A DNA stretch of 64,000 nt, taken from contig NZ_FXWK01000002.1 of assembly GCF_900177655.1 (NCBI RefSeq), forward strand, positions 1-64,000. Reading direction: 5' to 3'. Source of the DNA: Devosia lucknowensis. GTDB lineage: Bacteria > Pseudomonadota > Alphaproteobacteria > Rhizobiales > Devosiaceae. Shown here one piece after another: positions 1 through 64,000 of this stretch (positions are counted from its first letter, which is position 1; every line of letters starts with the position of its first letter). The position numbers and the translations under genes were made by a program. The notes under the pieces are model-generated. The model did no database searches, was not told the origin of the DNA, and saw only the letters and a list, made by a program, of their open reading frames with translations.

Positions 1-405
1 AGATTTGCACCCAGACCAGTTCGCAAGAACCTCGCCGTCCACGTTTCTCTTTCTTCTTTTCTTCACAATGTCAAAGAGCTGACCCATCACCGTCACCGGC
101 AGAAACGTCACTTGGAAGCATAACTTCCGTATTCCTTCAAGGAACAAGATACTCCATCCGGTTGCCCGGCAGCATATCTGCCCTTTCAGAGATCGTCGAT
201 CAGTGGGAAGCACCGGGGCGCGTCGCGTCGTCGACAAGCGGGGTTATATGGGAGGGCTATTCTGGCGTCAACACCCATATGAAAGAAACATGACATTTCT
301 TTCCGACGCGATGGAACCAATGTGCATAAGTCGATTCAGGTGTCAGGTTTTCCCGGCGTCTCCAGCACATTAGACCTTCTGGCGCGTGCTGCCTTCGCCG
401 CTTCG
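1..405. other. No gene recognised
   Basis: This stretch lies beyond the 3' end of the glycosyltransferase gene. It is more AT-rich than its surroundings, with a pyrimidine-rich run near the start. I see no reading frame with a ribosome-binding site and no convincing RNA gene. It may hold the promoter of a gene to the left of the window. Confidence 0.4.
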
Positions 406-2274
406 CTAGATCGCGCGCTCATGTGACAGGCCTGTCCGCTTTCGGGGCGGAGCCTGCAATAGGGGCCGGCCTTCCGGTATCCCGGCCGAGTGCGGGCTCT
501 TGAACCAGTGAAAGGGCCGGCGAACGAATTCTCGCATGGCGCGCAGCGTGGCAAACGCGATCAGCAACCAGTATGCCGGAAGCAGTACCTGCCATAACCA
601 CAGGTGCCTCTGTCCGGTACGATGAAGTCCGACAAGGTTGGTCGCGACGGCACAGGCATGGCCGGTCACCAAAACGAACAGGCAGGCGATCGGCCAGAGC
701 TCCGCCATGGGCAAGGCGGCTTCACCACGAAGCAGATGAACGAAAAGGACCAAAAGGAAGCCGGCATGCAGGAGCGGCGCAAGTATCATGCCGAGAAGCA
801 CGACCTGGAACATGGCCCAGCCGCGCAAGCCAAGGTCGCGAACGAGCGCGCCGGAGTGGCGGTTATGGACTGCGTAGGTCTGCATCCATCCCTTCATCCA
901 GCGCGTCCGCTGTCCGAGCCAGGGAGAAAAGGTGGTCGGCGCAGTCTCATAAGTGGCCGACACACTCGTGCCGCAACGCAAGCCCCGACGAGCCAGGCGC
1001 ACGCCGAGATCGGCGTCTTCGGTAACGTTGAAGGCGTCCCACCCGCCGAGCTCTCGCAGTACGTCGGTGCGAAAATGGTTGGACGTGCCACCAAGTGGCA
1101 TGACGAATCCCCAGCGGGCCAAGGCCGGCAAAAGCACGGCGAACAATCCGGCATACTCGCCCGCAAAGAGTGATGGCAGGGCGATGGCGCCGCCGTTGTC
1201 GATGACGAGACGCGCCTGGATACAGGCAAGATCTGGATCGCGGCGGAACTGGTCGATGACCCGCCGCAATTGGTCTGGCTCCGGTCGGTCCTCGGCGTCG
1301 TAGACCACAAGAAACTCGCCGCGACAGAGCGGCAGGGCAAAAGCGAGTGCCTTGGGTTTGGTCCGCGGGGCGGCATCGGGCACGACGACGAGAGAAAAAC
1401 GGGCGTCGACCAGATGCCGTTTGACGGCGGCGATGGTCGAGGCGGAAACGGCCTCGACAACGAACATCACCTCCAGTTTTTCCGGCGGGTAGTCAATTTT
1501 CGCGAGAGCGGCATGAAGCTGCCCCACCATCGACGCCTCATCGCGCAGCGGCACCAGAACCGAGTAAATGGGCAGGTCAGAGTCATCCGTAGGCGGCACG
1601 ACCGGGGCTAGTTCCGGGTCTGGCGGGCTGCACAGCGCTGCAAGGCGCAGCAGGGCCGGAACCACAACAAGCGCCAACCAGATCGGTGCAAACCATTCCC
1701 ACCCCCAAAGCGGTGCAACAAGGAGCAGCCCGGTCACGGCCATCAGCATTATGGCAAACGTCCACCGCGCCCACCGGGTAAGGTCCAGTTGCGCAGCAGC
1801 GCGTGGCCAACGCCGCGCCATGGTCTGCCGCGCCCCATCAAGGAGGGCCTGCCCCGCTTGATCGACGATAAATGTCCTGAAAGCGGTGGCAGGAACCAGG
1901 CACAGGATACGGGAGAGATGCGGGCGACTAGCCTGGGCGGCCCGGAGACGAAGAACGCCATAGAAGTCGGGAGCGGCGAAAAGGACGTCCCGTCCCGGAA
2001 GACGAGTTCGATAGATCCGGACTTCGGCAAGGCTTTCGAGGCGCGCCGGAGCAAGGTCGAGGCGATCGATCCTCGGCACAGCGTCCAGGAAGCTCAATCC
2101 GGCCCAATCGGCGACACGCCGCATGATCTCGGCATCGCTGACGCCAAGATGGACAGCGCACCAATGGAGAGGATCGACCTGCGCGGCAAAGGCCTGATCA
2201 AGCGCGTAGTAGGCGTCCTGAGGGGTAGACCCGGGGGCCAGCAATGCCTGCATCAGGCTGGTGGCCGCGGACAT
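406..2274 (-). CDS. Membrane glycosyltransferase family 2 (processive, BcsA-like)
   Basis: A 622-residue polytopic membrane protein. Residues 1-160 form an N-terminal region resembling the GspE/T2SSE-N fold often fused to bacterial GT2 enzymes. Two hydrophobic segments follow (about 170-215), then a cytosolic GT2 domain (about 230-470), then several more membrane segments and a basic, Pro-rich tail. The GT2 domain shows DAEDRPEPDQ (DxD nucleotide-sugar site), TEDADLG (catalytic base region) and QRTRWMKGW (the Q..RW acceptor motif of processive synthases). It probably transfers sugar to a growing surface polysaccharide, but the substrate cannot be read from sequence. It stands alone, with a 750-bp upstream region that presumably holds its promoter. 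Confidence 0.85.
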   Translation of the reverse strand: MSAATSLMQALLAPGSTPQDAYYALDQAFAAQVDPLHWCAVHLGVSDAEIMRRVADWAGLSFLDAVPRIDRLDLAPARLESLAEVRIYRTRLPGRDVLFAAPDFYGVLRLRAAQASRPHLSRILCLVPATAFRTFIVDQAGQALLDGARQTMARRWPRAAAQLDLTRWARWTFAIMLMAVTGLLLVAPLWGWEWFAPIWLALVVVPALLRLAALCSPPDPELAPVVPPTDDSDLPIYSVLVPLRDEASMVGQLHAALAKIDYPPEKLEVMFVVEAVSASTIAAVKRHLVDARFSLVVVPDAAPRTKPKALAFALPLCRGEFLVVYDAEDRPEPDQLRRVIDQFRRDPDLACIQARLVIDNGGAIALPSLFAGEYAGLFAVLLPALARWGFVMPLGGTSNHFRTDVLRELGGWDAFNVTEDADLGVRLARRGLRCGTSVSATYETAPTTFSPWLGQRTRWMKGWMQTYAVHNRHSGALVRDLGLRGWAMFQVVLLGMILAPLLHAGFLLVLFVHLLRGEAALPMAELWPIACLFVLVTGHACAVATNLVGLHRTGQRHLWLWQVLLPAYWLLIAFATLRAMREFVRRPFHWFKSPHSAGIPEGRPLLQAPPRKRTGLSHERAI

Positions 2275-3030
2275 GGCCTGGTCACATCCTCAAAGGGGCG
2301 CCAGGAGCCGAACCGCCGACCGATCCGGAACAATCGGCCGACCGAGCTTCTTGACCGACCATATGCTGCGCTTCAGCCAAGGCATGTTCAAGAACGCGAA
2401 TTCTTGCCGCAATTGCAGACCCCGCCTTACCCATGTCCGGCGCCCCGACGGGCGTGATCCGTCAGACGGAGGCGGTACCTCACGCGAACCTGTGGCCAGG
2501 AAAAACAAAGGTGATGAAGCTCCGGCCCCAACGCGGAGCGCATTTCATCACCGGGCATAAAAGGGCTGCAGACTCGGGCGTGCACCGCCATCCTTCGCGT
2601 CGACCACGTCGCCCTTGAAAGCGAGTCCGGTCGGCCCCTATCGAGGGATGAGCGGGGAAATCTCCTAGCACTAACCCGTTGAAGACAGTCTGCAGCAAGT
2701 TCGGTCGATCCAATGGTGTGGGGCGCGCTCCATCCACCTGCACCATTGAAGTCAGTCAAGACAAGGCTGGTCGCGCGGCCGTTAAAGGGATCGTGTCCAT
2801 TGCCCCCACCAGCACGAGCGAGCGCCTTGGTGCCCCAAGCGACAATTCCTGGTCGCAACCCGAAACCTTGCCCGAGCAGTTCTCTGCTCTGCTGGCGCCC
2901 AGGATGGCGGACCATGTGCATTGTCATCGCGTTGCCCCTACGCGAACGAATTCAATATTCATGATTAAGGCACGCCGCGCGGATGGTGTGGAATTGGTAA
3001 AAATCCCAATAATTCGGATAATATTCGGTA
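2275..3030. other. 756-bp intergenic region, no convincing gene
   Basis: This lies between the 5' end of the glycosyltransferase gene and the 3' end of the luxR gene. Open frames exist on both strands (for example 2427-2927 minus), but their translations are Arg/Pro/Ser-rich without domain-like patterns and lack ribosome-binding sites. The glycosyltransferase promoter should lie near 2275-2450. The part around 2930-3030 is AT-rich. An untranslated RNA is possible but not supported. Confidence 0.4.
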
Positions 3031-3750
3031 TCAGAGCGTAATCAGCTTGTGCCGTATCGCCTCGACGACCGTATGCAGCCGATTATTCGTACCCATGCGC
3101 TTCTGAGCATTCTCGCAGTGCTGATTGACGGTGCGGGCCGTGAGGCCGGTTATGTCGGCGATCTCGGACGCGGTCTTGCCCGCGGCGGCCCATTTGAGGA
3201 TCTCAGCCTCGCGCGCGGTGATGATCCTGCGGGCGTTCGGGCAGTCCACGTGGCTATTGAGGTATCGAAGGCGTCCATGCGCGTAGAGTGCGAGCATGTG
3301 GAGTTCAAGCCGTGCTTTTTCATCCAGGTGACTGGTCTGCCCGGCAAGCGACACAACACCCTGCATGCCGCCCTCCATATGCACCGGAATACATAGGCCC
3401 TCGTCCATGCCGAAGTCGCGCGCTTCCTGCATCACCCGCCGTGCCGAGCCGTCGTTCTCCCGGTCATAGGGCGCATCTGACCAGTCAAACGGAAGCGCCG
3501 TTGAAAAGCAGTGACGCGCGACGGGATCGAGATGGACATATCCCTGATCGGTATAGCGCCTGTACCACTCGTCCTCCCATCCGGACAAAAGGACGAACGG
3601 GCGAACGTCGACGCCTGAATCCGGGAGGCCCGATATAATGAACCGCTCGAAACCGTAGTTTCCAATGGTCTTGAAGATTATCCGCAGAATAACTTCGGGA
3701 TCCGATTGTTTTTGAATAGCCTCGATTGTTGACATGATATCGGCATTCAT
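3031..3750 (-). CDS. LuxR-family regulator with autoinducer-binding domain
   Basis: A 239-residue protein, the usual length for LuxR/TraR-type quorum-sensing regulators. Residues 10-160 look like an autoinducer-binding domain, with the W.D.Y...Y..D pattern (GWEDEWYRRYTDQGY, then HLDPVARHC). Residues 170-235 form a LuxR helix-turn-helix (TAREAEILKWAAAGKTASEIA, then TVNQHCENAQKRMG). No luxI-type synthase gene is in the window, so it may be an orphan (solo) receptor for self-made or foreign signals. The first ATG follows a GGGG stretch and is taken as the start; a second ATG lies five codons in. Its targets are unknown. Confidence 0.85.
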   Translation of the reverse strand: MNADIMSTIEAIQKQSDPEVILRIIFKTIGNYGFERFIISGLPDSGVDVRPFVLLSGWEDEWYRRYTDQGYVHLDPVARHCFSTALPFDWSDAPYDRENDGSARRVMQEARDFGMDEGLCIPVHMEGGMQGVVSLAGQTSHLDEKARLELHMLALYAHGRLRYLNSHVDCPNARRIITAREAEILKWAAAGKTASEIADITGLTARTVNQHCENAQKRMGTNNRLHTVVEAIRHKLITL

Positions 3751-3813
3751 CCGGAGCCCCTATTTCCGCTTGAACACCTCTGGAGATTGCCGCTGTTTGC
3801 TCCCAAAAACAAG

Positions 3814-3855
3814 ACGAACGAAACCGGCACCCACGTGCGGGATGCCGGCGTTCGT
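3814..3855 (-). terminator. Hairpin terminator downstream of hslO
   Basis: Outer arms ACGAACG/CGTTCGT and inner arms CCGGCA/TGCCGG flank a short loop. Read on the minus strand, the stem is followed by CTTGTTTTT, as expected for intrinsic termination of the argD-argF-hslO transcript before luxR. Confidence 0.6.
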
Positions 3856-3872
3856 CCATGATTATTTTGCGA

Positions 3873-4883
3873 TCATTGAAATTGGTGCGGATTGAACCGG
3901 TACGCTGTCGAGCAGAACTCGCAAACGACTTCGATTTCGCCTTCGACAGCCATCTCTTCACGCTCCTCCTCGGAGAAGCTGTTCGCAAGCATGTCTTCGA
4001 TGCGATCCGCCGAGCAGGTGCAGCGCTCGACGAGATCCTGCGGGGGAAATACGCGCACGCCGGTCTCATGATAAAGTCTGAACAACAGGCGCTCGGGCGA
4101 CAAATCAGGGTCAGTCAGTTCAAGATCGCCAACCGTCCCCAACAGCGCCTTTGCTTCAGCCCAACCGTCGGCCTCGACAAAGTCGGGGTCTGCGGAGTCG
4201 GGGTTGTCAAAGTTGCCATCACCGGGCAGGTCGGCCATCACCGACATGCCGTTTTCCGGCAGGTGCTGTACCAGCATTCCACCCGCCCGCCAGCGCGGAC
4301 GATGGTCCCCGCGGGTCGTCATCTGTGCGACGGCGAGGCGCACCTGGGTCGGGATCTGCTCGGACTGCATGAAATAGGTGTGCGCCACTTCTTCGAGCGA
4401 ATTGCCGTCGAGCGCTACGATCCCCTGATACCGCTCGGTATATGCGCCCTGATCGATGGTCATGGCCAGATGCCCCTTGCCGAGCAGGTCGGCCGGGCTG
4501 GTCGAGCCAGCCTCGGAGGCCTTGAGCAAGGCATCGTGGTCGTAGCGTGCGTAGCCCCTGACCCCGTCGGGGGCATCGAAATCGACGACAATCAGGTTCA
4601 CCGGCCCATTGGTCTGGGTCTGCATGATGAAGCGCCCCTCGAACTTGAGAGACGAACCAATTAACGAGGCCAGCACGACGGCTTCGCCAAGCAGTCGGGC
4701 GACCGGCACGGGGTAGTCATGCCGGCTGAGGATCGTGTCGAGAGCGTCGCCCAGACGAACCACGCGACCACGCGTGTCGAGCTTTTCGAGGGTGAATGGC
4801 ACCACCGCGTCGTCGCCGGTCTCGGGGCGATCGAGCCCCAGGCTGGAGAGCAGGCTTTCGGTCATGGTCGTTTCCGTCGTCAT
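3873..4883 (-). CDS. Hsp33 redox-regulated chaperone
   Basis: A 336-residue cytoplasmic holdase that protects unfolding proteins under oxidative stress. The zinc/redox switch is visible at the C-terminus as CTC (CxC) followed about 30 residues later by CEFC (CxxC). In this family these four Cys bind zinc when reduced and form disulfides on activation. The substrate-binding domain covers residues 20-250 (QTQTNGPVNLIVVDF, VRGYARYD). It is last in the minus-strand series argD-argF-hslO, an order I recall as common in Hyphomicrobiales, and is followed by a terminator. An internal ATG (MTESLL) six codons later is an alternative start. Confidence 0.95.
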   Translation of the reverse strand: MTTETTMTESLLSSLGLDRPETGDDAVVPFTLEKLDTRGRVVRLGDALDTILSRHDYPVPVARLLGEAVVLASLIGSSLKFEGRFIMQTQTNGPVNLIVVDFDAPDGVRGYARYDHDALLKASEAGSTSPADLLGKGHLAMTIDQGAYTERYQGIVALDGNSLEEVAHTYFMQSEQIPTQVRLAVAQMTTRGDHRPRWRAGGMLVQHLPENGMSVMADLPGDGNFDNPDSADPDFVEADGWAEAKALLGTVGDLELTDPDLSPERLLFRLYHETGVRVFPPQDLVERCTCSADRIEDMLANSFSEEEREEMAVEGEIEVVCEFCSTAYRFNPHQFQ

Positions 4884-5003
4884 TCGCTTTCACTTTCCTG
4901 AGGCTACGCTCTCAGGGTCGATAGCGCCACCTCTACAGCACAAACCCACCCATGCCGCCTTCGCGAGGCTGGCAGGGTGGGTCATCGATGCAGCTTGGAG
5001 CAG

Positions 5004-5933
5004 CTAGTTCGTTTCGACCCCGAAGGCCCAGCACAAAACGGCTTTTTGGGCATGGAGGCGGTTTTCGGCCTCATCAAACACTACCGACTGGGGACCGTCG
5101 ATCACTTCGTCGGTCACCTCGTCGCCGCGATGGGCGGGCAGGCAGTGCATGAACAGGGCGTCCTTGTTCGCCAAGGACATCAAGTTGGTGTTGACCTGGT
5201 AAGGTTTCAAGACCCGGCGACGCTCGGCGGCATCCACGTCGCCCATCGACACCCACGTGTCGGTGATCACAAGGTCGGCGCCTTCCACGGCTTCGCGTGG
5301 GTCCTCGATCAACTTTGCATATTTGCCGGCCCGCGTGATGTCCTGCATCAGGTCCTTTTCGGGGCTATATTCATCCGGAACGGCGATTGTGAGCTCGCAT
5401 TCGAAGAGCTCGGCGGCGTTTACCCAGGAATGAAGCACGTTGTTGCTGTCGCCCACCCAGGCAATCTTGGCGCCTCTGATATCGCCGCGATGCTCTTCGA
5501 ACGTCATGAGGTCGGCCATGATCTGGCAGGGGTGAGCGCGCCGGGTCAGGCCGTTGATGACGGGCACGGTCGCCGCCTCGGCAAGCTCGAGCAGATCGGC
5601 ATGGCTGAGGATGCGGATCATGATGGCGTCCACATAGCGGCTCATGACCTTAGCCGTATCGGCCAGCGTTTCCTCGCGAGACAGCTGCATTTCCTGACCC
5701 GAGAGCATCAAGGTCTGGCCGCCCAGCTGACGCATGCCCACGTCGAACGACACACGAGTGCGTGTGGACTGACGCTCGAAAATCATCGCCAGCACCTTGT
5801 CCTTGAGGAGCTGGGGCCGGTCACCGTCCTTCAGGCGCGCCTTGAGCGCTGTGGCCTGATTGAGCATGCCGCGAAGTTCGGCATAGGAGAAATCGTCTAT
5901 CGAGAGAAAATGGTTGAGGCTGCCGGTCGTCAT
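5004..5933 (-). CDS. Ornithine carbamoyltransferase
   Basis: Makes citrulline from ornithine and carbamoyl phosphate in arginine biosynthesis; cytoplasmic, trimeric in this family. Family motifs are intact: STRTR (carbamoyl-phosphate loop), HPCQ, DTWVSMG (ornithine loop) and [10 protein letters not shown] (catalytic Cys). From the chosen start the protein is 309 residues, normal for ArgF. The ATG at 5933 is chosen because AAGGAGC lies 7 bp before it; the longer reading from 5957 would place that ribosome-binding site inside the coding sequence. It follows argD by 129 bp and precedes hslO by about 120 bp on the same strand, so the three are probably co-transcribed. Confidence 0.95.
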
Positions 5934-5991
5934 GGCCGGGCTCCTTATATGACGCAATGAACAGATCGGGCGGCTGGGCCGCGGGTCGACG

Positions 5992-6012
5992 CTCCGCCTC
6001 AGAGAGGCGGAG
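5992..6012. other. Perfect 9-bp stem-loop between argD and argF
   Basis: The arms CTCCGCCTC and GAGGCGGAG are separated by AGA. No T-run follows on either strand, so it is more likely an RNA processing or stability element within the argD-argF transcript than a terminator. Confidence 0.45.
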
Positions 6013-6062
6013 GAAAGAGACCGCTTCGGCGCCGCCCGAAATGATAGAAGGTCAGCATGGGA

Positions 6063-7262
6063 TCAGCCTGCGGCAGCCGTCGAGGCGGTTTCTGCTTCGA
6101 TGGCATCGAAGGCTGCGCCGAGCTTTTCCATCGCCAGCTCGATGTCGGCCTCGGTCAGGATCAGCGGCGGCAGCAGGCGCAGGACGTTGTCACCGGCGCC
6201 AATGGTCAGCAACTGATGGTCATCGCGCAGCCGCGATACGAAATCGCGCACGGGCGGAGAAATCTTGATGCCGGCGAGAAGACCCTTGCCGCGCAGCTCC
6301 AACACGTAATCAGGGTACTTCTGAGCCAGTTGCTGGAGATGCCAGGCGAGGCGCTGGCCCATCTGGGCGACATTGTCGAGAAATCCCGGAGCCAGGATGC
6401 GATCGAGAACAGCATTGCCCATGGCGCAGCCGAGAGGATTGCCGCCATATGTAGAGCCATGGGTGCCAGGAACCATCGAAGCGGCTGCCGCCTCGGTGGC
6501 AAGGCAGGCGCCCAGCGGGAAGCCGCCGCCGATGGCCTTGGCCACCGCGACGATGTCTGGCGTTACCCCGGCCCATTCGAACGCGAAGAAACGCCCCGTG
6601 CGACCGAAACCGCATTGCACCTCATCAAAGATGAGCAACATGTCGTTCTCGTCGCAGATCTTGCGCAGGCCCTGCAGGAATTCTGTGCTCATGGCGGTTA
6701 CCCCGCCCTCGCCCTGCACCGGCTCGATCAGGATGGCGCAGGTCTGGGGTCCGACGAGGGCCTTGACCGCTTCGAGGTCGCCTGGTGCCGTATGCTTGAA
6801 GCCCGGCATCGGCGGGCCGAAGCCTTCCAGATAGGACGGGTTGCCGCCTGCCGCGATGGTGCCCATGGTCCGGCCGTGGAACGATCCGGTGAAGGCGATG
6901 ACCTCATAGCGATCGGGCTGGCCCTTGGCAAAGAAGTAATGGCGGGCCGTCTTGATGGCGCATTCGAGCGCCTCGGCACCGGAATTGGTGAAAAAGACCT
7001 TGTCGGCAAACGTGGAATCCACGAGCCGCTGGCCCAACCGTTCCTGCTCTGGAATGGTGAACACGTTCGAGGTGTGCCAGACCTTGTCGGCCGCTGCCTT
7101 GAGTGCGGCGACGAGGTGAGGGTCGCCATGTCCCAAGGCATTCACGGCGATGCCGGAATGAAAATCGAGATATTCTCGGCCCTGCTGGTCATACAGGCGC
7201 ATGCCCTCGCCCCGCTCGAAAGCGAGATCGGACCGGGCATAAGTGCCGTAGAGCGCAGACAT
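6063..7262 (-). CDS. Acetylornithine aminotransferase
   Basis: A class-III PLP-dependent aminotransferase of 399 residues, the normal ArgD length. It converts N-acetylglutamate semialdehyde to N-acetylornithine, and in many bacteria also serves lysine biosynthesis as succinyldiaminopimelate aminotransferase. Visible motifs are NSGAEALECAIK (PLP phosphate site), SFHGRTMG, FDEVQCGFGRTG (Asp for the PLP ring) and AKAIGGGFPLGA, containing the Schiff-base Lys. It is first in the argD-argF-hslO series, divergent from gcrA. Its 5' leader contains two hairpins, one resembling a terminator, so attenuation is possible. Confidence 0.95.
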   Translation of the reverse strand: MSALYGTYARSDLAFERGEGMRLYDQQGREYLDFHSGIAVNALGHGDPHLVAALKAAADKVWHTSNVFTIPEQERLGQRLVDSTFADKVFFTNSGAEALECAIKTARHYFFAKGQPDRYEVIAFTGSFHGRTMGTIAAGGNPSYLEGFGPPMPGFKHTAPGDLEAVKALVGPQTCAILIEPVQGEGGVTAMSTEFLQGLRKICDENDMLLIFDEVQCGFGRTGRFFAFEWAGVTPDIVAVAKAIGGGFPLGACLATEAAAASMVPGTHGSTYGGNPLGCAMGNAVLDRILAPGFLDNVAQMGQRLAWHLQQLAQKYPDYVLELRGKGLLAGIKISPPVRDFVSRLRDDHQLLTIGAGDNVLRLLPPLILTEADIELAMEKLGAAFDAIEAETASTAAAG

Positions 7263-7298
7263 GGCAATTCCTCGTATTGGGGTATGGTTGAAACGAGC

Positions 7299-7349
7299 GT
7301 GGCAAAGCTGCCACAGAAATCAAAAACGCGCCCTCTCGGCCGCGCGTTT
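7299..7349 (-). promoter_or_regulatory. Two hairpins in the argD leader (possible attenuator)
   Basis: On the minus strand, 35-90 bp before the argD start, the first stem has arms AAACGCG/CGCGTTT followed by TTTTTGATTTC, like an intrinsic terminator. The second has perfect arms GTGGCA/TGCCAC with a 4-nt loop (7299-7314). No minus-strand gene lies upstream that would need a terminator here, so conditional termination within the argD leader is the reasonable inference. I did not find a leader peptide. Confidence 0.4.
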
Positions 7350-7413
7350 GGACCTCAGAATTAGGCGAAAAACACGCGGCAAGTCAACGAATAACGGGCC
7401 AAGTGCCTGATTT

Positions 7414-7609
7414 GACTCGCGGATCGTTAGGGCAATCTTAACCAATGAATAAACGGGGAAAAAACGCCCCGACTCTTGATCCTGATTCCTGCGATGTCGT
7501 AATCTCCGAGGCGTTGGGGGCACGACATCTCGTGCGGCGGACCCGCTCAACATACGATCTGTAGAGTCAAAAGGCTGCCATGCCGTTTTGGCAGCGCAAT
7601 GAAGGATTC
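7414..7609 (+). promoter_or_regulatory. Cluster of five GANTC sites upstream of gcrA
   Basis: GACTC at 7414 and 7471, GATTC at 7484 and 7605, and GAGTC at 7564 lie within 196 bp of the gcrA promoter region. GANTC is the CcrM methylation site in Alphaproteobacteria, and GcrA acts with sigma-70 polymerase at methylated GANTC promoters. Fewer than one site would be expected by chance, so methylation-dependent control of gcrA (and perhaps argD) is plausible. Confidence 0.5.
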
Positions 7610-7640
7610 TGTTTTGTCGATGGTTTCAGGAGCGCAATCG

Positions 7641-8183
7641 ATGGGCTGGACTGACGAGCGCGTCGAACTTTTGAAGAAACTCTGGATGGAAGGCCTCAGC
7701 GCCAGCCAGATTGCGGCTGAGCTGGGAGAAGGCGTGACGCGTAATGCCGTGATCGGCAAGGTGCACCGCCTCAAGCTGTCGGCCCGCGCCAAGCCGACCA
7801 ATACCACGCCACGCGCCCGCCCCGCTGCCGCCCGGCCCGCCGCGCCGCGCCGCGTCACCGGCCAGACCTCGGGCGCGACGCCAATGAGCGCCAAGCCGCG
7901 GGTTTCGATGGCCCGGCCGCAGGTAATGGGCGCGACCGCCCTGGCCGCCGCACCAGAAATGGAGACCGAACTCTATGTCGCGCCGGCGGCCGCCGAGCTC
8001 TTCATCCCCGAAGACAAGCGCCTTAACCTGTTGCAACTCAACGAACATACCTGCAAGTGGCCGATCGGCGACCCGCTGACCAAGGACTTCTACTTCTGCG
8101 GCCAGCACAGCCTGGAGACTGGTCCCTATTGCGAATTCCACTCGCGCCGCGCCTACCACCAGATGGACAAGAAGCGCCGCTGA
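7641..8183 (+). CDS. GcrA cell cycle regulator
   Basis: A 180-residue alphaproteobacterial cell-cycle transcription factor. The N-terminal DNA-binding domain is diagnostic (MGWTDERVELLKKLWMEG, then SASQIAAELGEGVTRNAVIGK). A Pro/Ala-rich linker (about 55-110) follows. The C-terminal domain, which contacts sigma-70 in this family, contains LLQLNEHTCKWPIGDP and FCGQ. The ATG at 7641 is chosen because AGGAG lies 8 bp upstream and the family normally starts M-x-WTDERVE; the ATG at 7599 adds 14 atypical residues. A strong intrinsic terminator follows. It is divergent from argD. Confidence 0.95.
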   Translation: MGWTDERVELLKKLWMEGLSASQIAAELGEGVTRNAVIGKVHRLKLSARAKPTNTTPRARPAAARPAAPRRVTGQTSGATPMSAKPRVSMARPQVMGATALAAAPEMETELYVAPAAAELFIPEDKRLNLLQLNEHTCKWPIGDPLTKDFYFCGQHSLETGPYCEFHSRRAYHQMDKKRR

Positions 8184-8205
8184 GAGCCGCAAAAATCAAG
8201 AAAAC

Positions 8206-8229
8206 GGGCGCCGAAAGGCGCCCTTTTTT
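8206..8229. terminator. Bidirectional intrinsic terminator between gcrA and phoR
   Basis: GGGCGCC-GAAA-GGCGCCC followed by six T on the plus strand; the minus strand has GTTTTC after the stem. It serves the convergent gcrA and phoR genes. Confidence 0.85.
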
Positions 8230-8265
8230 GTTGCATTCTTCGCTCTGGAGGCACGCATGACGCGT

Positions 8266-9558
8266 TCAGGGTAGCATTACGTCAACGCGCAGGCCCTCGC
8301 CCGGGCGAGACTTGATGTTCAGCTGACCCCGGTGCCGCTGAATGATGTGCTTGACGATGGCAAGGCCGAGCCCGGTGCCCTTTTTCTTGCGACTGGCCTC
8401 GGCGTCGATGCGGTAGAAGCGCTCGGTCATGCGCGGCACATGCTCGGGCTCGACGCCCGGACCGTGGTCGATGATGCTGACCATGGTGCGCATGCCCAGA
8501 TGTTGGACAGGCGTCAGACTGACTTCGACGCGCTTGCCGTCGGCGCCATATTTGATCGCGTTGTCGATCAGGTTTTCGAACACCTCGTAAAGCTGGCCAC
8601 GATCACCGGTGACCATGACCGGCGTGTCAGGCAAGGACATCACGATCTCAAGCTCGGCCGCCTTGGCCTGGGTCTGCAAGCCTTCGCGGACTTCGCGCAG
8701 CAAGGCGCTGAGATCCACCGAACCGGTGGGGCGCACATGCTGGTGCATTTCGATGCGGGACAGGCTCAGGAGATCGTCGATCAGCCGGCTCATGCGATCG
8801 GCCTGGCTGCGCATGATGCCGAGGAATTTCTCGCGCGCGGCGGTGTCGCGGGCGGCGGGGCCCAGGAGGGTGTCGATGAAGCCGATCAGCGAGGCAAGCG
8901 GGGTGCGCAATTCGTGGCTGGCATTGGCGATGAAATCGGTGCGCAGGGCATCGACGCGCTTCAGTTCCGTCAAACTCTGGAAGGTGACCAGAAGCTGGCG
9001 GTTGGCATCGGCAAACCAGTCCCGATCGGGCCTGCGGAGCGGCGAAACAACCACGCGATCCCACGTCTCGGAGGGAACGGTCTCGTGCAGTTCCAGGCTG
9101 CGCGGCTCACCGCTGCGCTGGCAGCCCTCGATGGCGGCGACAAGATCGGGGTTGCGCATGACGAGCGTCATGGCGCGACCGGTCAGAAGGTTCGGATATT
9201 GCCGCGCGGCGGCGGCATTTCGGTAGAGCACGGCGCCACGGGCATCGAGCACCAGAGCCGGATCGCCAAGGGCTTCGACGAATGAGGGGAGCGACTGCTG
9301 ATCGATGACGCTCGGGACCGGCATCGGCGCGACACGCTCGACCGTGTGGGTGACTGTGATGACCGGCTGCTTCAGCAAAGCCAGCAACACAACCAGCACG
9401 GCCAGACCTGCAGCCGCGAAATCGAGGCGCAGGCCACCGAAAAGGACAAAGGCCGCAACGACCAGGATGAGCCCGACCAGTAGCGGCAGATGCCCAACAA
9501 GACGCGCCAGCGGCGTATCTGGTTTGTCGGTCAGTCTGGTGCTGCGGAGATCATCCAT
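8266..9558 (-). CDS. PhoR-like sensor histidine kinase
   Basis: A membrane sensor kinase, probably the phosphate-starvation sensor PhoR that phosphorylates PhoB. Two hydrophobic segments lie at about residues 20-65, then a PAS domain (about 85-190), then HisKA with NASHELRTPL (phospho-acceptor His near residue 215). A HATPase domain follows with NLIDNAIKYG (N box), DHGPGVE (G1) and KGTGLGLAIVKH (G2). The short periplasmic part is typical of PhoR. The start is uncertain: the ATG at 9558 is given, and a TTG at 9576 adds six residues; neither has a clear ribosome-binding site. phoB is not in the window. The neighbouring ppk2 also concerns phosphate. Confidence 0.8.
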   Translation of the reverse strand: MDDLRSTRLTDKPDTPLARLVGHLPLLVGLILVVAAFVLFGGLRLDFAAAGLAVLVVLLALLKQPVITVTHTVERVAPMPVPSVIDQQSLPSFVEALGDPALVLDARGAVLYRNAAAARQYPNLLTGRAMTLVMRNPDLVAAIEGCQRSGEPRSLELHETVPSETWDRVVVSPLRRPDRDWFADANRQLLVTFQSLTELKRVDALRTDFIANASHELRTPLASLIGFIDTLLGPAARDTAAREKFLGIMRSQADRMSRLIDDLLSLSRIEMHQHVRPTGSVDLSALLREVREGLQTQAKAAELEIVMSLPDTPVMVTGDRGQLYEVFENLIDNAIKYGADGKRVEVSLTPVQHLGMRTMVSIIDHGPGVEPEHVPRMTERFYRIDAEASRKKKGTGLGLAIVKHIIQRHRGQLNIKSRPGEGLRVDVMLP

Positions 9559-9643
9559 GTCTTGGGGTCGAATCAATGCTCAGCCCGCCACTTGCGCGGG
9601 AGAGAAGTTCATAGCACGGTCTTTATGACAGCGGAGAGACAGC

Positions 9644-10498
9644 GTGACCGATCCCATCGAGAGCTTTGACATCAATGATCCCGAGCTGCCCAAGGCGATC
9701 AGGAAAGCCGCCTTTGGCTCGGGCGGGTTCCCGTACGACACGAAGCTCGACGACGACGAGTATGACACGCAGATGTATGCACTGCAAAAGCAGCTCGTTC
9801 TGCACCAGGCCCATATGGCCAATGCCGGATCACGCACCATCATTCTCTTCGAGGGACGCGACGCCGCCGGCAAGGGCGGCACGATCGAGCGGTTTCTGGA
9901 AAATCTCAACCGCCGCTACAATTTTAGCGTCGCCCTGCCCAAGCCGAGCGACCGTGAAGCGACGCAATGGTATTTCCAGCGCTATGTCGACTGGCTGCCG
10001 GCCGCTGGCGAAATGGTCCTTTTCGACCGATCCTGGTACAATCGCGCTGTCGTCGAACCAGTGATGGGTTTCTGCACGCCCGAGCAGACCGAGCATTTTC
10101 TGGAAGAAGCGCCGGAATTCGAGAAGCGCCTGACGAGAGACGGCATCAGAGTCTTCAAGTTCTGGCTGTCGATCGGCAGGGAAATGCAGCTCAAGCGCTT
10201 CCACGACCGCCGGCACGATCCGCTCAAGGGATGGAAGCTGTCTCCTGTCGATCTCAAGGCGCTTACCAAGTGGGACGAATATTCGGCGGCACGGGACCGG
10301 ATGCTGAAGCGCACCGATAGCGATCATGCTCCCTGGACGGTGATCCGCGCCAATGACAAGAACCGCCTGCGGCTCAATGCCATCCGCACCGTGCTGCACG
10401 GCCTCGACTACGAAGGCAAGGACGAGCGGGAAATCGGCGCGATAGACCGAAAGATCGTGATGAGCGCCGATGAGTTTGAAAAGGTACGGGGGGAGTAA
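9644..10498 (+). CDS. Polyphosphate kinase 2
   Basis: A 284-residue single-domain PPK2, which transfers phosphate between polyphosphate and nucleotides. The P-loop GRDAAGKGG (about residues 70-78), the lid-like DRSWYNRAVVEPVMGFC and the basic KRFHDRRHDPLKGWK are characteristic. The start is GTG at 9644, with GGAGAG about 6 bp upstream. It is divergent from phoR, separated by about 85 bp, which fits a shared phosphate theme. Class (ADP- versus GDP-preferring) cannot be decided by eye. Confidence 0.92.
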   Translation: MTDPIESFDINDPELPKAIRKAAFGSGGFPYDTKLDDDEYDTQMYALQKQLVLHQAHMANAGSRTIILFEGRDAAGKGGTIERFLENLNRRYNFSVALPKPSDREATQWYFQRYVDWLPAAGEMVLFDRSWYNRAVVEPVMGFCTPEQTEHFLEEAPEFEKRLTRDGIRVFKFWLSIGREMQLKRFHDRRHDPLKGWKLSPVDLKALTKWDEYSAARDRMLKRTDSDHAPWTVIRANDKNRLRLNAIRTVLHGLDYEGKDEREIGAIDRKIVMSADEFEKVRGE

Positions 10499-10574
10499 AG
10501 CCCGCGCCTCGCGGCGCCCCACGTTCCTCGTCACCACCGGGTTTGCTCCAGTGGTTCGGGCCTGTTCCCATGGG

Positions 10575-10600
10575 ATTGCCGGGACAAGCCCGGCAATGAC
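10575..10600. repeat. Short palindromic intergenic repeat
   Basis: ATTGCCGGG-ACAAG-CCCGGCAAT followed by GAC. I recall this form as a widespread short intergenic palindrome in alphaproteobacterial genomes. It lies downstream of ppk2. The same core (GGG-ACAAG-CCC) recurs with CCCTCGGG/CCCGAGGG arms in the tandem repeats to the right. Confidence 0.7.
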
Positions 10601-10671
10601 GCAGCTGGCACCCGGCGCCGCGGGAAAAACAAACGGGCGCCAAATTCAATCAGCGGGGCGGCGGCTTGCGG

Positions 10672-11013
10672 CCCTCGGGACAAGCCCGAGGGCGGCACTG
10701 TGTTTGTTGCTGGCGCGGCGCCAACCAGAACGTCAATTCACCCTTTTGCATGACGGGTTCGGTCGTCCCGTTTCACACACCCGGCGCGGCCCTCGGGTCA
10801 AGCCCGAGGGCGGCACTGGGTTTGTTGCTGGCATGGCGCCAACCAGATCGTCCATTCACCCTTGTGCATGACGGGTTCGGTCGTCCTGTTTCACACACCC
10901 GGCGCGGCCCTCGGGTCAGGCCCGAGGGCGCTACTTCGCCTGTTGCAGGTCAGGCGCCAATCAGAATGCCCACTCGCCCTTGCGCATGACGGGTTCGGTG
11001 GTGCCGTCGGCGT
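10672..11013. repeat. Three 118-bp tandem repeats derived from the end of the M29 aminopeptidase gene
   Basis: Units start at CCCTCGGG at 10672, 10790 and 10908, so the period is exactly 118 bp. Each has a palindrome (CCCTCGGG/CCCGAGGG), then a GGCGCCAA box, then a copy of the last ~35 bp of the aminopeptidase gene (ending GCATGACGGGTTCGGT). The third unit is the real gene end, with its stop at 10961; the first two are degenerate copies beyond it. A further fragment may lie at 10610-10670. Because 118 is not a multiple of three, no frame runs through. Confidence 0.8.
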
Positions 11014-12202
11014 GCACGCCGTCGATGTCGACCTGATCCGAACCGATCATCCAGTCGATGTGAATGAGGCTCTTGTTGCCGCCCTGGGCGAAAATCTGGT
11101 CCTGGGTGAGCGTCTTGCCATTCTCGAAACAGTCGGCGTAGCACTGGCCCATGGCGATGTGGCAGGAGGCGTTTTCGTCGTAGAGGGTGTTGTAGAAGAG
11201 AATGCCCGACGCCGAGATCGGAGAGGAATGCGGGACAAGGGCGACCTCCCCGAGGCGACGCGCGCCTTCGTCGGTATCGAGCACCTTGTTGAAGACTTCC
11301 TGACCCTTGGTAGCCTTGAGCTCGACCATGCGGCCTTCCTCGAAGCGGGCCTGGATATTCTCGATCAGGGTGCCGTTGTGAGACAGCGGCTTGGTCGCGG
11401 CCACGGTGCCCTCGACGCGCAGCCGATGCGGAGTGGTGAAGACTTCCTCGGTGGGAATGTTGGGGTTGCACGTCACGCCATTCTTGGCTTCGGACGCGCC
11501 CCCTTTCCAGCGGTGGCCGTCGGCAAGGCCAACGGTGAGATCGGTACCCGGACCCTTGTATTTGAGCGAAGCGAACTTCTTGCCGTTGAGCCAGGTCCAG
11601 CGCGCCTTGAGGTTGGCGTTGTGCTGCTTCCACTCCGCGATGGGATCGGCACGATCGACACGGCTTGCCTTGAAGATCGCGTCGGCAAGCTTTGCAATGG
11701 CTACATCTTCCGGATCGTTCGGGAAGACCAGCTTGGCCCAGTTGGGCGTGGGATAGGAGACGATGTTCCAATTGATATCGAAACCGGTGATCAGCTCGAG
11801 CGCCGGGCGATAGGCGGCCGAATTGGCGCGGTTGGCACGGCTGACCTTTTCCGGATCTTCGTTGGCCAGCATCATCGGGTTGTCGCCCGAAATGGCGAGA
11901 CGCGCGGCGTTGTTCTTGTAGGCCTCGGCCATGCCGGCATAAAGCCAGCCCGCGGCACGATCAAAGCTGAGATCGCGGGCATGGCGGAACCGCGAGAGCG
12001 TCGCTTCTTCGTCCGAATAGATCGTGGTGACGACGCCAGCGCCGGCCTTGTAGGCGTGCTCGGTGATCCGGCGGACCAGCGGTGCAGCGGTCATCGGCCC
12101 GGTGATGATCAGGTCCTGCCCTTCGGCGAGCTGCAAGCCAACCTTGATGGCGACTTCGCCAAGCTTGTCGAGTTTGACCGGATCGATGGGTGAATTGCTC
12201 AT
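10961..12202 (-). CDS. M29-family (thermophilic-type) aminopeptidase
   Basis: A 413-residue cytoplasmic metallo-aminopeptidase of the AmpS/AmpT type. Family features are the N-terminal KLGEVAIKVGLQLAEGQDLII, and C-terminal metal-ligand segments including NIPTEEVFTTPH, EGTVAATKPL, EEGRMVELKA, LGEVALVPHSSPI, FYNTLYDENASCHIA and NKSLIHIDWMIG. These supply the Glu, His, Tyr and Asp residues expected of the dinuclear centre. It releases N-terminal amino acids from peptides. It is a single gene, divergent from a 41-codon membrane-protein ORF. Its last ~35 bp are duplicated downstream in 118-bp repeats, which also carry a terminator-like palindrome. Confidence 0.92.
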   Translation of the reverse strand: MSNSPIDPVKLDKLGEVAIKVGLQLAEGQDLIITGPMTAAPLVRRITEHAYKAGAGVVTTIYSDEEATLSRFRHARDLSFDRAAGWLYAGMAEAYKNNAARLAISGDNPMMLANEDPEKVSRANRANSAAYRPALELITGFDINWNIVSYPTPNWAKLVFPNDPEDVAIAKLADAIFKASRVDRADPIAEWKQHNANLKARWTWLNGKKFASLKYKGPGTDLTVGLADGHRWKGGASEAKNGVTCNPNIPTEEVFTTPHRLRVEGTVAATKPLSHNGTLIENIQARFEEGRMVELKATKGQEVFNKVLDTDEGARRLGEVALVPHSSPISASGILFYNTLYDENASCHIAMGQCYADCFENGKTLTQDQIFAQGGNKSLIHIDWMIGSDQVDIDGVHADGTTEPVMRKGEWAF

Positions 12203-12359
12203 TGGGCGGGAAGCCTTCTTGCTCTTGAATCAATTGGAACGAGCCTAGCCTCCCCGATACCGACGCGCTACCCCGAGCGGCCCAGCATCCAGTTTGACGC
12301 CGATCAAAGCATTGCGTGTTGCGCAGTGCGAAAACCATGGCGAACAACAGGAGATGGTC

Positions 12360-12485
12360 ATGATCCCAATTCAAATCCTCATCGTCGCAGTTGGATGCGT
12401 ATTCGGCGTCTTCGCCGCAGCGGTCGGTTTTGCCCAGGTCAAGACACGCGGGATGGTAGCGCCCGGCGCACTGAAAGTGGATTGA
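12360..12485 (+). CDS. Small single-span membrane protein (41 aa)
   Basis: A 41-residue protein with one transmembrane helix (PIQILIVAVGCVFGVFAAAVGFA) and a short basic cytoplasmic tail (QVKTRGMVAPGALKVD). The ATG at 12360 is chosen because AGGAG lies 6 bp upstream; the ATG at 12354 overlaps that site. It is divergent from the M29 aminopeptidase gene. The function is unknown. Similar one-helix proteins are often subunit stabilisers, but nothing here names a partner. Confidence 0.55.
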   Translation: MIPIQILIVAVGCVFGVFAAAVGFAQVKTRGMVAPGALKVD

Positions 12486-12608
12486 GGGCCAGACTTCGGG
12501 TGGGATGGTAGAGGCCAGAGGCGACTATCCCAGACCGGAGTGACGGCCCGGGCTGGCGCTGGCGAAACGTTCTCGTCCTGACGCCCTGACATTTACAGCA
12601 TTGGCAAA

Positions 12609-12638
12609 GGCGGACGGTTTGGCTACAAACCGTCCGCC
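12609..12638 (+). promoter_or_regulatory. Perfect 13-bp stem-loop upstream of the leader ORF
   Basis: GGCGGACGGTTTG-GCTA-CAAACCGTCCGCC, a perfect 13-bp stem with a 4-nt loop. No T-run follows. It ends 28 bp before the start of a 15-codon ORF and about 245 bp before the ABC exporter gene, so a role in that transcript's leader is plausible. Confidence 0.5.
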
Positions 12639-12666
12639 GCTTCATTTCGAACAAGGGGGGCTGTGT

Positions 12667-12714
12667 ATGAAACTACCGTACTATTCGTCCCTCGCCGGCG
12701 ACGTCCGACCTTAG
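12667..12714 (+). CDS. Putative 15-aa leader peptide of the ABC exporter
   Basis: A 15-codon ORF (MKLPYYSSLAGDVRP) with an excellent ribosome-binding site: AAGGGGGG about 6 bp before the ATG. A GC-rich stretch with a palindrome CCGGGA/TCCCGG follows just after its stop. The exporter start is 168 bp further on and has a weak ribosome-binding site. Small translated ORFs in front of exporters often act as regulatory leaders that sense ribosome stalling; that role is inference. The codon mix (Pro, Tyr-Tyr, Ser-Ser, Arg-Pro at the end) does not single out one amino acid. Confidence 0.4.
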   Translation: MKLPYYSSLAGDVRP

Positions 12715-12882
12715 GTCCTCGCCTGCCGCGGCCCGCCCCGGGACTGTCCCGGTGTCCGCCGCCCGCGGTCTCTCAATTTCCTGCGCAGCCGATCATCCGG
12801 CCTTTGCCGCGTCGTAGCGTGCTGCGCCTTCCATATTCCGTTTCAAGGAACCGGATGCCGGACAACGGCACCGGACATCAAA

Positions 12883-14676
12883 ATGAGTCGCAAGAAACTC
12901 GACTTCCGGGCCGACGCTTTTCGCAACGTGCTCGGTTTCACATTCCGTCACTGGCGGCACCAACCCATCCGCATCGCCGCCATCGCGCTGCTGGTGCTCT
13001 CGGCGACCGTGGCCGAAGCCCTGAGCCCGGTCTTTGCGGGGCGACTGGTCGATGCCGTGGCCTCGGGGCAGGCGGGCTGGGATGTTGCCGTTTCCGCCTT
13101 CTGGTTCATGTCGGGGCTCTACCTGGCATCGGTCGCGCTGCGGCAACTGGTGTTTCTCAACATCATTCCGCTGACGCTCAAGATGATGAGCAGCGTGGCG
13201 GCGCAAGGCTTCCACCGGGTACAGCGGTTTTCCACCGACTGGCACGCCAACAGTTTCGCCGGCTCGACGGTGCGCAAGATCACGCGCGGCATGTGGGCGC
13301 TTGACCTGCTCAACGACACGCTGCTGCTGGCGCTGCTGCCTTCGGTAGTGATGCTGGTGGGTGCGACCATCATCCTGGGCTCGTCCTGGCCGGTCATGGG
13401 TCTCGTCGTGGGCCTGGGCTCGCTCATCTACATTTCGGTGACCGTGTGGCTCTCGGTAGGGTTCGTGGCGCCGGCCGCGACCCTTTCCAATGCCTGGGAT
13501 ACCAAGGTCGGCGGCGCGCTGGCCGATGCGGTGAGCTGCAACAGCGTGGTCAAGGCCTTTGGCGCCGAAAGCCGCGAGGATGGCCTGCTCGACCGTGTCG
13601 TCGGCAAGTGGCGCAAGCGCACACGCCGGACCTGGCGGCGCGGCACATTCAATGGCGGCATCCAGGGCGTCATGATGGTGGCGATGCAAACCGCCATCCT
13701 GGGCACGGCGCTGATGCTGTGGCAAAGTGGGGCCGCCAGCGCGGGTGACATCACCTTCGTGCTCACCATGTTCTTCCTGCTGCAGGGGCACCTGCGCGAC
13801 GTGGGCCAGCACATCCGCAACCTGCAGAAGTCGGTCAACGACATGGAAGAGCTGGTGAACCTGCATGCCCAGCCGCTGGGAATTGCCGATGCCAAGGGCG
13901 CCAAGCCGATCGTCATCGGCGACGGGCACATCCGCTTCGACAACGTGACCTTCCAGTACGGCGCACATCCCACGCCGCTCTATCGCGACTTCTCGGTCGA
14001 GATAAAGCCGGGCGAGCGCGTGGGTCTGGTGGGTCATTCCGGGTCGGGCAAGACGACCTTTGTCAAGCTGATCCAGCGGCTCTACGACCTCAAGGACGGC
14101 GCCATCCTGATCGACGGGCAGAACATCGCCGAGCACCAGCAGGCGTCGCTGCGCAACCAGATCGCCATCGTGCAGCAGGAGCCCATCCTGTTCCACCGCA
14201 CGCTGGCGGAAAACATCGCCTATGGACGGCCCGATGCCAGCCGCGCCGAAATCATGGAGGCGGCCCAGCAGGCCAATGCGCATGACTTCATCATGAGCCT
14301 GCCCAAGCAATACGAGACCATGGTGGGCGAGCGCGGGGTGAAACTTTCGGGTGGCGAGCGCCAGCGCGTGGCCATTGCCCGCGCGTTCCTCGCCGATGCG
14401 CCGATCCTCATTCTCGACGAGGCCACATCCAGCCTCGACAGCGAGAGCGAGGTGATGATCCAGCAGGCGATGGAACGGCTGATGCAGGGTCGCACCACGC
14501 TGGTGATCGCGCATCGGCTTTCCACCGTGCGTGCCCTCGACCGACTGCTTGTGTTCGACAAGGGCCGGATCGTCGAGGAAGGCGATCACCAGGCGCTGAT
14601 CCGGCTCAATGGCGGCATCTATCGCCGGCTGTTCGAGCGGCAGGCGCTCGAGTTGACCAAGGGCCTCGTGGCCTAA
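12883..14676 (+). CDS. ABC exporter, fused permease and ATPase
   Basis: A 597-residue half-transporter of the MsbA/type IV exporter fold. Six membrane helices lie at about 30-310. The ATPase domain (about 345-590) has GHSGSGKTT (Walker A), QQEPILF (Q loop), LSGGERQR (signature), ILILDEATSSLD (Walker B with catalytic Glu) and AHRLST (H loop). All are canonical, so it should work as a homodimer. The substrate is unknown. It stands alone, preceded by a long leader with a 13-bp hairpin and a 15-codon ORF, and followed directly by an intrinsic terminator. Confidence 0.9.
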   Translation: MSRKKLDFRADAFRNVLGFTFRHWRHQPIRIAAIALLVLSATVAEALSPVFAGRLVDAVASGQAGWDVAVSAFWFMSGLYLASVALRQLVFLNIIPLTLKMMSSVAAQGFHRVQRFSTDWHANSFAGSTVRKITRGMWALDLLNDTLLLALLPSVVMLVGATIILGSSWPVMGLVVGLGSLIYISVTVWLSVGFVAPAATLSNAWDTKVGGALADAVSCNSVVKAFGAESREDGLLDRVVGKWRKRTRRTWRRGTFNGGIQGVMMVAMQTAILGTALMLWQSGAASAGDITFVLTMFFLLQGHLRDVGQHIRNLQKSVNDMEELVNLHAQPLGIADAKGAKPIVIGDGHIRFDNVTFQYGAHPTPLYRDFSVEIKPGERVGLVGHSGSGKTTFVKLIQRLYDLKDGAILIDGQNIAEHQQASLRNQIAIVQQEPILFHRTLAENIAYGRPDASRAEIMEAAQQANAHDFIMSLPKQYETMVGERGVKLSGGERQRVAIARAFLADAPILILDEATSSLDSESEVMIQQAMERLMQGRTTLVIAHRLSTVRALDRLLVFDKGRIVEEGDHQALIRLNGGIYRRLFERQALELTKGLVA

Positions 14677-14682
14677 GGAAAA

Positions 14683-14708
14683 GGCGCCCCCGGAGGGGCG
14701 CCTTTTTT
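14683..14708 (+). terminator. Intrinsic terminator after the ABC exporter
   Basis: GGCGCCCC-CGGA-GGGGCGCC followed by six T. Its T-run abuts the stop codon of the small convergent ORF at 14708. Confidence 0.88.
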
Positions 14709-14884
14709 CACGAGGGGTCGCGGTCCTCGCGCTCATATTCGCGCTTGGTCTCGACCTCTGTCATGACGCGCTCGCCCAGGGTCCGCGTGCGATTGCGCAT
14801 CGTGCCGTAGATCATTGCGGCCGCCAGCACCACCACGCCCAGCGTGAGCAGGATGAGCCACATGGCCTGTCCACCAAATTCCAT
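14708..14884 (-). CDS. Small single-span membrane protein (58 aa)
   Basis: A 58-residue protein: short N-terminus, one hydrophobic helix (MWLILLTLGVVVLAAAMIYG), then a highly charged tail (NRTRTLGERVMTEVETKR and more acidic and basic residues). The start is supported by AAGGAG about 8 bp upstream of the ATG at 14884. It lies convergent to the ABC exporter and upstream of the DUF924 gene's 3' end. The function is unknown. The helix plus charged amphipathic tail suggests an inner-membrane protein with a cytosolic coiled region. Confidence 0.6.
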   Translation of the reverse strand: MEFGGQAMWLILLTLGVVVLAAAMIYGTMRNRTRTLGERVMTEVETKREYEREDRDPS

Positions 14885-14937
14885 AGCCGTTCTCCTTCCG
14901 CAAGGGGAACGGCTATCGGGTCAGGCGGTTGCGAGCG

Positions 14938-15480
14938 CTAGAACACGCGCCCTTGCTGGTCGCGCATATAGGCCAATTCCTCGGGCGTGCTCTGGCGACC
15001 CAGAGCAGCGTTGCGGAAGGGAAAGCGGCCGAAGCGGGCGATGGTGTCGCGATGCGCCTTCATGAAATCGAGCGCCTTCTCGTCGCCATAGGCTTCAAAG
15101 AGCCGGACGCCTTCTTCCTGCACGACCAGCGATTCGGCATGCATATAGGGCATGTAGAAGAACACGGCCCAGGCATGCTCGACGGCCATGTCATGCCCAC
15201 CCGCCACGGCCTCCTGAGCCAGGGCCAGCGCCATCTTGTCCTGCGCGAAGGCGACCGGACTGTCGCGATGCAGCTGGCGGGAGAACTGATCGAGCAGCAC
15301 GAGTTCAGCCAGGCGCCCCTCGGGCGTTTCGCGCCAGGCCCAGGCCTCGCCGCGCGCCACTTCGGCATGGAGCGCCTCGAACTGGCGGCATTTGCTGTCG
15401 AACGCGGCCTCGCCGCTGAACCAGTCGTCGTAGCTGTGCTCGACGAACCAGAAATGGATGATGTCCTGATATGTTTTCAT
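14938..15480 (-). CDS. DUF924 family protein
   Basis: A 180-residue soluble alpha-helical protein. It is recognised by the family pattern FWF near the N-terminus, LAELVLLDQFSRQLHRDSP, and FFYMPYMHAESLVVQE, followed by RFGRFPFRNAALGR near the C-terminus. The molecular function of DUF924 is not known; the fold resembles tetratricopeptide-like helical bundles. It is last in a minus-strand run (VOC protein, dehydrogenase, DUF924), separated from the dehydrogenase by only about 10 bp, so probably co-transcribed. Confidence 0.85.
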   Translation of the reverse strand: MKTYQDIIHFWFVEHSYDDWFSGEAAFDSKCRQFEALHAEVARGEAWAWRETPEGRLAELVLLDQFSRQLHRDSPVAFAQDKMALALAQEAVAGGHDMAVEHAWAVFFYMPYMHAESLVVQEEGVRLFEAYGDEKALDFMKAHRDTIARFGRFPFRNAALGRQSTPEELAYMRDQQGRVF

Positions 15481-15489
15481 GGCGGCAGT

Positions 15490-16491
15490 CTAGACCGAAA
15501 TGATGGCCTTGATCAGCCCCTGGCGTGCCTTGGCCCAGACGGGAAGATTGGTCACGGCATCCTCGAAGCTGGTGGCGTGCGTGGCCAGACGGTCGGTCGG
15601 GACAGCGCCCGAGCGGATCGACGCCATCACGTGGTCGAAGTCTTCGCGCGTGGCGTTGCGGGAGGCGCGGATGGTCAGTTCGCGGCGGTGGATTTCGGGA
15701 TCTTCCCAATTGAGCGTGCCCTTGACCACGCCGACAAGCGTCAATGCGCCGCCGTTGCGGCAGTAGGCTACGGCAGCGTTCATGGCCGCGATCGAGCCGG
15801 TCGCGTCGAAGACGGCATCGAAACCGCTGCCCATGACGGCCTGAAAGGCCGGTCCCTCGCGCTCGTCCAGCGCTGCCGCGCCGAAATCGAACTGCCGGGC
15901 GGCATCGAGCTTGTCGGCGGCGGCATCGAGAATGGTGACCGACGCGCCGGCGATGCGGGCGAAGAAGGCCACGCCCAGGCCGATGGGGCCGCCACCGACG
16001 ACGAGCACCCGCCATCCGGGGCGGAGTTCGGTGCGCCGCACGGCATGGGCGCCGATGGCCAGGAACTCGACCATGGCCGCATCGCGCAGGCTGAGGCCGT
16101 CGGCCGGATAGAGATTTTCCGCCGGCAGCACGATCTCCTCGGCCATGCCGCCGTCGCCGTGCACGCCGAGGACGGTCAGCGTCTCGCAGCAATTGGTCTT
16201 GCCTTCGCGGCAGGCCGGGCAATGGTGGCAGGGAAGGTAGGGGTTGATGACCACCGCATCGCCGTCGGTGAGGCCGGTCGCGCCGTTGGCATCGAGAATA
16301 CGGCCGGACAGTTCGTGGCCCATGATGCGCGGATATTGCAGGAACGGGTGCTTGCCCTCGTAGATGTGGTAGTCGGTGCCGCAGATGCCGATGTGGCTGA
16401 TGGCGACGCGGACCCAGCCGTCCTTCAACTCGGGCCGGTCGATTTCCACCAGGGCGAGTTCACCCGGTGCATCACAGCGAATGGCGCGCAT
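15490..16491 (-). CDS. Zinc-dependent alcohol/sugar dehydrogenase (MDR family)
   Basis: A 333-residue medium-chain dehydrogenase. Catalytic zinc ligands lie in ICGTDYHIYEG and GHELSG. The structural-zinc Cys cluster is C..C..C.......C (CHHCPACREGKTNCC). The Rossmann motif is VLVVGGGPIGLG. The family members it most resembles oxidise sugar acids or polyols (L-idonate, L-gulonate or galactonate 5-dehydrogenases), but the substrate is inferred. The ATG at 16491 is preferred over one at 16530 because GGAAGGA lies about 6 bp before it. That ribosome-binding site sits inside a 12-bp hairpin, so translation may be regulated. The VOC gene lies 44 bp upstream. Confidence 0.85.
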   Translation of the reverse strand: MRAIRCDAPGELALVEIDRPELKDGWVRVAISHIGICGTDYHIYEGKHPFLQYPRIMGHELSGRILDANGATGLTDGDAVVINPYLPCHHCPACREGKTNCCETLTVLGVHGDGGMAEEIVLPAENLYPADGLSLRDAAMVEFLAIGAHAVRRTELRPGWRVLVVGGGPIGLGVAFFARIAGASVTILDAAADKLDAARQFDFGAAALDEREGPAFQAVMGSGFDAVFDATGSIAAMNAAVAYCRNGGALTLVGVVKGTLNWEDPEIHRRELTIRASRNATREDFDHVMASIRSGAVPTDRLATHATSFEDAVTNLPVWAKARQGLIKAIISV

Positions 16492-16494
16492 GAC

Positions 16495-16536
16495 AGTCCT
16501 TCCCCAATTCGAGTGGGGAAGGACTAACATGTTAGT
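16495..16536 (-). promoter_or_regulatory. RBS-overlapping hairpin and 14-bp palindrome before the dehydrogenase
   Basis: AGTCCTTCCCCA and TGGGGAAGGACT (12-bp perfect arms, 7-nt loop; 16495-16525) include the dehydrogenase ribosome-binding site. Next to it is a perfect 14-bp palindrome, ACTAACATGTTAGT (16523-16536), which touches the VOC stop codon and looks like an operator half-site pair. The hairpin could sequester the ribosome-binding site, and the palindrome could bind a regulator. Confidence 0.5.
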
Positions 16537-17459
16537 TAGTCGGCAGCCACGATTTTTATGCGGTTGCCGAATGGATCGCTGGTCTCGAAATCGTTGCCGA
16601 CCACGGCAAGCGGGGCGCCAGCGCGTTCCAGCCGTTGCCTGAGTGCGGCGAGGCTATCGGCATCGGGCATGACAATGGTGAACCAGCGAAGACCCGCAGC
16701 TCCGGCAGGCGGCAGCGTGGCGTCGGGGCCGGACCAGATGTTGAAGGCCAGCGTATGGGGCATGTAGTCGAGACCCACATCGCCCATGCCGAACGACTCG
16801 ATCAGAAGGAACCCGGCAAAGCCAAGAACGTCGCGATAGAAGTCCATGGCCTGGCGAAGATCGTTCACATGGACATGGACGTGTCCGATGCGGGTACCGG
16901 CCGGCATCCTGGCAGCGAGGGTCGGGGTCTCACCCAGTTCGCCCAGCAGGCCATCGAGGTCGATCGGTTCGCGGCCCGAATGCGGCTTGCCTTCGGCCGT
17001 GACGGCATAGGTCTCACCCTTGTCGGGATCGCCCAACGAACCGCGCCAGGGCGTTTCGAAGGTGATCTCGATGCCGTTGCCATCGAGGTCCCAGAGATAG
17101 ATGGCCTCGGAAACCAGATGATCGGTCGGCGAAATGCGAACGTTGCGCTGCAGCGCACGAACGGCCATCTGCGCCAGGTCGGCGCGGGCGGGGACGTGGA
17201 TGGCGACGTGATAGAGGCCGATGGTGCGCGGCACGACCGGTCGGGTCGCCCCGGTTTCGAGGACAATCAGGGTCTTGCCGCCTGCGCCCATGTGCAGGGC
17301 ATTGCCCTGCTCCTCGATCAGGTCGAGGCCGACGACATCCTGCCAGATGGCGAGAGCCTTGGCCCGATCGGTGACGGCAAGGTGGACGGCGCCCAGCTTC
17401 GTCGTAAGGGGGAGGACGGGTTTGGAACGGACGTTGCTCTGGACAGATGTGTCGATCAT
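16536..17459 (-). CDS. VOC-family dioxygenase/glyoxalase-like protein
   Basis: A 307-residue protein with two glyoxalase/VOC modules. The first (about 20-140) contains LGAVHLAV, YHVAIHV and GNGIEITFE; the second (about 190-300) contains IGHVHVHV, PHTLAFNIW and FGNRIKIV. It resembles CatE-type (catechol 2,3-dioxygenase-like) proteins, where metal ligands come from His/His/Glu. The second module ends in K rather than E at the usual ligand position, so dioxygenase activity is uncertain. The start at 17459 has GGAGGT 4 bp upstream. It lies between the beta-lactamase and dehydrogenase genes on the same strand. Confidence 0.75.
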   Translation of the reverse strand: MIDTSVQSNVRSKPVLPLTTKLGAVHLAVTDRAKALAIWQDVVGLDLIEEQGNALHMGAGGKTLIVLETGATRPVVPRTIGLYHVAIHVPARADLAQMAVRALQRNVRISPTDHLVSEAIYLWDLDGNGIEITFETPWRGSLGDPDKGETYAVTAEGKPHSGREPIDLDGLLGELGETPTLAARMPAGTRIGHVHVHVNDLRQAMDFYRDVLGFAGFLLIESFGMGDVGLDYMPHTLAFNIWSGPDATLPPAGAAGLRWFTIVMPDADSLAALRQRLERAGAPLAVVGNDFETSDPFGNRIKIVAAD

Positions 17460-17559
17460 GTCGACCTCCATGAATGGATCAATTGTCCAAAAGATAGTCC
17501 TCACCGGCGGCAACAGAAAGTGGACGATGGCGAAGGCATCGTTCGCTGATCGGCTCCAG

Positions 17560-18375
17560 TCAGAGCCCGGCGCGGGCGGCGATGTCGCCCCACTGACCCA
17601 TCACTTCGTCGCGGGCGCGCAGCCCGCCGGAGACGTCGTGGCGACGGTCGTCCTGGTTGAGGCGCGCGAAGACCACCCGCCTGCCCTCTTTTTCGGCCCA
17701 GCCCACATACCAACCCCATCCGCGCGCATAGTTGAGGGTATAGTCGGCATTGCGCGGATAGGCCGACCCCGTCTTGCCCCAGACGCGCCAGCCGTCCGCC
17801 TCACCGGGGCTTTCGACAAGGCTCAGCGCACCATCCATGGCATGAGCTGAAACCGGCAATTGCCTGTTGACCAAGGCCGCGACGAAGCCGGCCTGTTCGA
17901 GGGGCGAAACCTTGAGCGACGACGATATCCATGCGCGCATGAGGCCGTTGTCACGGCCGGCATCGCCAGAGAAATCGGCATTGCCGAGATTGAACGCCTG
18001 AGCATAGGCGGTGAGTTTTGCGGCGCCGAGCTGTTCAGTGAGGCGCTGGGAGTACCAGACGTTGGAATAATGCATCCACATGGTGGGATCTGTGTCCTGC
18101 CGCCAGTCCGCAACCCAATCGGAATACCCTTCCTTGAAGGGGTATTTCGGCTCGGTGGGGGAGGCGATGATGCCGGCGTCGAAAGCCATCACCGCCAGCG
18201 GCACCTTGAAGGTCGAGGCGGGGGTGACGCGCGTTTCGCAATCGCCTTCGGCAAGGAGCACATTGCGCGTATCGGCATCGGCGACGATGGTACAGATGGT
18301 CGCTGCGTGCACCGGCGCCGGCAGCAGCGCGAAGGCAATGACGGCCAGAACGGCGAGTGGCTTGGTCGGGCGCAT
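17560..18375 (-). CDS. Class D (OXA-type) beta-lactamase
   Basis: A 271-residue secreted enzyme. A signal peptide covers residues 1-24 (basic start, hydrophobic core, cleavage after PVHA). Class D motifs are S54-T-F-K57 (nucleophilic Ser and carboxylated Lys), YSNV (S-x-V), LGN at the YGN position, and WGKTGSAY (K-T-G). It should hydrolyse penicillins in the periplasm; spectrum is not predictable. It looks chromosomal, flanked by housekeeping genes, with no mobile element next to it. AGGAG precedes the start. The divergent neighbour is the DNA glycosylase gene. Confidence 0.88.
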
Positions 18376-18472
18376 GCGTGCTCCTAAGGCAGGGGTCTCG
18401 GGATCGATTGATGTTTATACAAATCCGGCGCAAACGGGGCGACGGACAGACGCGGGAAGACGTTGCGCGGAC

Positions 18473-19021
18473 ATGCTTAGCAAATCCTTTTTCGATCGCC
18501 CCGCACCAGACGTCTCGCGGGACCTGATCGGCGCGACCCTCCTTTACGAGGGTGTCGGCGGCATGATCGTGGAAGTGGAGGCCTATGACGAAGCCGATCC
18601 CGCCTCGCACAGCTTTGCCGGACCGACGCCACGCAACCGGGTGATGTTCGGGCCGGCCGGACATGCCTATGTCTACAAGATCTATGGCATCCACTATTGC
18701 CTGAACTTCGTTTGCCGGCCGGGCAGCGCCGTGCTGATCCGGGCGGTGGAACCCCTGCATGGAATCGCAACCATGCAGATGAGGCGCGGCGCGATGCCGG
18801 AAAAGAACCTCTGCTCGGGACCGGGCAAGCTGGCGCAGGCGCTGGGCATAGACCTGACGCAAAACGGCCTGGCGCTCGACGCTCCTCCATTCGAAGTGCT
18901 TGCGGCCGATGGGGTGCACGAGATCGGCATGGGGCCACGGATCGGCATTACCAAGGGCGTCGAAACGCCGTGGCGCTATGTCTTGAGTGGTTCGCGCTAT
19001 CTCAGCAAACCCATGGCCTGA
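18473..19021 (+). CDS. DNA-3-methyladenine glycosylase (MPG/AAG type)
   Basis: A 182-residue base-excision repair enzyme that removes alkylated purines. Family motifs are [25 protein letters not shown] (catalytic Glu in VEVEAY), [28 protein letters not shown] and [15 protein letters not shown]. The length fits the bacterial Aag family. The open frame extends to 18080, but that part lies antisense to the beta-lactamase; the ATG at 18473 begins the conserved domain. Its ribosome-binding site is weak. Confidence 0.92.
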
Positions 19022-19231
19022 CACGATTTTCGCATTTTGTGATCGAGCAGGCGCAACCACATGGGAGGGGCACCGTTGGCCCGACCACGAGACCGGTGCG
19101 TGTCAACCGGACGCGATGGCATAGGGAACGGACCAGGTTTTTCCGGTTTCCCGGTCCGGCCAACGAAACGGCAGCCGAGCCCTTATCCCATCCGCACCGC
19201 GTCTCGCCCGATTGCAACGTGGAGAGAGGCG

Positions 19232-19549
19232 ATGCCGCAAGGTGACAAGTCAGCCTATACCGACAAGCAGAAGCGCAAGGCCGAGCATATCGAGGAAGGC
19301 TACGAGAAAAAGGGCGTAGGCAAGGAGGAGGCCGAGCGCCGCGCCTGGGCTACCGTCAACAAGGACGATGGCGGCGGCAAGAAGTCGGGCTCCGGCCGCG
19401 GCAAGGAAACCGGCCACCCTGCTGCCCACAAGGGTGGCAAGAAGGGTGGTGAGGCGGCCGCGAGCCGCTCCGCAGCCGATCGCTCCGCCTCGGCCAAGAA
19501 AGCCGCCGCCACGCGAAAGCGCAACGCCGAGCACCACGCCCATCATTGA
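19232..19549 (+). CDS. Small basic Lys/Gly/Ala-rich protein (plasmid-stabilisation-like)
   Basis: A 105-residue, highly basic, low-complexity protein. The N-terminal half has a conserved-looking block (SAYTDKQKRKAEHIEEGYE, then GVGKEEAERRAWATVNK) seen in small proteins often annotated as plasmid stabilization proteins in Alphaproteobacteria. The C-terminal half is disordered (GGKKSGSGRGK, then Ala/Lys repeats and a His tail HHAHH), suggesting nucleic-acid binding. GGAGAGAGG precedes the ATG. It lies 57 bp before the stress-type SDR gene and may be stress-induced with it. The biochemical role is unknown. Confidence 0.7.
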   Translation: MPQGDKSAYTDKQKRKAEHIEEGYEKKGVGKEEAERRAWATVNKDDGGGKKSGSGRGKETGHPAAHKGGKKGGEAAASRSAADRSASAKKAAATRKRNAEHHAHH

Positions 19550-19606
19550 CCCATCCAGCGGCGGCCAGACGGCCGCCGCGCGCATTTTCAGCACAGAGCC
19601 ATTGCC

Positions 19607-20458
19607 ATGTCCGAACAGATCAATCCGCCGCAGACCCAGGACCACCAGCCCGGTCGCGAAACCGAAATGCATCCCAAGCCCGAATACATGCCGCGCTATC
19701 CCGGCAGCGGACGGCTGGCGGACAAGGTTGCGATCATCACGGGTGGGGACAGCGGCATCGGGCGGGCAGCAGCAGTGCTGTTTGCCCGCGAAGGGGCGCA
19801 GGTGGCGCTGGTCTACCTCGAGGAAACAGAGGACGCGGCGATCACCGCAGACGCGGTCAAGCGCGAAGGCAGGGAAGCGCTGCTGCTGCGCGGCGATGTG
19901 GCCGACAAGGCGTTTTGCGAGGCCGTCGTGGGTCAGGTGATCGAAAACTTCGGCAAGCTCGACGTCGTGGTGAACAACGCCGCCGAACAACACCCGCAGG
20001 AGGAACTGGGCGACATATCGCCCGAGCAGCTGCGGGAAACGTTCGAGACCAATTTCTTTGGTTACGTCTACCTGACGCAGGCGGCCCTGCCCTACCTGCA
20101 GGAGGGCGCCGCCATCATCAACACCACGTCGATCACCGCCTATCGGGGCTCACCGTCGCTGGTGGACTACGCCTCGACCAAGGGGGCCATCGTCGCGTTT
20201 ACGCGTTCGCTCTCGGCTCAGCTTGCGGAGAAGAATATCCGCGTGAATGCCGTGGCTCCCGGACCGATCTGGACTCCACTGATCCCGGCCACCTTTCCCG
20301 CCGACAAGGTGGCAGAGTTCGGCGCCAGCCAGCCGCTCAAGCGGCCGGGGCAGCCCAACGAGGTGGCCCCGAGCTACCTGTTCCTGGCATGCGAGGACAG
20401 CTCCTACATCACCGGGCAGGTGCTGCATCCCAATGGCGGGGAAGTGATCAACGGTTGA
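19607..20458 (+). CDS. Short-chain dehydrogenase (GSP39/YhxC-like)
   Basis: A 283-residue NAD(P)-dependent SDR oxidoreductase. An N-terminal extension of about 38 residues, typical of the general-stress-protein 39 group (HPKPEYMPRYPGSGRL), is followed by the cofactor motif TGGDSGIGRAAA. The catalytic set is NNAA, Ser in TTSITAY, and YASTK (Tyr and Lys). SYLFLACEDSSYITGQVLHPNGG is the usual C-terminal signature region. The substrate is unknown; relatives are induced by osmotic or ethanol stress. Its 3' end overlaps the convergent PilZ gene by 11 bp. Confidence 0.9.
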   Translation: MSEQINPPQTQDHQPGRETEMHPKPEYMPRYPGSGRLADKVAIITGGDSGIGRAAAVLFAREGAQVALVYLEETEDAAITADAVKREGREALLLRGDVADKAFCEAVVGQVIENFGKLDVVVNNAAEQHPQEELGDISPEQLRETFETNFFGYVYLTQAALPYLQEGAAIINTTSITAYRGSPSLVDYASTKGAIVAFTRSLSAQLAEKNIRVNAVAPGPIWTPLIPATFPADKVAEFGASQPLKRPGQPNEVAPSYLFLACEDSSYITGQVLHPNGGEVING

Positions 20459-20711
20459 GCGGCGGCCCGAATTCGGTGGGGGCGAAGATCAAGCCGACCT
20501 CGCCGCCACGCCTCCAGATGACTTCGCAGGGCTCAAGGCTGTTGCCGAACAGGACATAGAATGTCGGGGGCAACATGGTCCCAGCGATGCGAATCCGCGC
20601 ACCCCAGCGATTGATGTTGGTGATGGTAATCGGCGCGCGCGTGAGGCCATCCTCGTCCACGGCAGTGGCAAGGATCTTGACCGGTTCACGCGGGTGTCGA
20701 CGACGTTCCAT
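20448..20711 (-). CDS. PilZ-like domain protein
   Basis: An 87-residue protein that is essentially one PilZ domain. RRRHPREPVKI corresponds to the RxxxR c-di-GMP motif. ITNINRWGARIRI fits the D/NxSxxG strand, although the usual Ser is replaced (N-R-W-G), so c-di-GMP binding may be weakened or lost. EVIWRRGGEVGLIF is the typical C-terminal strand. If active, it would respond to cyclic di-GMP; a diguanylate cyclase is encoded at 56963-58715. It is divergent from recQ and convergent with the SDR gene. Confidence 0.75.
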   Translation of the reverse strand: MERRRHPREPVKILATAVDEDGLTRAPITITNINRWGARIRIAGTMLPPTFYVLFGNSLEPCEVIWRRGGEVGLIFAPTEFGPPLNR

Positions 20712-20847
20712 CGGCCATAGTTAGGCGCCGAACCCTAAGCACTCAACGTGTGCGCTCAGCAGCATTTTACTCAAATGCCGCTCTACTCCCCGGATTTGAA
20801 CATCGGGCTCGGTTGCCTCCTTACCGGCCGCGTGATTCAACAGGGGC

Positions 20848-22710
20848 GTGGAAGCCATTGAGTCGCTCGACCTGTTCTCGCCCCACCGCCACGAGCGGCC
20901 GAGCCCGCTCGCGGTTCTGCGCGATATTTTCGGCCATCGGGAATTCCGTGGCCAGCAGGCCGACGTGATCGACCATGTGGCCGGGGGCGGCGACGCCGTC
21001 GTGCTGTTCCCGACCGGCGCAGGCAAGTCGATGTGCTACCAGATTCCGGCCATCTGCCGGTCCGGCGTCGGCATCGTCATTTCGCCGCTCATCGCCCTGA
21101 TGCGCGATCAGGTGGAGGCGCTGAAGCAGGCGGGCGTCGCGGCGGCGGCGCTCAATTCATCGCTGAGCGCCGAGGAAAGCGCCGAGGTGCGGCGCAAGCT
21201 GCGGCGAGGCGAGCTCGATCTTCTCTATGTTGCGCCCGAACGCGTGGCGACGCCAGGCTTTGCCAACATGCTGGCCGATGCCGACATCGCGCTTTTCGCC
21301 ATCGACGAGGCGCATTGCGTGAGCCAGTGGGGCCACGACTTCCGGCCCGAATATCGCGAGCTCATCCACCTCGTCGAGCTTTTCCCCGGCGTGCCGCGCA
21401 TCGCGCTGACGGCGACGGCGGACCCGACGACGCGCGAAGACATCATCGAACGCCTGGGGCTCGAACAGGCCGAGGTGTTCACCACCAGTTTCGACCGACC
21501 CAACATTTCGTATTCGATCGTCGAGCGCGACAAGCCGCGCGAACAATTGCTGGACTTTCTCGCCGGCCACAAGGGCGAGAGCGGCATCGTCTATTGCCTC
21601 TCGCGCGCAAAGGTCGAGGACGTCGCAGACTGGCTCTCGAACAAGGGCATCCGCGCCCTGCCCTATCACGCCGGCATGAGCGCCGAGCTGCGCAGCGCCA
21701 ACCAGGACGCCTTTCTCAAGGAAGAAGGCCTCTGCCTCGTGGCCACCGTGGCTTTCGGCATGGGGATCGACAAGCCTGATGTGCGCTACGTGGCGCATAT
21801 GGACCTTCCCGCGTCCATCGAGGCCTATTACCAGGAAACGGGACGCGCCGGGCGCGACGGCCAACCGGCCGATGCGTGGATGAGCTACGGCATGGCCGAC
21901 GTGGTGCAGCGCCGCCGGATGATCGACGAGGGCAATGCCCCGGACGAGATCAAGCGGCTCGAGCACGGCAAGCTCAATGCCCTGCTGGGGGTGTGCGAAA
22001 CCGCGTCGTGCCGACGCCAAGCCATACTCAACCATTTTGGCGAGGCGCATGCGGGCGGTTGCGGCAATTGCGACACCTGCCGGGCGCCAGTGGAAAGCTG
22101 GGACGGGACGGAGGCGGCCATCAAGGCGATGGCGGCCATCTATCGTACCGGCATGCGCTTCGGCGCCGCCCACATCATCGACGTGCTGGTGGGCAAGGAA
22201 ACCGAGAAGGTCACCCGCTTCGGGCACCAGCACCAGAAGGTTTTCGGCCAGGGGCAGGAGCTGGATGCCAAGGCCTGGCAATCGGTAATCCGGCAACTGA
22301 CGGCCATGGGCCTCATCGTGGTCGATCACGCCAATCATGGCGCATTGACGCTGAGCGCGGCCGCGCATGACGTGTTCAAGCGCGAACGCAGCGTGACCCT
22401 GCGGAAGGACCGCCCCAAAAAATCCGTGGAGGTGCGCCGGTCGCTGGCCCGATCGGTGGACGTGCCCGACCATGCCAAGCCACTGTTCGAAGCGCTGCGC
22501 TCCGAGCGCCTGCGGCTGGCCAAGGCGCAGGGCGTGCCGCCCTATGTGATCTTCCACGACGCCACGCTCAAGGCCATGGCCCTGGCGCAGCCGACCCATC
22601 CGCACGACATGCTCAACCTGCCCGGCGTGGGACAGGGGAAACTGGACCGGTATGGGGATGCGTTTCTGGCGGTGGTGCGGCGGCATCTGGTGGATGGTGA
22701 AAACACCTAA
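20848..22710 (+). CDS. ATP-dependent DNA helicase RecQ (3' end altered by transposon)
   Basis: A 620-residue RecQ helicase. Motif I is TGAGKS (near residue 58), motif II is DEAH at 153-156, and the RecQ loop [14 protein letters not shown] follows. Motif VI is ETGRAGRDG. The zinc-binding segment ends CGNCDTC, and a winged-helix and HRDC domain (about 530-605) close the protein. The start is GTG at 20848 after CAGGGG. The last codons come from the transposon: the original end ...RHLVESA-stop is now ...[13 protein letters not shown], because the element inserted inside the final codons. HRDC is intact, so function is probably retained. recQ is the apparent attachment site. Confidence 0.95.
22690..22694. 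repeat. Target-site duplication, left copy (GTGGA)
   Basis: The 5 bp immediately left of the transposon end. The identical GTGGA lies immediately right of the other end (47050-47054). A 5-bp duplication is characteristic of Tn7-family transposition. Confidence 0.88.
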
Positions 22711-22738
22711 GTTGTGCTCCTGAAACCAATGTTCTGCA
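22695..22738 (+). repeat. Left transposon end with two TnsB-like sites
   Basis: It begins TGGTGA. Site L0 is CCTAAGTTGTGCT (22706-22718) and contains the new recQ stop codon; site L1 is CCAATGTTCTGCA (22726-22738). Both match the right-end sites in inverted orientation. Confidence 0.85.
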
Positions 22739-22752
22739 CTCAACACCGGTGT

Positions 22753-23037
22753 CTACACATTGTTCATTCGTTCGACCGGGCCGGGCGGGACTGAGGCGAG
22801 CCGGCTACGGGGCGTTTGGGCTTGGTTCTTGGCACCGCCGAGACTGATCATTTCGGTCTCAAGACGGCTGAGATCATTAGCATCAATTCCTTCAGCCTTC
22901 ATACGATGGTGGAGCTCGACGAGGCTGAGGCGGCGTTTGATGATCTCGTCTACTGCTTCATTTCGGATTCGGCGCCGGACTAACCAGCCGATGGCCGCTA
23001 AAAGGGATCCGGCCATGATTACCAATATCTGCAGCAT
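22753..23037 (-). CDS. Small membrane protein with C-terminal helical region (94 aa)
   Basis: A 94-residue protein: an N-terminal membrane helix (MLQILVIMAGSLLAAIGWLV), an Arg-rich stop-transfer stretch, a charged helical segment (about 25-65) and a Pro/Arg-containing tail. AGGAGG lies about 7 bp before the ATG, a strong ribosome-binding site. It is the first cargo gene inside the left end, reading toward recQ. I do not recognise the family. It is divergent from the lanthipeptide genes. The Arg-rich helical segment could bind nucleic acid or a partner protein. Confidence 0.65.
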   Translation of the reverse strand: MLQILVIMAGSLLAAIGWLVRRRIRNEAVDEIIKRRLSLVELHHRMKAEGIDANDLSRLETEMISLGGAKNQAQTPRSRLASVPPGPVERMNNV

Positions 23038-23356
23038 CTACTTCCTCCTGGTGAGAAAGATAGTAAGCGGTTGGCAGGTGCGGGGGATAAGTCGCGTCAC
23101 TGATGACGTTCAACCAGATCCAAGAGAGAATGGAGGTCCTGCCGGTTTGGGAGTCGTGGCGGCAGTTACCGACAGTCATGGCAAGAATCCCTGAAAGGAG
23201 ACGCTCCACGTGCTTTCAGCTTTGGATACGTTTGATAGGAGTGTGCTGATGCAACATAACAACAGATACTGTTTGACTTTGTATCACTGCCAGGTTTTGT
23301 TGCTTGGCTAAGAGGATCAAGCCTCGGCGGTTGCAAATAGAGATCGGGAGGTATCT
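23038..23356 (+). other. Upstream region of the lanthipeptide operon, with a possible 20-codon ORF
   Basis: This 319-bp AT-richer region should hold the promoter of the lanthipeptide genes. One small ORF, 23249-23311 (20 codons, MQHNNRYCLTLYHCQVLLLG), has AGGAG 7 bp before its ATG and two Cys. Whether it is translated is unknown; an upstream GTG at 23210 in the same frame would make it 33 codons. No SOS box is seen here. Confidence 0.35.
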
Positions 23357-23815
23357 TTGGAGCATGCTGGAAACCATGTTGGCAGACTCGAGCTTTCTAC
23401 AGCTCTAGTCATCCGCGCTTGGCGTGACGCCGACTTCCTTGCCTCTTTGAGCGAGGAGGAACGGGCTTCCCTTCCTGCACACCCGGTCGGCTGGCTGCAA
23501 AGCAGCCCTGACACGACCGGCACTTTTGAACGCCAAGCCGGTACTGTCGCCACCACCTGCTCAACGGTTGCTACGACGTGCTCCACCGTTTCTACCAAGT
23601 GCTCCACCGTTGCGACGGCATGCTCCACGGTCGCGACGACCTGTTCCACGGTGGCGACAAGCTGCTCGACCGTGTCGACGTCTTGCAGCAGCGTGTCTAC
23701 CAGCTGTTCTACCGTTGCCACCACATGCAGCACTGTTTCGACGAAGTGCAGCACGGTAGCCACCAGTTGCTCCACTGTGGCAGCAGACTGTCGCCCCCGT
23801 GAGCGTAGACGCTGA
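23357..23815 (+). CDS. Repeat lanthipeptide precursor (LanA, mersacidin/lichenicidin-type leader)
   Basis: A 152-residue precursor for a class II lanthipeptide. Residues 15-48 match the leader style of the mersacidin/lichenicidin family (VIRAWRDADFLASLSEEE, then LPAHPVG). The core is twelve consecutive 7-residue units, consensus S-T-V-[AS]-T-x-C, with Cys at 68, 75 and every seventh residue to 145, then a basic tail RPRERRR. It contains almost only Ser, Thr, Val, Ala and Cys. Leader removal after QAG (residue 62) is plausible. The start is TTG at 23357 with GGGAGG 5 bp upstream; the frame has no in-frame ATG. The synthetase gene follows 18 bp later in the same frame. Product and activity are unknown. 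Confidence 0.85.
   Translation: MEHAGNHVGRLELSTALVIRAWRDADFLASLSEEERASLPAHPVGWLQSSPDTTGTFERQAGTVATTCSTVATTCSTVSTKCSTVATACSTVATTCSTVATSCSTVSTSCSSVSTSCSTVATTCSTVSTKCSTVATSCSTVAADCRPRERRR
23540..23791 (+). repeat. Twelve 21-bp repeats encoding the lanthipeptide core
   Basis: Twelve units of 21 bp, one per Cys-containing heptad. The units differ at many third positions. The Ser that opens each unit is encoded by TCA, TCC, TCG, TCT or AGC, so protein sequence is conserved better than DNA. This shows that the plus-strand reading is the selected one. Confidence 0.9.
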
Positions 23816-23833
23816 GCGAAGTCGAGCCTGCAG

Positions 23834-26800
23834 TTGGATACTCGATCCATCGTCCGCTGGCCGGCAGCGCTCGGCATCGGTGAACGACGAACGCTGCTCC
23901 GCAACGTGGCCGAGGAATGTTTGCCGGGCAGCGACCAAACGGGCCGCGGCTTTCCGCCCGGTTTCTTGGAGACGGAAGATTGTGCGATTGCCGAGGTTCC
24001 TTTCCTGCCGAATACCGCCGAGGTCGTCCGAGTTCTCAAACCAACAAATGCCCCGACCTGGGCCAGTCCTGGCTGGGTCCTCAACCGATCGACCGGAGGA
24101 TTGATAAAGAGCATAGTCCTATCGTTCCGCCGTCAAGTGTCGGCAGATCTTGATCAATTTATCGGCGCGAACCTTTCGGCAAAGAAGGTCTCGGCTTCAC
24201 TCGCTAGGGCGCTTGGCGACGAACTCGATGAACTGTTGTTCAGACCCCTCACGCTGGAAAAGCGGATAGCGGACCTTGAGGGACGAGGAACGGATTGGGC
24301 GCACGCCGATTTCCGCGACCACCTAGAAGATCGACGTTCTCAGCGAGAATTCTTCGAGAACTATCCGGCGCTCCTCCGACAAGTGCATTTGCGTTGCGAC
24401 CGCTGGTTGGCGGCAAGCTTGGAGATGGTCCGACGGCTCCAAAACGACCGGGGATGCATCGAAGAGGAATTCGGGATAGCCGCCGCGGATCGCCTCGTTG
24501 CGGCACGCGCCACGTCAGGCGACCCGCATTCTGGCGGGCGGAGGGTGACTCGCCTTCGCTTCGCTAGTGGAGCGGAATTAATTTACAAACCACGACCGCT
24601 CGGCTCAACGAAAGTGTTTCAAGACCTTATCGGGGCCATGAACCGAGCTGGCTTGAAAGACTCGTTGCGGACCGTATGTGTCATAAATCGCACGAGTTAC
24701 GGCTGGATGGAGCATGTTCGTTGCAACTCCTGCCGAAGCGACGCTGCGGTATCCAGATACTTCCGGCGCGCAGGTTCTCTTCTCGCGGCCCTACATGTCA
24801 TGGGCGGCAGCGACTGCCACTTCGAGAATCTCATAGCCGCCGGGGAACAGCCCATCGTGGTCGATCTGGAGACCCTGCTGGCACCTCAATTCAAAGCCGC
24901 TGACCGATCCGCATCCGCGGCAGCTGAAACCGTTAGAGATAGCTCCGTGCTCGGCGTCGGCATGCTGCCCTCTATCGATGGAAAGGAGCTTGGCGCCTTG
25001 GCCGCCGCTCCGGGACAGAATACCCAACTCATGACCCTCGCGCTGGTGGACGCGGGTCTGCCCGAAGCGAGAGTCGAACGTGTCGCCTGGCAACTCGGTG
25101 ACGTGGCCAGCCTGCCCCGCCGAGGGACGGTCCGAGTACCAGCCATCGATTATGTGGCTGAGATCGAAGCTGGATATTCGGATGGCTATTCCGCGCTCCA
25201 AAGGATCCGTCAACCATTGGCGGCTGCGGGAGGTATCCTGGATCAGCTCGGAGGACAGGCTGTCCGGTTGGTGCTGAGACCGACCGCTTACTACGCAGAT
25301 ATGCTTCGAGAGAGCACCCATCCATCCGCGCTCCACGACGCCATTCAAGCCGACCGTATTCTTGCAGCATCATGGACCAATGCTCCGGATGCACTTCGGC
25401 TCGCTGCCGCGCCCTTCGAATTGCGACAACTGCGCGCCGCGGACATACCCTACTTCAGCGTTCGGGGAGCCAGTTCATCTATCGGATTCGGCCCAACACG
25501 CTTTAGGTTCGCGCGCTCCGGAAGAAACGCCGCTGCTGAGCGGCTAAAGGGCATGGGTGATAACGATCTTGAACGTCAGCTTGGTCTCATCCGGGCAACA
25601 TTCGGCATCCAGCCCAGCACCATCATCGACGTAGTACAGCGATCGCGCGCGGTGGATGAAGCTAAGCTAATCGGTGAACAACTGATTTCGGAGGCGATCA
25701 CGACCTCCGATGCAGCCAGTTGGTTGCAACTCTCACCAGGGGACGATGGAGCAAGCAACGCCATCGGACCAGTTCAGGGAAGTCTTTACGACGGGCTTCT
25801 CGGCATCGCTTTGTTCCTAGGCCAACTGGATGCAGCAACAGGGGACGGTCGCTTTGCGACGCTGGCCCACATGGCGCTTCGTGAAACCCGAAGCCGTACA
25901 TTCGAACAGTCAGGGTTGGGGGTCTTTGATGGGTTGGGCGGCGTGGTATATTCACTGCCGCATCTCGCCCGCCTGTTGGGCGACGACAACCTTATCGAAC
26001 AGGCCGAGCAGGCAGCGGAAGAAATCACGCTGCGCTTGGATGATACCAGGGTCACCGCCGACCTAGTTTCGGGTACGGCCGGTTTGGTGTTGGCTGGACT
26101 GTCGCTGCACGCAGTCCGCAGGTCTTCCGCAAGCGAGCGTCTCCTCCAAGCAACGGCAAGGCATCTCCGTAACGCTATCGAGGATATGGAGAATACACAG
26201 GTCGGTTCGAAACTCCCATTCTCGCGTGGCGCAGCGCATGGCTGGAGCGGTGTTATGCTCGCCTCGGCGCGCCTTTCATCGGTGCTGCCGGAGTTAATGC
26301 CTCAAGAGCTTGTCCACGCGGTAATATCGACCGAACTCAATATTACGTCTAGTGACCGCTGGACTGATCCCGATGACGATTTACATCGTGATCAAGCAAC
26401 ATGGTGTCACGGCGCTCCAGGGATCGCCCTTTGCCGGATTGCGGCAGCTCAAGTGAACAACTCCGAGGATTTAGTTGATGGTGCGCTCAAGGCTCTCGTC
26501 GCCACCGAACTCCTCCAATTGGACCATATGCAGGAACCGGGACTTTGCCACGGTAGTATGGGAGTCACAAACATCGGCATTGCCGCTAGCGCGATGAACT
26601 TGGGCGGGAGACCTCAAGTAGACTGCATGGTCTGGCAGCGATTTTCGTCCAATGCGCCCCATCTATTTAGGCCTGGCCTTATGACAGGCTTGGCAGGAAT
26701 AGGCTACGGGTTGCTAAGGATGGCGGATCCATCGATCCCAGACGTGCTTACGTTGGATCCTCCTTCATACGGTAAGCGATACGTACGCTTAGACGTATGA
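23834..26800 (+). CDS. Class II lanthipeptide synthetase LanM
   Basis: A 988-residue bifunctional enzyme. The N-terminal dehydratase domain (DUF4135, about 100-600) activates Ser/Thr; it shows YKPRPLGSTKVFQ, the GGSDCHFEN motif with D327 and DLETLL with D344. The C-terminal LanC-like cyclase (about 660-980) has AAHGWSG, WCHG with C858, and LCHG with C905-H906. The spacing of the Cys pair (47) is as in LanC zinc sites, so both halves look active. The start is TTG (23834) or CTG (23828), without a strong ribosome-binding site. It lies in the precursor's frame, one TGA and 18 bp beyond it, so translational coupling is likely. No lanT, protease or immunity gene is adjacent. Confidence 0.93.
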   Translation: MDTRSIVRWPAALGIGERRTLLRNVAEECLPGSDQTGRGFPPGFLETEDCAIAEVPFLPNTAEVVRVLKPTNAPTWASPGWVLNRSTGGLIKSIVLSFRRQVSADLDQFIGANLSAKKVSASLARALGDELDELLFRPLTLEKRIADLEGRGTDWAHADFRDHLEDRRSQREFFENYPALLRQVHLRCDRWLAASLEMVRRLQNDRGCIEEEFGIAAADRLVAARATSGDPHSGGRRVTRLRFASGAELIYKPRPLGSTKVFQDLIGAMNRAGLKDSLRTVCVINRTSYGWMEHVRCNSCRSDAAVSRYFRRAGSLLAALHVMGGSDCHFENLIAAGEQPIVVDLETLLAPQFKAADRSASAAAETVRDSSVLGVGMLPSIDGKELGALAAAPGQNTQLMTLALVDAGLPEARVERVAWQLGDVASLPRRGTVRVPAIDYVAEIEAGYSDGYSALQRIRQPLAAAGGILDQLGGQAVRLVLRPTAYYADMLRESTHPSALHDAIQADRILAASWTNAPDALRLAAAPFELRQLRAADIPYFSVRGASSSIGFGPTRFRFARSGRNAAAERLKGMGDNDLERQLGLIRATFGIQPSTIIDVVQRSRAVDEAKLIGEQLISEAITTSDAASWLQLSPGDDGASNAIGPVQGSLYDGLLGIALFLGQLDAATGDGRFATLAHMALRETRSRTFEQSGLGVFDGLGGVVYSLPHLARLLGDDNLIEQAEQAAEEITLRLDDTRVTADLVSGTAGLVLAGLSLHAVRRSSASERLLQATARHLRNAIEDMENTQVGSKLPFSRGAAHGWSGVMLASARLSSVLPELMPQELVHAVISTELNITSSDRWTDPDDDLHRDQATWCHGAPGIALCRIAAAQVNNSEDLVDGALKALVATELLQLDHMQEPGLCHGSMGVTNIGIAASAMNLGGRPQVDCMVWQRFSSNAPHLFRPGLMTGLAGIGYGLLRMADPSIPDVLTLDPPSYGKRYVRLDV

Positions 26801-26941
26801 TTTGCCATTCGGGCCAAATCGGACCTGGGTCGACACCAAGATTTTATGGGTCGATGCCCGTTGCCTCGAACGGCGATCATTCAGCCGTTGGGCTATCCAG
26901 TGCGCGCGACCTACAGGTTCGCCCCGACGCCGATGAAAACA

Positions 26942-26956
26942 GTTCTTGTTTTGTTC
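26942..26956 (+). promoter_or_regulatory. SOS box (LexA operator) before umuDC
   Basis: GTTC-TTGTTTT-GTTC, an exact match to the alphaproteobacterial LexA box GTTC-N7-GTTC, lies 44 bp before the umuD start. umuDC should therefore be repressed by LexA and induced by DNA damage. Confidence 0.85.
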
Positions 26957-26999
26957 GGTAACGTCGACGATCCTTTCAGGAATCGACGCCGGAGAAGAC

Positions 27000-27452
27000 A
27001 TGCCCCTCAACGCCGCCATCGCCGACCACCGCATGCCGGTACCGCTCTCCTCGCTGTTCCAGCTGAGCGTTCCCCTTGTCGGTCGGACCGTCCACGCAGG
27101 TTTCCCGTCGCCGGCGGACGACTTCATCGAGGACATGATCGATCTGAACCAGGTGCTGGTCCAGAACCCGACCGCAACCTTCCTGTGGCGGGTGGTCGGG
27201 GACTGCATGGTGGACGTCAAGATATTCCCCGGGGACGTGGTGATCGTCGACCGTTCGATTTCGCCGAAACACCGGTCGATCGTGTTGGCGATTGTCGACG
27301 GTGAACCCACCCTCAAGCGCCTGAACCGGCGCGGCGGCACCTTCGTACTGCAGAACGAGAACGCCAAGCTGCCGCCGTTCTTGGTATCGGATGGCACCGA
27401 AGTGTCGGTCTGGGGCGTGGTGACTGCCACCATCCGCGATCTCAATAAGTGA
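27000..27452 (+). CDS. UmuD-like S24 peptidase with Cys in place of catalytic Ser
   Basis: A 150-residue UmuD homologue, the accessory subunit of DNA polymerase V. Alignment by eye with E. coli UmuD places the cleavage site at A33-G34 (HAGFPSPA versus CGFPSPA). The nucleophile position is GDC69M instead of GDSM, and the general-base Lys is K106 (PTLKRLN). So Ser60 is replaced by Cys (codon TGC at 27204) while Lys is kept. RecA-stimulated self-cleavage may be altered. GGAGAAG precedes the ATG at 27000; an upstream TTG frame is not used because it crosses the SOS box. The stop overlaps the umuC start (GTGA). Confidence 0.88.
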
Positions 27453-28711
27453 CCGCCTTCGCCCTGGTCGACGGCAACAGCTTCTACTGCTCTTGCGAGA
27501 GGGTGTTCGACCCCAAGCTCGAAAAGCGTCCTGTCATCGTCCTCAGCAACAACGATGGCTGCGCCGTAGCCCGCACCAACGAGGCCAAGGCGCTTGGGAT
27601 CCGGATGGGCCATCCGTATTTCCAGATCAAGGACCTGTGCCGGCGGGAGGGCGTGGTGGCCCTGTCCTCCAACTACGCGCTCTACGGCGACATGAGCCGG
27701 CGCCTCAACCAAATCTACGACCGCTTCAGCCCGGACGTGGAGATATATTCCATCGACGAGAGCTTCATCGACGTCAGCCGACTTGAGGTGAAGGACCGCA
27801 CCGCTTGGGCGAAGGACCTGCGTTCCACGGTCAAGCAGTGGTCGGGAATTCCCACCTGCGTCGGCATCGGCCCGACCAAGACCTTAGCCAAGCTCGCCAA
27901 CAAGGCCGCCAAGAAGTTGCCCGAAGGCGTCCTCGACCTGAGTGAACCCACGGAGCGGGCCCGCCTCATGGCCGACTTCCCAATCGGCGACGTCTGGGGC
28001 ATCGGACCCGCCAACCAGGCCAAGCTGGCTGCCATGGGCATCCAGTTCGCAGGCCAGGTGCGGGACCTCGAGCCGCGGCAGGCTCGGCAACTGATGACCG
28101 TCGTCGGCGAGCGCCTGGTGCACGAACTCAACGGGCGCTCCTGCATGCCGCTGGAGACGGTGGCTCCCGTGCGTCAGGGCTGCGCCGTAACCCGCTCTTT
28201 CGGCCAACGCGTGACCCGCAAGCAGGAGATGGAGCAGGCGGTCGCTGGCTACGCCACCCGGCTGGGCGAGAAGCTGCGGCGCCATGGCCTCGCAACCGAC
28301 CAGGTCACCGTCTTCATGCACACCAGTCGTTTCGACGATGACGAGCCGCAGCGGAGCGTCTCCATGTCGGTGCAGCTGCCGGAAGCGACCAACGACACCA
28401 TGGCACTGCTTAAGGCCAGCCGAAGCGCGGTCGACCAACTCTGGAAGTCCGGATACCGCTACGCCAAGGCCGGCATCATTACCCAGGATCTGGTGACGCC
28501 GACAGGAACGCAGAAGGCTTTGTTCGACGGCCTCGACCATGATCGGGCCACCAAGGTCATGCAGGCCCTAGACGCCGCCAACAAGCGTTGGGGACGTGCA
28601 ACGGTGTTCCCGGCGGCGATGGGGATAAGGCGGGAGACGTTCTCGACCAAGTTCGAGATGCGGACGCCCAGGTACACGACGCGATGGGACGAACTGCCGG
28701 AATGCCGGTGA
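27449..28711 (+). CDS. DNA polymerase V subunit UmuC
   Basis: A 420-residue Y-family translesion polymerase, the normal UmuC length. Motifs are [19 protein letters not shown] (first metal Asp and steric-gate region), [17 protein letters not shown] and [10 protein letters not shown] (catalytic Asp-Glu). Helix-hairpin-helix and little-finger regions follow ([25 protein letters not shown]). The catalytic acidic residues are intact. The GTG start overlaps the umuD stop by 4 bp, so the pair is translationally coupled and under the SOS box. As transposon cargo, it would add inducible mutagenic repair to the host. Confidence 0.93.
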
Positions 28712-28771
28712 GGATCGATTGCCATCGTAGGACGAAATGAACCGGAAACGCTTACTTGCTATGGTGATGGC

Positions 28772-29296
28772 ATGAGCATCATCCGTTTCGACCCAAAGCG
28801 GCGTCCATATAAGCCGCGGACCTCCGGCAAGCCCGACGCGATAACCCCGGCGCTCGCCGTTGCGGCGCTGGTGAGCGTCTGTACGCTCGGTTGGATTGCA
28901 GCCGACACGTTCCTGCCCGGTGGGGGACAAGCGGTCGTCGCCTCCGAGATGCGGGTTCAGTTCCGCATGTGCGGATCCGGACAGCGCCACACATGCGTGG
29001 TCGATGGCGACACCATCTGGCTGGACGGCATGAACCTGAGGCTGCAGGCATACGACACGCCGGAGCCCTACAACGACATCTGCGGCGGCGAGGCAGAGAA
29101 GGCCCTGGCGCACCGCGCGAGCTCCCGCCTGCTCGAACTGTTGAACGGCAACAGCTTCACGGTGGAGACTTTCGGTACCGATCGCTACGACCGGACGCTC
29201 GCGACGATCAGGATCAACGGCACCGATGTCGGTGACATCCTCATCTCCGAAGGGCTGGCCCGCCGTTGGCCAGATGGCCACGAGTTCTGGTGCTGA
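28772..29296 (+). CDS. Membrane-anchored thermonuclease (SNase-like) protein
   Basis: A 174-residue protein. Residues 1-25 are basic and Pro-rich; a membrane helix follows (ITPALAVAALVSVCTLGWIA). Residues 70-174 form a staphylococcal-nuclease-like OB fold: VVDGDTIWLDGMNLRLQAYDTPE (metal Asp and the R-L..YD.PE motif), FGTDRYDRTLATI (Asp-Arg) and LISEGLARRW. The catalytic Arg/Glu set is not fully clear: an Arg precedes LQAYDTPE and another is in DRYDR. It probably cleaves nucleic acid outside the membrane. It overlaps the next small ORF by 1 bp (TGATG). Confidence 0.8.
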   Translation: MSIIRFDPKRRPYKPRTSGKPDAITPALAVAALVSVCTLGWIAADTFLPGGGQAVVASEMRVQFRMCGSGQRHTCVVDGDTIWLDGMNLRLQAYDTPEPYNDICGGEAEKALAHRASSRLLELLNGNSFTVETFGTDRYDRTLATIRINGTDVGDILISEGLARRWPDGHEFWC

Positions 29297-29550
29297 TGCG
29301 GGTTCCTGCCGTCGACCCCAAGCGCGACAAGCTTATCCGCCATTTCGAGAAGAAGCTCGCTTACTTCCAAGGCATCCCTTCGCATCGACGGGAAGACGAG
29401 GCCGCCGACGAGGGCGAAGCCACGTGCCGATCGATGCTGGCCGGGCTCAGTGCCTCGAGAAGCAAGGACGGGAACGACGCATCGGATATTGTGTCGCTGG
29501 AACAGTGGCTCGATGAGATCGAAAGAGATAATGGCAGCGACAAGGGATGA
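29296..29550 (+). CDS. Small charged protein of unknown function (84 aa)
   Basis: An 84-residue soluble, highly charged protein (MRVPAVDPKRDKLIRHFEKK, later DDASDIVSLEQWLDEIERD-like acidic helix). Its ATG overlaps the stop of the nuclease gene (TGATG), so it is probably translated by coupling. The acidic C-terminal half and its position suggest it may be a partner or inhibitor of the nuclease, but that is only inference. I do not recognise the family. The 287 bp after it hold no gene I can support. Confidence 0.5.
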   Translation: MRVPAVDPKRDKLIRHFEKKLAYFQGIPSHRREDEAADEGEATCRSMLAGLSASRSKDGNDASDIVSLEQWLDEIERDNGSDKG

Positions 29551-29837
29551 AACGGTCGCATCCGCTGCCACGCTAAAACCAACTGGTAGTCGGTTCAAGA
29601 TGATTAGTGTCGAGAGTGGATGTGATGCCTTTATCTTGAGCATCTCGGCCTTTCTGGTTCACGAAAGTTCGCTTATGGACTACTTTAGAGATCTTCGTAG
29701 AATACATCATTCTTGATTAAATCGCTGATTTATAAGTGGTATTAGGCCAACATGGCGCCTCAGAGCAGTTGACTGTATCTAGATAAACCTGCCCCCTCGT
29801 CGCATTTTTGGGTCCACTGATGCCGAAAGGACCCCCG

Positions 29838-29984
29838 ATGGAAACGGTGAATGAAATCATAGAGACGCTCGGTGACCTCCCGTCGTCTAGCCTCGCACTT
29901 CTTGTCGTCTTGGCAGGCTTTGGCCTCGCCGCGTGGGCGATCTATGTCGTCCATGAGCACTCGAAGCAGGGGCCGAAGCGATAA
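29838..29984 (+). CDS. Small single-span membrane protein (48 aa)
   Basis: A 48-residue protein: an acidic amphipathic N-terminus (METVNEIIETLGDLP), a membrane helix (about 18-40, LALLVVLAGFGLAAWAIYVV), and a short basic tail. AAAGGA lies about 9 bp before its ATG. Its stop TAA is separated by one base from the ATG of the winged-helix gene, so the two are almost certainly co-translated. A membrane peptide coupled to a DNA-binding protein could be a toxin- or sensor-like pair; nothing in the sequence decides this. Confidence 0.6.
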   Translation: METVNEIIETLGDLPSSSLALLVVLAGFGLAAWAIYVVHEHSKQGPKR

Positions 29985-29985
29985 G

Positions 29986-30678
29986 ATGGCCATGCTGAAC
30001 TGGGTGCGTTTTCCGACGCACTGGATCGAAGCCGAGGAACACCACCTCAGAGATATCGATTGGGCGGAGGATGGTATCGATGGGCTTGCGGGTTTGATGA
30101 CGTTAATCGTCATCGTGCAGCATGCCGATCAGGAGACGGGCGAGGCCAAGGTCACCTACGATCTGCTGCAGAAGGGAACCGGCCTCAGCCGATCAACGAT
30201 CGCGCGCGGCCTTGGCTTTATCGAGGGTAAACTTGTGAAGAAGCTCTCGCAAAGCCGATATAGTATCGTCGGTTACGATGCGGGCAGCGGATGGGCAATG
30301 CTACCGGCAAAGCCCTTGTACACCGGCAATGGCGAGATCAGCTTTTTTCAAGAGTTCCGTTGCCGGAAGGCCGTCGAGCTCAACGCGCTGAAGCTTTATC
30401 TGCTCTTCGTGTCTCGGCGTGATCGTAACGACAACATGGCACATGTCACCTACGACATGATCGAGGACTACACCGGTATCTATCGCGACGACATCAAGCC
30501 GGCGCTAAGCTTTCTCGCTGCCAACGGCATGGTCCACATTGAGCATGTGCCGAGCAAGAAGAGCAAGTTCGGAGTCGCCAATGCATACCGCATCACCCGT
30601 CTCGAAGCCTACCGTCATATGGGGACCACCGGACGGCAGCACGACGCTGGCGGATACTTCAACGGTCCGAACGAATAG
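29986..30678 (+). CDS. Protein with two winged-helix-like domains
   Basis: A 230-residue protein. Two similar modules are visible: about 15-85 (LMTLIVIVQHADQETGEAKV, then LQKGTGLSRSTIARGLGFIEGKLV) and about 120-200 (LNALKLYLLFVSRRDRNDNM, then YDMIEDYTGIYRDDIKPALSFL). Each looks like a helix-turn-helix followed by a wing. This layout resembles plasmid or phage replication initiators and some DnaD-like proteins, but I cannot assign the family. It follows the 48-residue membrane protein by one base. It may regulate cargo or have a role in element replication. Confidence 0.6.
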   Translation: MAMLNWVRFPTHWIEAEEHHLRDIDWAEDGIDGLAGLMTLIVIVQHADQETGEAKVTYDLLQKGTGLSRSTIARGLGFIEGKLVKKLSQSRYSIVGYDAGSGWAMLPAKPLYTGNGEISFFQEFRCRKAVELNALKLYLLFVSRRDRNDNMAHVTYDMIEDYTGIYRDDIKPALSFLAANGMVHIEHVPSKKSKFGVANAYRITRLEAYRHMGTTGRQHDAGGYFNGPNE

Positions 30679-30831
30679 ACTCTTGGTAGGACCCTGGGAC
30701 GACGCTTAGTGTGCAGACATCCCTGCCCGCATGCCGCTGGTCGATTGCTCTTCCACAATCACACTAGGCGCACTGCCTCGATAGAGTCCCTCGCGACAGC
30801 CACCATATTTGCCCTTCACGGGGAACAGTTA

Positions 30832-32319
30832 TCATTCCGGGACTGAGCTGCTCATTTCACCCTCATCCGCGGTTGTGCGTGCCAAGTCTTCGCGAATTCT
30901 ACGTTCGAGTGCGTCTTCCTTGACGTACCGGTGCAAAGAGTGCCCGACATATTCCGATGCTCGCTCGACTACACGGGGATCGAAACTGATGAAACCCAGA
31001 GGCACCGGTAGGCCGGCCTTGGACCCAATGGGAGCGTGGATTGACGCCGCTACCAAGACACCCGGTACTATCAGCAACTCGAGCGTTTGAGGGAATGCTG
31101 GCGCATCGCTTTTGCAGACCTGGGCGAACGCTTTTTTGACGTGAGCATCGGGCCAACCTGACACCAAGCCAACAGTGGTGGCCGGACGGTCACTATTGTT
31201 ATCTGCTCCATTTCGCGACGCCATCATCCGCAGCAATTCGGGAAGTGTTTTCGTCGCGCCCCAATGCTTCACGATGGGGATCAACCACAGCAAGGTTGAC
31301 GGTCGTGACCTTGACCGAAGTGCTATGCTGTAAGCCTCGGTAAGTTTGCGCACGTTGTCGCGGGTGAAAAGAGAACCTACGAAGGCGATAGTCTGACGGT
31401 TCGATCGCACTTCACCAACACGGTTGAAGGTTTCGCGATAGTACTGATCGACGGCTAGACCGCTCTTGCGGACGAATTCCTTGAGGAACTCGGGAGCTAG
31501 CGATATGAGCACCTCATAAGCTTCCCGATCTCCACTTCTCTGGGTGACCGAGAGGTCATCAACGAAAGCTGCCACGGCGTCCAACACCTCGGGGCGGTCT
31601 TCCTGTTCTACCTCGTTGCGCCATTCGCTTAGATCAGCCACACCTGCCCAAGGACGGAGCCCAGTGGACTTGATGGTCAACTTCACTGAGCTCGAAAAGC
31701 GATCTCCCGGGCTCACGTGATCAATCGAGTAGAGCGATCGCTTGTCGAACGACGCCTTGTCCCTTCTGCTGGCAATCTCCGAATACGATTTCCGGAAGGC
31801 CGAGTAGATGTTTCCAGCTGCGGCGCTGGCACGCTCAGGCTGTAGGAGTGGCAACTCTGGAAGAGCCCTCGAGAAGTCATCGAGGCCTCGAGGATGTTCA
31901 TAGGCAAGGGAGATGAGGTCGAAACCGACATTCTCACGCCGAGCTTCCACATCGAATATCTTCGGTTCGTCCGATCCTTCCAAAAAAAGGCTCATACCCG
32001 AAAGGGTAATCCAAAGCCTACCTTCTCGCCGCTCGACGTATCCCAGCCCCGCGACCTCGGCGAGAACGAACGACATGTCCCTCAAACCGAAGCCGAAGAA
32101 CAAGGCAGCCTCGTTCTCGTCGATCCCATCGACCGACTTCACCAATCGCAACAAGAACTCGGCGGTGAGGGACACCCGACCGAGAACAGCTACCTTGTGA
32201 TCGACATCGAACCGGCGGCAAGGAAGAAGTACATCGTAGCTCGCTAGTTCGAGATCCTTATCTTCCTCTGGTTTCAATAGCCCCGTCAGAGACAGGATCG
32301 GTCTTGTTTGCGTGATCAT
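30832..32319 (-). CDS. Partner protein of the kinase-helicase (putative defence)
   Basis: A 495-residue protein without a catalytic motif I recognise. Residues 50-115 resemble a winged helix (LTAEFLLRLVKSVDGIDENE, then GLGYVERREGRLWITLSG). The remainder is mixed alpha/beta; a C-terminal part (TLLWLIPIVKHWGATKTL) has a His and Lys but not a clear phospholipase-D HKD motif. It starts at 32319, overlapping the stop of the kinase-helicase gene by 4 bp (ATGA), so the two form a strict two-gene operon and probably one system. It could be a DNA- or target-recognising subunit, or a divergent effector. Confidence 0.55.
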   Translation of the reverse strand: MITQTRPILSLTGLLKPEEDKDLELASYDVLLPCRRFDVDHKVAVLGRVSLTAEFLLRLVKSVDGIDENEAALFFGFGLRDMSFVLAEVAGLGYVERREGRLWITLSGMSLFLEGSDEPKIFDVEARRENVGFDLISLAYEHPRGLDDFSRALPELPLLQPERASAAAGNIYSAFRKSYSEIASRRDKASFDKRSLYSIDHVSPGDRFSSSVKLTIKSTGLRPWAGVADLSEWRNEVEQEDRPEVLDAVAAFVDDLSVTQRSGDREAYEVLISLAPEFLKEFVRKSGLAVDQYYRETFNRVGEVRSNRQTIAFVGSLFTRDNVRKLTEAYSIALRSRSRPSTLLWLIPIVKHWGATKTLPELLRMMASRNGADNNSDRPATTVGLVSGWPDAHVKKAFAQVCKSDAPAFPQTLELLIVPGVLVAASIHAPIGSKAGLPVPLGFISFDPRVVERASEYVGHSLHRYVKEDALERRIREDLARTTADEGEMSSSVPE

Positions 32320-35300
32320 GCCGTGGCCACCGTTTCCTTGACCGCATCTCGCCGGTCTCCAACGTCCCCCAGCAGCGCGGACGCCGATATCACCTGAGCA
32401 TCTCCGGCGCTGAAGCGCTCCTCTACTGCTTCCGAGAGCCGCTGCATTGGACTACCGACTTGCCAACGTGATTTCGCGCCAACAATAATCAAGCGATCCA
32501 TGGCGCGACTGACAGCTACGTTGATGCGGTTCGGTCGCTGCAAAAAGCCTGGCTTTATGGTGGCGAGCCCTCGCTCCGCTTGGCCCGAGACATTGTTGCG
32601 CACAAGCGAAAGGACAACGATCGGGTTTTCCTTGCCTTGGTAACTATCTACGGTATCGATCTTGATAGAGCGACGGAATGCTTCAGGTAGGTTAGCCGCC
32701 TGGATCTTCTTACGGATGAGATCCCGTTGCGCTGCGTACATACAGATCACGCCTATCACGTGGGCATGCTTCGTTTGTTCCGCGACCCATTCTGTGAAGG
32801 AAGCGGTTGCCGACCACTTCTTGAGCAGTGCAACTATACTATCGGCCTCCGCCGGATTTATCCTGCTGGTACCGGTGCTTTCGGTACGTTCTTCGCCGGA
32901 AGCACCTAATGAGTCTGTGGTTATCCAGGTGAGCGGCTGCTCCAAGCCCTCCGGCAATATCTCCGGATCTATCTCAGGCGTGGTCCGTCCAGCTTCGAGC
33001 ATCCCTTCATAGAAGGTATCCGAAACAACCTGCCCGATAGGAGGAAGCATGCGGTATTGGGTCTTGAGCCTGGCGCCTGCCGACTTGCCATAACCATTCT
33101 CGAACAGGCGCTCGAAATCGCTTTGCACAACCGCGAGTTCCGAGGTGCCGAGTTCGCTCGCGACTTTCGAAACGACGGTGGCGGGGTGCTGGGGCTCCAA
33201 CTGCGCATGGTCGCCAACCAACACCACCCACCGCCCTGACTGCATCGGGACCGCTAACTCACTTGCGGTACAACGTGCAGCCTCGTCGATGATGACGAGA
33301 TCGAAGGGGGTCGTGGTAAGGCCTAACGACGTGCGACCAAGTCCGACGCATGTCCCGGCAACGATCTGCCGAGTACCGGCCAGGAATGCTTCGTAGCCTC
33401 GCTGCTGCGTAGATACGCTACCGACGAAGTCTTTGGCTAAGTTGAACACGGACCGCATCCTGCCGATCCTCTCGGGCGCTGGACGCTCACTTGCTGTCAG
33501 ACGGTCAATTACAGCTCGCAAGGTGTCGTCTAGCACCTCCAGTGGATCCTCCTCAAACACCAGCACGCCTGCTCCAGCTACGCTCTCGCCAAGAGCCTCC
33601 AGCGTGTTCGACAAGCTGTTTATCCGTTCATCTTCCGGCTCTGGCTGCTCCCGTAGCTTTACGATTCTCTCGGCGACGGGTCGCATGTGAACCTCGATGT
33701 CGATCATCGCTTCCACTACAGGCAATGGAATTCCAAGAGCCCTACCTGCTAACCTCATTCGGTCACGAAACTCGGCACCGAAGCGATCCTTGTAGAGCTG
33801 TTCCAATCGGTCCGTATGAAATGGCATCAGCCGCCCGGAGACCACGCCTTCGTTACCTACGCGGAGAATGCTGGGTTGCTCATCCTGGTTGGCGAAAAGC
33901 CTTAGCACCGCTTCGGCGGCATTGTTGACGGCCTCATGCGATTGGCTGGCAAGAAGGATGTTTTTTGCCATGCCACGCGTGAGCGCGAAATGCGTGAGGG
34001 CGGCGATGAAGAGGGTCTTCCCTGTCCCGGGAGGACCCTGAAGGGCGCCTAAGGGGCGCACGGCGACAATCTTTCTGAAAGCCTCTCTCTGATCCTGGTT
34101 TAATCCGTAGCGAGCAAGATCTTCATCGCTCACCGCAAGATCCAGAGATGCCGGACGATATTCGGTCTTGGGCTCGAACAAAGTTGGGATCGATTTTATA
34201 CGAGCCTGCCCACTCAGTGTCCGACCGATTGCAGATTCCCTACGGCGGAGGCTTTGAATTTCGAAGTGGCTTATGAAACGCAGGCGCTGCTCTTCAGTCA
34301 CGAGAGCTGCATTGCCGGTCGTACTCCAGTCCGCCGCGTCGATGAAAACCCGATCGGGCTTCGACCTGGCGATATCGAGTTCACCTATACGTTGCCAGGC
34401 GCCCTTGCGATCGAGTCGCTCGACACCAACGCGATCGTTTCGGTTAAAATCGAATGTTCCGCTAGTCAGCTCGAAAGGCACGATATGGCGCTTAAGATCG
34501 CGATTATACCCGCTGTCGGCCGCTGCCACGCCATCGGTGGTAAGATCACTCTCTGCCGTGATGAGTGACTGCCATAACCGCCGTATATCAACGGTTGGTA
34601 GCTTGGGGATTGCTGCTGCGGCTTGGTTGTCATTGAACGCATCATAAGCCGTGTCGTCGAAGGTAGGCTCTGGCTGAGCTTCGGGTATCTCTTCTCCTGC
34701 AGCGGTATCGACCCCCTTGGTAGCCTGGTTACCCCAATTCGACAGGAAGGCCTCATCAGCGAGGAGAAAGTCGATATCGGTAAAGTCACTGGCCACCGAG
34801 CTGGATATTTCTATCTCAGCCTCGAATTGCATGAACTCAAACCTCGCCAGTCGACTTATCTGCTTCTGATCGATCGTGCACCGCCGCGCGCGGACAGGAC
34901 GCATTCGATCATCGAGGAAGACCTCCAGTTCTTCGCACGCGCCACGTATGAAAAGGCTCGATCGATTCACAGCTCCCTTTCGTACATAGAACTGGCCCTC
35001 GTCCGACAGCAGGGGACCTGGGGATATTCCAGGCACCTGAATCTTGACCTGGCGTGCCGATGCTTGTTCGAGCTGTGGAAGCAAAGCTAGTTCGAGCGCC
35101 TCCATCAACGGAAGAAGCGTGCCGTTTTCAGGCACGGTGTCTCGGCAACTATCGAGGGCAGCTGAGATCTTGATTGCGACAGATGCATCAAGACCCGCCT
35201 CGGCTAACACCTCTTCCGTGATTTTTGTGACCGCGAAGCGGTCTCGCTCAAGTCGACCACCGGATGCAGGCGAGTAAGCCGTGTTAGTTGGCTCACCGTC

Positions 35301-37343
35301 ATCGCTGGCCTGGAAGTCGAGAATGTCGATCAGAACGGGGGCGCCGTCCTCTGCGACGATTATGTTCTGGGGCTTGATGTCGCCGTGTGTGAGACCGACG
35401 TCATGGATCGACTTCACTGTATTGGCAAGCGATAGGCAGAACTCGATCGATTGCACCTGCTGACCATGGAAGCGTCCTGCTTCGCGAGCGTCCGTTAGTA
35501 CGCTGCCATCAACCCACCGCTGAATGATGGCCATAGCGTCGCCGAGCCAGTACGCGCCTTGAATCACTGCACATCCATCCAGGGGGGACAGCTGCATTTC
35601 GTGTGCGTTGATAAGGAAGTCTAGAATGCGGGGACCTTCTCGAGTCTGGTCACCCCAAGCGGCCCTCTTCCACAGCTTCACAAGTACCGGAAGGCCTTCC
35701 CCATCTTCGCTCTTCCAAATGTCGACCCTGTCGCTTTCCTTGAGCATCTCCATCTCGGGGAAAGCAGAAAACAGTTGTCTTTGCGAACGATACGTCTCCC
35801 GAAACCTTTCCAGTCCCCGGATTACCTCTGCGGCATTAGGTCGGTCGGCGGTGGCCGAGTTGAACGCATCCAACGCCGATTGGGCATCCGCGAACCTGTC
35901 GTTGGGGTCTAGTGATAGACAGCGTTCAAGCCATGGGTGAAGAGACGCGAACTTCCCTTCTGCGTCGATTGAAGGGTCCCACTCGAAAGGCATATCCTCC
36001 CCGCTGTCCCGAGCAGGTTGAACGCCCATCAGCAGCCAGTGAACCGCTACTGCCAGGAGAAAGACATCTCGGCGCTTCGGAATGTTTTCGCCACCAAGCA
36101 CGTCCTCGGGGAGCTTTGCACTGGCGAGGAACTGGTACCTGCGCTCCCCAAGGGATTCGACTTGGGGGAACTTCGCTGCCATCAGGTGGGACAGTTTCAC
36201 CGTTGAAGGAGACTCTAGCCAAATGCTGTGACCTCCCAAATCGAGATGGGCAGCGTCGGCAGCATGGAGCGCAGCCACTCTAGCTATCAGTTGGCGTGCC
36301 AGTTCGATCCGATGGTCACGCGCCAGGTGTGAATTTTCGGACGTCACGAATTCGGATAGACGCCGCAGGCGCTGACGCCGATCGAAAATTTCCCAGTATG
36401 CAACTCCCCGCTCGGGATCTTCGGCCCGCGGGTGAAGGATCGCGTTTTCGCACGCCTCGCTACGGTCTTTCAAATACTCTACGACACTGCGTTCACGACC
36501 CGCGACTTCCTGACGGGCCTCGTCGTTCTGAAAACGTGTATCGGCCTTGGTGAAATCCCAGATGCGTAAGGTCCCGAGGGTCTGGGCTGCGTTTTCGTCT
36601 ACCGCATCGTACTCGCTATAAATCTTGCCCGGGTGCTGAAAGGTAGCTTCGTCAGAGTTGGAGACGAAGTTGTTGTATCGACGTCTTCCGGGGACGATCG
36701 GGCCGGTTCTAGCGTTAAAGAATTTGCTGAGTTGGTCTTTCCAGACTTTTTCCGTGAGAAGACCATGCGATGAGATAGCTACTTTTCCGAACGTATCGAT
36801 CCGCGTGCCGGTCTTACTAACCGCCGAGATGAATTGCTCGTCGGTGAAAACGGATCCCTTCTCGGTTTCTGAGATGCCTGTCGTGTCTGCCTTGCCAGTC
36901 ACGACTACCAGTCCAATTACTCGCGGAACTATCTCGCCTTTCATGTGACGCTTCAGGTGCTCCGTTAGGAGCTGCCAGACCGCCTTTGCGTTCGCATGGA
37001 TCTTGCCAACAGGGGACGGACCGGTATCCCTGCCGTTATGTATCCAGTTTCCGCTGCCGTCGCTCTCTATACGACCATGCCAATCTTTGAGATCGATTAG
37101 GAAAATACGGTCTTCGGAAACCAGCACAAGATCGATCTCGCGCGATCGCCCCCTCCCGGTAGCAAGATCAAGATTAGTGAACCCATACCATTCATTGGGC
37201 AGCTTCCGCAGACGGTCGATGCCAACAACCTCGCGTATGTGCACGCCCCGCCCACAGGTTGTAATCTGCATGAATCTTGCCCCCAAGTGTTCGACCCACG
37301 GTCGTTCGGAAATGACTACTTTGCAATAGTTGTTTGCTCCCAA
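32316..37343 (-). CDS. NERD-pseudokinase-kinase-SF1 helicase fusion (putative defence)
   Basis: A 1675-residue protein in four parts. (1) An N-terminal NERD nuclease-related domain (about 30-200) shows EIDLVLV...LIDLKDWHG. (2) A kinase-like region (about 300-510) is degenerate (AHLDLGG in place of HRD). (3) A second kinase fold (about 520-740) has VLVKLWK, HGDIKPQN near 652 and IDILDF. (4) A C-terminal SF1 Upf1-like helicase has GPPGTGKT near 1105, IIDEAARCT, GDHAQLEPQ, DTVDSYQGKE and NVAVSRAMD. Kinase plus COG1112-type helicase recalls Mokosh MkoA, and NERD plus kinase recalls BREX PglW. TTG 37343 is the longest start; ATG 37271, after GGGGG, is a good alternative. Confidence 0.8.
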   Translation of the reverse strand: MGANNYCKVVISERPWVEHLGARFMQITTCGRGVHIREVVGIDRLRKLPNEWYGFTNLDLATGRGRSREIDLVLVSEDRIFLIDLKDWHGRIESDGSGNWIHNGRDTGPSPVGKIHANAKAVWQLLTEHLKRHMKGEIVPRVIGLVVVTGKADTTGISETEKGSVFTDEQFISAVSKTGTRIDTFGKVAISSHGLLTEKVWKDQLSKFFNARTGPIVPGRRRYNNFVSNSDEATFQHPGKIYSEYDAVDENAAQTLGTLRIWDFTKADTRFQNDEARQEVAGRERSVVEYLKDRSEACENAILHPRAEDPERGVAYWEIFDRRQRLRRLSEFVTSENSHLARDHRIELARQLIARVAALHAADAAHLDLGGHSIWLESPSTVKLSHLMAAKFPQVESLGERRYQFLASAKLPEDVLGGENIPKRRDVFLLAVAVHWLLMGVQPARDSGEDMPFEWDPSIDAEGKFASLHPWLERCLSLDPNDRFADAQSALDAFNSATADRPNAAEVIRGLERFRETYRSQRQLFSAFPEMEMLKESDRVDIWKSEDGEGLPVLVKLWKRAAWGDQTREGPRILDFLINAHEMQLSPLDGCAVIQGAYWLGDAMAIIQRWVDGSVLTDAREAGRFHGQQVQSIEFCLSLANTVKSIHDVGLTHGDIKPQNIIVAEDGAPVLIDILDFQASDDGEPTNTAYSPASGGRLERDRFAVTKITEEVLAEAGLDASVAIKISAALDSCRDTVPENGTLLPLMEALELALLPQLEQASARQVKIQVPGISPGPLLSDEGQFYVRKGAVNRSSLFIRGACEELEVFLDDRMRPVRARRCTIDQKQISRLARFEFMQFEAEIEISSSVASDFTDIDFLLADEAFLSNWGNQATKGVDTAAGEEIPEAQPEPTFDDTAYDAFNDNQAAAAIPKLPTVDIRRLWQSLITAESDLTTDGVAAADSGYNRDLKRHIVPFELTSGTFDFNRNDRVGVERLDRKGAWQRIGELDIARSKPDRVFIDAADWSTTGNAALVTEEQRLRFISHFEIQSLRRRESAIGRTLSGQARIKSIPTLFEPKTEYRPASLDLAVSDEDLARYGLNQDQREAFRKIVAVRPLGALQGPPGTGKTLFIAALTHFALTRGMAKNILLASQSHEAVNNAAEAVLRLFANQDEQPSILRVGNEGVVSGRLMPFHTDRLEQLYKDRFGAEFRDRMRLAGRALGIPLPVVEAMIDIEVHMRPVAERIVKLREQPEPEDERINSLSNTLEALGESVAGAGVLVFEEDPLEVLDDTLRAVIDRLTASERPAPERIGRMRSVFNLAKDFVGSVSTQQRGYEAFLAGTRQIVAGTCVGLGRTSLGLTTTPFDLVIIDEAARCTASELAVPMQSGRWVVLVGDHAQLEPQHPATVVSKVASELGTSELAVVQSDFERLFENGYGKSAGARLKTQYRMLPPIGQVVSDTFYEGMLEAGRTTPEIDPEILPEGLEQPLTWITTDSLGASGEERTESTGTSRINPAEADSIVALLKKWSATASFTEWVAEQTKHAHVIGVICMYAAQRDLIRKKIQAANLPEAFRRSIKIDTVDSYQGKENPIVVLSLVRNNVSGQAERGLATIKPGFLQRPNRINVAVSRAMDRLIIVGAKSRWQVGSPMQRLSEAVEERFSAGDAQVISASALLGDVGDRRDAVKETVATA

Positions 37344-37807
37344 AGAGATGACGTGCCCAGAAAAGACGCACGGCTACAAATTAACCCTACTGGCTTCAGG
37401 CTCTCTCAGGCTGGTTGACATCTTTGACCTTGTTCTCTATCTGTTCACGCATGATCACCACTCAAACCAAACGCGGACCTGTTATCTCGGCGCCTTCGGG
37501 CAGCCGCGCGACCGCGTTCGTCTTCCGGCGGTCTACCTCGCAAGCATAGGCTTGCGGTTCATCGGGAAGACGCCATCGAGTACCTTCCCGTGTTCTATCC
37601 CCTCACCACCGACATCGACGCGACGATCGAACCCGACAAGCGAAAGCCTCGCTCGCCGGGCGCCTCGCCGCGTCTGCTGCCTTTCTGCATGGCTGGCTCG
37701 ATGGCCGGCTTCCGAAAACATCTTCCGGTGACCCCATGAACAACCACAACCCGACGCGCCCGATGCGGCGCCATATGAACCGGCCAGGCACCGCGGCATA
37801 GATGCCC
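37344..37807. other. Divergent intergenic region, no convincing gene
   Basis: This 464-bp stretch separates the kinase-helicase gene (minus) from the AAA-protease gene (plus) and should hold both promoters. The plus frame ending at 37739 has reasonable composition over its last 60 codons (containing EYLPVFYPLTTDIDATIEPD) but no clear start; it could be a gene remnant. A 21-codon ORF at about 37737-37802 is not supported. Confidence 0.35.
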
Positions 37808-37831
37808 GTGTCCTCGCCGGCGCGAGGACAC
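37808..37831 (+). promoter_or_regulatory. Perfect inverted repeat over the AAA-protease ribosome-binding site
   Basis: GTGTCCTCGC-CGGC-GCGAGGACAC: 10-bp perfect arms with a 4-bp centre, ending 2 bp before the ATG at 37834. The right arm contains the ribosome-binding site GAGGA. It could be a translation-blocking hairpin or an operator for a repressor. Confidence 0.6.
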
Positions 37832-37833
37832 CT

Positions 37834-39801
37834 ATGACTTCGAGACAAAACGACTTCGATCCCGATGACGACTTCGACGAGGAAGCGTCCTACCTTATCG
37901 AGGTGACACCCAAGGACCAGCAGTTCGGACTTGTGGCCGCGAGCAACGCCCTGCCCCGCCTGATGATCGAGCAGGCGACGACGGCAGGGGAGCTCGGCGT
38001 GTTCCGCAAGGCCCCCGGCATCGTCGCCGTCGTGGAGGCGCCGGGCGCCGCCTGGGTCAAGCCGCTGCTGCAGGCCGCCAAGACCATGGCGCACTGGGAC
38101 CTGCACCTATCCGAATCCGCCAAGCAGAAGGCCGGGGCGGATAACAGCCGCGACCAGGCCATCCATGCCGTCGACAGGGGCCACCGCATCCTGGGGGTGT
38201 CGCAGAACCCCTCGGGATACCTCCCGGAGGGCTTGGCCGGATCGGCGGACATGACGGTGAAGGTCAACCTCCCCGACGACACGGTCATCAGGCGGACCAT
38301 CCGCGCGGCCACGGGCCGCTATCCGAAGACCATGCCGAAGGATATCGCGCGGGGACTTTCCTATACCGACATCTGCCTGGCCATCCGCAAGGGCAGCAAG
38401 CCCGCCGAGTGCGTCACCCGCCTCATCGCCGCGGGACAGGCCGCCTCTCGTCAGGACGACGATCTCTCCCAGGTCCCGCCGCTGGCCAGCCTCTACGGCT
38501 ACGGCGAGGCCATGGTGTGGGCGCGCGGCCTCGTCGCCGATCTCGATGCGTGGCGTCGCGGGGAGATCGACTTCTCCGCCCTGCAGCGCACCGTCGTGCT
38601 CGCCTCCGAGCCCGGCATGGGCAAGTCCACCTTCGTCCGCAGCCTCGCCAGGGCAGCCGGGGTTCCCTTGGTCGCGACGTCGGTGAGTACCTGGTTCTCC
38701 AACAGCACCGGATACCTCGACGGGGTCATCAAGCAGATCGACCAAGTTTTCCTGGGCGCCGCGGCCAACGCGCCGGCGATCGTCTTCCTCGACGAGATCG
38801 AAAGTATCCCGGATCGCGCCCAACTCACCGCCCGCGCCGCGGAATGGTGGATGCCCGTGGTCGGGCATATGCTGCTTACCCTCGACAGCGCCAGTTCCGG
38901 CGTCTCCTCGAGGCTGATCGTCATCGGCGCCACCAACTTTCCCGAAAAGCTCGACAGCGCCCTGACAAGGCCCGGCAGGTTGAGCCGGATCATCTGGATC
39001 GGCAGGCCCGATAAGGCCGCGTTGGCCGGCATCCTTCGCCAGCACCTCGGCGACGATCTTGCCGGCGTGGACCTGTCCGAGGTGGCTGCCCTGGGGTGGG
39101 GCGCCAGCGGCGCCGACGTCACCGAATGGGTGAAGCTGGCGAGGAGCGTCGCCCGCAAGGCGGAACGGCCCATGGCGATCGCCGACCTACTCGCCCAGGT
39201 TGCCCCTCCGGAGGATCGTCCTGACGATCTGGCGCTTCGCATCGCCGCTCACGAGGCCGGGCATGCGGTGGTCTTGCAGGTGCTTGGCCTTTCCGAAGTC
39301 ACCGCGGTCTCCAGCATCGGCGCCGGGCCCTCGGGCGGCAGGACGGTGATCGGTGCGATGCCGGACGTCATGTCCAGGGAACAGGTCGACGGTTACGTGA
39401 CCTTCCTGCTGGCGGGACGCTGTGCCGAGGAGGTGATCGTCGGCAGCGCCAGCAGCGGATCCGGCGGCTCCACCAAGAGCGACCTGGCACACGCGACCAA
39501 CCTCCTGGCCAGCGCCTATGCGAGTCTGGGCATGGGCAACGAACTGCTGTACCGGGGCACGCCCGAGGAGGTGGGGCACATGCTCGCCATCAACGACCGG
39601 CTCGCCAAGGCCGTCGAGGCGGAGCTGCAGCGCCTCTATGCCGATGCCAAGGCCATCGTCACCGAATATCGGGCGGCGGTTCAGGCGGTCGCCCTTGCCT
39701 TGATACGCGAGCGCTACATCGACGGCGACAGGTTCCGCGAGATCTTCCTCCGCCACTCGCCAGGATCGCGGACGATCGAAATGGATGGCCGCGATGGATG
39801 A
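37834..39801 (+). CDS. Soluble AAA ATPase-M41 metalloprotease (FtsH-like)
   Basis: A 655-residue protein with an unrecognised N-terminal domain (1-240). The AAA module (about 250-430) has EPGMGKST near residue 265 (Walker A), IVFLDEIES (Walker B) and ALTRPGRLSR (arginine finger region). The C-terminal M41 peptidase has H473-E-A-G-H477, with a later acidic zinc ligand in the STKSDLAHAT region. Unlike true FtsH it has no membrane helix, so it should be cytosolic. It likely unfolds and degrades specific proteins. It lies between cargo and the tns operon, and the next ORF overlaps its stop codon. A 24-bp palindrome covers its ribosome-binding site. Confidence 0.85.
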   Translation: MTSRQNDFDPDDDFDEEASYLIEVTPKDQQFGLVAASNALPRLMIEQATTAGELGVFRKAPGIVAVVEAPGAAWVKPLLQAAKTMAHWDLHLSESAKQKAGADNSRDQAIHAVDRGHRILGVSQNPSGYLPEGLAGSADMTVKVNLPDDTVIRRTIRAATGRYPKTMPKDIARGLSYTDICLAIRKGSKPAECVTRLIAAGQAASRQDDDLSQVPPLASLYGYGEAMVWARGLVADLDAWRRGEIDFSALQRTVVLASEPGMGKSTFVRSLARAAGVPLVATSVSTWFSNSTGYLDGVIKQIDQVFLGAAANAPAIVFLDEIESIPDRAQLTARAAEWWMPVVGHMLLTLDSASSGVSSRLIVIGATNFPEKLDSALTRPGRLSRIIWIGRPDKAALAGILRQHLGDDLAGVDLSEVAALGWGASGADVTEWVKLARSVARKAERPMAIADLLAQVAPPEDRPDDLALRIAAHEAGHAVVLQVLGLSEVTAVSSIGAGPSGGRTVIGAMPDVMSREQVDGYVTFLLAGRCAEEVIVGSASSGSGGSTKSDLAHATNLLASAYASLGMGNELLYRGTPEEVGHMLAINDRLAKAVEAELQRLYADAKAIVTEYRAAVQAVALALIRERYIDGDRFREIFLRHSPGSRTIEMDGRDG

Positions 39802-40024
39802 CCTGATCGTCAAGGTCGTGGTGCGGCTGGCCGGGGTCTACGAGAACCACGGGGAGCGCGTCTATCTCGATGCCGGGCACCGTGCCCTGCTCGGGATCGC
39901 CCGTGCCGTCCAGGACGAGGCGGAGCGCCGTGCCGGCGTCGGCGGGAACAAGGTCGAAGGCCCGGTCATCAAGTTTCCCCTCGACCGTGCATGGCGTGAG
40001 AAGAAGGACCGGGACGATGCATGA
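39794..40024 (+). CDS. Small protein coupled to the AAA-protease (76 aa)
   Basis: A 76-residue, mostly helical protein (MDDLIVKVVVRLAGVYENHG, then GHRALLGIARAVQDEAERR) with a charged C-terminus. It overlaps the stop of the AAA-protease gene by 8 bp; an ATG at 39785 would add three residues. The tight overlap points to co-translation and a shared role, for example as adaptor or substrate. The family is unknown. Confidence 0.6.
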   Translation: MDDLIVKVVVRLAGVYENHGERVYLDAGHRALLGIARAVQDEAERRAGVGGNKVEGPVIKFPLDRAWREKKDRDDA

Positions 40025-40352
40025 TGAAGAACTTGTTGTCCCGATCCCCACAATTGCTTTCCGGATTGTAACCGGCGATTCCCTGACGTCGGTAATTGGC
40101 GGGTTCACCGTCTTGCACCGGGCGCCGTGTCGTGGTTTCTGGACAGACCATGACCAGCACGCCCCTTGTTCATATCGCCCGCATTACGGGCCGGATTTCC
40201 GCCAGGTAACCCCTGCCAGGTCGCTGCTGACCATTGGCCGGGGACACCCGGTCGACCTCCACCCGAACGACAACAACACTAACCGGGACCATTCCCGGCG
40301 GGGGACACCTATTCGCACCATCCCTAAACACTCTGCGACACCACTGCGCTAG
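40017..40352 (+). CDS. Possible third coupled ORF (111 aa)
   Basis: Begins at ATG 40017, overlapping the preceding ORF's stop by 8 bp, with AAGGA about 8 bp upstream. The first 35 residues look protein-like (MHDEELVVPIPTIAFRIVTG). The rest is rich in His, Pro, Arg and Asn and unusual (PNDNNTNRDHSRRG), so the real gene may be shorter or the ORF spurious. The overlap with the same spacing as the preceding pair is the main argument for it. Confidence 0.4.
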   Translation: MHDEELVVPIPTIAFRIVTGDSLTSVIGGFTVLHRAPCRGFWTDHDQHAPCSYRPHYGPDFRQVTPARSLLTIGRGHPVDLHPNDNNTNRDHSRRGTPIRTIPKHSATPLR

Positions 40353-40669
40353 CGAACGCGCCGGCCTTTGTCCCCGGCTTCGCGCGAGCGTTGGCAGACC
40401 ACGTCGGTTCACGTGGATGGCGGAGCCATGTCCGCCATCCCAATCACCCCTCCATCGGAGACTACGTCCATGACCTCGGTAACGACTGACCATAGCAATC
40501 AGCCTTTCGCCCCGGTCTTTGCGGGCGTCGGATTCCGAAACAAGTCGCCAGGCTTCGCGCCGGTGACGGCGAACATGGAGATCGCCATGTATTTCAAGCA
40601 CGGCTTGCTTTTACGGCAATTGCAGTTGGGTGCACTTCGCGCGAACCAGCGTGAAGCCGAGGGACCCGA
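40353..40669 (+). other. tns operon leader with two inverted repeats
   Basis: Two overlapping inverted repeats are seen: CCACGT-N6-ACGTGG (40399-40416) and GGATGGCGGA-GCCATG-TCCGCCATCC (40415-40440), the second with perfect 10-bp arms. An ORF from ATG 40428 to 40727 overlaps tnsA by 58 bp but has no good ribosome-binding site and I do not accept it. The repeats may be operators or RNA structures controlling the tns genes. Confidence 0.45.
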
Positions 40670-41368
40670 GTGCCTTATTTCGGAACGGAGGCGGTCGAAA
40701 CGGTGCCTCGTCCTCGCCGGCTGGTGACCATCGCCGACAGCATTGCACACCGTAAGCCGGTGCGGCACCGTTATGGATCGGTTGTCGGGCTGGAGGTCGA
40801 TCCATTCAGGCAACGCGGCATCTACTATGAGAGCGGCCTCGAAAGGGATTGGCTCCAGGTGATGATAGCCGACCCGGATGTCTTGGACGTCAGGGAACAG
40901 CAGTTGCTCGAGGTCAGCACGGCAACCGGCGACGTGGTCAAGCACTATGTCGACTACGTCGTTACTCGCACCGACGGATTGGTCGAGGCCAACGCCTGCA
41001 AGTACGAGAAGGACATCGACGATGAACTCCTCGACTTGCTGAAGCAGGCTGCGGCCACGGTCGGCGATGCTTTTGCTGACGAGTACAAGACCCTCTCGGA
41101 GGTCGGCCTGTCGCATCGTCGTGTCATGAACGCCCGCCAGGTAATCGACTGTGGCAAGGACTTCGACTTCCCGGCGCAGGACGCGATACGGGAGGCGGTG
41201 CCGTCCTTCGGTCCGTCCGTGTCCTTGGTCGAACTGGATGCAGTCGTCGGTGATAGGGACAGGGGCAGCCGTGCCGCCATCGCCTTGATCCAGCAGGGTC
41301 TGTTCGGTGTGGGGCCACACGAGCGGATCGGGCGCGTTCGCACGCTTCGTAATCTCTTCACCAAGTAA
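40670..41368 (+). CDS. Transposase endonuclease subunit TnsA
   Basis: A 232-residue TnsA-like restriction-type endonuclease, which in Tn7 cuts the 5' ends of the transposon. Candidate active-site residues are E54 (YYESGLERDW), D95 (KHYVDYVV) and K111 (VEANACK), in the order and approximate spacing of the TnsA Glu/Asp/Lys set. A C-terminal helical region probably contacts TnsC. The start is GTG at 40670, with GAGGGA 6 bp upstream. Its presence implies cut-and-paste movement rather than the cointegrates formed by Tn5053-type elements that lack TnsA. tnsB follows after 86 bp. Confidence 0.88.
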   Translation: MPYFGTEAVETVPRPRRLVTIADSIAHRKPVRHRYGSVVGLEVDPFRQRGIYYESGLERDWLQVMIADPDVLDVREQQLLEVSTATGDVVKHYVDYVVTRTDGLVEANACKYEKDIDDELLDLLKQAAATVGDAFADEYKTLSEVGLSHRRVMNARQVIDCGKDFDFPAQDAIREAVPSFGPSVSLVELDAVVGDRDRGSRAAIALIQQGLFGVGPHERIGRVRTLRNLFTK

Positions 41369-41454
41369 CCAGATGGAGGGCCGACCCGGCCCTCCGTTAA
41401 CCCGTCATTCTTCACCCGATACCCAAGTTCGCGGCAAGACGATCGGAATGCGCG

Positions 41455-43779
41455 ATGAATGCAATAGCCAAGACCAATTATGCGTTCGGGGACTATGATC
41501 GGATTACGATCAGTGGCGCGTCGTATCGCTATGTCGGGTTCCTGCACGGAAAGCATGAGTTCCAGCTCGTCACGGACGACGTGCTGGAAAAGTACTTCGC
41601 GAGCTATTCCGACGACGAGGTCCATGACCTCGTCCGACGCAAGAACCTCCGCAACGAGGAAGGCTATTACTCGAAGGCGCTTGCTGAACTCAGGATGCGT
41701 CAAGACAACACCGATCTTGGCGACCTCGACGAGGAAGACGTCAGGACCATGTTCTGGAAGCGCGAGTGGTGTATCCGGTTCAACAGGGCCAGGGTTGGGT
41801 TGGATGGTTTTCCCGACCGGCTTACCATGACCCATCGGCACCTCACTTTTTTCATCGAAACGGTGAAGGAGGAAATGCGCACCTGGTATTTCCGACGCTA
41901 CCGAGCCAATCGTCCCATGGGACGTCCGGTGCGTGTCAGGCTCCCCGATGGCACTACTGTGATTGAGCCCAAGCCGTTCGATTACCCGAATGCAACGGCT
42001 CTCAGGAACTGGTTGCGCGCTTACCGCAATGCCAATGAACGCATCGAGGCGTTCATCCCTGCATATGGCAACTGCGGCAACCGGCAACAGATGCATCCGG
42101 AAGTCGAAGACATCGTGACCCGTCGTGCACGGCAGTATGGGTCGCTGCGACGCCCGACGCGGAGCGACATATTCGAGGATATCGAGGTCGACCTGCGCAA
42201 GCTCAACGCTAAGCGGGGCGCCGCGCAGCCGCTCAAGGTAAGCCTGACTACGGTCAACCGCCGCATCTCCCGACTGAACCCCTTCATGGTGGAAGCCGGT
42301 CGGCTGGGTCGGGATGCGGCTTTGCGGAATTTCGCTCCTGTCGGTCGGGGTGTGGAGGTTGAGGATTTTCTCGAGCGCGTGGAGATCGATGACTGGACGG
42401 TGGACCTGTTCGCTATCCTTTGTAGCTCCGCTCGCTGGAAGACCCTCACGAAGGCACAGCGCAAGGCCATTCCGAGGGTTCGGGCCACGGTTACGATAGC
42501 GATCGATTGCGCTACCCGATGCATCGTCGGCTTGAACATCTCCGAGACAACGCCCACCACGGCGGCAGCCAAGAGCACCGTTCGCTCCATGGTGTCTGAC
42601 AAGACTTCATTGGCTGCATATGCCGGTGCAACGAGTGACTGGCCGATGCAGGGGCGTCCGGGCTTGGTCGTCACCGATGGCGGTCCGGTGTTCAAGGCGG
42701 AGTTCGAAAAGGTCGTCATGCAGAGCTCTGCAAACCGCACCTTGCCTGGCCATGACCCCAGGATGCGGGGTTATGTCGAGTCGGTGAACAGGACGATGAA
42801 GGCCTTCTGCCGCTACTTCACCGGCCAGACCTTCGCCAACGTGGTGGAAAGAGGGGATTATAACAGCGAGGCCACCGCCAGCCTGGATTTCGAGAGCTTC
42901 CACAAGGCGTTCATCAGGTTCGTGGTGGACAAGTACCACCATCGAAGGCACCGCGGGCTCGGGGATATCACGCCGTATTCGATGTGGGAGACCTTGACCG
43001 GCGGACGCCGTCAGTTGCCGATGGATCCCGTGACCCAACTGGCCGTGTTTGGGTTGGCGAGAAAGGGGGTCAGGCTGGACAAGCATGGCGTCCTGCTCCT
43101 GAACGTATCCTATTGGTCGCGTGAACTAGGCCTGCTGTTCACCGAGATGGGTCACGGGGCTGCCGTCGATCTTAAGTCCGAGCCCGGCGACATCGGCAAG
43201 GTCTTGGTGGAGGTGCCCCGGCCCTATCGCAAGAAGTTGCGTGCCGCGGTCCTCAAGGCCGGGATCGCCGATGATCCGATGATTTCAGAAGGGTTTCTGC
43301 TGGTGCCTTCCGCAGACCCGCATTTCCACGGCATGGAATTGGCCATGAAGGCACAACAGGACAAGGTGCTTCGAGCAGCGGCAAAGGCGGCACAGAAGAA
43401 GGGCGAGCCGTTCAGGCTGGCTGCCCATGAAGCACTTGGCATCGAAGCGCGTCGGGCAGCTGCAGAGGCAGGTGGGCCGGAGCACCTCATCACGGAGGAT
43501 GCCTGGAACGTGCTTCTCGACATCTACAAGCAGAAGATGATCGGCGCCACGCCACAAACCTTGGAGGATGCTCCTGACGACAGCGAAGAGGGAGGCGGAT
43601 CTGGCACTTTGGTGGCCAAGGGTCGACCGACCGGTCGGGAGCGGACAAGAACGCAGCCGGTCGACAAGAAGGCACGTGAAAGAAGGGCGGCGACTCCCCC
43701 CAACGGCGAGCCTGACGGTAACGACCAATTCCACTTTCCGAACATAAACGAGATCGGGCTGGACGGAGACGACGAGTGA
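41455..43779 (+). CDS. DDE transposase TnsB
   Basis: A 774-residue Mu/TnsB-type transposase that binds the ends and joins strands. After N-terminal DNA-binding domains (about 1-290) comes the RNase-H-like core with D312 (EIDDWTVD), D408 (VVTDGGPVF) and E442 (RGYVESVNR); the last spacing, 34, is typical. A beta-barrel domain (about 540-640) and a charged, flexible C-terminal tail (from about 700) follow; in Tn7 such a tail contacts TnsC. The stop overlaps the tnsC start by 4 bp (GTGA). Its presumed binding sites are the five CCAAWGTTSTGCA repeats at the element ends. Confidence 0.92.
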   Translation: MNAIAKTNYAFGDYDRITISGASYRYVGFLHGKHEFQLVTDDVLEKYFASYSDDEVHDLVRRKNLRNEEGYYSKALAELRMRQDNTDLGDLDEEDVRTMFWKREWCIRFNRARVGLDGFPDRLTMTHRHLTFFIETVKEEMRTWYFRRYRANRPMGRPVRVRLPDGTTVIEPKPFDYPNATALRNWLRAYRNANERIEAFIPAYGNCGNRQQMHPEVEDIVTRRARQYGSLRRPTRSDIFEDIEVDLRKLNAKRGAAQPLKVSLTTVNRRISRLNPFMVEAGRLGRDAALRNFAPVGRGVEVEDFLERVEIDDWTVDLFAILCSSARWKTLTKAQRKAIPRVRATVTIAIDCATRCIVGLNISETTPTTAAAKSTVRSMVSDKTSLAAYAGATSDWPMQGRPGLVVTDGGPVFKAEFEKVVMQSSANRTLPGHDPRMRGYVESVNRTMKAFCRYFTGQTFANVVERGDYNSEATASLDFESFHKAFIRFVVDKYHHRRHRGLGDITPYSMWETLTGGRRQLPMDPVTQLAVFGLARKGVRLDKHGVLLLNVSYWSRELGLLFTEMGHGAAVDLKSEPGDIGKVLVEVPRPYRKKLRAAVLKAGIADDPMISEGFLLVPSADPHFHGMELAMKAQQDKVLRAAAKAAQKKGEPFRLAAHEALGIEARRAAAEAGGPEHLITEDAWNVLLDIYKQKMIGATPQTLEDAPDDSEEGGGSGTLVAKGRPTGRERTRTQPVDKKARERRAATPPNGEPDGNDQFHFPNINEIGLDGDDE

Positions 43780-44837
43780 CCGAGGAACCCTCTGCCGAGA
43801 ACCATCCCGAGGGATTCGCCCAGCGCGACTACTACGCTTTAATACGCGGGAGACTGCCAGAAAAGCACAAGCGGGCCAGCGACATCATCTCCAAGGTCAA
43901 CCAGGTCTACGTCGAGACGGGTCGGGACACCGCCCTTGCCGAGTCGTTCAGCAAGTTCGTGGTGTGGGTTACCGCGGAGCAGAACCACGGCTTCGTCGGC
44001 AAGGGCGACGCATTCTATGTCACGGGCGAAAGCGGCGCTGGCAAGACCGACATGGTCGAGCATCTGATTGCGCATCATGCGACGCTGGCACCCCTGATTA
44101 CGCCTATAGGCACACTCTCGCCTTGTATCTCGATTTCCCTCCAAGGGCCCGCGACCTTATCTGTCTTGGCTCTTCGCATAGCAGCCGCCGCGGGTTTTCC
44201 GCTGAGCGACAAGCTTCGGGAAGGCAGGCTTTGGGACAAGCTGCCGGCCACTCTGAAGCGCGCAGGCGTTATGTTCATCCACATCGACGAGTTCCAGCAT
44301 CTCTTCCACGCAGGGTGCGACGCGGAAGGTCTGGTGAAGTACATCAAGGGCCTGATGAACAATCCTCCATGGCCTGTCAGTTTTATCATCAGCGGCATGC
44401 CAGAAGTGCGGAATATAATCATCAATGACGAGCAGGCAGAACGGCGGAACAACAGTTTCACCTTGCCGCCAATCGACATCTCGAGACAGCGAGCGCTGGT
44501 TAAGCGGATAATCCGGCGCCTTTCTCAGGCTGCTGATATGGATGTCAAGGACCTGTTGGCATCGGATGTGCCTGAGCGCGTCGCTCACGCCGGGAACTAT
44601 CAGTTCGGGCGCATCTGCGAAGTTACGATATCAGCGATACAGGAAGCTGCCTTGGCATCAGACAAGGTGCTGAACCGGATGCACTTCGCGGGGGCGTATG
44701 TCGAGCATTCCGACGCGCGCGACAGGAATGCCATGAATCCGTTTATCTCAGACGAATGGAAGTTGCTGAAGCCTGGGTATTTCATCCTACCGCCTAAGGG
44801 CGATAGAACCGAGCGTCTTGACCATGCCTCTGAATAG
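43776..44837 (+). CDS. AAA ATPase regulator TnsC
   Basis: A 353-residue AAA ATPase of the TnsC/TniB group, which links target recognition to the transposase. It shows GESGAGKTD (Walker A, about 85-93), VMFIHIDEFQH (Walker B), and a sensor-I-like ISGMPE. The RR pair in QAERRNNSF is a likely arginine finger. The start is GTG, with GGAG about 9 bp upstream, overlapping the tnsB stop. Its own stop lies 14 bp inside tniQ. All ATPase motifs are intact. Confidence 0.9.
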   Translation: MTEEPSAENHPEGFAQRDYYALIRGRLPEKHKRASDIISKVNQVYVETGRDTALAESFSKFVVWVTAEQNHGFVGKGDAFYVTGESGAGKTDMVEHLIAHHATLAPLITPIGTLSPCISISLQGPATLSVLALRIAAAAGFPLSDKLREGRLWDKLPATLKRAGVMFIHIDEFQHLFHAGCDAEGLVKYIKGLMNNPPWPVSFIISGMPEVRNIIINDEQAERRNNSFTLPPIDISRQRALVKRIIRRLSQAADMDVKDLLASDVPERVAHAGNYQFGRICEVTISAIQEAALASDKVLNRMHFAGAYVEHSDARDRNAMNPFISDEWKLLKPGYFILPPKGDRTERLDHASE

Positions 44838-46785
44838 AGCGCCTGACGCTTCACCCCTGCGGTTGCGGCACGCGCTGAAGAACAACGAGGTGGCCACAGG
44901 CTTCGCGTCGAGGCTTGCAGCAGTCAATGGTTGCTCATTGGCCGACCTGTTGTTTCACCGGGGTATCCTGCTGTCCGACCTCGGCAGCGGCGACGCCGCT
45001 ACGATCCGGTTGCTCGCAGCCATCGGGAGTGCTGATCCCGACCAGTTGCTCCACCAGGCCGTCCTGCCCACCCCGCAACTTCGTCGATGGCAGCTCGTAG
45101 GCGAGATCTTCGGACCGGACGGGATCAACCGCACCTTTTTCCGCTATTGCCCTCATTGTGTCCTCGAGGATCTGCACACCGCGTATGGCCCGCCGGCGGC
45201 AAGGCCCTGGATGCGGATCGAATGGACGCTAAAGCATTACAGGGTCTGTCATCGGCACCATTCCATGTTGCTGGCGGTGAAGCCGACCAAGGCGGCCGAT
45301 GCACTGGATTTCTGCAACTCGCTCTCTCCGCTATTGCGTGGAATGCAAAATCATGCGGACGATGCAGGCATCGCCCGCCCGTCACCGTACCATGCCTGGA
45401 TCGCGCGTCGCCTCGACATGGAAAGGGATCCGGATAACTGGCTTGATACGCTTCCTCTTCGCGTGGGCGCCGCCTGGTGCGAAAACCTTGGGGCGTCAAT
45501 CCTGTTTCCGGACCGGATGACCAAGTTGACCGAGGAACAGATCGTCCAAGCTTGCGATGAGGGATTCAGGATCGCAAGCGCCGGCGAGCACGCCATGCGC
45601 GCAGCTTTTCTCGGAATGAATAAAGCGAAGCGGCGCGCGACAGGCCTTGTCAGACCCGTCGAGGTCTATCGGTATGCGTACCGGCTTCTGGGCCGTACAC
45701 TCGACGACGAGGGGTTCCAGCCGCTGCGGAAGTTGCTGCGCGACTTCGGCACCAGCACGATGCCTTGGGCGGAAGGTACGGACTTCATGGGCGTGACGAT
45801 CGACAAGCCTGAATTGGTCACCGTTACCCATACCGCACTGCAGGCGAACGTATCCAAGGCTACGATCCGGAGGTTGTTCTCGCGACACGGTCTCGGCGAA
45901 AGAGAGATCGCCGAGGGAAAGCCCAGTCGTGATATCGCCGTCCCGAGGCAGGAAGCCGAGCTGGTCGTCCGGCAGCTGAAGAGGTCGGTCGGCTATCGCG
46001 AAGCCATGGGATTGCTGGGCATCAAGCGGAAGACGTTCGACGGGTTGGTAGCGTCGGGCATCCTATCCGATTGCTTCGGTAGGGGTGCCGGCGACACCGA
46101 ATTCTATCGCTTCTCCGTCGACGACATCCACGATTTGGTGGAGCGCATGCTGGAAGGTGCCGTCGAGGTGTCGCCAGGCGATCGGCAGTCGGACATCGTT
46201 GCGATACCTCGACGGTTGAACGCGAGGATAGCCGAAATCATCTCCCTGGTGCTGGACGGCAAGGTCAGGTGGAAGGGACGACTGGAAGGCCGGTCGGATT
46301 TCGGCGCCCTGGTGCTGGATGTGGATGAGGTCCATTCCTTGATCTTGGACAGCAGACCATCTCTCGTCCACCTCAGGAACTGCGATGTGCCCGGCGTTAT
46401 CGTGGGCCTCAGCAAGAACTCGGTGACGCCTCTCATCGACCTCGACCAGCTCGATACCACCACGGAAGTCGTGCCGATCGCCCGGCGCGTTTCACAGGTG
46501 GTGACCAGGGCAAGTGCCGAGGCTTTTCACAGGAACTACGTTACGGCGACGGAGCTTAGCCAACGGCACGGGGTTAATCAGAAGAGTGCCAAGCAGCGGC
46601 TGGAGGCCGTTGGCGTCCTCCCCGCGTTCGATCCTGAGGTCGTCAACACAGTCATCTTCGATCGAACCGAAGTGGAGCGCGCGACCCATGGCCGCGATGG
46701 CTTCTGGGCCCAATCTGACTACAACCTCCTGCGTCGCGAACTAAGGGCGGCAAAGCGGTCGCTCGCTACGGATCGCCGTACCTGA
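44824..46785 (+). CDS. Target-selection protein TniQ/TnsD
   Basis: A 653-residue protein with an N-terminal TniQ domain (about 1-200). The zinc-binding part is YCPHC ... HYRVCHRHH (CxxC...CxxH). A long C-terminal region follows with several helix-turn-helix-like segments (ALQANVSKATIRRLFSRHGL, then SVGYREAMGLLGIKRKTFDG, then TATELSQRHGVNQKSAKQRL). Such long, multi-HTH TniQ proteins act like TnsD and bind a fixed chromosomal site; here the likely site is the 3' end of recQ. ATG 44824 is used (a TTG lies two codons earlier). It is the last gene before the right end. Confidence 0.88.
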   Translation: MPLNRAPDASPLRLRHALKNNEVATGFASRLAAVNGCSLADLLFHRGILLSDLGSGDAATIRLLAAIGSADPDQLLHQAVLPTPQLRRWQLVGEIFGPDGINRTFFRYCPHCVLEDLHTAYGPPAARPWMRIEWTLKHYRVCHRHHSMLLAVKPTKAADALDFCNSLSPLLRGMQNHADDAGIARPSPYHAWIARRLDMERDPDNWLDTLPLRVGAAWCENLGASILFPDRMTKLTEEQIVQACDEGFRIASAGEHAMRAAFLGMNKAKRRATGLVRPVEVYRYAYRLLGRTLDDEGFQPLRKLLRDFGTSTMPWAEGTDFMGVTIDKPELVTVTHTALQANVSKATIRRLFSRHGLGEREIAEGKPSRDIAVPRQEAELVVRQLKRSVGYREAMGLLGIKRKTFDGLVASGILSDCFGRGAGDTEFYRFSVDDIHDLVERMLEGAVEVSPGDRQSDIVAIPRRLNARIAEIISLVLDGKVRWKGRLEGRSDFGALVLDVDEVHSLILDSRPSLVHLRNCDVPGVIVGLSKNSVTPLIDLDQLDTTTEVVPIARRVSQVVTRASAEAFHRNYVTATELSQRHGVNQKSAKQRLEAVGVLPAFDPEVVNTVIFDRTEVERATHGRDGFWAQSDYNLLRRELRAAKRSLATDRRT

Positions 46786-46929
46786 AACCAGCTATCCGCC
46801 AACAGCCCAGGGATGGCTGTCGGCACCGGGGCAATCATCTTCCCGTTTCTTGAGATCTGAGGAGCCAGCCTAGGCAGCCGCTGCCGAGGTAGGATACGAT
46901 TGCCTAACCATGGTGTCTGGAATCACAGA

Positions 46930-47049
46930 TGCACAACTTTGGTTTCTGTGGAGGCACAACATTGAAGTTGCATAATTCGGGCGTTTCAGACCCCCAACAA
47001 AATCAATGCATTGCGTAGGCCCTGGTGCAGAACTTTGGTTTTCTCACCA
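46930..47049 (-). repeat. Right transposon end with three TnsB-like sites
   Basis: Plus-strand sites are TGCACAACTTTGG (46930-46942), GGCACAACATTGA (46953-46965) and TGCAGAACTTTGG (47026-47038), all in the same orientation and inverted relative to the left-end sites. The terminal bases are TCACCA (47044-47049), the complement of the left TGGTGA. The interval 46786-46929 after tniQ holds no gene I can support. Confidence 0.87.
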
Positions 47050-47054
47050 GTGGA
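47050..47054. repeat. Target-site duplication, right copy (GTGGA)
   Basis: Identical to 22690-22694. Joining the two copies restores the recQ codons GTG GAG TCT GCA TGA, whose stop overlaps the next gene's ATG at 47061. Confidence 0.88.
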
Positions 47055-47060
47055 GTCTGC

Positions 47061-48080
47061 ATGAGCATGGCAGACGGTGTGAAGCGCCCCCGCCTTCCTG
47101 TCATCGATATCGCCCGCGGCGTCGCCATCGTGGCCATGGCGATCTACCACCTGTGCTGGGATCTGGCCTTCTATCGGTTCATCGCTGTCGATGTCGGCTT
47201 CGATCCGGGCTGGGTGGTCTTTGCCCGCACGATCCTTTTCGCCTTCATGTTCCTGGTCGGGGTCGGGCTTGTGCTCGGTCACGGAGACGGCATGCGCTGG
47301 CGCAGCTTCTGGCGGCGCTGGATCTTCGTGGTCGGCGGCTCGGCGCTGATCACGCTGGGCACCTGGTTCGCCTTTCCCGACAGCTTCGTCTATTTCGGCG
47401 TGCTGCACGCCATTGCGCTGACCAGCCTTCTGGCCCTGCCCTTCCTGTTCACGCCGATCTGGCTCACCGGACTGGTCGCGCTCGTGGTGATCGGCCTGCA
47501 TTTCGTCTATGCCGACCCGCTGTTCAACGAAAAGGCGTTTTCGTGGATCGGCTTCTGGGTCGTGCCGCCGCCGACCAACGACCTCGTCCCGGTTTTCCCC
47601 TGGTTCGGCGTGGTGCTGCTGGGCGTCATTGCCATGCGGTTGGTACGCGGCTCGGCGCTGGAAGCACGAATGGCCGCGATGCGTCCGGGCAATCCCGTGG
47701 CCCGGGTGCTGGGTTGGATGGGGCGGTGGAGCCTCGTCATCTACCTCGTGCACCAGCCGGTGCTGCTGGCGGTCATCATGCCGCTCTCGATGGCGATGGG
47801 CACGCAGGAGGCGAGCCGCGAGATCGACTTCCTCAATTCCTGCCAGGCCAGCTGCGAGGCGACCGGCACCACGGCCGCGCTGTGTGCCAGCTACTGCCAG
47901 TGCGGCCTTGAAGGGGTGGAGCGCGACGACCTCTGGGAGCCGGTATTCACCGGCCTCGTTTCGGCCGAGGACCAGGCCAAGCTCGATGCCAATAACCGGC
48001 AATGCTCGGCCCTGATCTACCCCGATCTCGAGCCGCCGGCGGTCAGTTCGCCAGCTCCGGAAAGTACGCCTTCGCCGTAG
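47061..48080 (+). CDS. DUF1624-type membrane protein (heparan N-acetyltransferase-like)
   Basis: A 339-residue polytopic membrane protein. The N-terminal pattern RLPVIDIARGVAIVAMAIYH is typical of DUF1624 and related acyltransferase-fold membrane proteins; about eight helices extend to residue 260 (YFGVLHAIALTSLL, VFPWFGVVLLG). The C-terminal tail after 265 contains seven Cys within about 60 residues (CQASC, CASYCQC), perhaps metal- or disulfide-related. The ATG at 47061 is the ancestral start, formerly overlapping the recQ stop (ATGA). The transposon has separated it from recQ and probably replaced its promoter. The 3' end overlaps the convergent gene by 38 bp. Confidence 0.8.
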   Translation: MSMADGVKRPRLPVIDIARGVAIVAMAIYHLCWDLAFYRFIAVDVGFDPGWVVFARTILFAFMFLVGVGLVLGHGDGMRWRSFWRRWIFVVGGSALITLGTWFAFPDSFVYFGVLHAIALTSLLALPFLFTPIWLTGLVALVVIGLHFVYADPLFNEKAFSWIGFWVVPPPTNDLVPVFPWFGVVLLGVIAMRLVRGSALEARMAAMRPGNPVARVLGWMGRWSLVIYLVHQPVLLAVIMPLSMAMGTQEASREIDFLNSCQASCEATGTTAALCASYCQCGLEGVERDDLWEPVFTGLVSAEDQAKLDANNRQCSALIYPDLEPPAVSSPAPESTPSP

Positions 48081-49350
48081 GTGCGAGGAAGGCCTCGAGA
48101 TCGGCCAGCGGCACCGTGATGAGATCGGTGGAGCAGACCGAAATCACATGCGGATAGCCCGAGGCCGTGAACACCACCGACGGCCCCGGCGCGAAGCGGG
48201 CGCCCATATGGTCTGACAGCGCCTGTTCGCCATAGCAGTCGTCGTCCATTTCCACATCGTCGAAAAGCACGTCGGTGGGCAGGCGCTCGCGCACATAGGC
48301 GATCAGCGCCTGGCTCGGGCCCCAGACATATTCGTCCGGCGCCTGCGCAACGTCGCCGAGATCGGCCACATCGTCGGGGGCGGCACCCCAGCGCCGCGGC
48401 ACCCATTCGGCGAAGATCCGGCTCCAGTCGAGCGGCTGGCCGGTGGCCGTGTCGTAGGTGTAGCTGTCGATGTGGTTATAGGGGTGAGCGCCGGTGCACC
48501 AGAGGCTGCCCGACTGGGTCCAACTGACAAGGCGCGGCGAGGCATAGGACAGCGTCACCAGCTCGCTGTCGTAATCGCCCAGATGACCGCCGCGAATGCT
48601 GTTCCGGCTCTCAAGTCCGTAGCTGGCATATTGGAAGGCGAGGCAATCGAAGGCAGCCAGGTTCATGCGCCCGTGCTGGGTGGCGAGGATAGTGTTGACG
48701 GCATCGACGCTTTCGCCGCCTGTGAAGGCGATGACGCGCGGAAAGGCAAAGCGCGTGCGCGGATCGGTGACGTCGCGGATCTGCGCTGCGCCGAGCCCGG
48801 TTGCTGGCCCCTCCTCCGCCGGCACGTCGAGCAGCGCCATTTCGAAGGGTGAATTGGTCCAGTCCAGGGCACCGCCATCGGCAAAGGACAGGTAGAACGA
48901 ATGTTCGTGCAGCGACATGGGCGTGGCGCTTTCCGCCTCGCCCAGCGGACGCCAGGCGATGACTTCGAGCGCAATGTCCTGCGCCTTGGCCTTGCCGCCT
49001 TGAAGGCGCCGCGTGCCCGTGGCGACAAAGGTTGCGCTGTCGTAGTGCAGGTCCCAGGTGGCGGCGACGGGCGCCTCGAGCACATTGCCGCTGTCGTCGA
49101 GCACACAATCGGCCTCGCCGCAGACAGCCTCCTCATCGACGACCCAGGTCGCCCCGTCATGCGACACGGCGACGAGCGGAATATCGCCGCCCGTGTCGAG
49201 GTAGGCGAAACGGCCCGTCACGGCGCCTTCGTTGGGAGCGGTCAGTTCCACGACCACGTCCCGGCCCGCCACAGTGCCGCCCAGCGTCAGCACTTGCGCC
49301 ATTGATGGCGTCGCTGCAAGCGACAGGGCGAGAATGACGACGAAGCGCAT
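48043..49350 (-). CDS. Secreted protein of unknown function (DUF3298-like C-terminus)
   Basis: A 435-residue exported protein. A signal peptide covers residues 1-18 (MRFVVILALSLAATPSMA). Residues 20-150 include a Cys pair (CGEADC). The C-terminal part (about 215-420) has DYDSELVTLSYASPRLVSW, GAHPYN and GQPLDWSRIF, a pattern resembling DUF3298/RsiV-type extracellular domains. GGGAGG lies about 8 bp before the ATG at 49350. The role is unknown; perhaps periplasmic ligand or lysozyme-like binding, by analogy with RsiV. The assignment is tentative. Confidence 0.65.
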   Translation of the reverse strand: MRFVVILALSLAATPSMAQVLTLGGTVAGRDVVVELTAPNEGAVTGRFAYLDTGGDIPLVAVSHDGATWVVDEEAVCGEADCVLDDSGNVLEAPVAATWDLHYDSATFVATGTRRLQGGKAKAQDIALEVIAWRPLGEAESATPMSLHEHSFYLSFADGGALDWTNSPFEMALLDVPAEEGPATGLGAAQIRDVTDPRTRFAFPRVIAFTGGESVDAVNTILATQHGRMNLAAFDCLAFQYASYGLESRNSIRGGHLGDYDSELVTLSYASPRLVSWTQSGSLWCTGAHPYNHIDSYTYDTATGQPLDWSRIFAEWVPRRWGAAPDDVADLGDVAQAPDEYVWGPSQALIAYVRERLPTDVLFDDVEMDDDCYGEQALSDHMGARFAPGPSVVFTASGYPHVISVCSTDLITVPLADLEAFLAPTAKAYFPELAN

Positions 49351-49434
49351 GGCGGAACCTCCCGGTTTCGCCTCTCCTACCATGTCCGGCTGAACCGGAC
49401 ATGACCGAAACGGGTGGGCTCAGGCAGTCCCGCG

Positions 49435-51165
49435 TCAGACCGGTTGCGCGAGGCCGCCGAACTGAGCCCGGTGCAAATGCGCATAGGCGCCGTCGCGCGC
49501 GAGCAGTTCGGCATGCGGACCGGCCTCGACGATACCGGTTTCATCGACCACGACGATGCGGTCGGCATGCTGGATGGTCGCGAGGCGATGGGCGATCACG
49601 AGCGTCGTCCGGCCCTTCGACAGCTCGGCCAGCGATTGCTGAATTGCCAGTTCGGTGGCAGTGTCGAGGGCGGAGGTGGCTTCGTCCAGCACCAGTATCG
49701 GCGGGTTCTTGAGAAAGATCCGCGCGATGGCGACACGCTGCTTCTGGCCGCCCGAAAGCTTTACGCCCCGCTCGCCGACCATGGTGTCGAGGCCAGCGGG
49801 AAGACGGGCGATAACGGTGTCGAGCCGGGCGCGACGGGCGGCGTCCATGATCGCCTCGTCGCTGGCACCAAGCAGGCCATAGGCGATATTTTCGCGCAGC
49901 GAGCCGCCGAACAGGAAGACATCCTGCTGCACGATGCCGATCTGGCTGCGCAGGCTGGTCTGGGTCATATCGCGGATGTCGATGCCGTCGATCGAAATCG
50001 CGCCAGCGCTGACATCATAAAAGCGCGGCAGCAAGGCGCAGAGCGTGGTCTTGCCGGCGCCCGAGGGACCGACGATGGCCACGGTCTCGCCCGCCTTGAT
50101 CGCGAGATCGATTCCCTCGAGCACCGTGCGACCGGTATCGTAGGCAAAGCTCACGTTCTCAAAGACGATGTCACCTGAGAGGCGCGACACGACCTGTGCA
50201 TTCGACCGGTCGGCAATGTCGGGCTCGGTGTCGATCAGGTTGGTGAAGCGCCTGAAGCCAGCAATGCCCTTGGGATAGCTTTCGAGCACGCTGGTGATCT
50301 TGTCGATCGGGCGCATGAAGACGTCCACCAGCAGCAGGAAGCTGACGAAGCCGCCATAGGTGAGTTCACCGCCGACCACGAGCCATGCACCGGCCAGCAT
50401 GACGAGGAGCTGCACGAGACGGGTCGAGAGATAGGTGATGGTGATGCTGGCCGTCATGATGGCATAGGCCCGCAGCTTGGTGGCGCGGTAGGCCTGGTTA
50501 TTGCCCTCGAACAGGCGCGATTCATGCGGCTCGTTGGCAAAGGCCTTGACCACGCGGATGCCGCCGATGCTATCCTCGACGCGGGTATTGAATTCCCCGA
50601 CGCGGCCGAACAGTTCCTGCCAGTTCAGGGTCATCTGCGAGCCATACTTGCTGACCAGCCAGGTCATGACGGGCACGACGATCACGGTGATGCTGGCCAG
50701 CTGCCAGTTGGTCACGAACATCAGGATGAAGGCCCCGATAAAGGTCATGACGGCAAGGAACATGTCCTCGGGGCCGTGATGCGCCACCTCGCCGACATCC
50801 TCAAGGTCCTTGGTGACATGGGTGATGAGATGGCCAGTCTTGTGATTGTCGAAGAAGCGGAAGCTCAGTTTCTGCAGGTGGTCGAAAGCCTGCCGACGCA
50901 TATCGGTCTCGATGGAGACGCCCAGCACGTGCCCAAAGTAGTTCACGATGGCATGCAGCACCGCATTTATCGCGTAAATGGCGAGGAGTGCTGCCCCAGC
51001 GAGGAGGACGATGCTGAACTCGCCCTGCGGCAAGAGTCGATCGATGAAATAGGCAACGGCCAGGGGGAAGGCGAGCTCGAGCAGGCCGGCGACGACGGCA
51101 CTGCCAAAATCGAGGGCGAACAGGCCCTTGTAGGGGGCGTAGTAGGAAAAGAAGCGCTTGATCAT
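49435..51165 (-). CDS. ABC exporter half-transporter
   Basis: A 576-residue fused permease-ATPase. The six-helix membrane domain covers 1-310 and the ATPase domain about 335-570: GPSGAGKTT (Walker A), QQDVFLF, LSGGQKQR (signature), ILVLDEATSALD and AHRLATI. All catalytic residues are present, so it can act as a homodimer. It lies 79 bp downstream of a heterodimeric exporter pair on the same strand and may be co-transcribed. It has no accessory protease or double-glycine peptidase domain, so it is not a LanT. The ribosome-binding site is weak. The substrate is unknown. Confidence 0.88.
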   Translation of the reverse strand: MIKRFFSYYAPYKGLFALDFGSAVVAGLLELAFPLAVAYFIDRLLPQGEFSIVLLAGAALLAIYAINAVLHAIVNYFGHVLGVSIETDMRRQAFDHLQKLSFRFFDNHKTGHLITHVTKDLEDVGEVAHHGPEDMFLAVMTFIGAFILMFVTNWQLASITVIVVPVMTWLVSKYGSQMTLNWQELFGRVGEFNTRVEDSIGGIRVVKAFANEPHESRLFEGNNQAYRATKLRAYAIMTASITITYLSTRLVQLLVMLAGAWLVVGGELTYGGFVSFLLLVDVFMRPIDKITSVLESYPKGIAGFRRFTNLIDTEPDIADRSNAQVVSRLSGDIVFENVSFAYDTGRTVLEGIDLAIKAGETVAIVGPSGAGKTTLCALLPRFYDVSAGAISIDGIDIRDMTQTSLRSQIGIVQQDVFLFGGSLRENIAYGLLGASDEAIMDAARRARLDTVIARLPAGLDTMVGERGVKLSGGQKQRVAIARIFLKNPPILVLDEATSALDTATELAIQQSLAELSKGRTTLVIAHRLATIQHADRIVVVDETGIVEAGPHAELLARDGAYAHLHRAQFGGLAQPV

Positions 51166-51244
51166 ATAACTGGACTGAACTGGTCTAGTTTTGTCCTAGC
51201 CCTATTGAGGCCCGTCCGACAAGCGCAAATCCCGTTCGCCCAGA

Positions 51245-53143
51245 TCAGGTGCTCGCCGCCCTGGCGTTTGCCTGTGCCACCAATTCGTCCGGAATGTCGT
51301 CGAAGCTGGCGTAGTTCATGTTGTAGAGACGGGAGTAGAGGCCGCCCAGGTCCATGAGCTGATCGTGGTTGCCTTCCTCGATCTTTTCGCCGTTCTGCAG
51401 CACGATGATGCGGTCCGCTCCACGGATGGTCGCCAGACGATGTGCGATCACCATACCGGTGCGGCCCTCGAGCAGGATTTCGAGCGCCTTCTGAATCTGC
51501 CGCTCGGTATAGCTGTCGATATTGGCAGTGGCCTCGTCGAGGACGAGGATCTTTGCGTCGGCCACAAGGGCGCGGGCAAAGCTGATGAGCTGCCGCTGCC
51601 CCAGCGACAGGTTCGACCCGCGCTGCTCGAGCATGGTGTCATAGCCCTTGGCGAACCGGGCGACGAAATCGTGCGCACCTACTGCCTTGGCAGCGGCGAC
51701 GACATCCTCGCGCGTTGCCGAGCGCTTGTTGTAGCGGATGTTCTCGAAGATGGTTCCGGTGAAGAGGAAAGGCTCCTGCAGCACCATTGCCACCTGTTCA
51801 CCCAGGGACTCCTGGGTGACATCGCGCACATCGTGGCCGCCGACAACCACTGCCCCGTCCTGCACGTCATAGAAGCGGTGCACCAGAGCCATGGCGCTGG
51901 TCTTGCCCGATCCGGTCGGCCCCACCAGGGCGATGGTCTCGCCCGGATTGACCTTGAAGGACACGTTCTTGAGCACGGGCCGCGCCGGATCGTAGCCGAA
52001 GACCACGTTCCGGAATTCGACGGATCCATCCATTTCGCCCGTGAGCCTGACGGCTTGGGGCTTGTCCTCGATCACCGTTGGCAGGTCGAGCACCTCGGTG
52101 ATGCGGCGGCCGGACGTCATGGCGCGCTGCATGATCGAATACTGCATGGTCAGCGAGCGGATGGGGTCGAAGAAGCGCTGGATATAGAACAGGAAGGCGA
52201 CGATGACGCCGACTTGCAGCGAGCCACCGAGCACCATGGCACCGCCGACGACCACCACGGTGGCCATGGAAATGCCGGTCAGCGTGTCGACGATCGGCAC
52301 CATGACCTGCGCGTATTTCGACCCGGTCAGCTGGGTGCGGAGGTTGTGGTAGGCCTTGTCGTCATAGAGATCGAAGTTGACCTTCTGGCGATCGAGGTTC
52401 TGCACCGTTCGCACGCCATTGATGCCTTCGGCCATGGCGCCAGCGGTCAACGAGTTTGTCTCGTGCGCCGCCCAGAACGCCCGCTTGGCCGGGGGCAGCC
52501 AGAAGATGCGGATGATGAAGAGGATCGGCATGGTGACCAGCGTCAGCAGCCCGAGCCACGGATCAAGGCTGAGCAGCACCACGATGATGCCACCCAGGAG
52601 AACGATGTCGCCGACCGACACGACCGAGGTTTCGAGAAATTCCTGCATGGAATTGACGTCGCCCTGCAGGCGGCTCATCAGGCGCCCGACTTCGGTCTTG
52701 TCCATGAAGCTCAGCGACACGCGCTGCAATTGCGCGAACATGGCACGGCGCATGTCGAAGAGAACGTTCTCGGCGACTTGACCGACCTGCGTCTCCTGGA
52801 CATAGGACGCGCCAAAATTGAGCAGTACGGCAACGGCGAAGGCCACGACTGCCCGCATCAGGTTGGACGGATCGCCACCAGCCACCAGCGCCGTATCCAC
52901 CGCGTTGCCAATGATCAGCGGAATGGCGAGCTGGGTGCCGGTGAAGACCAGTACGGCCATGACCGAAAGGTAGATCTTGGCACGATAGGGCCGCACATAG
53001 GCCCAGATGCGTCGCACCGTCTTGGGGTCATACGCCTTGCCAAAGACTTCTTCCTCGATGCGGTGGCTGCCGACGCTGGCGCGGGGCGGCCGTTGCCCGG
53101 GGAAGGCTGCGGCTTCGCGGTCTTCGTCATCGACGGCGCTCAT
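51245..53143 (-). CDS. ABC exporter, subunit with canonical Walker B and altered signature
   Basis: A 632-residue half-transporter with a soluble N-terminal extension of about 45 residues. The ATPase domain shows GPTGSGKTS, QEPFLF, signature LSLGQRQ (Gly to Leu in LSGGQ) and ILVLDEATANID with catalytic Glu. With its partner encoded just upstream it should form a heterodimer in which this subunit's Walker A/B and the partner's LSGGQ make the active site. The start overlaps the partner's stop by 4 bp (ATGA). Similar pairs (for example TM287/288, LmrCD) export lipids or drugs. Confidence 0.9.
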   Translation of the reverse strand: MSAVDDEDREAAAFPGQRPPRASVGSHRIEEEVFGKAYDPKTVRRIWAYVRPYRAKIYLSVMAVLVFTGTQLAIPLIIGNAVDTALVAGGDPSNLMRAVVAFAVAVLLNFGASYVQETQVGQVAENVLFDMRRAMFAQLQRVSLSFMDKTEVGRLMSRLQGDVNSMQEFLETSVVSVGDIVLLGGIIVVLLSLDPWLGLLTLVTMPILFIIRIFWLPPAKRAFWAAHETNSLTAGAMAEGINGVRTVQNLDRQKVNFDLYDDKAYHNLRTQLTGSKYAQVMVPIVDTLTGISMATVVVVGGAMVLGGSLQVGVIVAFLFYIQRFFDPIRSLTMQYSIMQRAMTSGRRITEVLDLPTVIEDKPQAVRLTGEMDGSVEFRNVVFGYDPARPVLKNVSFKVNPGETIALVGPTGSGKTSAMALVHRFYDVQDGAVVVGGHDVRDVTQESLGEQVAMVLQEPFLFTGTIFENIRYNKRSATREDVVAAAKAVGAHDFVARFAKGYDTMLEQRGSNLSLGQRQLISFARALVADAKILVLDEATANIDSYTERQIQKALEILLEGRTGMVIAHRLATIRGADRIIVLQNGEKIEEGNHDQLMDLGGLYSRLYNMNYASFDDIPDELVAQANARAAST

Positions 53144-54906
53144 TGGGCTGCCTCCAGATCGTCCGCGGGTCGGGTCTGCAGATCATAGAGCGCGCGGTAG
53201 CGGCCAGCCTGAGCCAGGAGCTCATCGTGGCTGCCGCGTTCGACGATGCGGCCATCCTCGAGGAAGAGAATGAGATCGGCATGCATAAGAGATGACAGGC
53301 GATGCGCGATGATCATGGTCACACGATCGCTGGCGTAGCGCCGAATGGCGGAGCGAATGCGATGTTCGGTTCCGGCATCGATGGCGGCGGTGGAATCGTC
53401 AAACACCATGACAGCGGGCTTGAGGACCAGCGACCGCGCGATGGACAGGCGCTGCCGCTGCCCACCCGAGAGCGAGACACCGCGCTCGCCCACGACCGTG
53501 TCGTAGTCGGCCGGCAGGCCCATGATGTAGTTGTGCAGCTGGGCGCTTTCGGCGGCCCGCTCGATCTTGCGCTCCTTGGCCCAGGGATCGCCATAGGCAA
53601 TGTTGTTCTCGATGGTGGTGGTGAAGAGGAACGTGTCCTGCTGCACCACTGCCACCGACCGCCTGAGGCTTTGCAGCGTCACGTCTCTGATATCCTGACC
53701 ATCAATGGTGATGCGGCCAGAGCCGACGTCGTAGAAGCGTGGCATGAGGTGGGCAAGCGTGGATTTGCCGCTGCCGGGCGCACCGACGATGCCGATGGTC
53801 TGGCCGGGACGCGCCTCGAAGCTGATCCCATTGAGCGCGGGCACCGATGCTCCGGGATAGGTGAAGTGGACATCCTCGAACTTGAGCACGCCATCGCTGA
53901 TGCCGAGAGGCGTGGCTCCGGGACGGTCGGCGATCTCCTCGGGCGCGTCGAGCAGCGCGTAGAAGCGATGGCCGCAAGTCGAGGCGCGCGCATAGGAATT
54001 GACCATGAGGCCAAGCTGGCGCACCGGCATCTGCAGGATGGTCATGAAGGTCAGGAAGCTGGCGAGGGTGCCGACGCTCATCTCGCCGGCGATGACCTTG
54101 TTGCCGCCGAACCAGAGCACCAGGCCCATGGCTGCAAAGAAGGAGAAGGTCATCATGGAGGTGTTCTTGACGCGAACCTGCACGCGCTCGTGCGCCAGCT
54201 GCAGGGCATCGGTGGATGCATCGTCGAACTTTTCAAGCTCGTGCCTCTGCCCCGAAAAGGCCCGGACGACGCGGATGCCGCCCAGATTTTCCTCCATGAC
54301 CCGCGTCAGCACCGAGAGCTTTTCCTGCAGCACCATCCAGGTGGCGCGCAGGGTGAGTTGCGCGACCGACGAGCGCCAGGCGACGAAGGGCACGAAGCTC
54401 AGTGCCAGCAGACCAAGGACCAGGTCGGTCGAGATAAGCATCCAGGCGCCGACACCGATCAGCACGGCGAGCAGGACGGTGCGGACCAGACCTGTGGCGA
54501 AGAACATCCTCAGCCCATCGAGATCGAGCAGGCCCAGGGTGATCAGATCGCCCGAATGAACCCTGTCGTGGTAGGAATAGGAGAGCCGCTGGACCTTGTC
54601 GTAAAAGGCCAGCCGCAGTTCGTAGCCGACATGATGGCCGACGCTTTCGGAATAGTAATTCTGGACCAGCGTGAACATGCCGCGCGCGACCGAGACCACC
54701 AGAAGCGTCACTGCGGTCCAGATCAAAGCCTGTTGAGCGCCCTCTCCGGCAACGGTGAGCACGTTTTGCGCCTGATCGATGGCCTGCCCCAGGAGGCGGG
54801 GGATCAGCAGCTGCAGGATAGAGGCGACCACGGTCGCACCGATGGCCAGGCTCGCCTGAAACGGGTGCCTGAGTGAAAATAGGGAGATGCGCATCAAGGG
54901 ACCCAT
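53140..54906 (-). CDS. ABC exporter, subunit with degenerate Walker B
   Basis: A 588-residue half-transporter, the first gene of the three-exporter run. The ATPase domain has GAPGSGKST, QQDTFLF, canonical LSGGQRQR, but VMVFDDSTAAID: the catalytic Glu after Walker B is Asp. Together with the altered signature of the partner this defines the non-hydrolytic site of a heterodimeric exporter. The ATG at 54906 is used; an ATG at 54894 is as likely, and a TTG at 54987 would add 27 atypical residues. The pair matches lipid or multidrug exporters; the substrate is unknown. Confidence 0.88.
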   Translation of the reverse strand: MGPLMRISLFSLRHPFQASLAIGATVVASILQLLIPRLLGQAIDQAQNVLTVAGEGAQQALIWTAVTLLVVSVARGMFTLVQNYYSESVGHHVGYELRLAFYDKVQRLSYSYHDRVHSGDLITLGLLDLDGLRMFFATGLVRTVLLAVLIGVGAWMLISTDLVLGLLALSFVPFVAWRSSVAQLTLRATWMVLQEKLSVLTRVMEENLGGIRVVRAFSGQRHELEKFDDASTDALQLAHERVQVRVKNTSMMTFSFFAAMGLVLWFGGNKVIAGEMSVGTLASFLTFMTILQMPVRQLGLMVNSYARASTCGHRFYALLDAPEEIADRPGATPLGISDGVLKFEDVHFTYPGASVPALNGISFEARPGQTIGIVGAPGSGKSTLAHLMPRFYDVGSGRITIDGQDIRDVTLQSLRRSVAVVQQDTFLFTTTIENNIAYGDPWAKERKIERAAESAQLHNYIMGLPADYDTVVGERGVSLSGGQRQRLSIARSLVLKPAVMVFDDSTAAIDAGTEHRIRSAIRRYASDRVTMIIAHRLSSLMHADLILFLEDGRIVERGSHDELLAQAGRYRALYDLQTRPADDLEAAQ

Positions 54907-55281
54907 GCCCTTTCCGGCATGAGCAGCTGCAACATGTTCCCGAGCATCGCCGCGTGCACGATCGCGACCAGCCTTGAGGGTAATCAAGGAAGTATCCAGA
55001 CGTCAGTTAGGTGGGGCCCAGATGGGAGGCGGGAGGTCCGTCGGCCGGCAGCCGGGCAAATCAAAAAGTACTCGCGCGCCTATAAAAGTCGGAATGGGCC
55101 TACCATTCAAGATGCAAATTGCGCAAAAAATGCGATGGCACGACGATTGTGACAGCGTGTCAACGGTCGGACATGCGTGTGAACCCCGTTCGAGACGGCG
55201 CTGGGGGCTTGTCGACCAATGGCATGACCCCATGCCACAAACGAAGTGGCGAAGGGCCGCGCTTGGGTCCATCACTAGGTC
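54907..55281. other. Divergent promoter region
   Basis: This 375-bp region separates the exporter operon (minus) from the TSUP gene (plus). It contains an AT-rich patch (around 55060-55135) that probably includes a promoter. No gene or strong repeat was recognised. Confidence 0.4.
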
Positions 55282-56028
55282 ATGTTCGCGCCCCTGACCC
55301 TCGCCCTTGTTGCCCTATCGGTGTTCCTTACGTCCACGCTTTCGGGGGTGTTCGGCATGGCGGGGGGATTGGTCCTGCTTGCCGTCCTGCTGACCTTCCT
55401 GCCCGTGGCGACCGCCATCGCCGCGCAGGGCGCCATCCAGATCGTTGCCAACGGTTCGCGCGCCTGGTTCAGCCGCAAGCATATCGACTGGCGTGTCCTC
55501 AGCATCATCTGCCTCGGCCTCGCCGCAGCAGCGCTTGTGCTTTTCATCCTGCGCTACACACCCGACCTCGCCACCGTGTGCATCGCCATCGGCCTGATGC
55601 CGATCCTGGTCTGGATCCCCAAGGACTGGCTGGCGCTCGACGCGCAAAAGCCGCTGCATGCGTTTCTCTGTGGCTTTTTCGGTGGGGGGCTCAATCTTGC
55701 CGTGGGCGTGTCGGGACCGACCGTCGACATCTTCTTCATCCGCACGCCGATGGATCGCCACACGATCATCGCCACAAAGGCGGCGACGCAGGTGATTTCG
55801 CATGCGTCCAAGGTGGTGTTCTACGGCGGGATGGCGGCAGCCATGGGCCAGGGCGACTGGATCATGGTGCTGGTGGCCGCGCCCTTCGCCATCGCCGGCA
55901 CCAATCTGGGTTTCCACATCCTGCAGCGCATGACGGACGACGGCTTCCGCCATTGGACGCGATGGGTCGTAACGGCCATTGGATTATTCTATTTCGGCCG
56001 CGGCGTCGTCTTGCTCGCGGGGTACTAA
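55282..56028 (+). CDS. TSUP-family transporter (TauE/SafE)
   Basis: A 248-residue membrane protein with about eight helices in two related halves. The repeat signatures are SGVFGMAGG (residues 21-29) and FGGGLNLAVGVSGP, the Gly-rich loops typical of the sulfite/sulfonate exporter TauE/SafE family. It probably moves an organic or inorganic anion; the substrate is not inferable. Its stop overlaps an ATG of the following LysR gene (TAATG), so the regulator is likely co-expressed and may control the transporter. Confidence 0.85.
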   Translation: MFAPLTLALVALSVFLTSTLSGVFGMAGGLVLLAVLLTFLPVATAIAAQGAIQIVANGSRAWFSRKHIDWRVLSIICLGLAAAALVLFILRYTPDLATVCIAIGLMPILVWIPKDWLALDAQKPLHAFLCGFFGGGLNLAVGVSGPTVDIFFIRTPMDRHTIIATKAATQVISHASKVVFYGGMAAAMGQGDWIMVLVAAPFAIAGTNLGFHILQRMTDDGFRHWTRWVVTAIGLFYFGRGVVLLAGY

Positions 56029-56054
56029 TGGGTATGGTGCCGGTGGGAGACGAC

Positions 56055-56966
56055 ATGGCACCATTCGACAGCGTTACTGCACGGCTTATCCTGCTTCTGG
56101 CAGAAACCGGCTCCATTGGCCGCGCTGCGGAGCGTGAGGGCATAGCTTCCTCGGCCGTCAGCCGGCGCGTCTCGGACCTCGAGGGCCGCCTCGGCGTCGT
56201 CCTCTTCGATCGCTCCGCCCACGGCGTGAAGCTGACCAAGGCCGGCGAAGCCTATGCCGACGGCTGCCGTACCGTGCTCCGCTCCATCGCAGACCTCGAT
56301 GCCATCATGGACGATTTCGGCTCGGGCCAGCGCGGCAGCCTGCGACTGGCCTGCACCAGTTCGGCGCTGACCGGCCGGCTGCCGGAGTTGCTCGCCAAGT
56401 TTGCCGGCAAGTTTCCCGGCATCGAGATCGCCATTTCCGAGATGGGCGCCGCCAAGGCCTTGCTGGCGCTGGACGAAGGCCAGGCCGATATCGCCATCGT
56501 TTCGGACAATTACGACTTCTCGCGTTTCGACATCCGCCCGTTCGAGGACGAGCGGGTCTGGGTGCTGGTGCCGCCCGAACATGACCTGGTGGCACAGATC
56601 GAGCCGCGCAAATCTGTCGCGTTCGCGACTGTGATGACCTATCCGGTGGTGGGCATTCACCATGCCGGGTCGCTCGATCGGCTGTTGACCGAAGCGGCCG
56701 AGAAGCAAGGGCACAAGCTGACGGAAGCGCTGCGGGTCGAGAGCTTTCCGGCGCTGGTGCGCATGGTCGAGGCAGGGTTCGGGATCGGCTTCCTGCGCTC
56801 TACGAGCCTGCACCTGCTGGCGGGTACCGACCTCGTCTGTGCCCCGCTGGCCGAGAAGTGGGCCATGCGCCAGTTGCTGGTAGCCCGGCGCAAGTCGAGC
56901 CCGCTTTCGGCCGCGATGAAAAGCTTCGTGGCCCTGGCCGGCGAGACCTACCTGCCGTCGGCCTAG
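56055..56966 (+). CDS. LysR-family transcriptional regulator
   Basis: A 303-residue LysR regulator. The helix-turn-helix is at residues 5-60 (LLLAETGSIGRAAEREGIAS, then SAVSRRVSDLEGRLGVVLFDR), and the effector-binding domain spans 90-300. The ATG at 56055 is chosen because GGGAG lies about 8 bp upstream; ATGs at 56028 and 56034 would add 9 and 7 residues, and the first overlaps the transporter stop. It is probably activated by the ligand of the TSUP transporter (inference). It converges with the diguanylate cyclase gene, overlapping by 4 bp. Confidence 0.88.
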   Translation: MAPFDSVTARLILLLAETGSIGRAAEREGIASSAVSRRVSDLEGRLGVVLFDRSAHGVKLTKAGEAYADGCRTVLRSIADLDAIMDDFGSGQRGSLRLACTSSALTGRLPELLAKFAGKFPGIEIAISEMGAAKALLALDEGQADIAIVSDNYDFSRFDIRPFEDERVWVLVPPEHDLVAQIEPRKSVAFATVMTYPVVGIHHAGSLDRLLTEAAEKQGHKLTEALRVESFPALVRMVEAGFGIGFLRSTSLHLLAGTDLVCAPLAEKWAMRQLLVARRKSSPLSAAMKSFVALAGETYLPSA

Positions 56967-58715
56967 CCGCCGTTCATTTCGGCGAAGGTGACCACGCAGG
57001 CCCTGCCGCGCGCCTTGGCGGCATAACAGGCCGCATCGGCCTCACCGAGAAAGCCGAGCGGGGAAGCGGGTTCGCTCGTGATCGCCGTCACCCCGGCGCT
57101 GGCGCTGATCTGGTATGGCCGGCCGGCCCAGGTAAAAACCAGCGCCGCGATGGCGCGGACGATCTTGCCGGCCACGTCGCGCCCATGCGTCAGCGGGCAG
57201 CCATTGAGGATGATGGCGAACTCGTCGCCGCCGATCCGCGCGGCCATGTCGTGACTGCGGCAGACGCCCTTGATGGTCTGGGCCACCTGGCGCAGCAGTT
57301 CGTCGCCGGCCGCATGTCCGGCAGAATCGTTGACCGGCTTGAAGCGATCCAAGTCGAGATAGACCAGGCAATGGTCGCGTTGCCCACTGCGCGCTTCGGC
57401 GATGGCGTCGGTGAGCGCACGTTCAAAAGCGGCGCGGTTGGGCAGGCCGGTCAGTTCGTCATGGGCCGCGGAATGCGCCAGCTGGCGCTGCAGGGCGCGG
57501 CTCTGGGTGACATCCTGGAAGACCAGGACCGCACCGGCCAGCACGCCATCGGCGGTCATCACGGGAGCGGCGGTGCAGCGCACGTCGCGCTGTTCCCCGT
57601 CCTGCCCGAAGAGAATGCCGTCATCGTCCACGCGGATGACGCCCTGCTTTTCAAAGCAACTCCAAACAGGACAATCGAGCACGTCGCCGCTGCGCTCACT
57701 GCGGAGCCGGAAGACGTCGCGTACCGGTTTTCCCCTGGCCTCGACGGCAGTGACCCCGGTCAGTTGCTCGGCAGTGCGGTTCATGAACTCGATGTGACCC
57801 GTCGCATCGGCAGCGATCATGCCATCGGCAATGGATTCGAGCGTGACCCTCAGCCGCTCCTTTTCAGCCGCCAGTTCAAGTTCGATGGTCTTGATATGGG
57901 TGATGTCGGTGTCGGTGCCCACCGCGCGCAGCACCGTGCCGTGCTCATCCCACTCGATGGGGCCGCCGCGGCTGAGGATCCACACGTAGTCTCCCTGACG
58001 GGTCTTTTCGCGGTATTCGAGGATATCGAAGCCCTGCTCACCCTGACCTTGCCGGCGGGCAATCTCGCGCATGCGCGGCACGTCGTCGGGGTGCATGCGA
58101 TCGTACCATTCGCTGTCGTGCTTGGCCCCGATTTCCTCGTCTTCCGGTATGTGCCGCATGGTGCGCCACATCTTTGAATAATACATGTGGTCACGACGCA
58201 TGTCGTAGTCCCACACGCCCTGCCGCGCACTTTCAAGCGCCGAATTCCAGCGGCGCTCGGAGTAGATCAGCGCGGCCTCGGCCTGCTTCTGCAGTTCGAT
58301 ATCGGTTAATTGCAGGATGATGCAGGGCTCGCCACCAGCTTCGCCCTCGACCAGCTGCGCGTCGAGCAAGACCCAGATGGGTGCGCCATCGCTATGCTGC
58401 ACGCGCTGTTCACCGCGAAAGCTCGATGCCTCGCCACGCCAGAGCCTGTCGCATTGCAGTGACACGGCCAGGCCATCACCCGACTGGAAGTAAGAACCCA
58501 ATTCTTCCGGCGCCGCGGCATCTACCGAGACGCCGACCAAGGCCCGGGCCGCGCGATTGCAGAAAACGACCGTGCCGCCTCGCTCCAGCAGCAGCATGGG
58601 GACCGGCGCCAGGTCGAGCACCTTTGAAATGGACTGCATTGTCCGCCCGAAGCGGACAGCATCCGAAGTCTGCGCTGCGGAAGAACTGGTGCCCATGGCA
58701 AGATCATCGGGCATC
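56963..58715 (-). CDS. PAS-GGDEF diguanylate cyclase
   Basis: About 583 residues from ATG 58715. There are three PAS-type sensor domains in order: about 25-150, 155-285 (PAS_3 type, WDYDMRRDHMYYSKMW, FDILEYREKTRQGDYVWI) and 290-420. A GGDEF domain follows (about 425-583) with ARIGGDEFAIIL. The active-site GGDEF is intact, so it should make cyclic di-GMP from GTP; the position of the RxxD product-inhibition site was not clear. There is no EAL domain or membrane segment, so it is a cytosolic sensor. The longer frame to 58936 overlaps the neighbouring gene and is not accepted. Confidence 0.9.
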
Positions 58716-58752
58716 TGGCTTAACAACTCATTGGGGTTGAAGCAGAAATCGC

Positions 58753-59583
58753 TCAGCCAATTCGACTTGTGATGAAGTCGCGTTCTTCGGCAAGACCTGA
58801 CCATTCCCCAGGATGATCGGCGTCGAAAATCAGGGTGTAGGGTCCGCGGTAGCCCGCCTCCTCCGCGACACCGACGCAGAGACCGTAATCCGCTTCGTCG
58901 AGCTGACCATCGGCAAAGCTGGCCTTGGCGTGGCAAAGACTGGCGCGCGGGAAGATGGACTTCAACCCATCGTACTTGTCCGGGCCCGTCCAGTTGCCGA
59001 AATCGGCCAGGAGGCCGACCTGCCCCTCGAGGCGATCGAGCAGCTCGTGCACGGCCTCCGGGGTCGAGAGCAGGTCGAACCAGTTCTCGGTGACGAGCTT
59101 GACCGGCGAGCCGGCATTGACCGCCAGCAACTCATGGAAGCCGGCCACCGAACGCGCAAGAGTTTCGGGCGACGGCTTCTGCTTGCCTGCAATGACGCGG
59201 GCATTCTCCGCGCCCAGCGCCTGCGCCACCTCCAGCCATCCCGCGATCCAGCGGGTGTCGCGCTGACCGTCTATCGGATCGGTCATATCTCCTGCGTCGA
59301 TCAGCAGGGTCTGCAGGATCACGCCCGAAACGTCGAGCTGATTGCGCAGTTCGGCAAGGTAGATGGGGTCGCGGCTGCGCAGGTGGAAGGAAACCACCTC
59401 GAGACGGTGATAGCCGTGATTGGCGAGCACTGAAGGAAGACCGAGCAGGGATTCCTCGCCCTCACCATAGCGATCGTCGCCATCGCTGACCGCATCGGTG
59501 GACAGATCGTGCGGGTAGATCGTGCCCAGGAGGCGGTGCAGCGACCAGGTGGAGACGGCGATGCGCTGGTTGGTGTCGGCCAT
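58753..59583 (-). CDS. Sugar-phosphate isomerase/epimerase-like TIM-barrel protein
   Basis: A 276-residue protein of the xylose-isomerase-like TIM-barrel superfamily. Recognisable strands carry likely metal ligands: HRLEVVSFHLRS (Glu), VTENWFDLLS (Glu), VGLLADFGNW (Asp), LCHAKASF (His), and YTLIFDADHPGEW. AAGGAG lies about 9 bp before the ATG at 59583. It is divergent from the permease gene with a 129-bp gap; the two may share control and pathway. The substrate is unknown. Confidence 0.78.
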   Translation of the reverse strand: MADTNQRIAVSTWSLHRLLGTIYPHDLSTDAVSDGDDRYGEGEESLLGLPSVLANHGYHRLEVVSFHLRSRDPIYLAELRNQLDVSGVILQTLLIDAGDMTDPIDGQRDTRWIAGWLEVAQALGAENARVIAGKQKPSPETLARSVAGFHELLAVNAGSPVKLVTENWFDLLSTPEAVHELLDRLEGQVGLLADFGNWTGPDKYDGLKSIFPRASLCHAKASFADGQLDEADYGLCVGVAEEAGYRGPYTLIFDADHPGEWSGLAEERDFITSRIG

Positions 59584-59712
59584 TGTAGGACTCCTTGTTG
59601 TTGAGCCAACAGTTCCATGAGGTTGCAGCCGAAGCAAGGCACCGACGAATCGTTGACTTGCGTGGCGCTACATGTCCCTCGTGACGCTTCGGGCGCAGCG
59701 GGAGCCAAGGCG

Positions 59713-61206
59713 ATGAGCGAGACAAAGGTCGGTGGCGGGGTAGCCTATGCGCATCGCGACCAAGCCTATTTCGATCGCCGCGGCCTGTTGCGCCATGCCA
59801 ATGCCTGGCACCTCTGGGCGCTCGGCGTCGGCGCCGTCATTTCCGGACATTTCTCAGGCTGGAACGGCGGGCTGCTGCAGGGCGGTTGGGGAGGCATGCT
59901 GGTCGCCACGCTGATCATCGGCGTGATGTATCTGGGACTGACCTTTGCCATTGCCGAAATGAGCCCGGCCCTGCCCCATACCGGCGGCGCCTACTCGTTC
60001 GCCCGCACCGCCATGGGCCCGTGGGGCGGTTTCCTGACCGGCCTTACCGAAAACGTCGAATATGTGCTGGCGCCAGCCGTGGTCGCGTTCTTCATTGGCT
60101 CGTATATGAGCGGCATTTTCGAAACGCCGGACAGCTGGCAACCCGCCTGGTGGATCGGATGCTATGTGGTTTTCGTCGGCTTCAACATGTGGGGCGTGGC
60201 GCTCAGTTTCCGCGTCACGCTGATCGTCACGCTATTGGCGCTGCTCTGCCTCGCGGCCTTCTGGATCTCGGCCTTGCCGCACGTGGATTTCGGGCGGTTT
60301 GCGCTTGATGTCGGCCCCGGAGGTGTGTTGCTGCCCGAGGGGCATGGGCCATTGCTGCCCAATGGCATCATGGGCGTGTTCATGGCCTTGCCCTTTGCCG
60401 TCTGGCTTTTCCTTGCCATCGAACAATTGCCGCTGGCCGCCGAGGAAAGCATGGATCCAAAGCGCGACATGCCGCGCGGCATCCTGCTGGGCTTTCTCAC
60501 CCTGTCGGTTTCGGCGCTGGCCATTCTCACCCTCAACCCTTCGGTGGCGGGCATCGGAAGCCATGCTTTGGGGGCATCGGGCGAGCCGCTGCTCGATGGT
60601 TTCCGGGCCATCTATGGCGATGGCCCTGCCAAGATTCTCGCGCTGGTGGCGGTCCTCGGCCTTGTCGCCTCGTTTCACTCGATAGTTTTCGCGCAAGGGC
60701 GCCAGATCTTCTCGCTGAGCCGTGCCGGTTACTTCCCGACATTCCTGTCGGTCACGCATGACCGGCGGCGCACACCGCACCTGGCCATGGTGTTTGGCGC
60801 TATCGTGGGCCTTGGCGTCCTCAACGCGATCTGGTTTCTCGCGGGCGAAGACGAGCGGGGGTCGATCATCGGCTTCACACTACTCAACATGGCGGTGTTC
60901 GGTGCCATGCTGAGTTACATCATGCAGGCGCTGAGCTTTATCCTGCTGCGGCGCAACCACCCCGATATCGTCCGACCGTTCCGCAATCCGCTCGGCATTC
61001 CCGGCGCCGTCGCCACCATCGCCATTGCCGCCGTGACCCTGTTCATCCAGGTCGTGGGGGATCCGACCTATCGCGCCGGTATCGCGGGCGTCGCTATCTG
61101 GTTTGCGATCTGCATCGCCTATTTCGCGCTGTTCGGCCGGCACAGGCTGATCCTGTCGCCGGAAGAGGAATTCGCCCTCGAGAACGGACGGCGACGAAAG
61201 GCCTAG
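59713..61206 (+). CDS. APC-family amino acid/ethanolamine permease
   Basis: A 497-residue membrane transporter with about twelve helices. The N-terminal HALWALGVGAVISG-type segment (HLWALGVGAVISGHFSGWN), SPALPHTGGAYSFARTAMGP and FLAIEQLPLAAEESMDPKRDMPRG are characteristic of APC permeases of the ethanolamine permease group. AAGG lies just before the ATG at 59713; upstream in-frame starts add an atypical segment. It likely imports an amine or amino acid for the adjacent catabolic genes. Its stop codon shares bases with that of the convergent aldolase-like gene (CTAG). Confidence 0.8.
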   Translation: MSETKVGGGVAYAHRDQAYFDRRGLLRHANAWHLWALGVGAVISGHFSGWNGGLLQGGWGGMLVATLIIGVMYLGLTFAIAEMSPALPHTGGAYSFARTAMGPWGGFLTGLTENVEYVLAPAVVAFFIGSYMSGIFETPDSWQPAWWIGCYVVFVGFNMWGVALSFRVTLIVTLLALLCLAAFWISALPHVDFGRFALDVGPGGVLLPEGHGPLLPNGIMGVFMALPFAVWLFLAIEQLPLAAEESMDPKRDMPRGILLGFLTLSVSALAILTLNPSVAGIGSHALGASGEPLLDGFRAIYGDGPAKILALVAVLGLVASFHSIVFAQGRQIFSLSRAGYFPTFLSVTHDRRRTPHLAMVFGAIVGLGVLNAIWFLAGEDERGSIIGFTLLNMAVFGAMLSYIMQALSFILLRRNHPDIVRPFRNPLGIPGAVATIAIAAVTLFIQVVGDPTYRAGIAGVAIWFAICIAYFALFGRHRLILSPEEEFALENGRRRKA

Positions 61207-62267
61207 TCGACGCGTCCGCGCGCCGCCACGTCGAGCGTTTCGACCAGTTCCCCGCCGCGCACGAGATTGACGCGATCGAATAGGTTGGTCACCGGGCAGC
61301 AGTGATTGGGAACGATGCGTATACGCTCGCCGATAGCGGGCTTTCGCGCGCAGGCCGAGACATCGAGCGTTCCATGCTCCTCGCTGAGCCCGACCAACTT
61401 GGCCTCGGGGAAGTCCACCACATGGCCGTGCCCGACAAGGCCGAGCAGATCGCTGGTGAGTGCCTTGGACCCGGCGTCGATGATGGCGCGGTTTTCGGTC
61501 GGGCGGGACACGACGGTGGCGAGCACCGTCAGGGCACAATCCTCGAGGGTGGCGGCGCCGGCCGCCACCTGGGAGCGGTCCATGTAGATATATGTCCCCG
61601 GGCGATATTCGGTGGCCACGCGGGCCGCTTCGTCCATGTGCCAGATATCCGGAGTGCCGCCGGTGGTGATGGCCGGGATATCAACCCCTGCGTCCGCGAA
61701 GACTGCCCTGGCATCGGATAGCCATTTCGCGGCAAGGTCGTACTTTCCGGCCGCCGGATAGGTCATCAGCCCCGCAAAGACGAGGCCGGGCGTAGCCATG
61801 ATGGTCCGCGCCAGATCGAGTGCGGCCTGGGGAGACTGCACCCCGCAGCGCCCCATGCCAGTATCGCATTCGACGAAGACACAGAGCGGGCGGCCGGGAT
61901 CGACGAAGGTTGCGCCCAGACCGGCCACGCATTCGGCACTGTCCGCAACGGTGCGGATGGTGACCCGCTGATGCAGGGCCTCGAGACGCTTGAGCTTGGC
62001 CGCCCCGATGATGTTGAACGTCAGCAGCAGATCGGTGAGGCCGGCATCGGCCATCACTTCGGCCTCACCCAGCTTCTGCACGGTTATGCCGACGGCGCCC
62101 AGGTCGATCTGGCGCCTGGCGAAATAGGGCAGCTTGTGGGTCTTGATATGAGGCCGCAACGCAATGCCCGCTGCGTCTGCGGCATCCTGCGCCCGTTTTA
62201 GATTGGCTTCGGCGCGGTGGAGATCGATGAGCACGGCAGGCGTGTCGAGGTCAGCGATATGTGTCAT
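61203..62267 (-). CDS. D-threonine aldolase/D-serine dehydratase-like PLP enzyme
   Basis: A 354-residue fold-III PLP enzyme of the alanine-racemase-like superfamily. The N-terminal LDTPAVLIDL and RPHIKTHK (cofactor Lys) and the C-terminal metal-binding PNHCCPVTNL match the D-threonine aldolase/D-serine dehydratase family (His and Cys or Asp metal ligands). It would act on beta-hydroxy D-amino acids; the exact substrate is uncertain. Its start overlaps the upstream SDR stop by 4 bp (ATGA), and RidA lies upstream on the same strand: an operon ridA-SDR-aldolase. RidA fits with PLP enzymes that release reactive enamines. Confidence 0.88.
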   Translation of the reverse strand: MTHIADLDTPAVLIDLHRAEANLKRAQDAADAAGIALRPHIKTHKLPYFARRQIDLGAVGITVQKLGEAEVMADAGLTDLLLTFNIIGAAKLKRLEALHQRVTIRTVADSAECVAGLGATFVDPGRPLCVFVECDTGMGRCGVQSPQAALDLARTIMATPGLVFAGLMTYPAAGKYDLAAKWLSDARAVFADAGVDIPAITTGGTPDIWHMDEAARVATEYRPGTYIYMDRSQVAAGAATLEDCALTVLATVVSRPTENRAIIDAGSKALTSDLLGLVGHGHVVDFPEAKLVGLSEEHGTLDVSACARKPAIGERIRIVPNHCCPVTNLFDRVNLVRGGELVETLDVAARGRVD

Positions 62268-63041
62268 TTGCCTCTCAGGACGTCGTTGACGAAGCGCAGG
62301 TTTCCCGCCGTCAGGCCCGCATCGACGGGGATGGTCACTCCCGTGATACCCGATGCGGCATCCGACGCAAGGAAGAGAGCGGCGTTGGCGACTTCCTCCG
62401 GGCTGACCATGCGTCCCAGGGGATAATGGGGCAGCACATCGTCAAGCAGGGCCGGATTGGCCGCGAGCCGATGGTCCCAGGCAGGGGTACGGACAGAACC
62501 GGGCGCCACGACATTGGCGCGCACGCCTTCGCCACCCCGTTCCACGGCAATGGCCTTGGCATAGGCGACGAGGCCCGCCTTGGCCGCAGAATAGGCCGGA
62601 TTGCCATAGTGCTGCAGGGCATTGACCGAGGAAATGAACACCACGTTGCCCGATCCGCGCCGGGCCATGGCATCGGTAATGGGGTCGACCAGCGCGTAGG
62701 CACCATTGAGATTGATCGCCAATTCACTGGCCCAGACCGCGTCGTCCAACTGACCCAGATGCTCGGCGCGGGTGAACCCGGCATTGGCGATTACGGCGTC
62801 GACGACGCCGTGGGCCGCGATGTCGGCCAGAATGGCGGCCCGGGTGGCCTTCGGGTCGGCCTGGTCGAACACGATTGTTCGCGCCAGCGGCAGTCCTTCG
62901 AGCGAAGTTTGCTCCCGGTCGGCGCCGACGACACGGGCCCCGGCCGCATGAAAAAGGGTCACCAGCGTCTGGCCGATACCGCCGCCGGCTCCGGAGATGA
63001 GGACGGTTCTGCCCTCGAAACGGAAGGGAGATTGGGACATC
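62264..63041 (-). CDS. Short-chain dehydrogenase/reductase
   Basis: A 258-residue SDR. The cofactor site is SGAGGGIGQ (classical TGxxxGIG with Ser), and the catalytic residues lie in ISSVNALQHYGNPAYSAAK (Ser, Tyr, Lys). IPVDAGLTAGN near the C-terminus is typical. The ATG at 63041 is preferred; AGGAAC lies upstream, and the longer frame to 63097 overlaps the RidA gene. It is the middle gene of the minus-strand ridA-SDR-aldolase operon and probably oxidises a hydroxy intermediate. Confidence 0.88.
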
Positions 63042-63072
63042 TGTGCTTGTTCCTCGACCGCAGTTCCGGGGG

Positions 63073-63456
63073 CTAGGGCCCCTTGTAGGCGACGCATTCT
63101 ATCTCGACCTTGCAGTCCACCATCATGTGGCTCTGCACGCAGGCGCGCGCCGGTGGGTGCTCGCCGAAATAGCTCTTGTAGACGGCATTGAAGCTCCAGA
63201 AGTCGCGGGGATCGTCAAGCCAGACGCCGCACCGCACGACATGCTCAAGCCCGTACCCGGCCTCTTCAAGAATGGCGATGACATTCCGGATGGTGAGGTG
63301 GGTCTGCTCGACAATGCCGGTCCCGACGATTTCGCCGTCCTTCATGGCGACCTGGCCCGATACGTATAGCCAGCCACCGGCTTCCACCGCGCGGGCAAAA
63401 GGCAGGTTCTGTCCACCGGCGCCTGATTTGTCCGCACCATAGCGCTTGATCGGCAT
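63073..63456 (-). CDS. RidA-family enamine/imine deaminase
   Basis: A 127-residue RidA (YjgF/YER057c) protein with GGWLYVSGQVAM, GIVEQTHLTIRNVIAILEEAG, and the C-terminal ARACVQSHMMV (the conserved Arg that binds the carboxylate) and KVEIECVAYKG. Family members hydrolyse reactive enamines formed by PLP enzymes, which matches the aldolase/dehydratase-like gene downstream. GGAGG lies about 7 bp before the ATG. It is first in the operon and divergent from the M81 gene. Confidence 0.92.
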   Translation of the reverse strand: MPIKRYGADKSGAGGQNLPFARAVEAGGWLYVSGQVAMKDGEIVGTGIVEQTHLTIRNVIAILEEAGYGLEHVVRCGVWLDDPRDFWSFNAVYKSYFGEHPPARACVQSHMMVDCKVEIECVAYKGP

Positions 63457-63470
63457 TTTCGCCTCCAATG

Positions 63471-63575
63471 TGAAACTGAATTTCTTCCATTTCCAGAAAT
63501 ATCGTGATCGATCGGCATTTTGGAGAGGGTGACGCCCGCAAAATGTAAATTTCTTACGTGAAATGGCGAATTTCA
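63471..63575. promoter_or_regulatory. Cluster of GAAAT/ATTTC operator-like sites
   Basis: The divergent region has TGAAAT-GGCGA-ATTTCA (perfect, 63559-63575), an overlapping ATTTC-TTACGT-GAAAT (63549-63564), TGAAA-CTGA-ATTTC (63471-63484) and further ATTTC/GAAAT elements near 63488-63500. A dimeric repressor controlling both ridA and the M81 gene is a reasonable inference; an RpiR-type regulator is one candidate, but none is in the window. Confidence 0.5.
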
Positions 63576-63628
63576 TGGTGTAGCGTATATGCTGCCCTCT
63601 GGGCGTCCCGCACATCCGGAATTCGTCC

Positions 63629-64000
63629 TTGCGCATTTTCACCGCGGCTCTCGCTACCGAAACCAATACGTTTTCGCCCATTGCCATCGACAAGCGGGCC
63701 TTCGAGGCGTCCCTGCATGCCAAGCCGGGACTTCATCCGGCGACGCCGACCCTGTGCACCGCGCCGATCACCGTGGGCCGCGAGGTCTGCGCGCGGGAAG
63801 GCTGGACGCTGATCGAGGGCACGGCAAGCTGGGCAGATCCGGCCGGGCTCGTGGCGCAGGCGACCTACGAGGAATTGCGCGACGAGATCATCGGGCAGTT
63901 GCAGGACGCTATGCCCGTCGATGCCGTGGTGCTCGGTCTGCACGGCGCCATGGTGGCGCAGGGTTACGACGATCCGGAAGGCGATCTCCTGAGCAGGGTG
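63629..64000 (+). CDS. M81-family metallopeptidase (MlrC-like), 5' part only
   Basis: The open frame runs from TTG 63629 to the window end (124 codons seen). The first residues RIFTAALATETNTFSP and the later VVLGLHGAMVAQGYDDPEG are diagnostic of the M81/MlrC family (microcystinase C-like; the HGAM segment contributes zinc ligands). No ATG exists in frame after the upstream stop, so the start is TTG or CTG 63599. It is divergent from ridA and probably belongs to the same catabolic theme. The 3' part is outside the window. Confidence 0.85.
   Translation, partial: MRIFTAALATETNTFSPIAIDKRAFEASLHAKPGLHPATPTLCTAPITVGREVCAREGWTLIEGTASWADPAGLVAQATYEELRDEIIGQLQDAMPVDAVVLGLHGAMVAQGYDDPEGDLLSRV

What the first reader, a model, noticed from the sequence alone, without database searches (positions are those of the whole stretch)
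23357..26800. A lanthipeptide precursor built from twelve perfect Cys heptads, with its own LanM
The sequence shows a mersacidin/lichenicidin-style leader followed by a core of twelve S-T-V-[AS]-T-x-C units with Cys every seven residues, then a full-length LanM with intact dehydratase and cyclase motifs. Known class II cores are short and irregular; an 83-residue, strictly periodic core of Ser/Thr/Val/Ala/Cys could form up to twelve regularly spaced rings and a rod- or solenoid-like product. Function may be structural or surface-binding rather than antibiotic. Product, ring pattern and role are inference.
Basis: partly seen in the sequence, partly recalled or inferred. Interest (0 to 1): 0.95.

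Follow-up and report, generated by a model that had tools for sequence, protein, structure and literature searches.

The report
Twelve-ring lanthipeptide on a transposon
A mobile DNA element in this bacterium carries a gene for a peptide built of twelve near-identical seven-residue units, next to an enzyme that is predicted to close each unit into a sulfur-bridged ring, which would exceed the seven rings reported as the known maximum and likely give a long, stiff, positively charged chain whose role is unknown.

Summary
A 152-aa precursor (23357-23815) has a mersacidin/lichenicidin-family leader (TIGR03898, above cut-off) and twelve Cys exactly seven apart, 18 bp before an intact LanM (TIGR03897). 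It is a real family: 19 database relatives carry the array, 13 of them with exactly twelve units. In 209 of 209 units a Thr/Ser sits five residues before the Cys. The first unit starts with Gly and a basic tail follows the last Cys, so Thr(-5) to Cys is the one pairing that serves every Cys: twelve consecutive, non-overlapping methyllanthionine rings (inferred). A 2024 survey gives seven bridges as the known maximum. New here: the gene pair is cargo of a 24,355-bp TniB/TniQ (Tn7-like) transposon next to recQ, with a 5-bp target duplication and an empty site in 6 of 6 congeners compared. The element also carries a Mokosh anti-phage system. No C39 (LanT-type) peptidase was found in the genome, so release and export are unexplained. 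Ring chemistry, shape and function are untested, and the pairing of array and LanM was seen at this locus only. Verdict: a new variant of class II lanthipeptide.

The parts
23346..23351 (+). GGGAGG, likely ribosome-binding site of the precursor
   Evidence: read from sequence
23357..23542 (+). leader, 62 aa, mersacidin/lichenicidin family, ending Ala-Gly
   Evidence: TIGR03898 40.4 bits (cut-off 23.5), aa 18-45; G62 invariant in alignment of 17; leader ends AG in 18 of 20 precursors, FG in 2
23543..23791 (+). core array: twelve units, (T/S)-V-(A/S)-x-x-C joined by one Ser, 83 aa
23792..23812 (+). basic tail RPRERRR; basic tails, Arg-rich in 14, also end 15 of 15 complete homologues
23834..26800 (+). 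LanM, class II lanthipeptide synthetase, 988 aa; start aligned with M1 of the 85% relative
24362..25462 (+). dehydratase domain DUF4135 (aa 177-543)
   Evidence: D230, H232, K252, D327, H329, N332, D344, R478, T484 align with CylM residues tested in PMC4550811
25769..26743 (+). LanC-like cyclase domain (aa 646-970), likely zinc residues C858, C905, H906
   Evidence: C905 and H906 align with CylM zinc ligands, C858 placed through the LicM2 alignment
22695..47049 (.). Tn7-like (TniB/TniQ) transposon, 24,355 bp, that carries the gene pair
   Evidence: target duplication GTGGA at 22690-22694 and 47050-47054, matching terminal sequences; empty site in 6 of 6 congeners
41455..43779 (+). likely TniA/TnsB-type transposase (rve_3 below cut-off, 21.0 against 26.5 bits)
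43776..44837 (+). TniB
   Evidence: PF05621 39.3 bits (cut-off 22.4)
44818..46785 (+). TniQ
   Evidence: PF06527 58.3 bits (cut-off 27)
30832..37343 (-). Mokosh anti-phage genes mkoB (30832-32319) and mkoA (32316-37343)
   Evidence: PADLOC MkoB 380 bits, MkoA 1748 bits
26946..28711 (+). umuD-like (26946-27452) and umuC-like (27449-28711) cargo directly behind lanM

Best explanation
This is a class II lanthipeptide gene pair, carried by a 24.4-kb Tn7-like transposon, whose LanM is predicted to turn a precursor of twelve seven-residue Cys units into a chain of twelve likely identical methyllanthionine rings ending in an arginine-rich tail. Shown: leader family, array, LanM with its active-site residues, conservation in relatives, transposon ends and empty sites. 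Inferred mechanism: LanM binds the leader and dehydrates the Thr (or Ser) five residues before each Cys. The cyclase domain then adds each Cys to that residue, giving twelve consecutive i to i+5 rings separated by single Ser or dehydroalanine residues. An unidentified protease cuts after Ala-Gly, so the product starts with the first ring. The product would be a long, stiff chain, mostly Val, Ala and thioether, with a net charge of about +5. I commit, with low confidence (about 0.35 for this step), to a membrane- or envelope-binding peptide used in defence or competition as transposon cargo.
For: Leader TIGR03898 and LanM TIGR03897 over their cut-offs. Twelve catalytic and zinc residues are invariant in 10 of 10 aligned LanMs; eleven align directly with CylM, C858 through LicM2. 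Best solved relative of the LanM profile is LicM2, 404 bits. 20 related proteins found; 19 carry the array (P0111 does not): 13 with twelve units, 2 with ten, 4 truncated or broken. Thr/Ser at -5 in 209 of 209 units; residue -6 is Gly in 20 of 20 first units and Ser in 187 of 189 others, so Ser(-6) cannot serve the first Cys; residue -1 is not Ser/Thr in 72 of 209; the tail behind the last Cys has no Ser/Thr in the window and in 10 of 15 complete homologues. Residue -1 keeps its identity by unit number (0 of 5000 shuffles; kinship not controlled). Units differ mainly at third codon positions: 88, 73 and 251 differences at positions 1, 2, 3 over 385 codon comparisons, so the array looks old and held at protein level.
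Against: No chemistry was measured. No C39 peptidase was found in the genome, so processing and export lack an enzyme. Four window units also have Ser at -3, and the published nearest-Ser/Thr rule puts 4 of 12 rings there rather than at -5. AlphaFold2 of the unmodified precursor folds the core as two long helices (block pLDDT mostly 76-83, but pTM 0.40 and five models at mean pLDDT 55.6-72.5); this is about the unmodified chain. The contigs of the nearest LanMs were not seen, so the pairing rests on this one locus. In the genus only this genome of 75 has the LanM.
Confidence: 0.72

Rival explanations
1. The peptide is modified, but with fewer or irregular rings: some Cys pair with Ser at -3 or with Ser(-6), others stay free or form disulfides, because LanM acts loosely on a long repetitive substrate.
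For: 46 Ser/Thr in the core against 12 Cys; the published nearest-residue rule gives 8 rings of size i+5 and 4 of i+3 for the window, and 8 to 11 of 12 at i+5 in the eight homologues given to it (of 13 with twelve units).
Against: Residue -3 is Ala in 172 of 209 units while -5 is Thr/Ser in 209 of 209, so a uniform ring is the simpler reading.
Confidence: 0.2
2. Orphan cargo: the gene pair is expressed but the product is not matured or exported in this host because the transposon carries no LanT or dedicated protease; the trait works only in other hosts.
For: No PF03412 match in the genome while 8 of 14 control genomes match; only this genome of 75 in the genus has the LanM, and it lies on a transposon.
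Against: Both reading frames are intact; unclustered protease genes are reported for lanthipeptides (PMC8960859, start of abstract in a search listing).
Confidence: 0.25
3. The Cys array is an unmodified metal- or thiol-binding or coiled protein and LanM acts on something else.
For: AlphaFold2 folds the unmodified core as long helices; seven-residue repeats suit coiled coils.
Against: Lanthipeptide leader of the right family directly upstream of a LanM; core made almost wholly of Thr, Ser, Cys, Val, Ala; the one LANC_like domain found in the genome is this one.
Confidence: 0.06
4. The real gene is the antisense ORF 23317-24114 and the plus-strand repeat is its shadow.
For: The antisense frame is open for 265 codons and reads as a heptad repeat; in a chance pattern hit elsewhere (L003) a regular repeat reads on the other strand.
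Against: Plus-strand leader matches TIGR03898; 19 database proteins keep the plus-strand leader and array, 15 also the tail. The antisense phase aligns third positions with third positions and the core lacks the codons that would close it, so its openness is expected (reasoned from the sequence).
Confidence: 0.02

Closest known systems
Mersacidin/lichenicidin-family class II lanthipeptides (TIGR03898 precursors, LicM2/CylM-type LanM)
   Same: leader above the NCBIfam cut-off; LanM closest in solved structures to LicM2 (6ST5) and CylM (5DZT)
   Different: core is an 83-residue, twelve-unit array with Arg-rich tail; no LanT seen in the element, no C39 peptidase found in the genome; no TxTxEC lipid II motif
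Geobacillin I and elgicin (seven thioether bridges, the most in known lanthipeptides per PMC11251773 section 3.6)
   Same: many thioether rings in one peptide
   Different: twelve predicted, uniform, non-overlapping rings here against seven, with three overlaps in geobacillin I; that survey's own predicted maximum is eight
P0111, an ordinary short precursor with the same leader type (88 aa)
   Same: leader IIRAWKDEEYRNSLSEAQRAELPDNPAG and one TVAASCS stretch in its core
   Different: one such stretch, no array; suggests the array could have grown from a single ring unit (inference)
Tn7-like TniA/B/Q transposons
   Same: TniB, TniQ, 5-bp target duplication, matching ends
   Different: carries a lanthipeptide gene pair and sits at the recQ end; whether either has been described was not looked up

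Membership tests
Class II lanthipeptide | LanM with fused dehydratase (DUF4135) and LanC-like domains | tested here: met
   TIGR03897 620.7 bits
Class II lanthipeptide | catalytic and zinc residues of LanM present | tested here: met
   11 residues matched to CylM, C858 placed through LicM2
Class II lanthipeptide | precursor with leader and Ser/Thr/Cys core beside lanM | tested here: met
Class II lanthipeptide | lanthionine or methyllanthionine in the product | not testable with these tools
   needs mass spectrometry
Class II lanthipeptide | C39-type LanT for cleavage and export (usual, not strictly defining) | tested here: not met
   no PF03412 match in the whole genome (99% complete)
Mersacidin/lichenicidin family (TIGR03898) | leader profile above cut-off | tested here: met
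   40.4 bits against 23.5, over positions 2-29 of 44
Mersacidin/lichenicidin family (TIGR03898) | mersacidin lipid II motif TxTxEC in the core (named in PMC7268733, passages) | tested here: not met
   the only Glu of the core lies in the tail
Tn7-like transposon | TniB and TniQ genes | tested here: met
Tn7-like transposon | DDE transposase (TniA/TnsB) | tested here: inconclusive
   rve_3 21.0 bits, below cut-off 26.5
Tn7-like transposon | 5-bp target duplication, matching ends, empty site | tested here: met

The most novel reading that the evidence does not exclude
A ribosomally made poly-thioether: twelve identical methyllanthionine rings in one 90-residue cationic rod. It is made and kept inside the cell (no LanT-type peptidase was found in the genome) as a phage-defence or self-killing effector spread by a defence-carrying transposon. 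To my knowledge (not searched) it would be the first lanthipeptide polymer and the first that is not secreted.
Probability: 0.13. Interest if true: 0.95.

Novelty: new variant of a known kind. Interest (0 to 1): 0.82.

Why it matters
If the rings form as predicted, one enzyme would close twelve equal rings on one chain, beyond the seven bridges reported as known. That would make ring counting, direction and fidelity of LanM directly testable on a uniform substrate. The regular chain would be a gene-encoded scaffold whose length follows the number of units. The transposon setting next to an anti-phage system also gives a way to test whether such peptides serve defence.

Tried and rejected
Genome scan with the single LanM: 10 stretches matched a peptide pattern, none a relative. 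A DNA pattern for three units gave six loci in genome contigs and four in viral contigs. None of these ten has the leader in the matched frame or a LanM (weak chance alignments only); L004 has four in-frame CSTIATP repeats without a leader, and L003, which looked closest, reads as a more regular repeat on the opposite strand. Records of this genome or very near ones may be left out of those collections. LanM alignment against viral contigs: 17 pattern matches, no relative. LanM in plasmids: 189 records, all under 60% identity, the 20 listed 31% or less. LanM in wider samples: 11 of 385 genomes of the class and 12 of 398 of the phylum, own genome included, the other matches 37% identity or less. 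TIGR03898 leaders: own genome only among 61 relatives and among 398 of the phylum; in the class 3 of 385, only the own over the cut-off. Neighbourhoods of 15 distant LanMs: no leader of this type by a simple motif; the Cys-rich filter there was too loose to use. Sigma-70 promoter scan: none found, so the promoter is unknown. AlphaFold2 model too weak for a fold search, which I left out. Antisense ORF considered and rejected (see rivals). An SOS-type GTTC-N7-GTTC (recalled motif) stands before umuD at 26942, but two such sites occur in the window against 2.0 expected, and none lies just before the precursor. Paper searches (some lists capped, 10 of 26 and 15 of 44 shown) listed none that describes such a core by title or abstract start; only the open-licence library was searched.
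Full report
What is there. The plus strand at 23357-23815 encodes a 152-residue protein from a TTG codon with GGGAGG five bases upstream. Residues 18-45 match NCBIfam TIGR03898, mersacidin/lichenicidin family type 2 lantibiotic, at 40.4 bits (cut-off 23.5), over profile positions 2-29 of 44. After Ala-Gly (residues 61-62) come twelve Cys spaced by exactly seven, then RPRERRR. Shuffling the core 20,000 times never gave a constant-spacing run above 7 Cys; the other 881 reading segments of at least 40 aa in the window gave 4 at most. lanM starts 18 bases after the stop; its first residues align with the start of the 85% relative P0017.

The enzyme. LanM matches TIGR03897 at 620.7 bits. Solved relatives by profile are led by LicM2 (404 bits) and CylM (212 bits). 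The CylM residues tested by mutation for phosphorylation and phosphate elimination (Asp347, His349, Asn352, Asp364, Lys274; Asp252, His254, Arg506, Thr512) and its zinc ligands (Cys875, Cys911, His912) are named in passages of PMC4550811. Eleven of the twelve align with a like residue here; Cys875 fell outside the CylM alignment and C858 is placed through LicM2. All twelve are invariant in the 10 aligned LanMs. It is the one LANC_like domain found in the genome. In the protein collection three relatives are 82-85% identical, six are 44-48%, and the remaining 82 of 91 are 35% or less (only the 7994 candidates sharing most words were scored).

The family. Two searches gave 20 related proteins (in one search only 7987 candidates were scored). 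19 carry the array; P0111 has the leader type and one TVAASCS stretch only. Of the 19, 13 have twelve units, 2 have ten, 4 are truncated or broken (P0012, P0015, P0016, P0110). Most come from short contigs whose organisms are not given. Over 20 precursors including the window, units were picked by their Cys, so Cys is 209 of 209 by construction; Thr/Ser at -5 is 209 of 209 (191 Thr, 18 Ser); position -6 is Gly in 20 of 20 first units and Ser in 187 of 189 others; -4 is Val, Ile or Ala in 207 of 209; -3 is Ala in 172 of 209. In the 14 twelve-unit sequences residue -1 follows a code by unit number (mostly T/S, S, S, S, N/H, T, K, T, K, T, S, N/D); summed entropy 11.2 bits against a minimum of 21.1 in 5000 shuffles. 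The window, P0002 and P0109 depart from the common code; without these three it is 4.7 against 18.8. Shared descent alone would also keep such a code, so this shows stable unit identity, not selection by itself. Against the window, leaders are 32-45% identical (19 homologues) and the twelve-unit cores 56-79% (13 homologues), the latter helped by simple composition. Within the window units 2-12 differ mostly at third positions (88, 73, 251). This speaks against a fresh duplication or an assembly artefact.

How it likely works (inference). Every Cys has a Thr/Ser exactly five residues upstream. Ser(-6) cannot be the general donor, because the first unit has Gly there. A donor downstream of the Cys cannot be general, because the tail behind the last Cys has no Ser/Thr in the window and in 10 of 15 complete homologues; five have one. 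The simplest reading is twelve separate Thr(i)-Cys(i+5) rings, with the first ring starting right after the likely Ala-Gly cut. The nearest-residue rule of PMC11251773 (section 3.6 read whole) gives twelve bridges too, but puts 4 of 12 at Ser(-3) in the window. The same section gives seven bridges as the known maximum (geobacillin I, elgicin) and eight as its highest prediction. Without modification AlphaFold2 makes three short leader helices and two long core helices (block pLDDT mostly 76-83 in the core, pTM 0.40, models differing); I do not use this for the modified product.

Where it sits. 39 of 40 congeners sampled have a recQ-region match (40 of 41 with the own genome). I fetched six; in 6 of 6 recQ is followed within 300 bases by the gene that lies at about 47065 in the window. 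The 24,355-bp insertion 22695-47049 is bounded by GTGGA on both sides, has matching ends (TGGTGA.AA.ACC) with further inner copies of an end motif, and carries TniB, TniQ and a likely transposase. Other cargo: umuD and umuC genes, a nuclease-like gene, Mokosh MkoA and MkoB, and an AAA/M41-type protease. G+C of the lanthipeptide pair is 56-61% in 1-kb windows against 63-67% in the left flank; the rest of the insert up to 44 kb is mostly 53-61%, with richer stretches at 27-29.5 and 37.5-40.5 kb. A second, likely single element lies at C2:713-746 kb in a Mg-chelatase (ChlI; ComM-like by recall) gene, with the same left-end gene and umuDC but a phosphoesterase-like gene (below the Pfam cut-offs) where the lanthipeptide pair is. 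In the genus only this genome of 75 has the LanM. PMC12715929 (passages) reports anti-phage systems about five times likelier near class II lanthipeptide clusters than at random, so this company has precedent.

What is missing. No C39 peptidase domain was found in the genome, though the same search rings in 8 of 14 control genomes. Leader removal and export thus need another enzyme, or the peptide stays inside, or the trait is idle in this host. Contigs with the other precursors and LanMs could not be fetched, so the pairing of array and LanM rests on this locus.

Verdict. Confirmed observation; a class II lanthipeptide system by enzyme and leader, with a core architecture that I did not find described in the searches named. 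New variant of a known kind. Chemistry, shape and role remain to be tested.

Noticed in passing
22695-47049: Tn7-like (TniB/TniQ) transposon inserted at the last codons of recQ, with GTGGA target duplication; whether recQ is a known target was not looked up.
   Followed up: partly
30832-37343 (-): Mokosh mkoA/mkoB anti-phage genes as cargo of the same element.
   Followed up: partly
L073 (G000:C2:740000-750000) and G000:C2:713117: A likely second related transposon in a Mg-chelatase (ComM-like) gene, sharing the left-end gene (75%) and umuDC (83%) but with a phosphoesterase-like gene instead of the lanthipeptide pair.
   Followed up: partly
23100-23150 (+): Short stretch (MTFNQIQERMEVLP) like the C-terminus of the phosphoesterase-like protein of L073: likely remnant of a gene replaced by the lanthipeptide pair.
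   Followed up: partly
26942-26956: GTTC-N7-GTTC, a possible SOS box (recalled motif), just before the umuD-like gene; not above chance in the window as a whole.
   Followed up: no
37834-39801 (+): AAA ATPase with M41 (FtsH-type) peptidase domain as transposon cargo, role unknown.
   Followed up: no
G000:C1:1613955: Third TniQ gene in the genome, element not examined.
   Followed up: no
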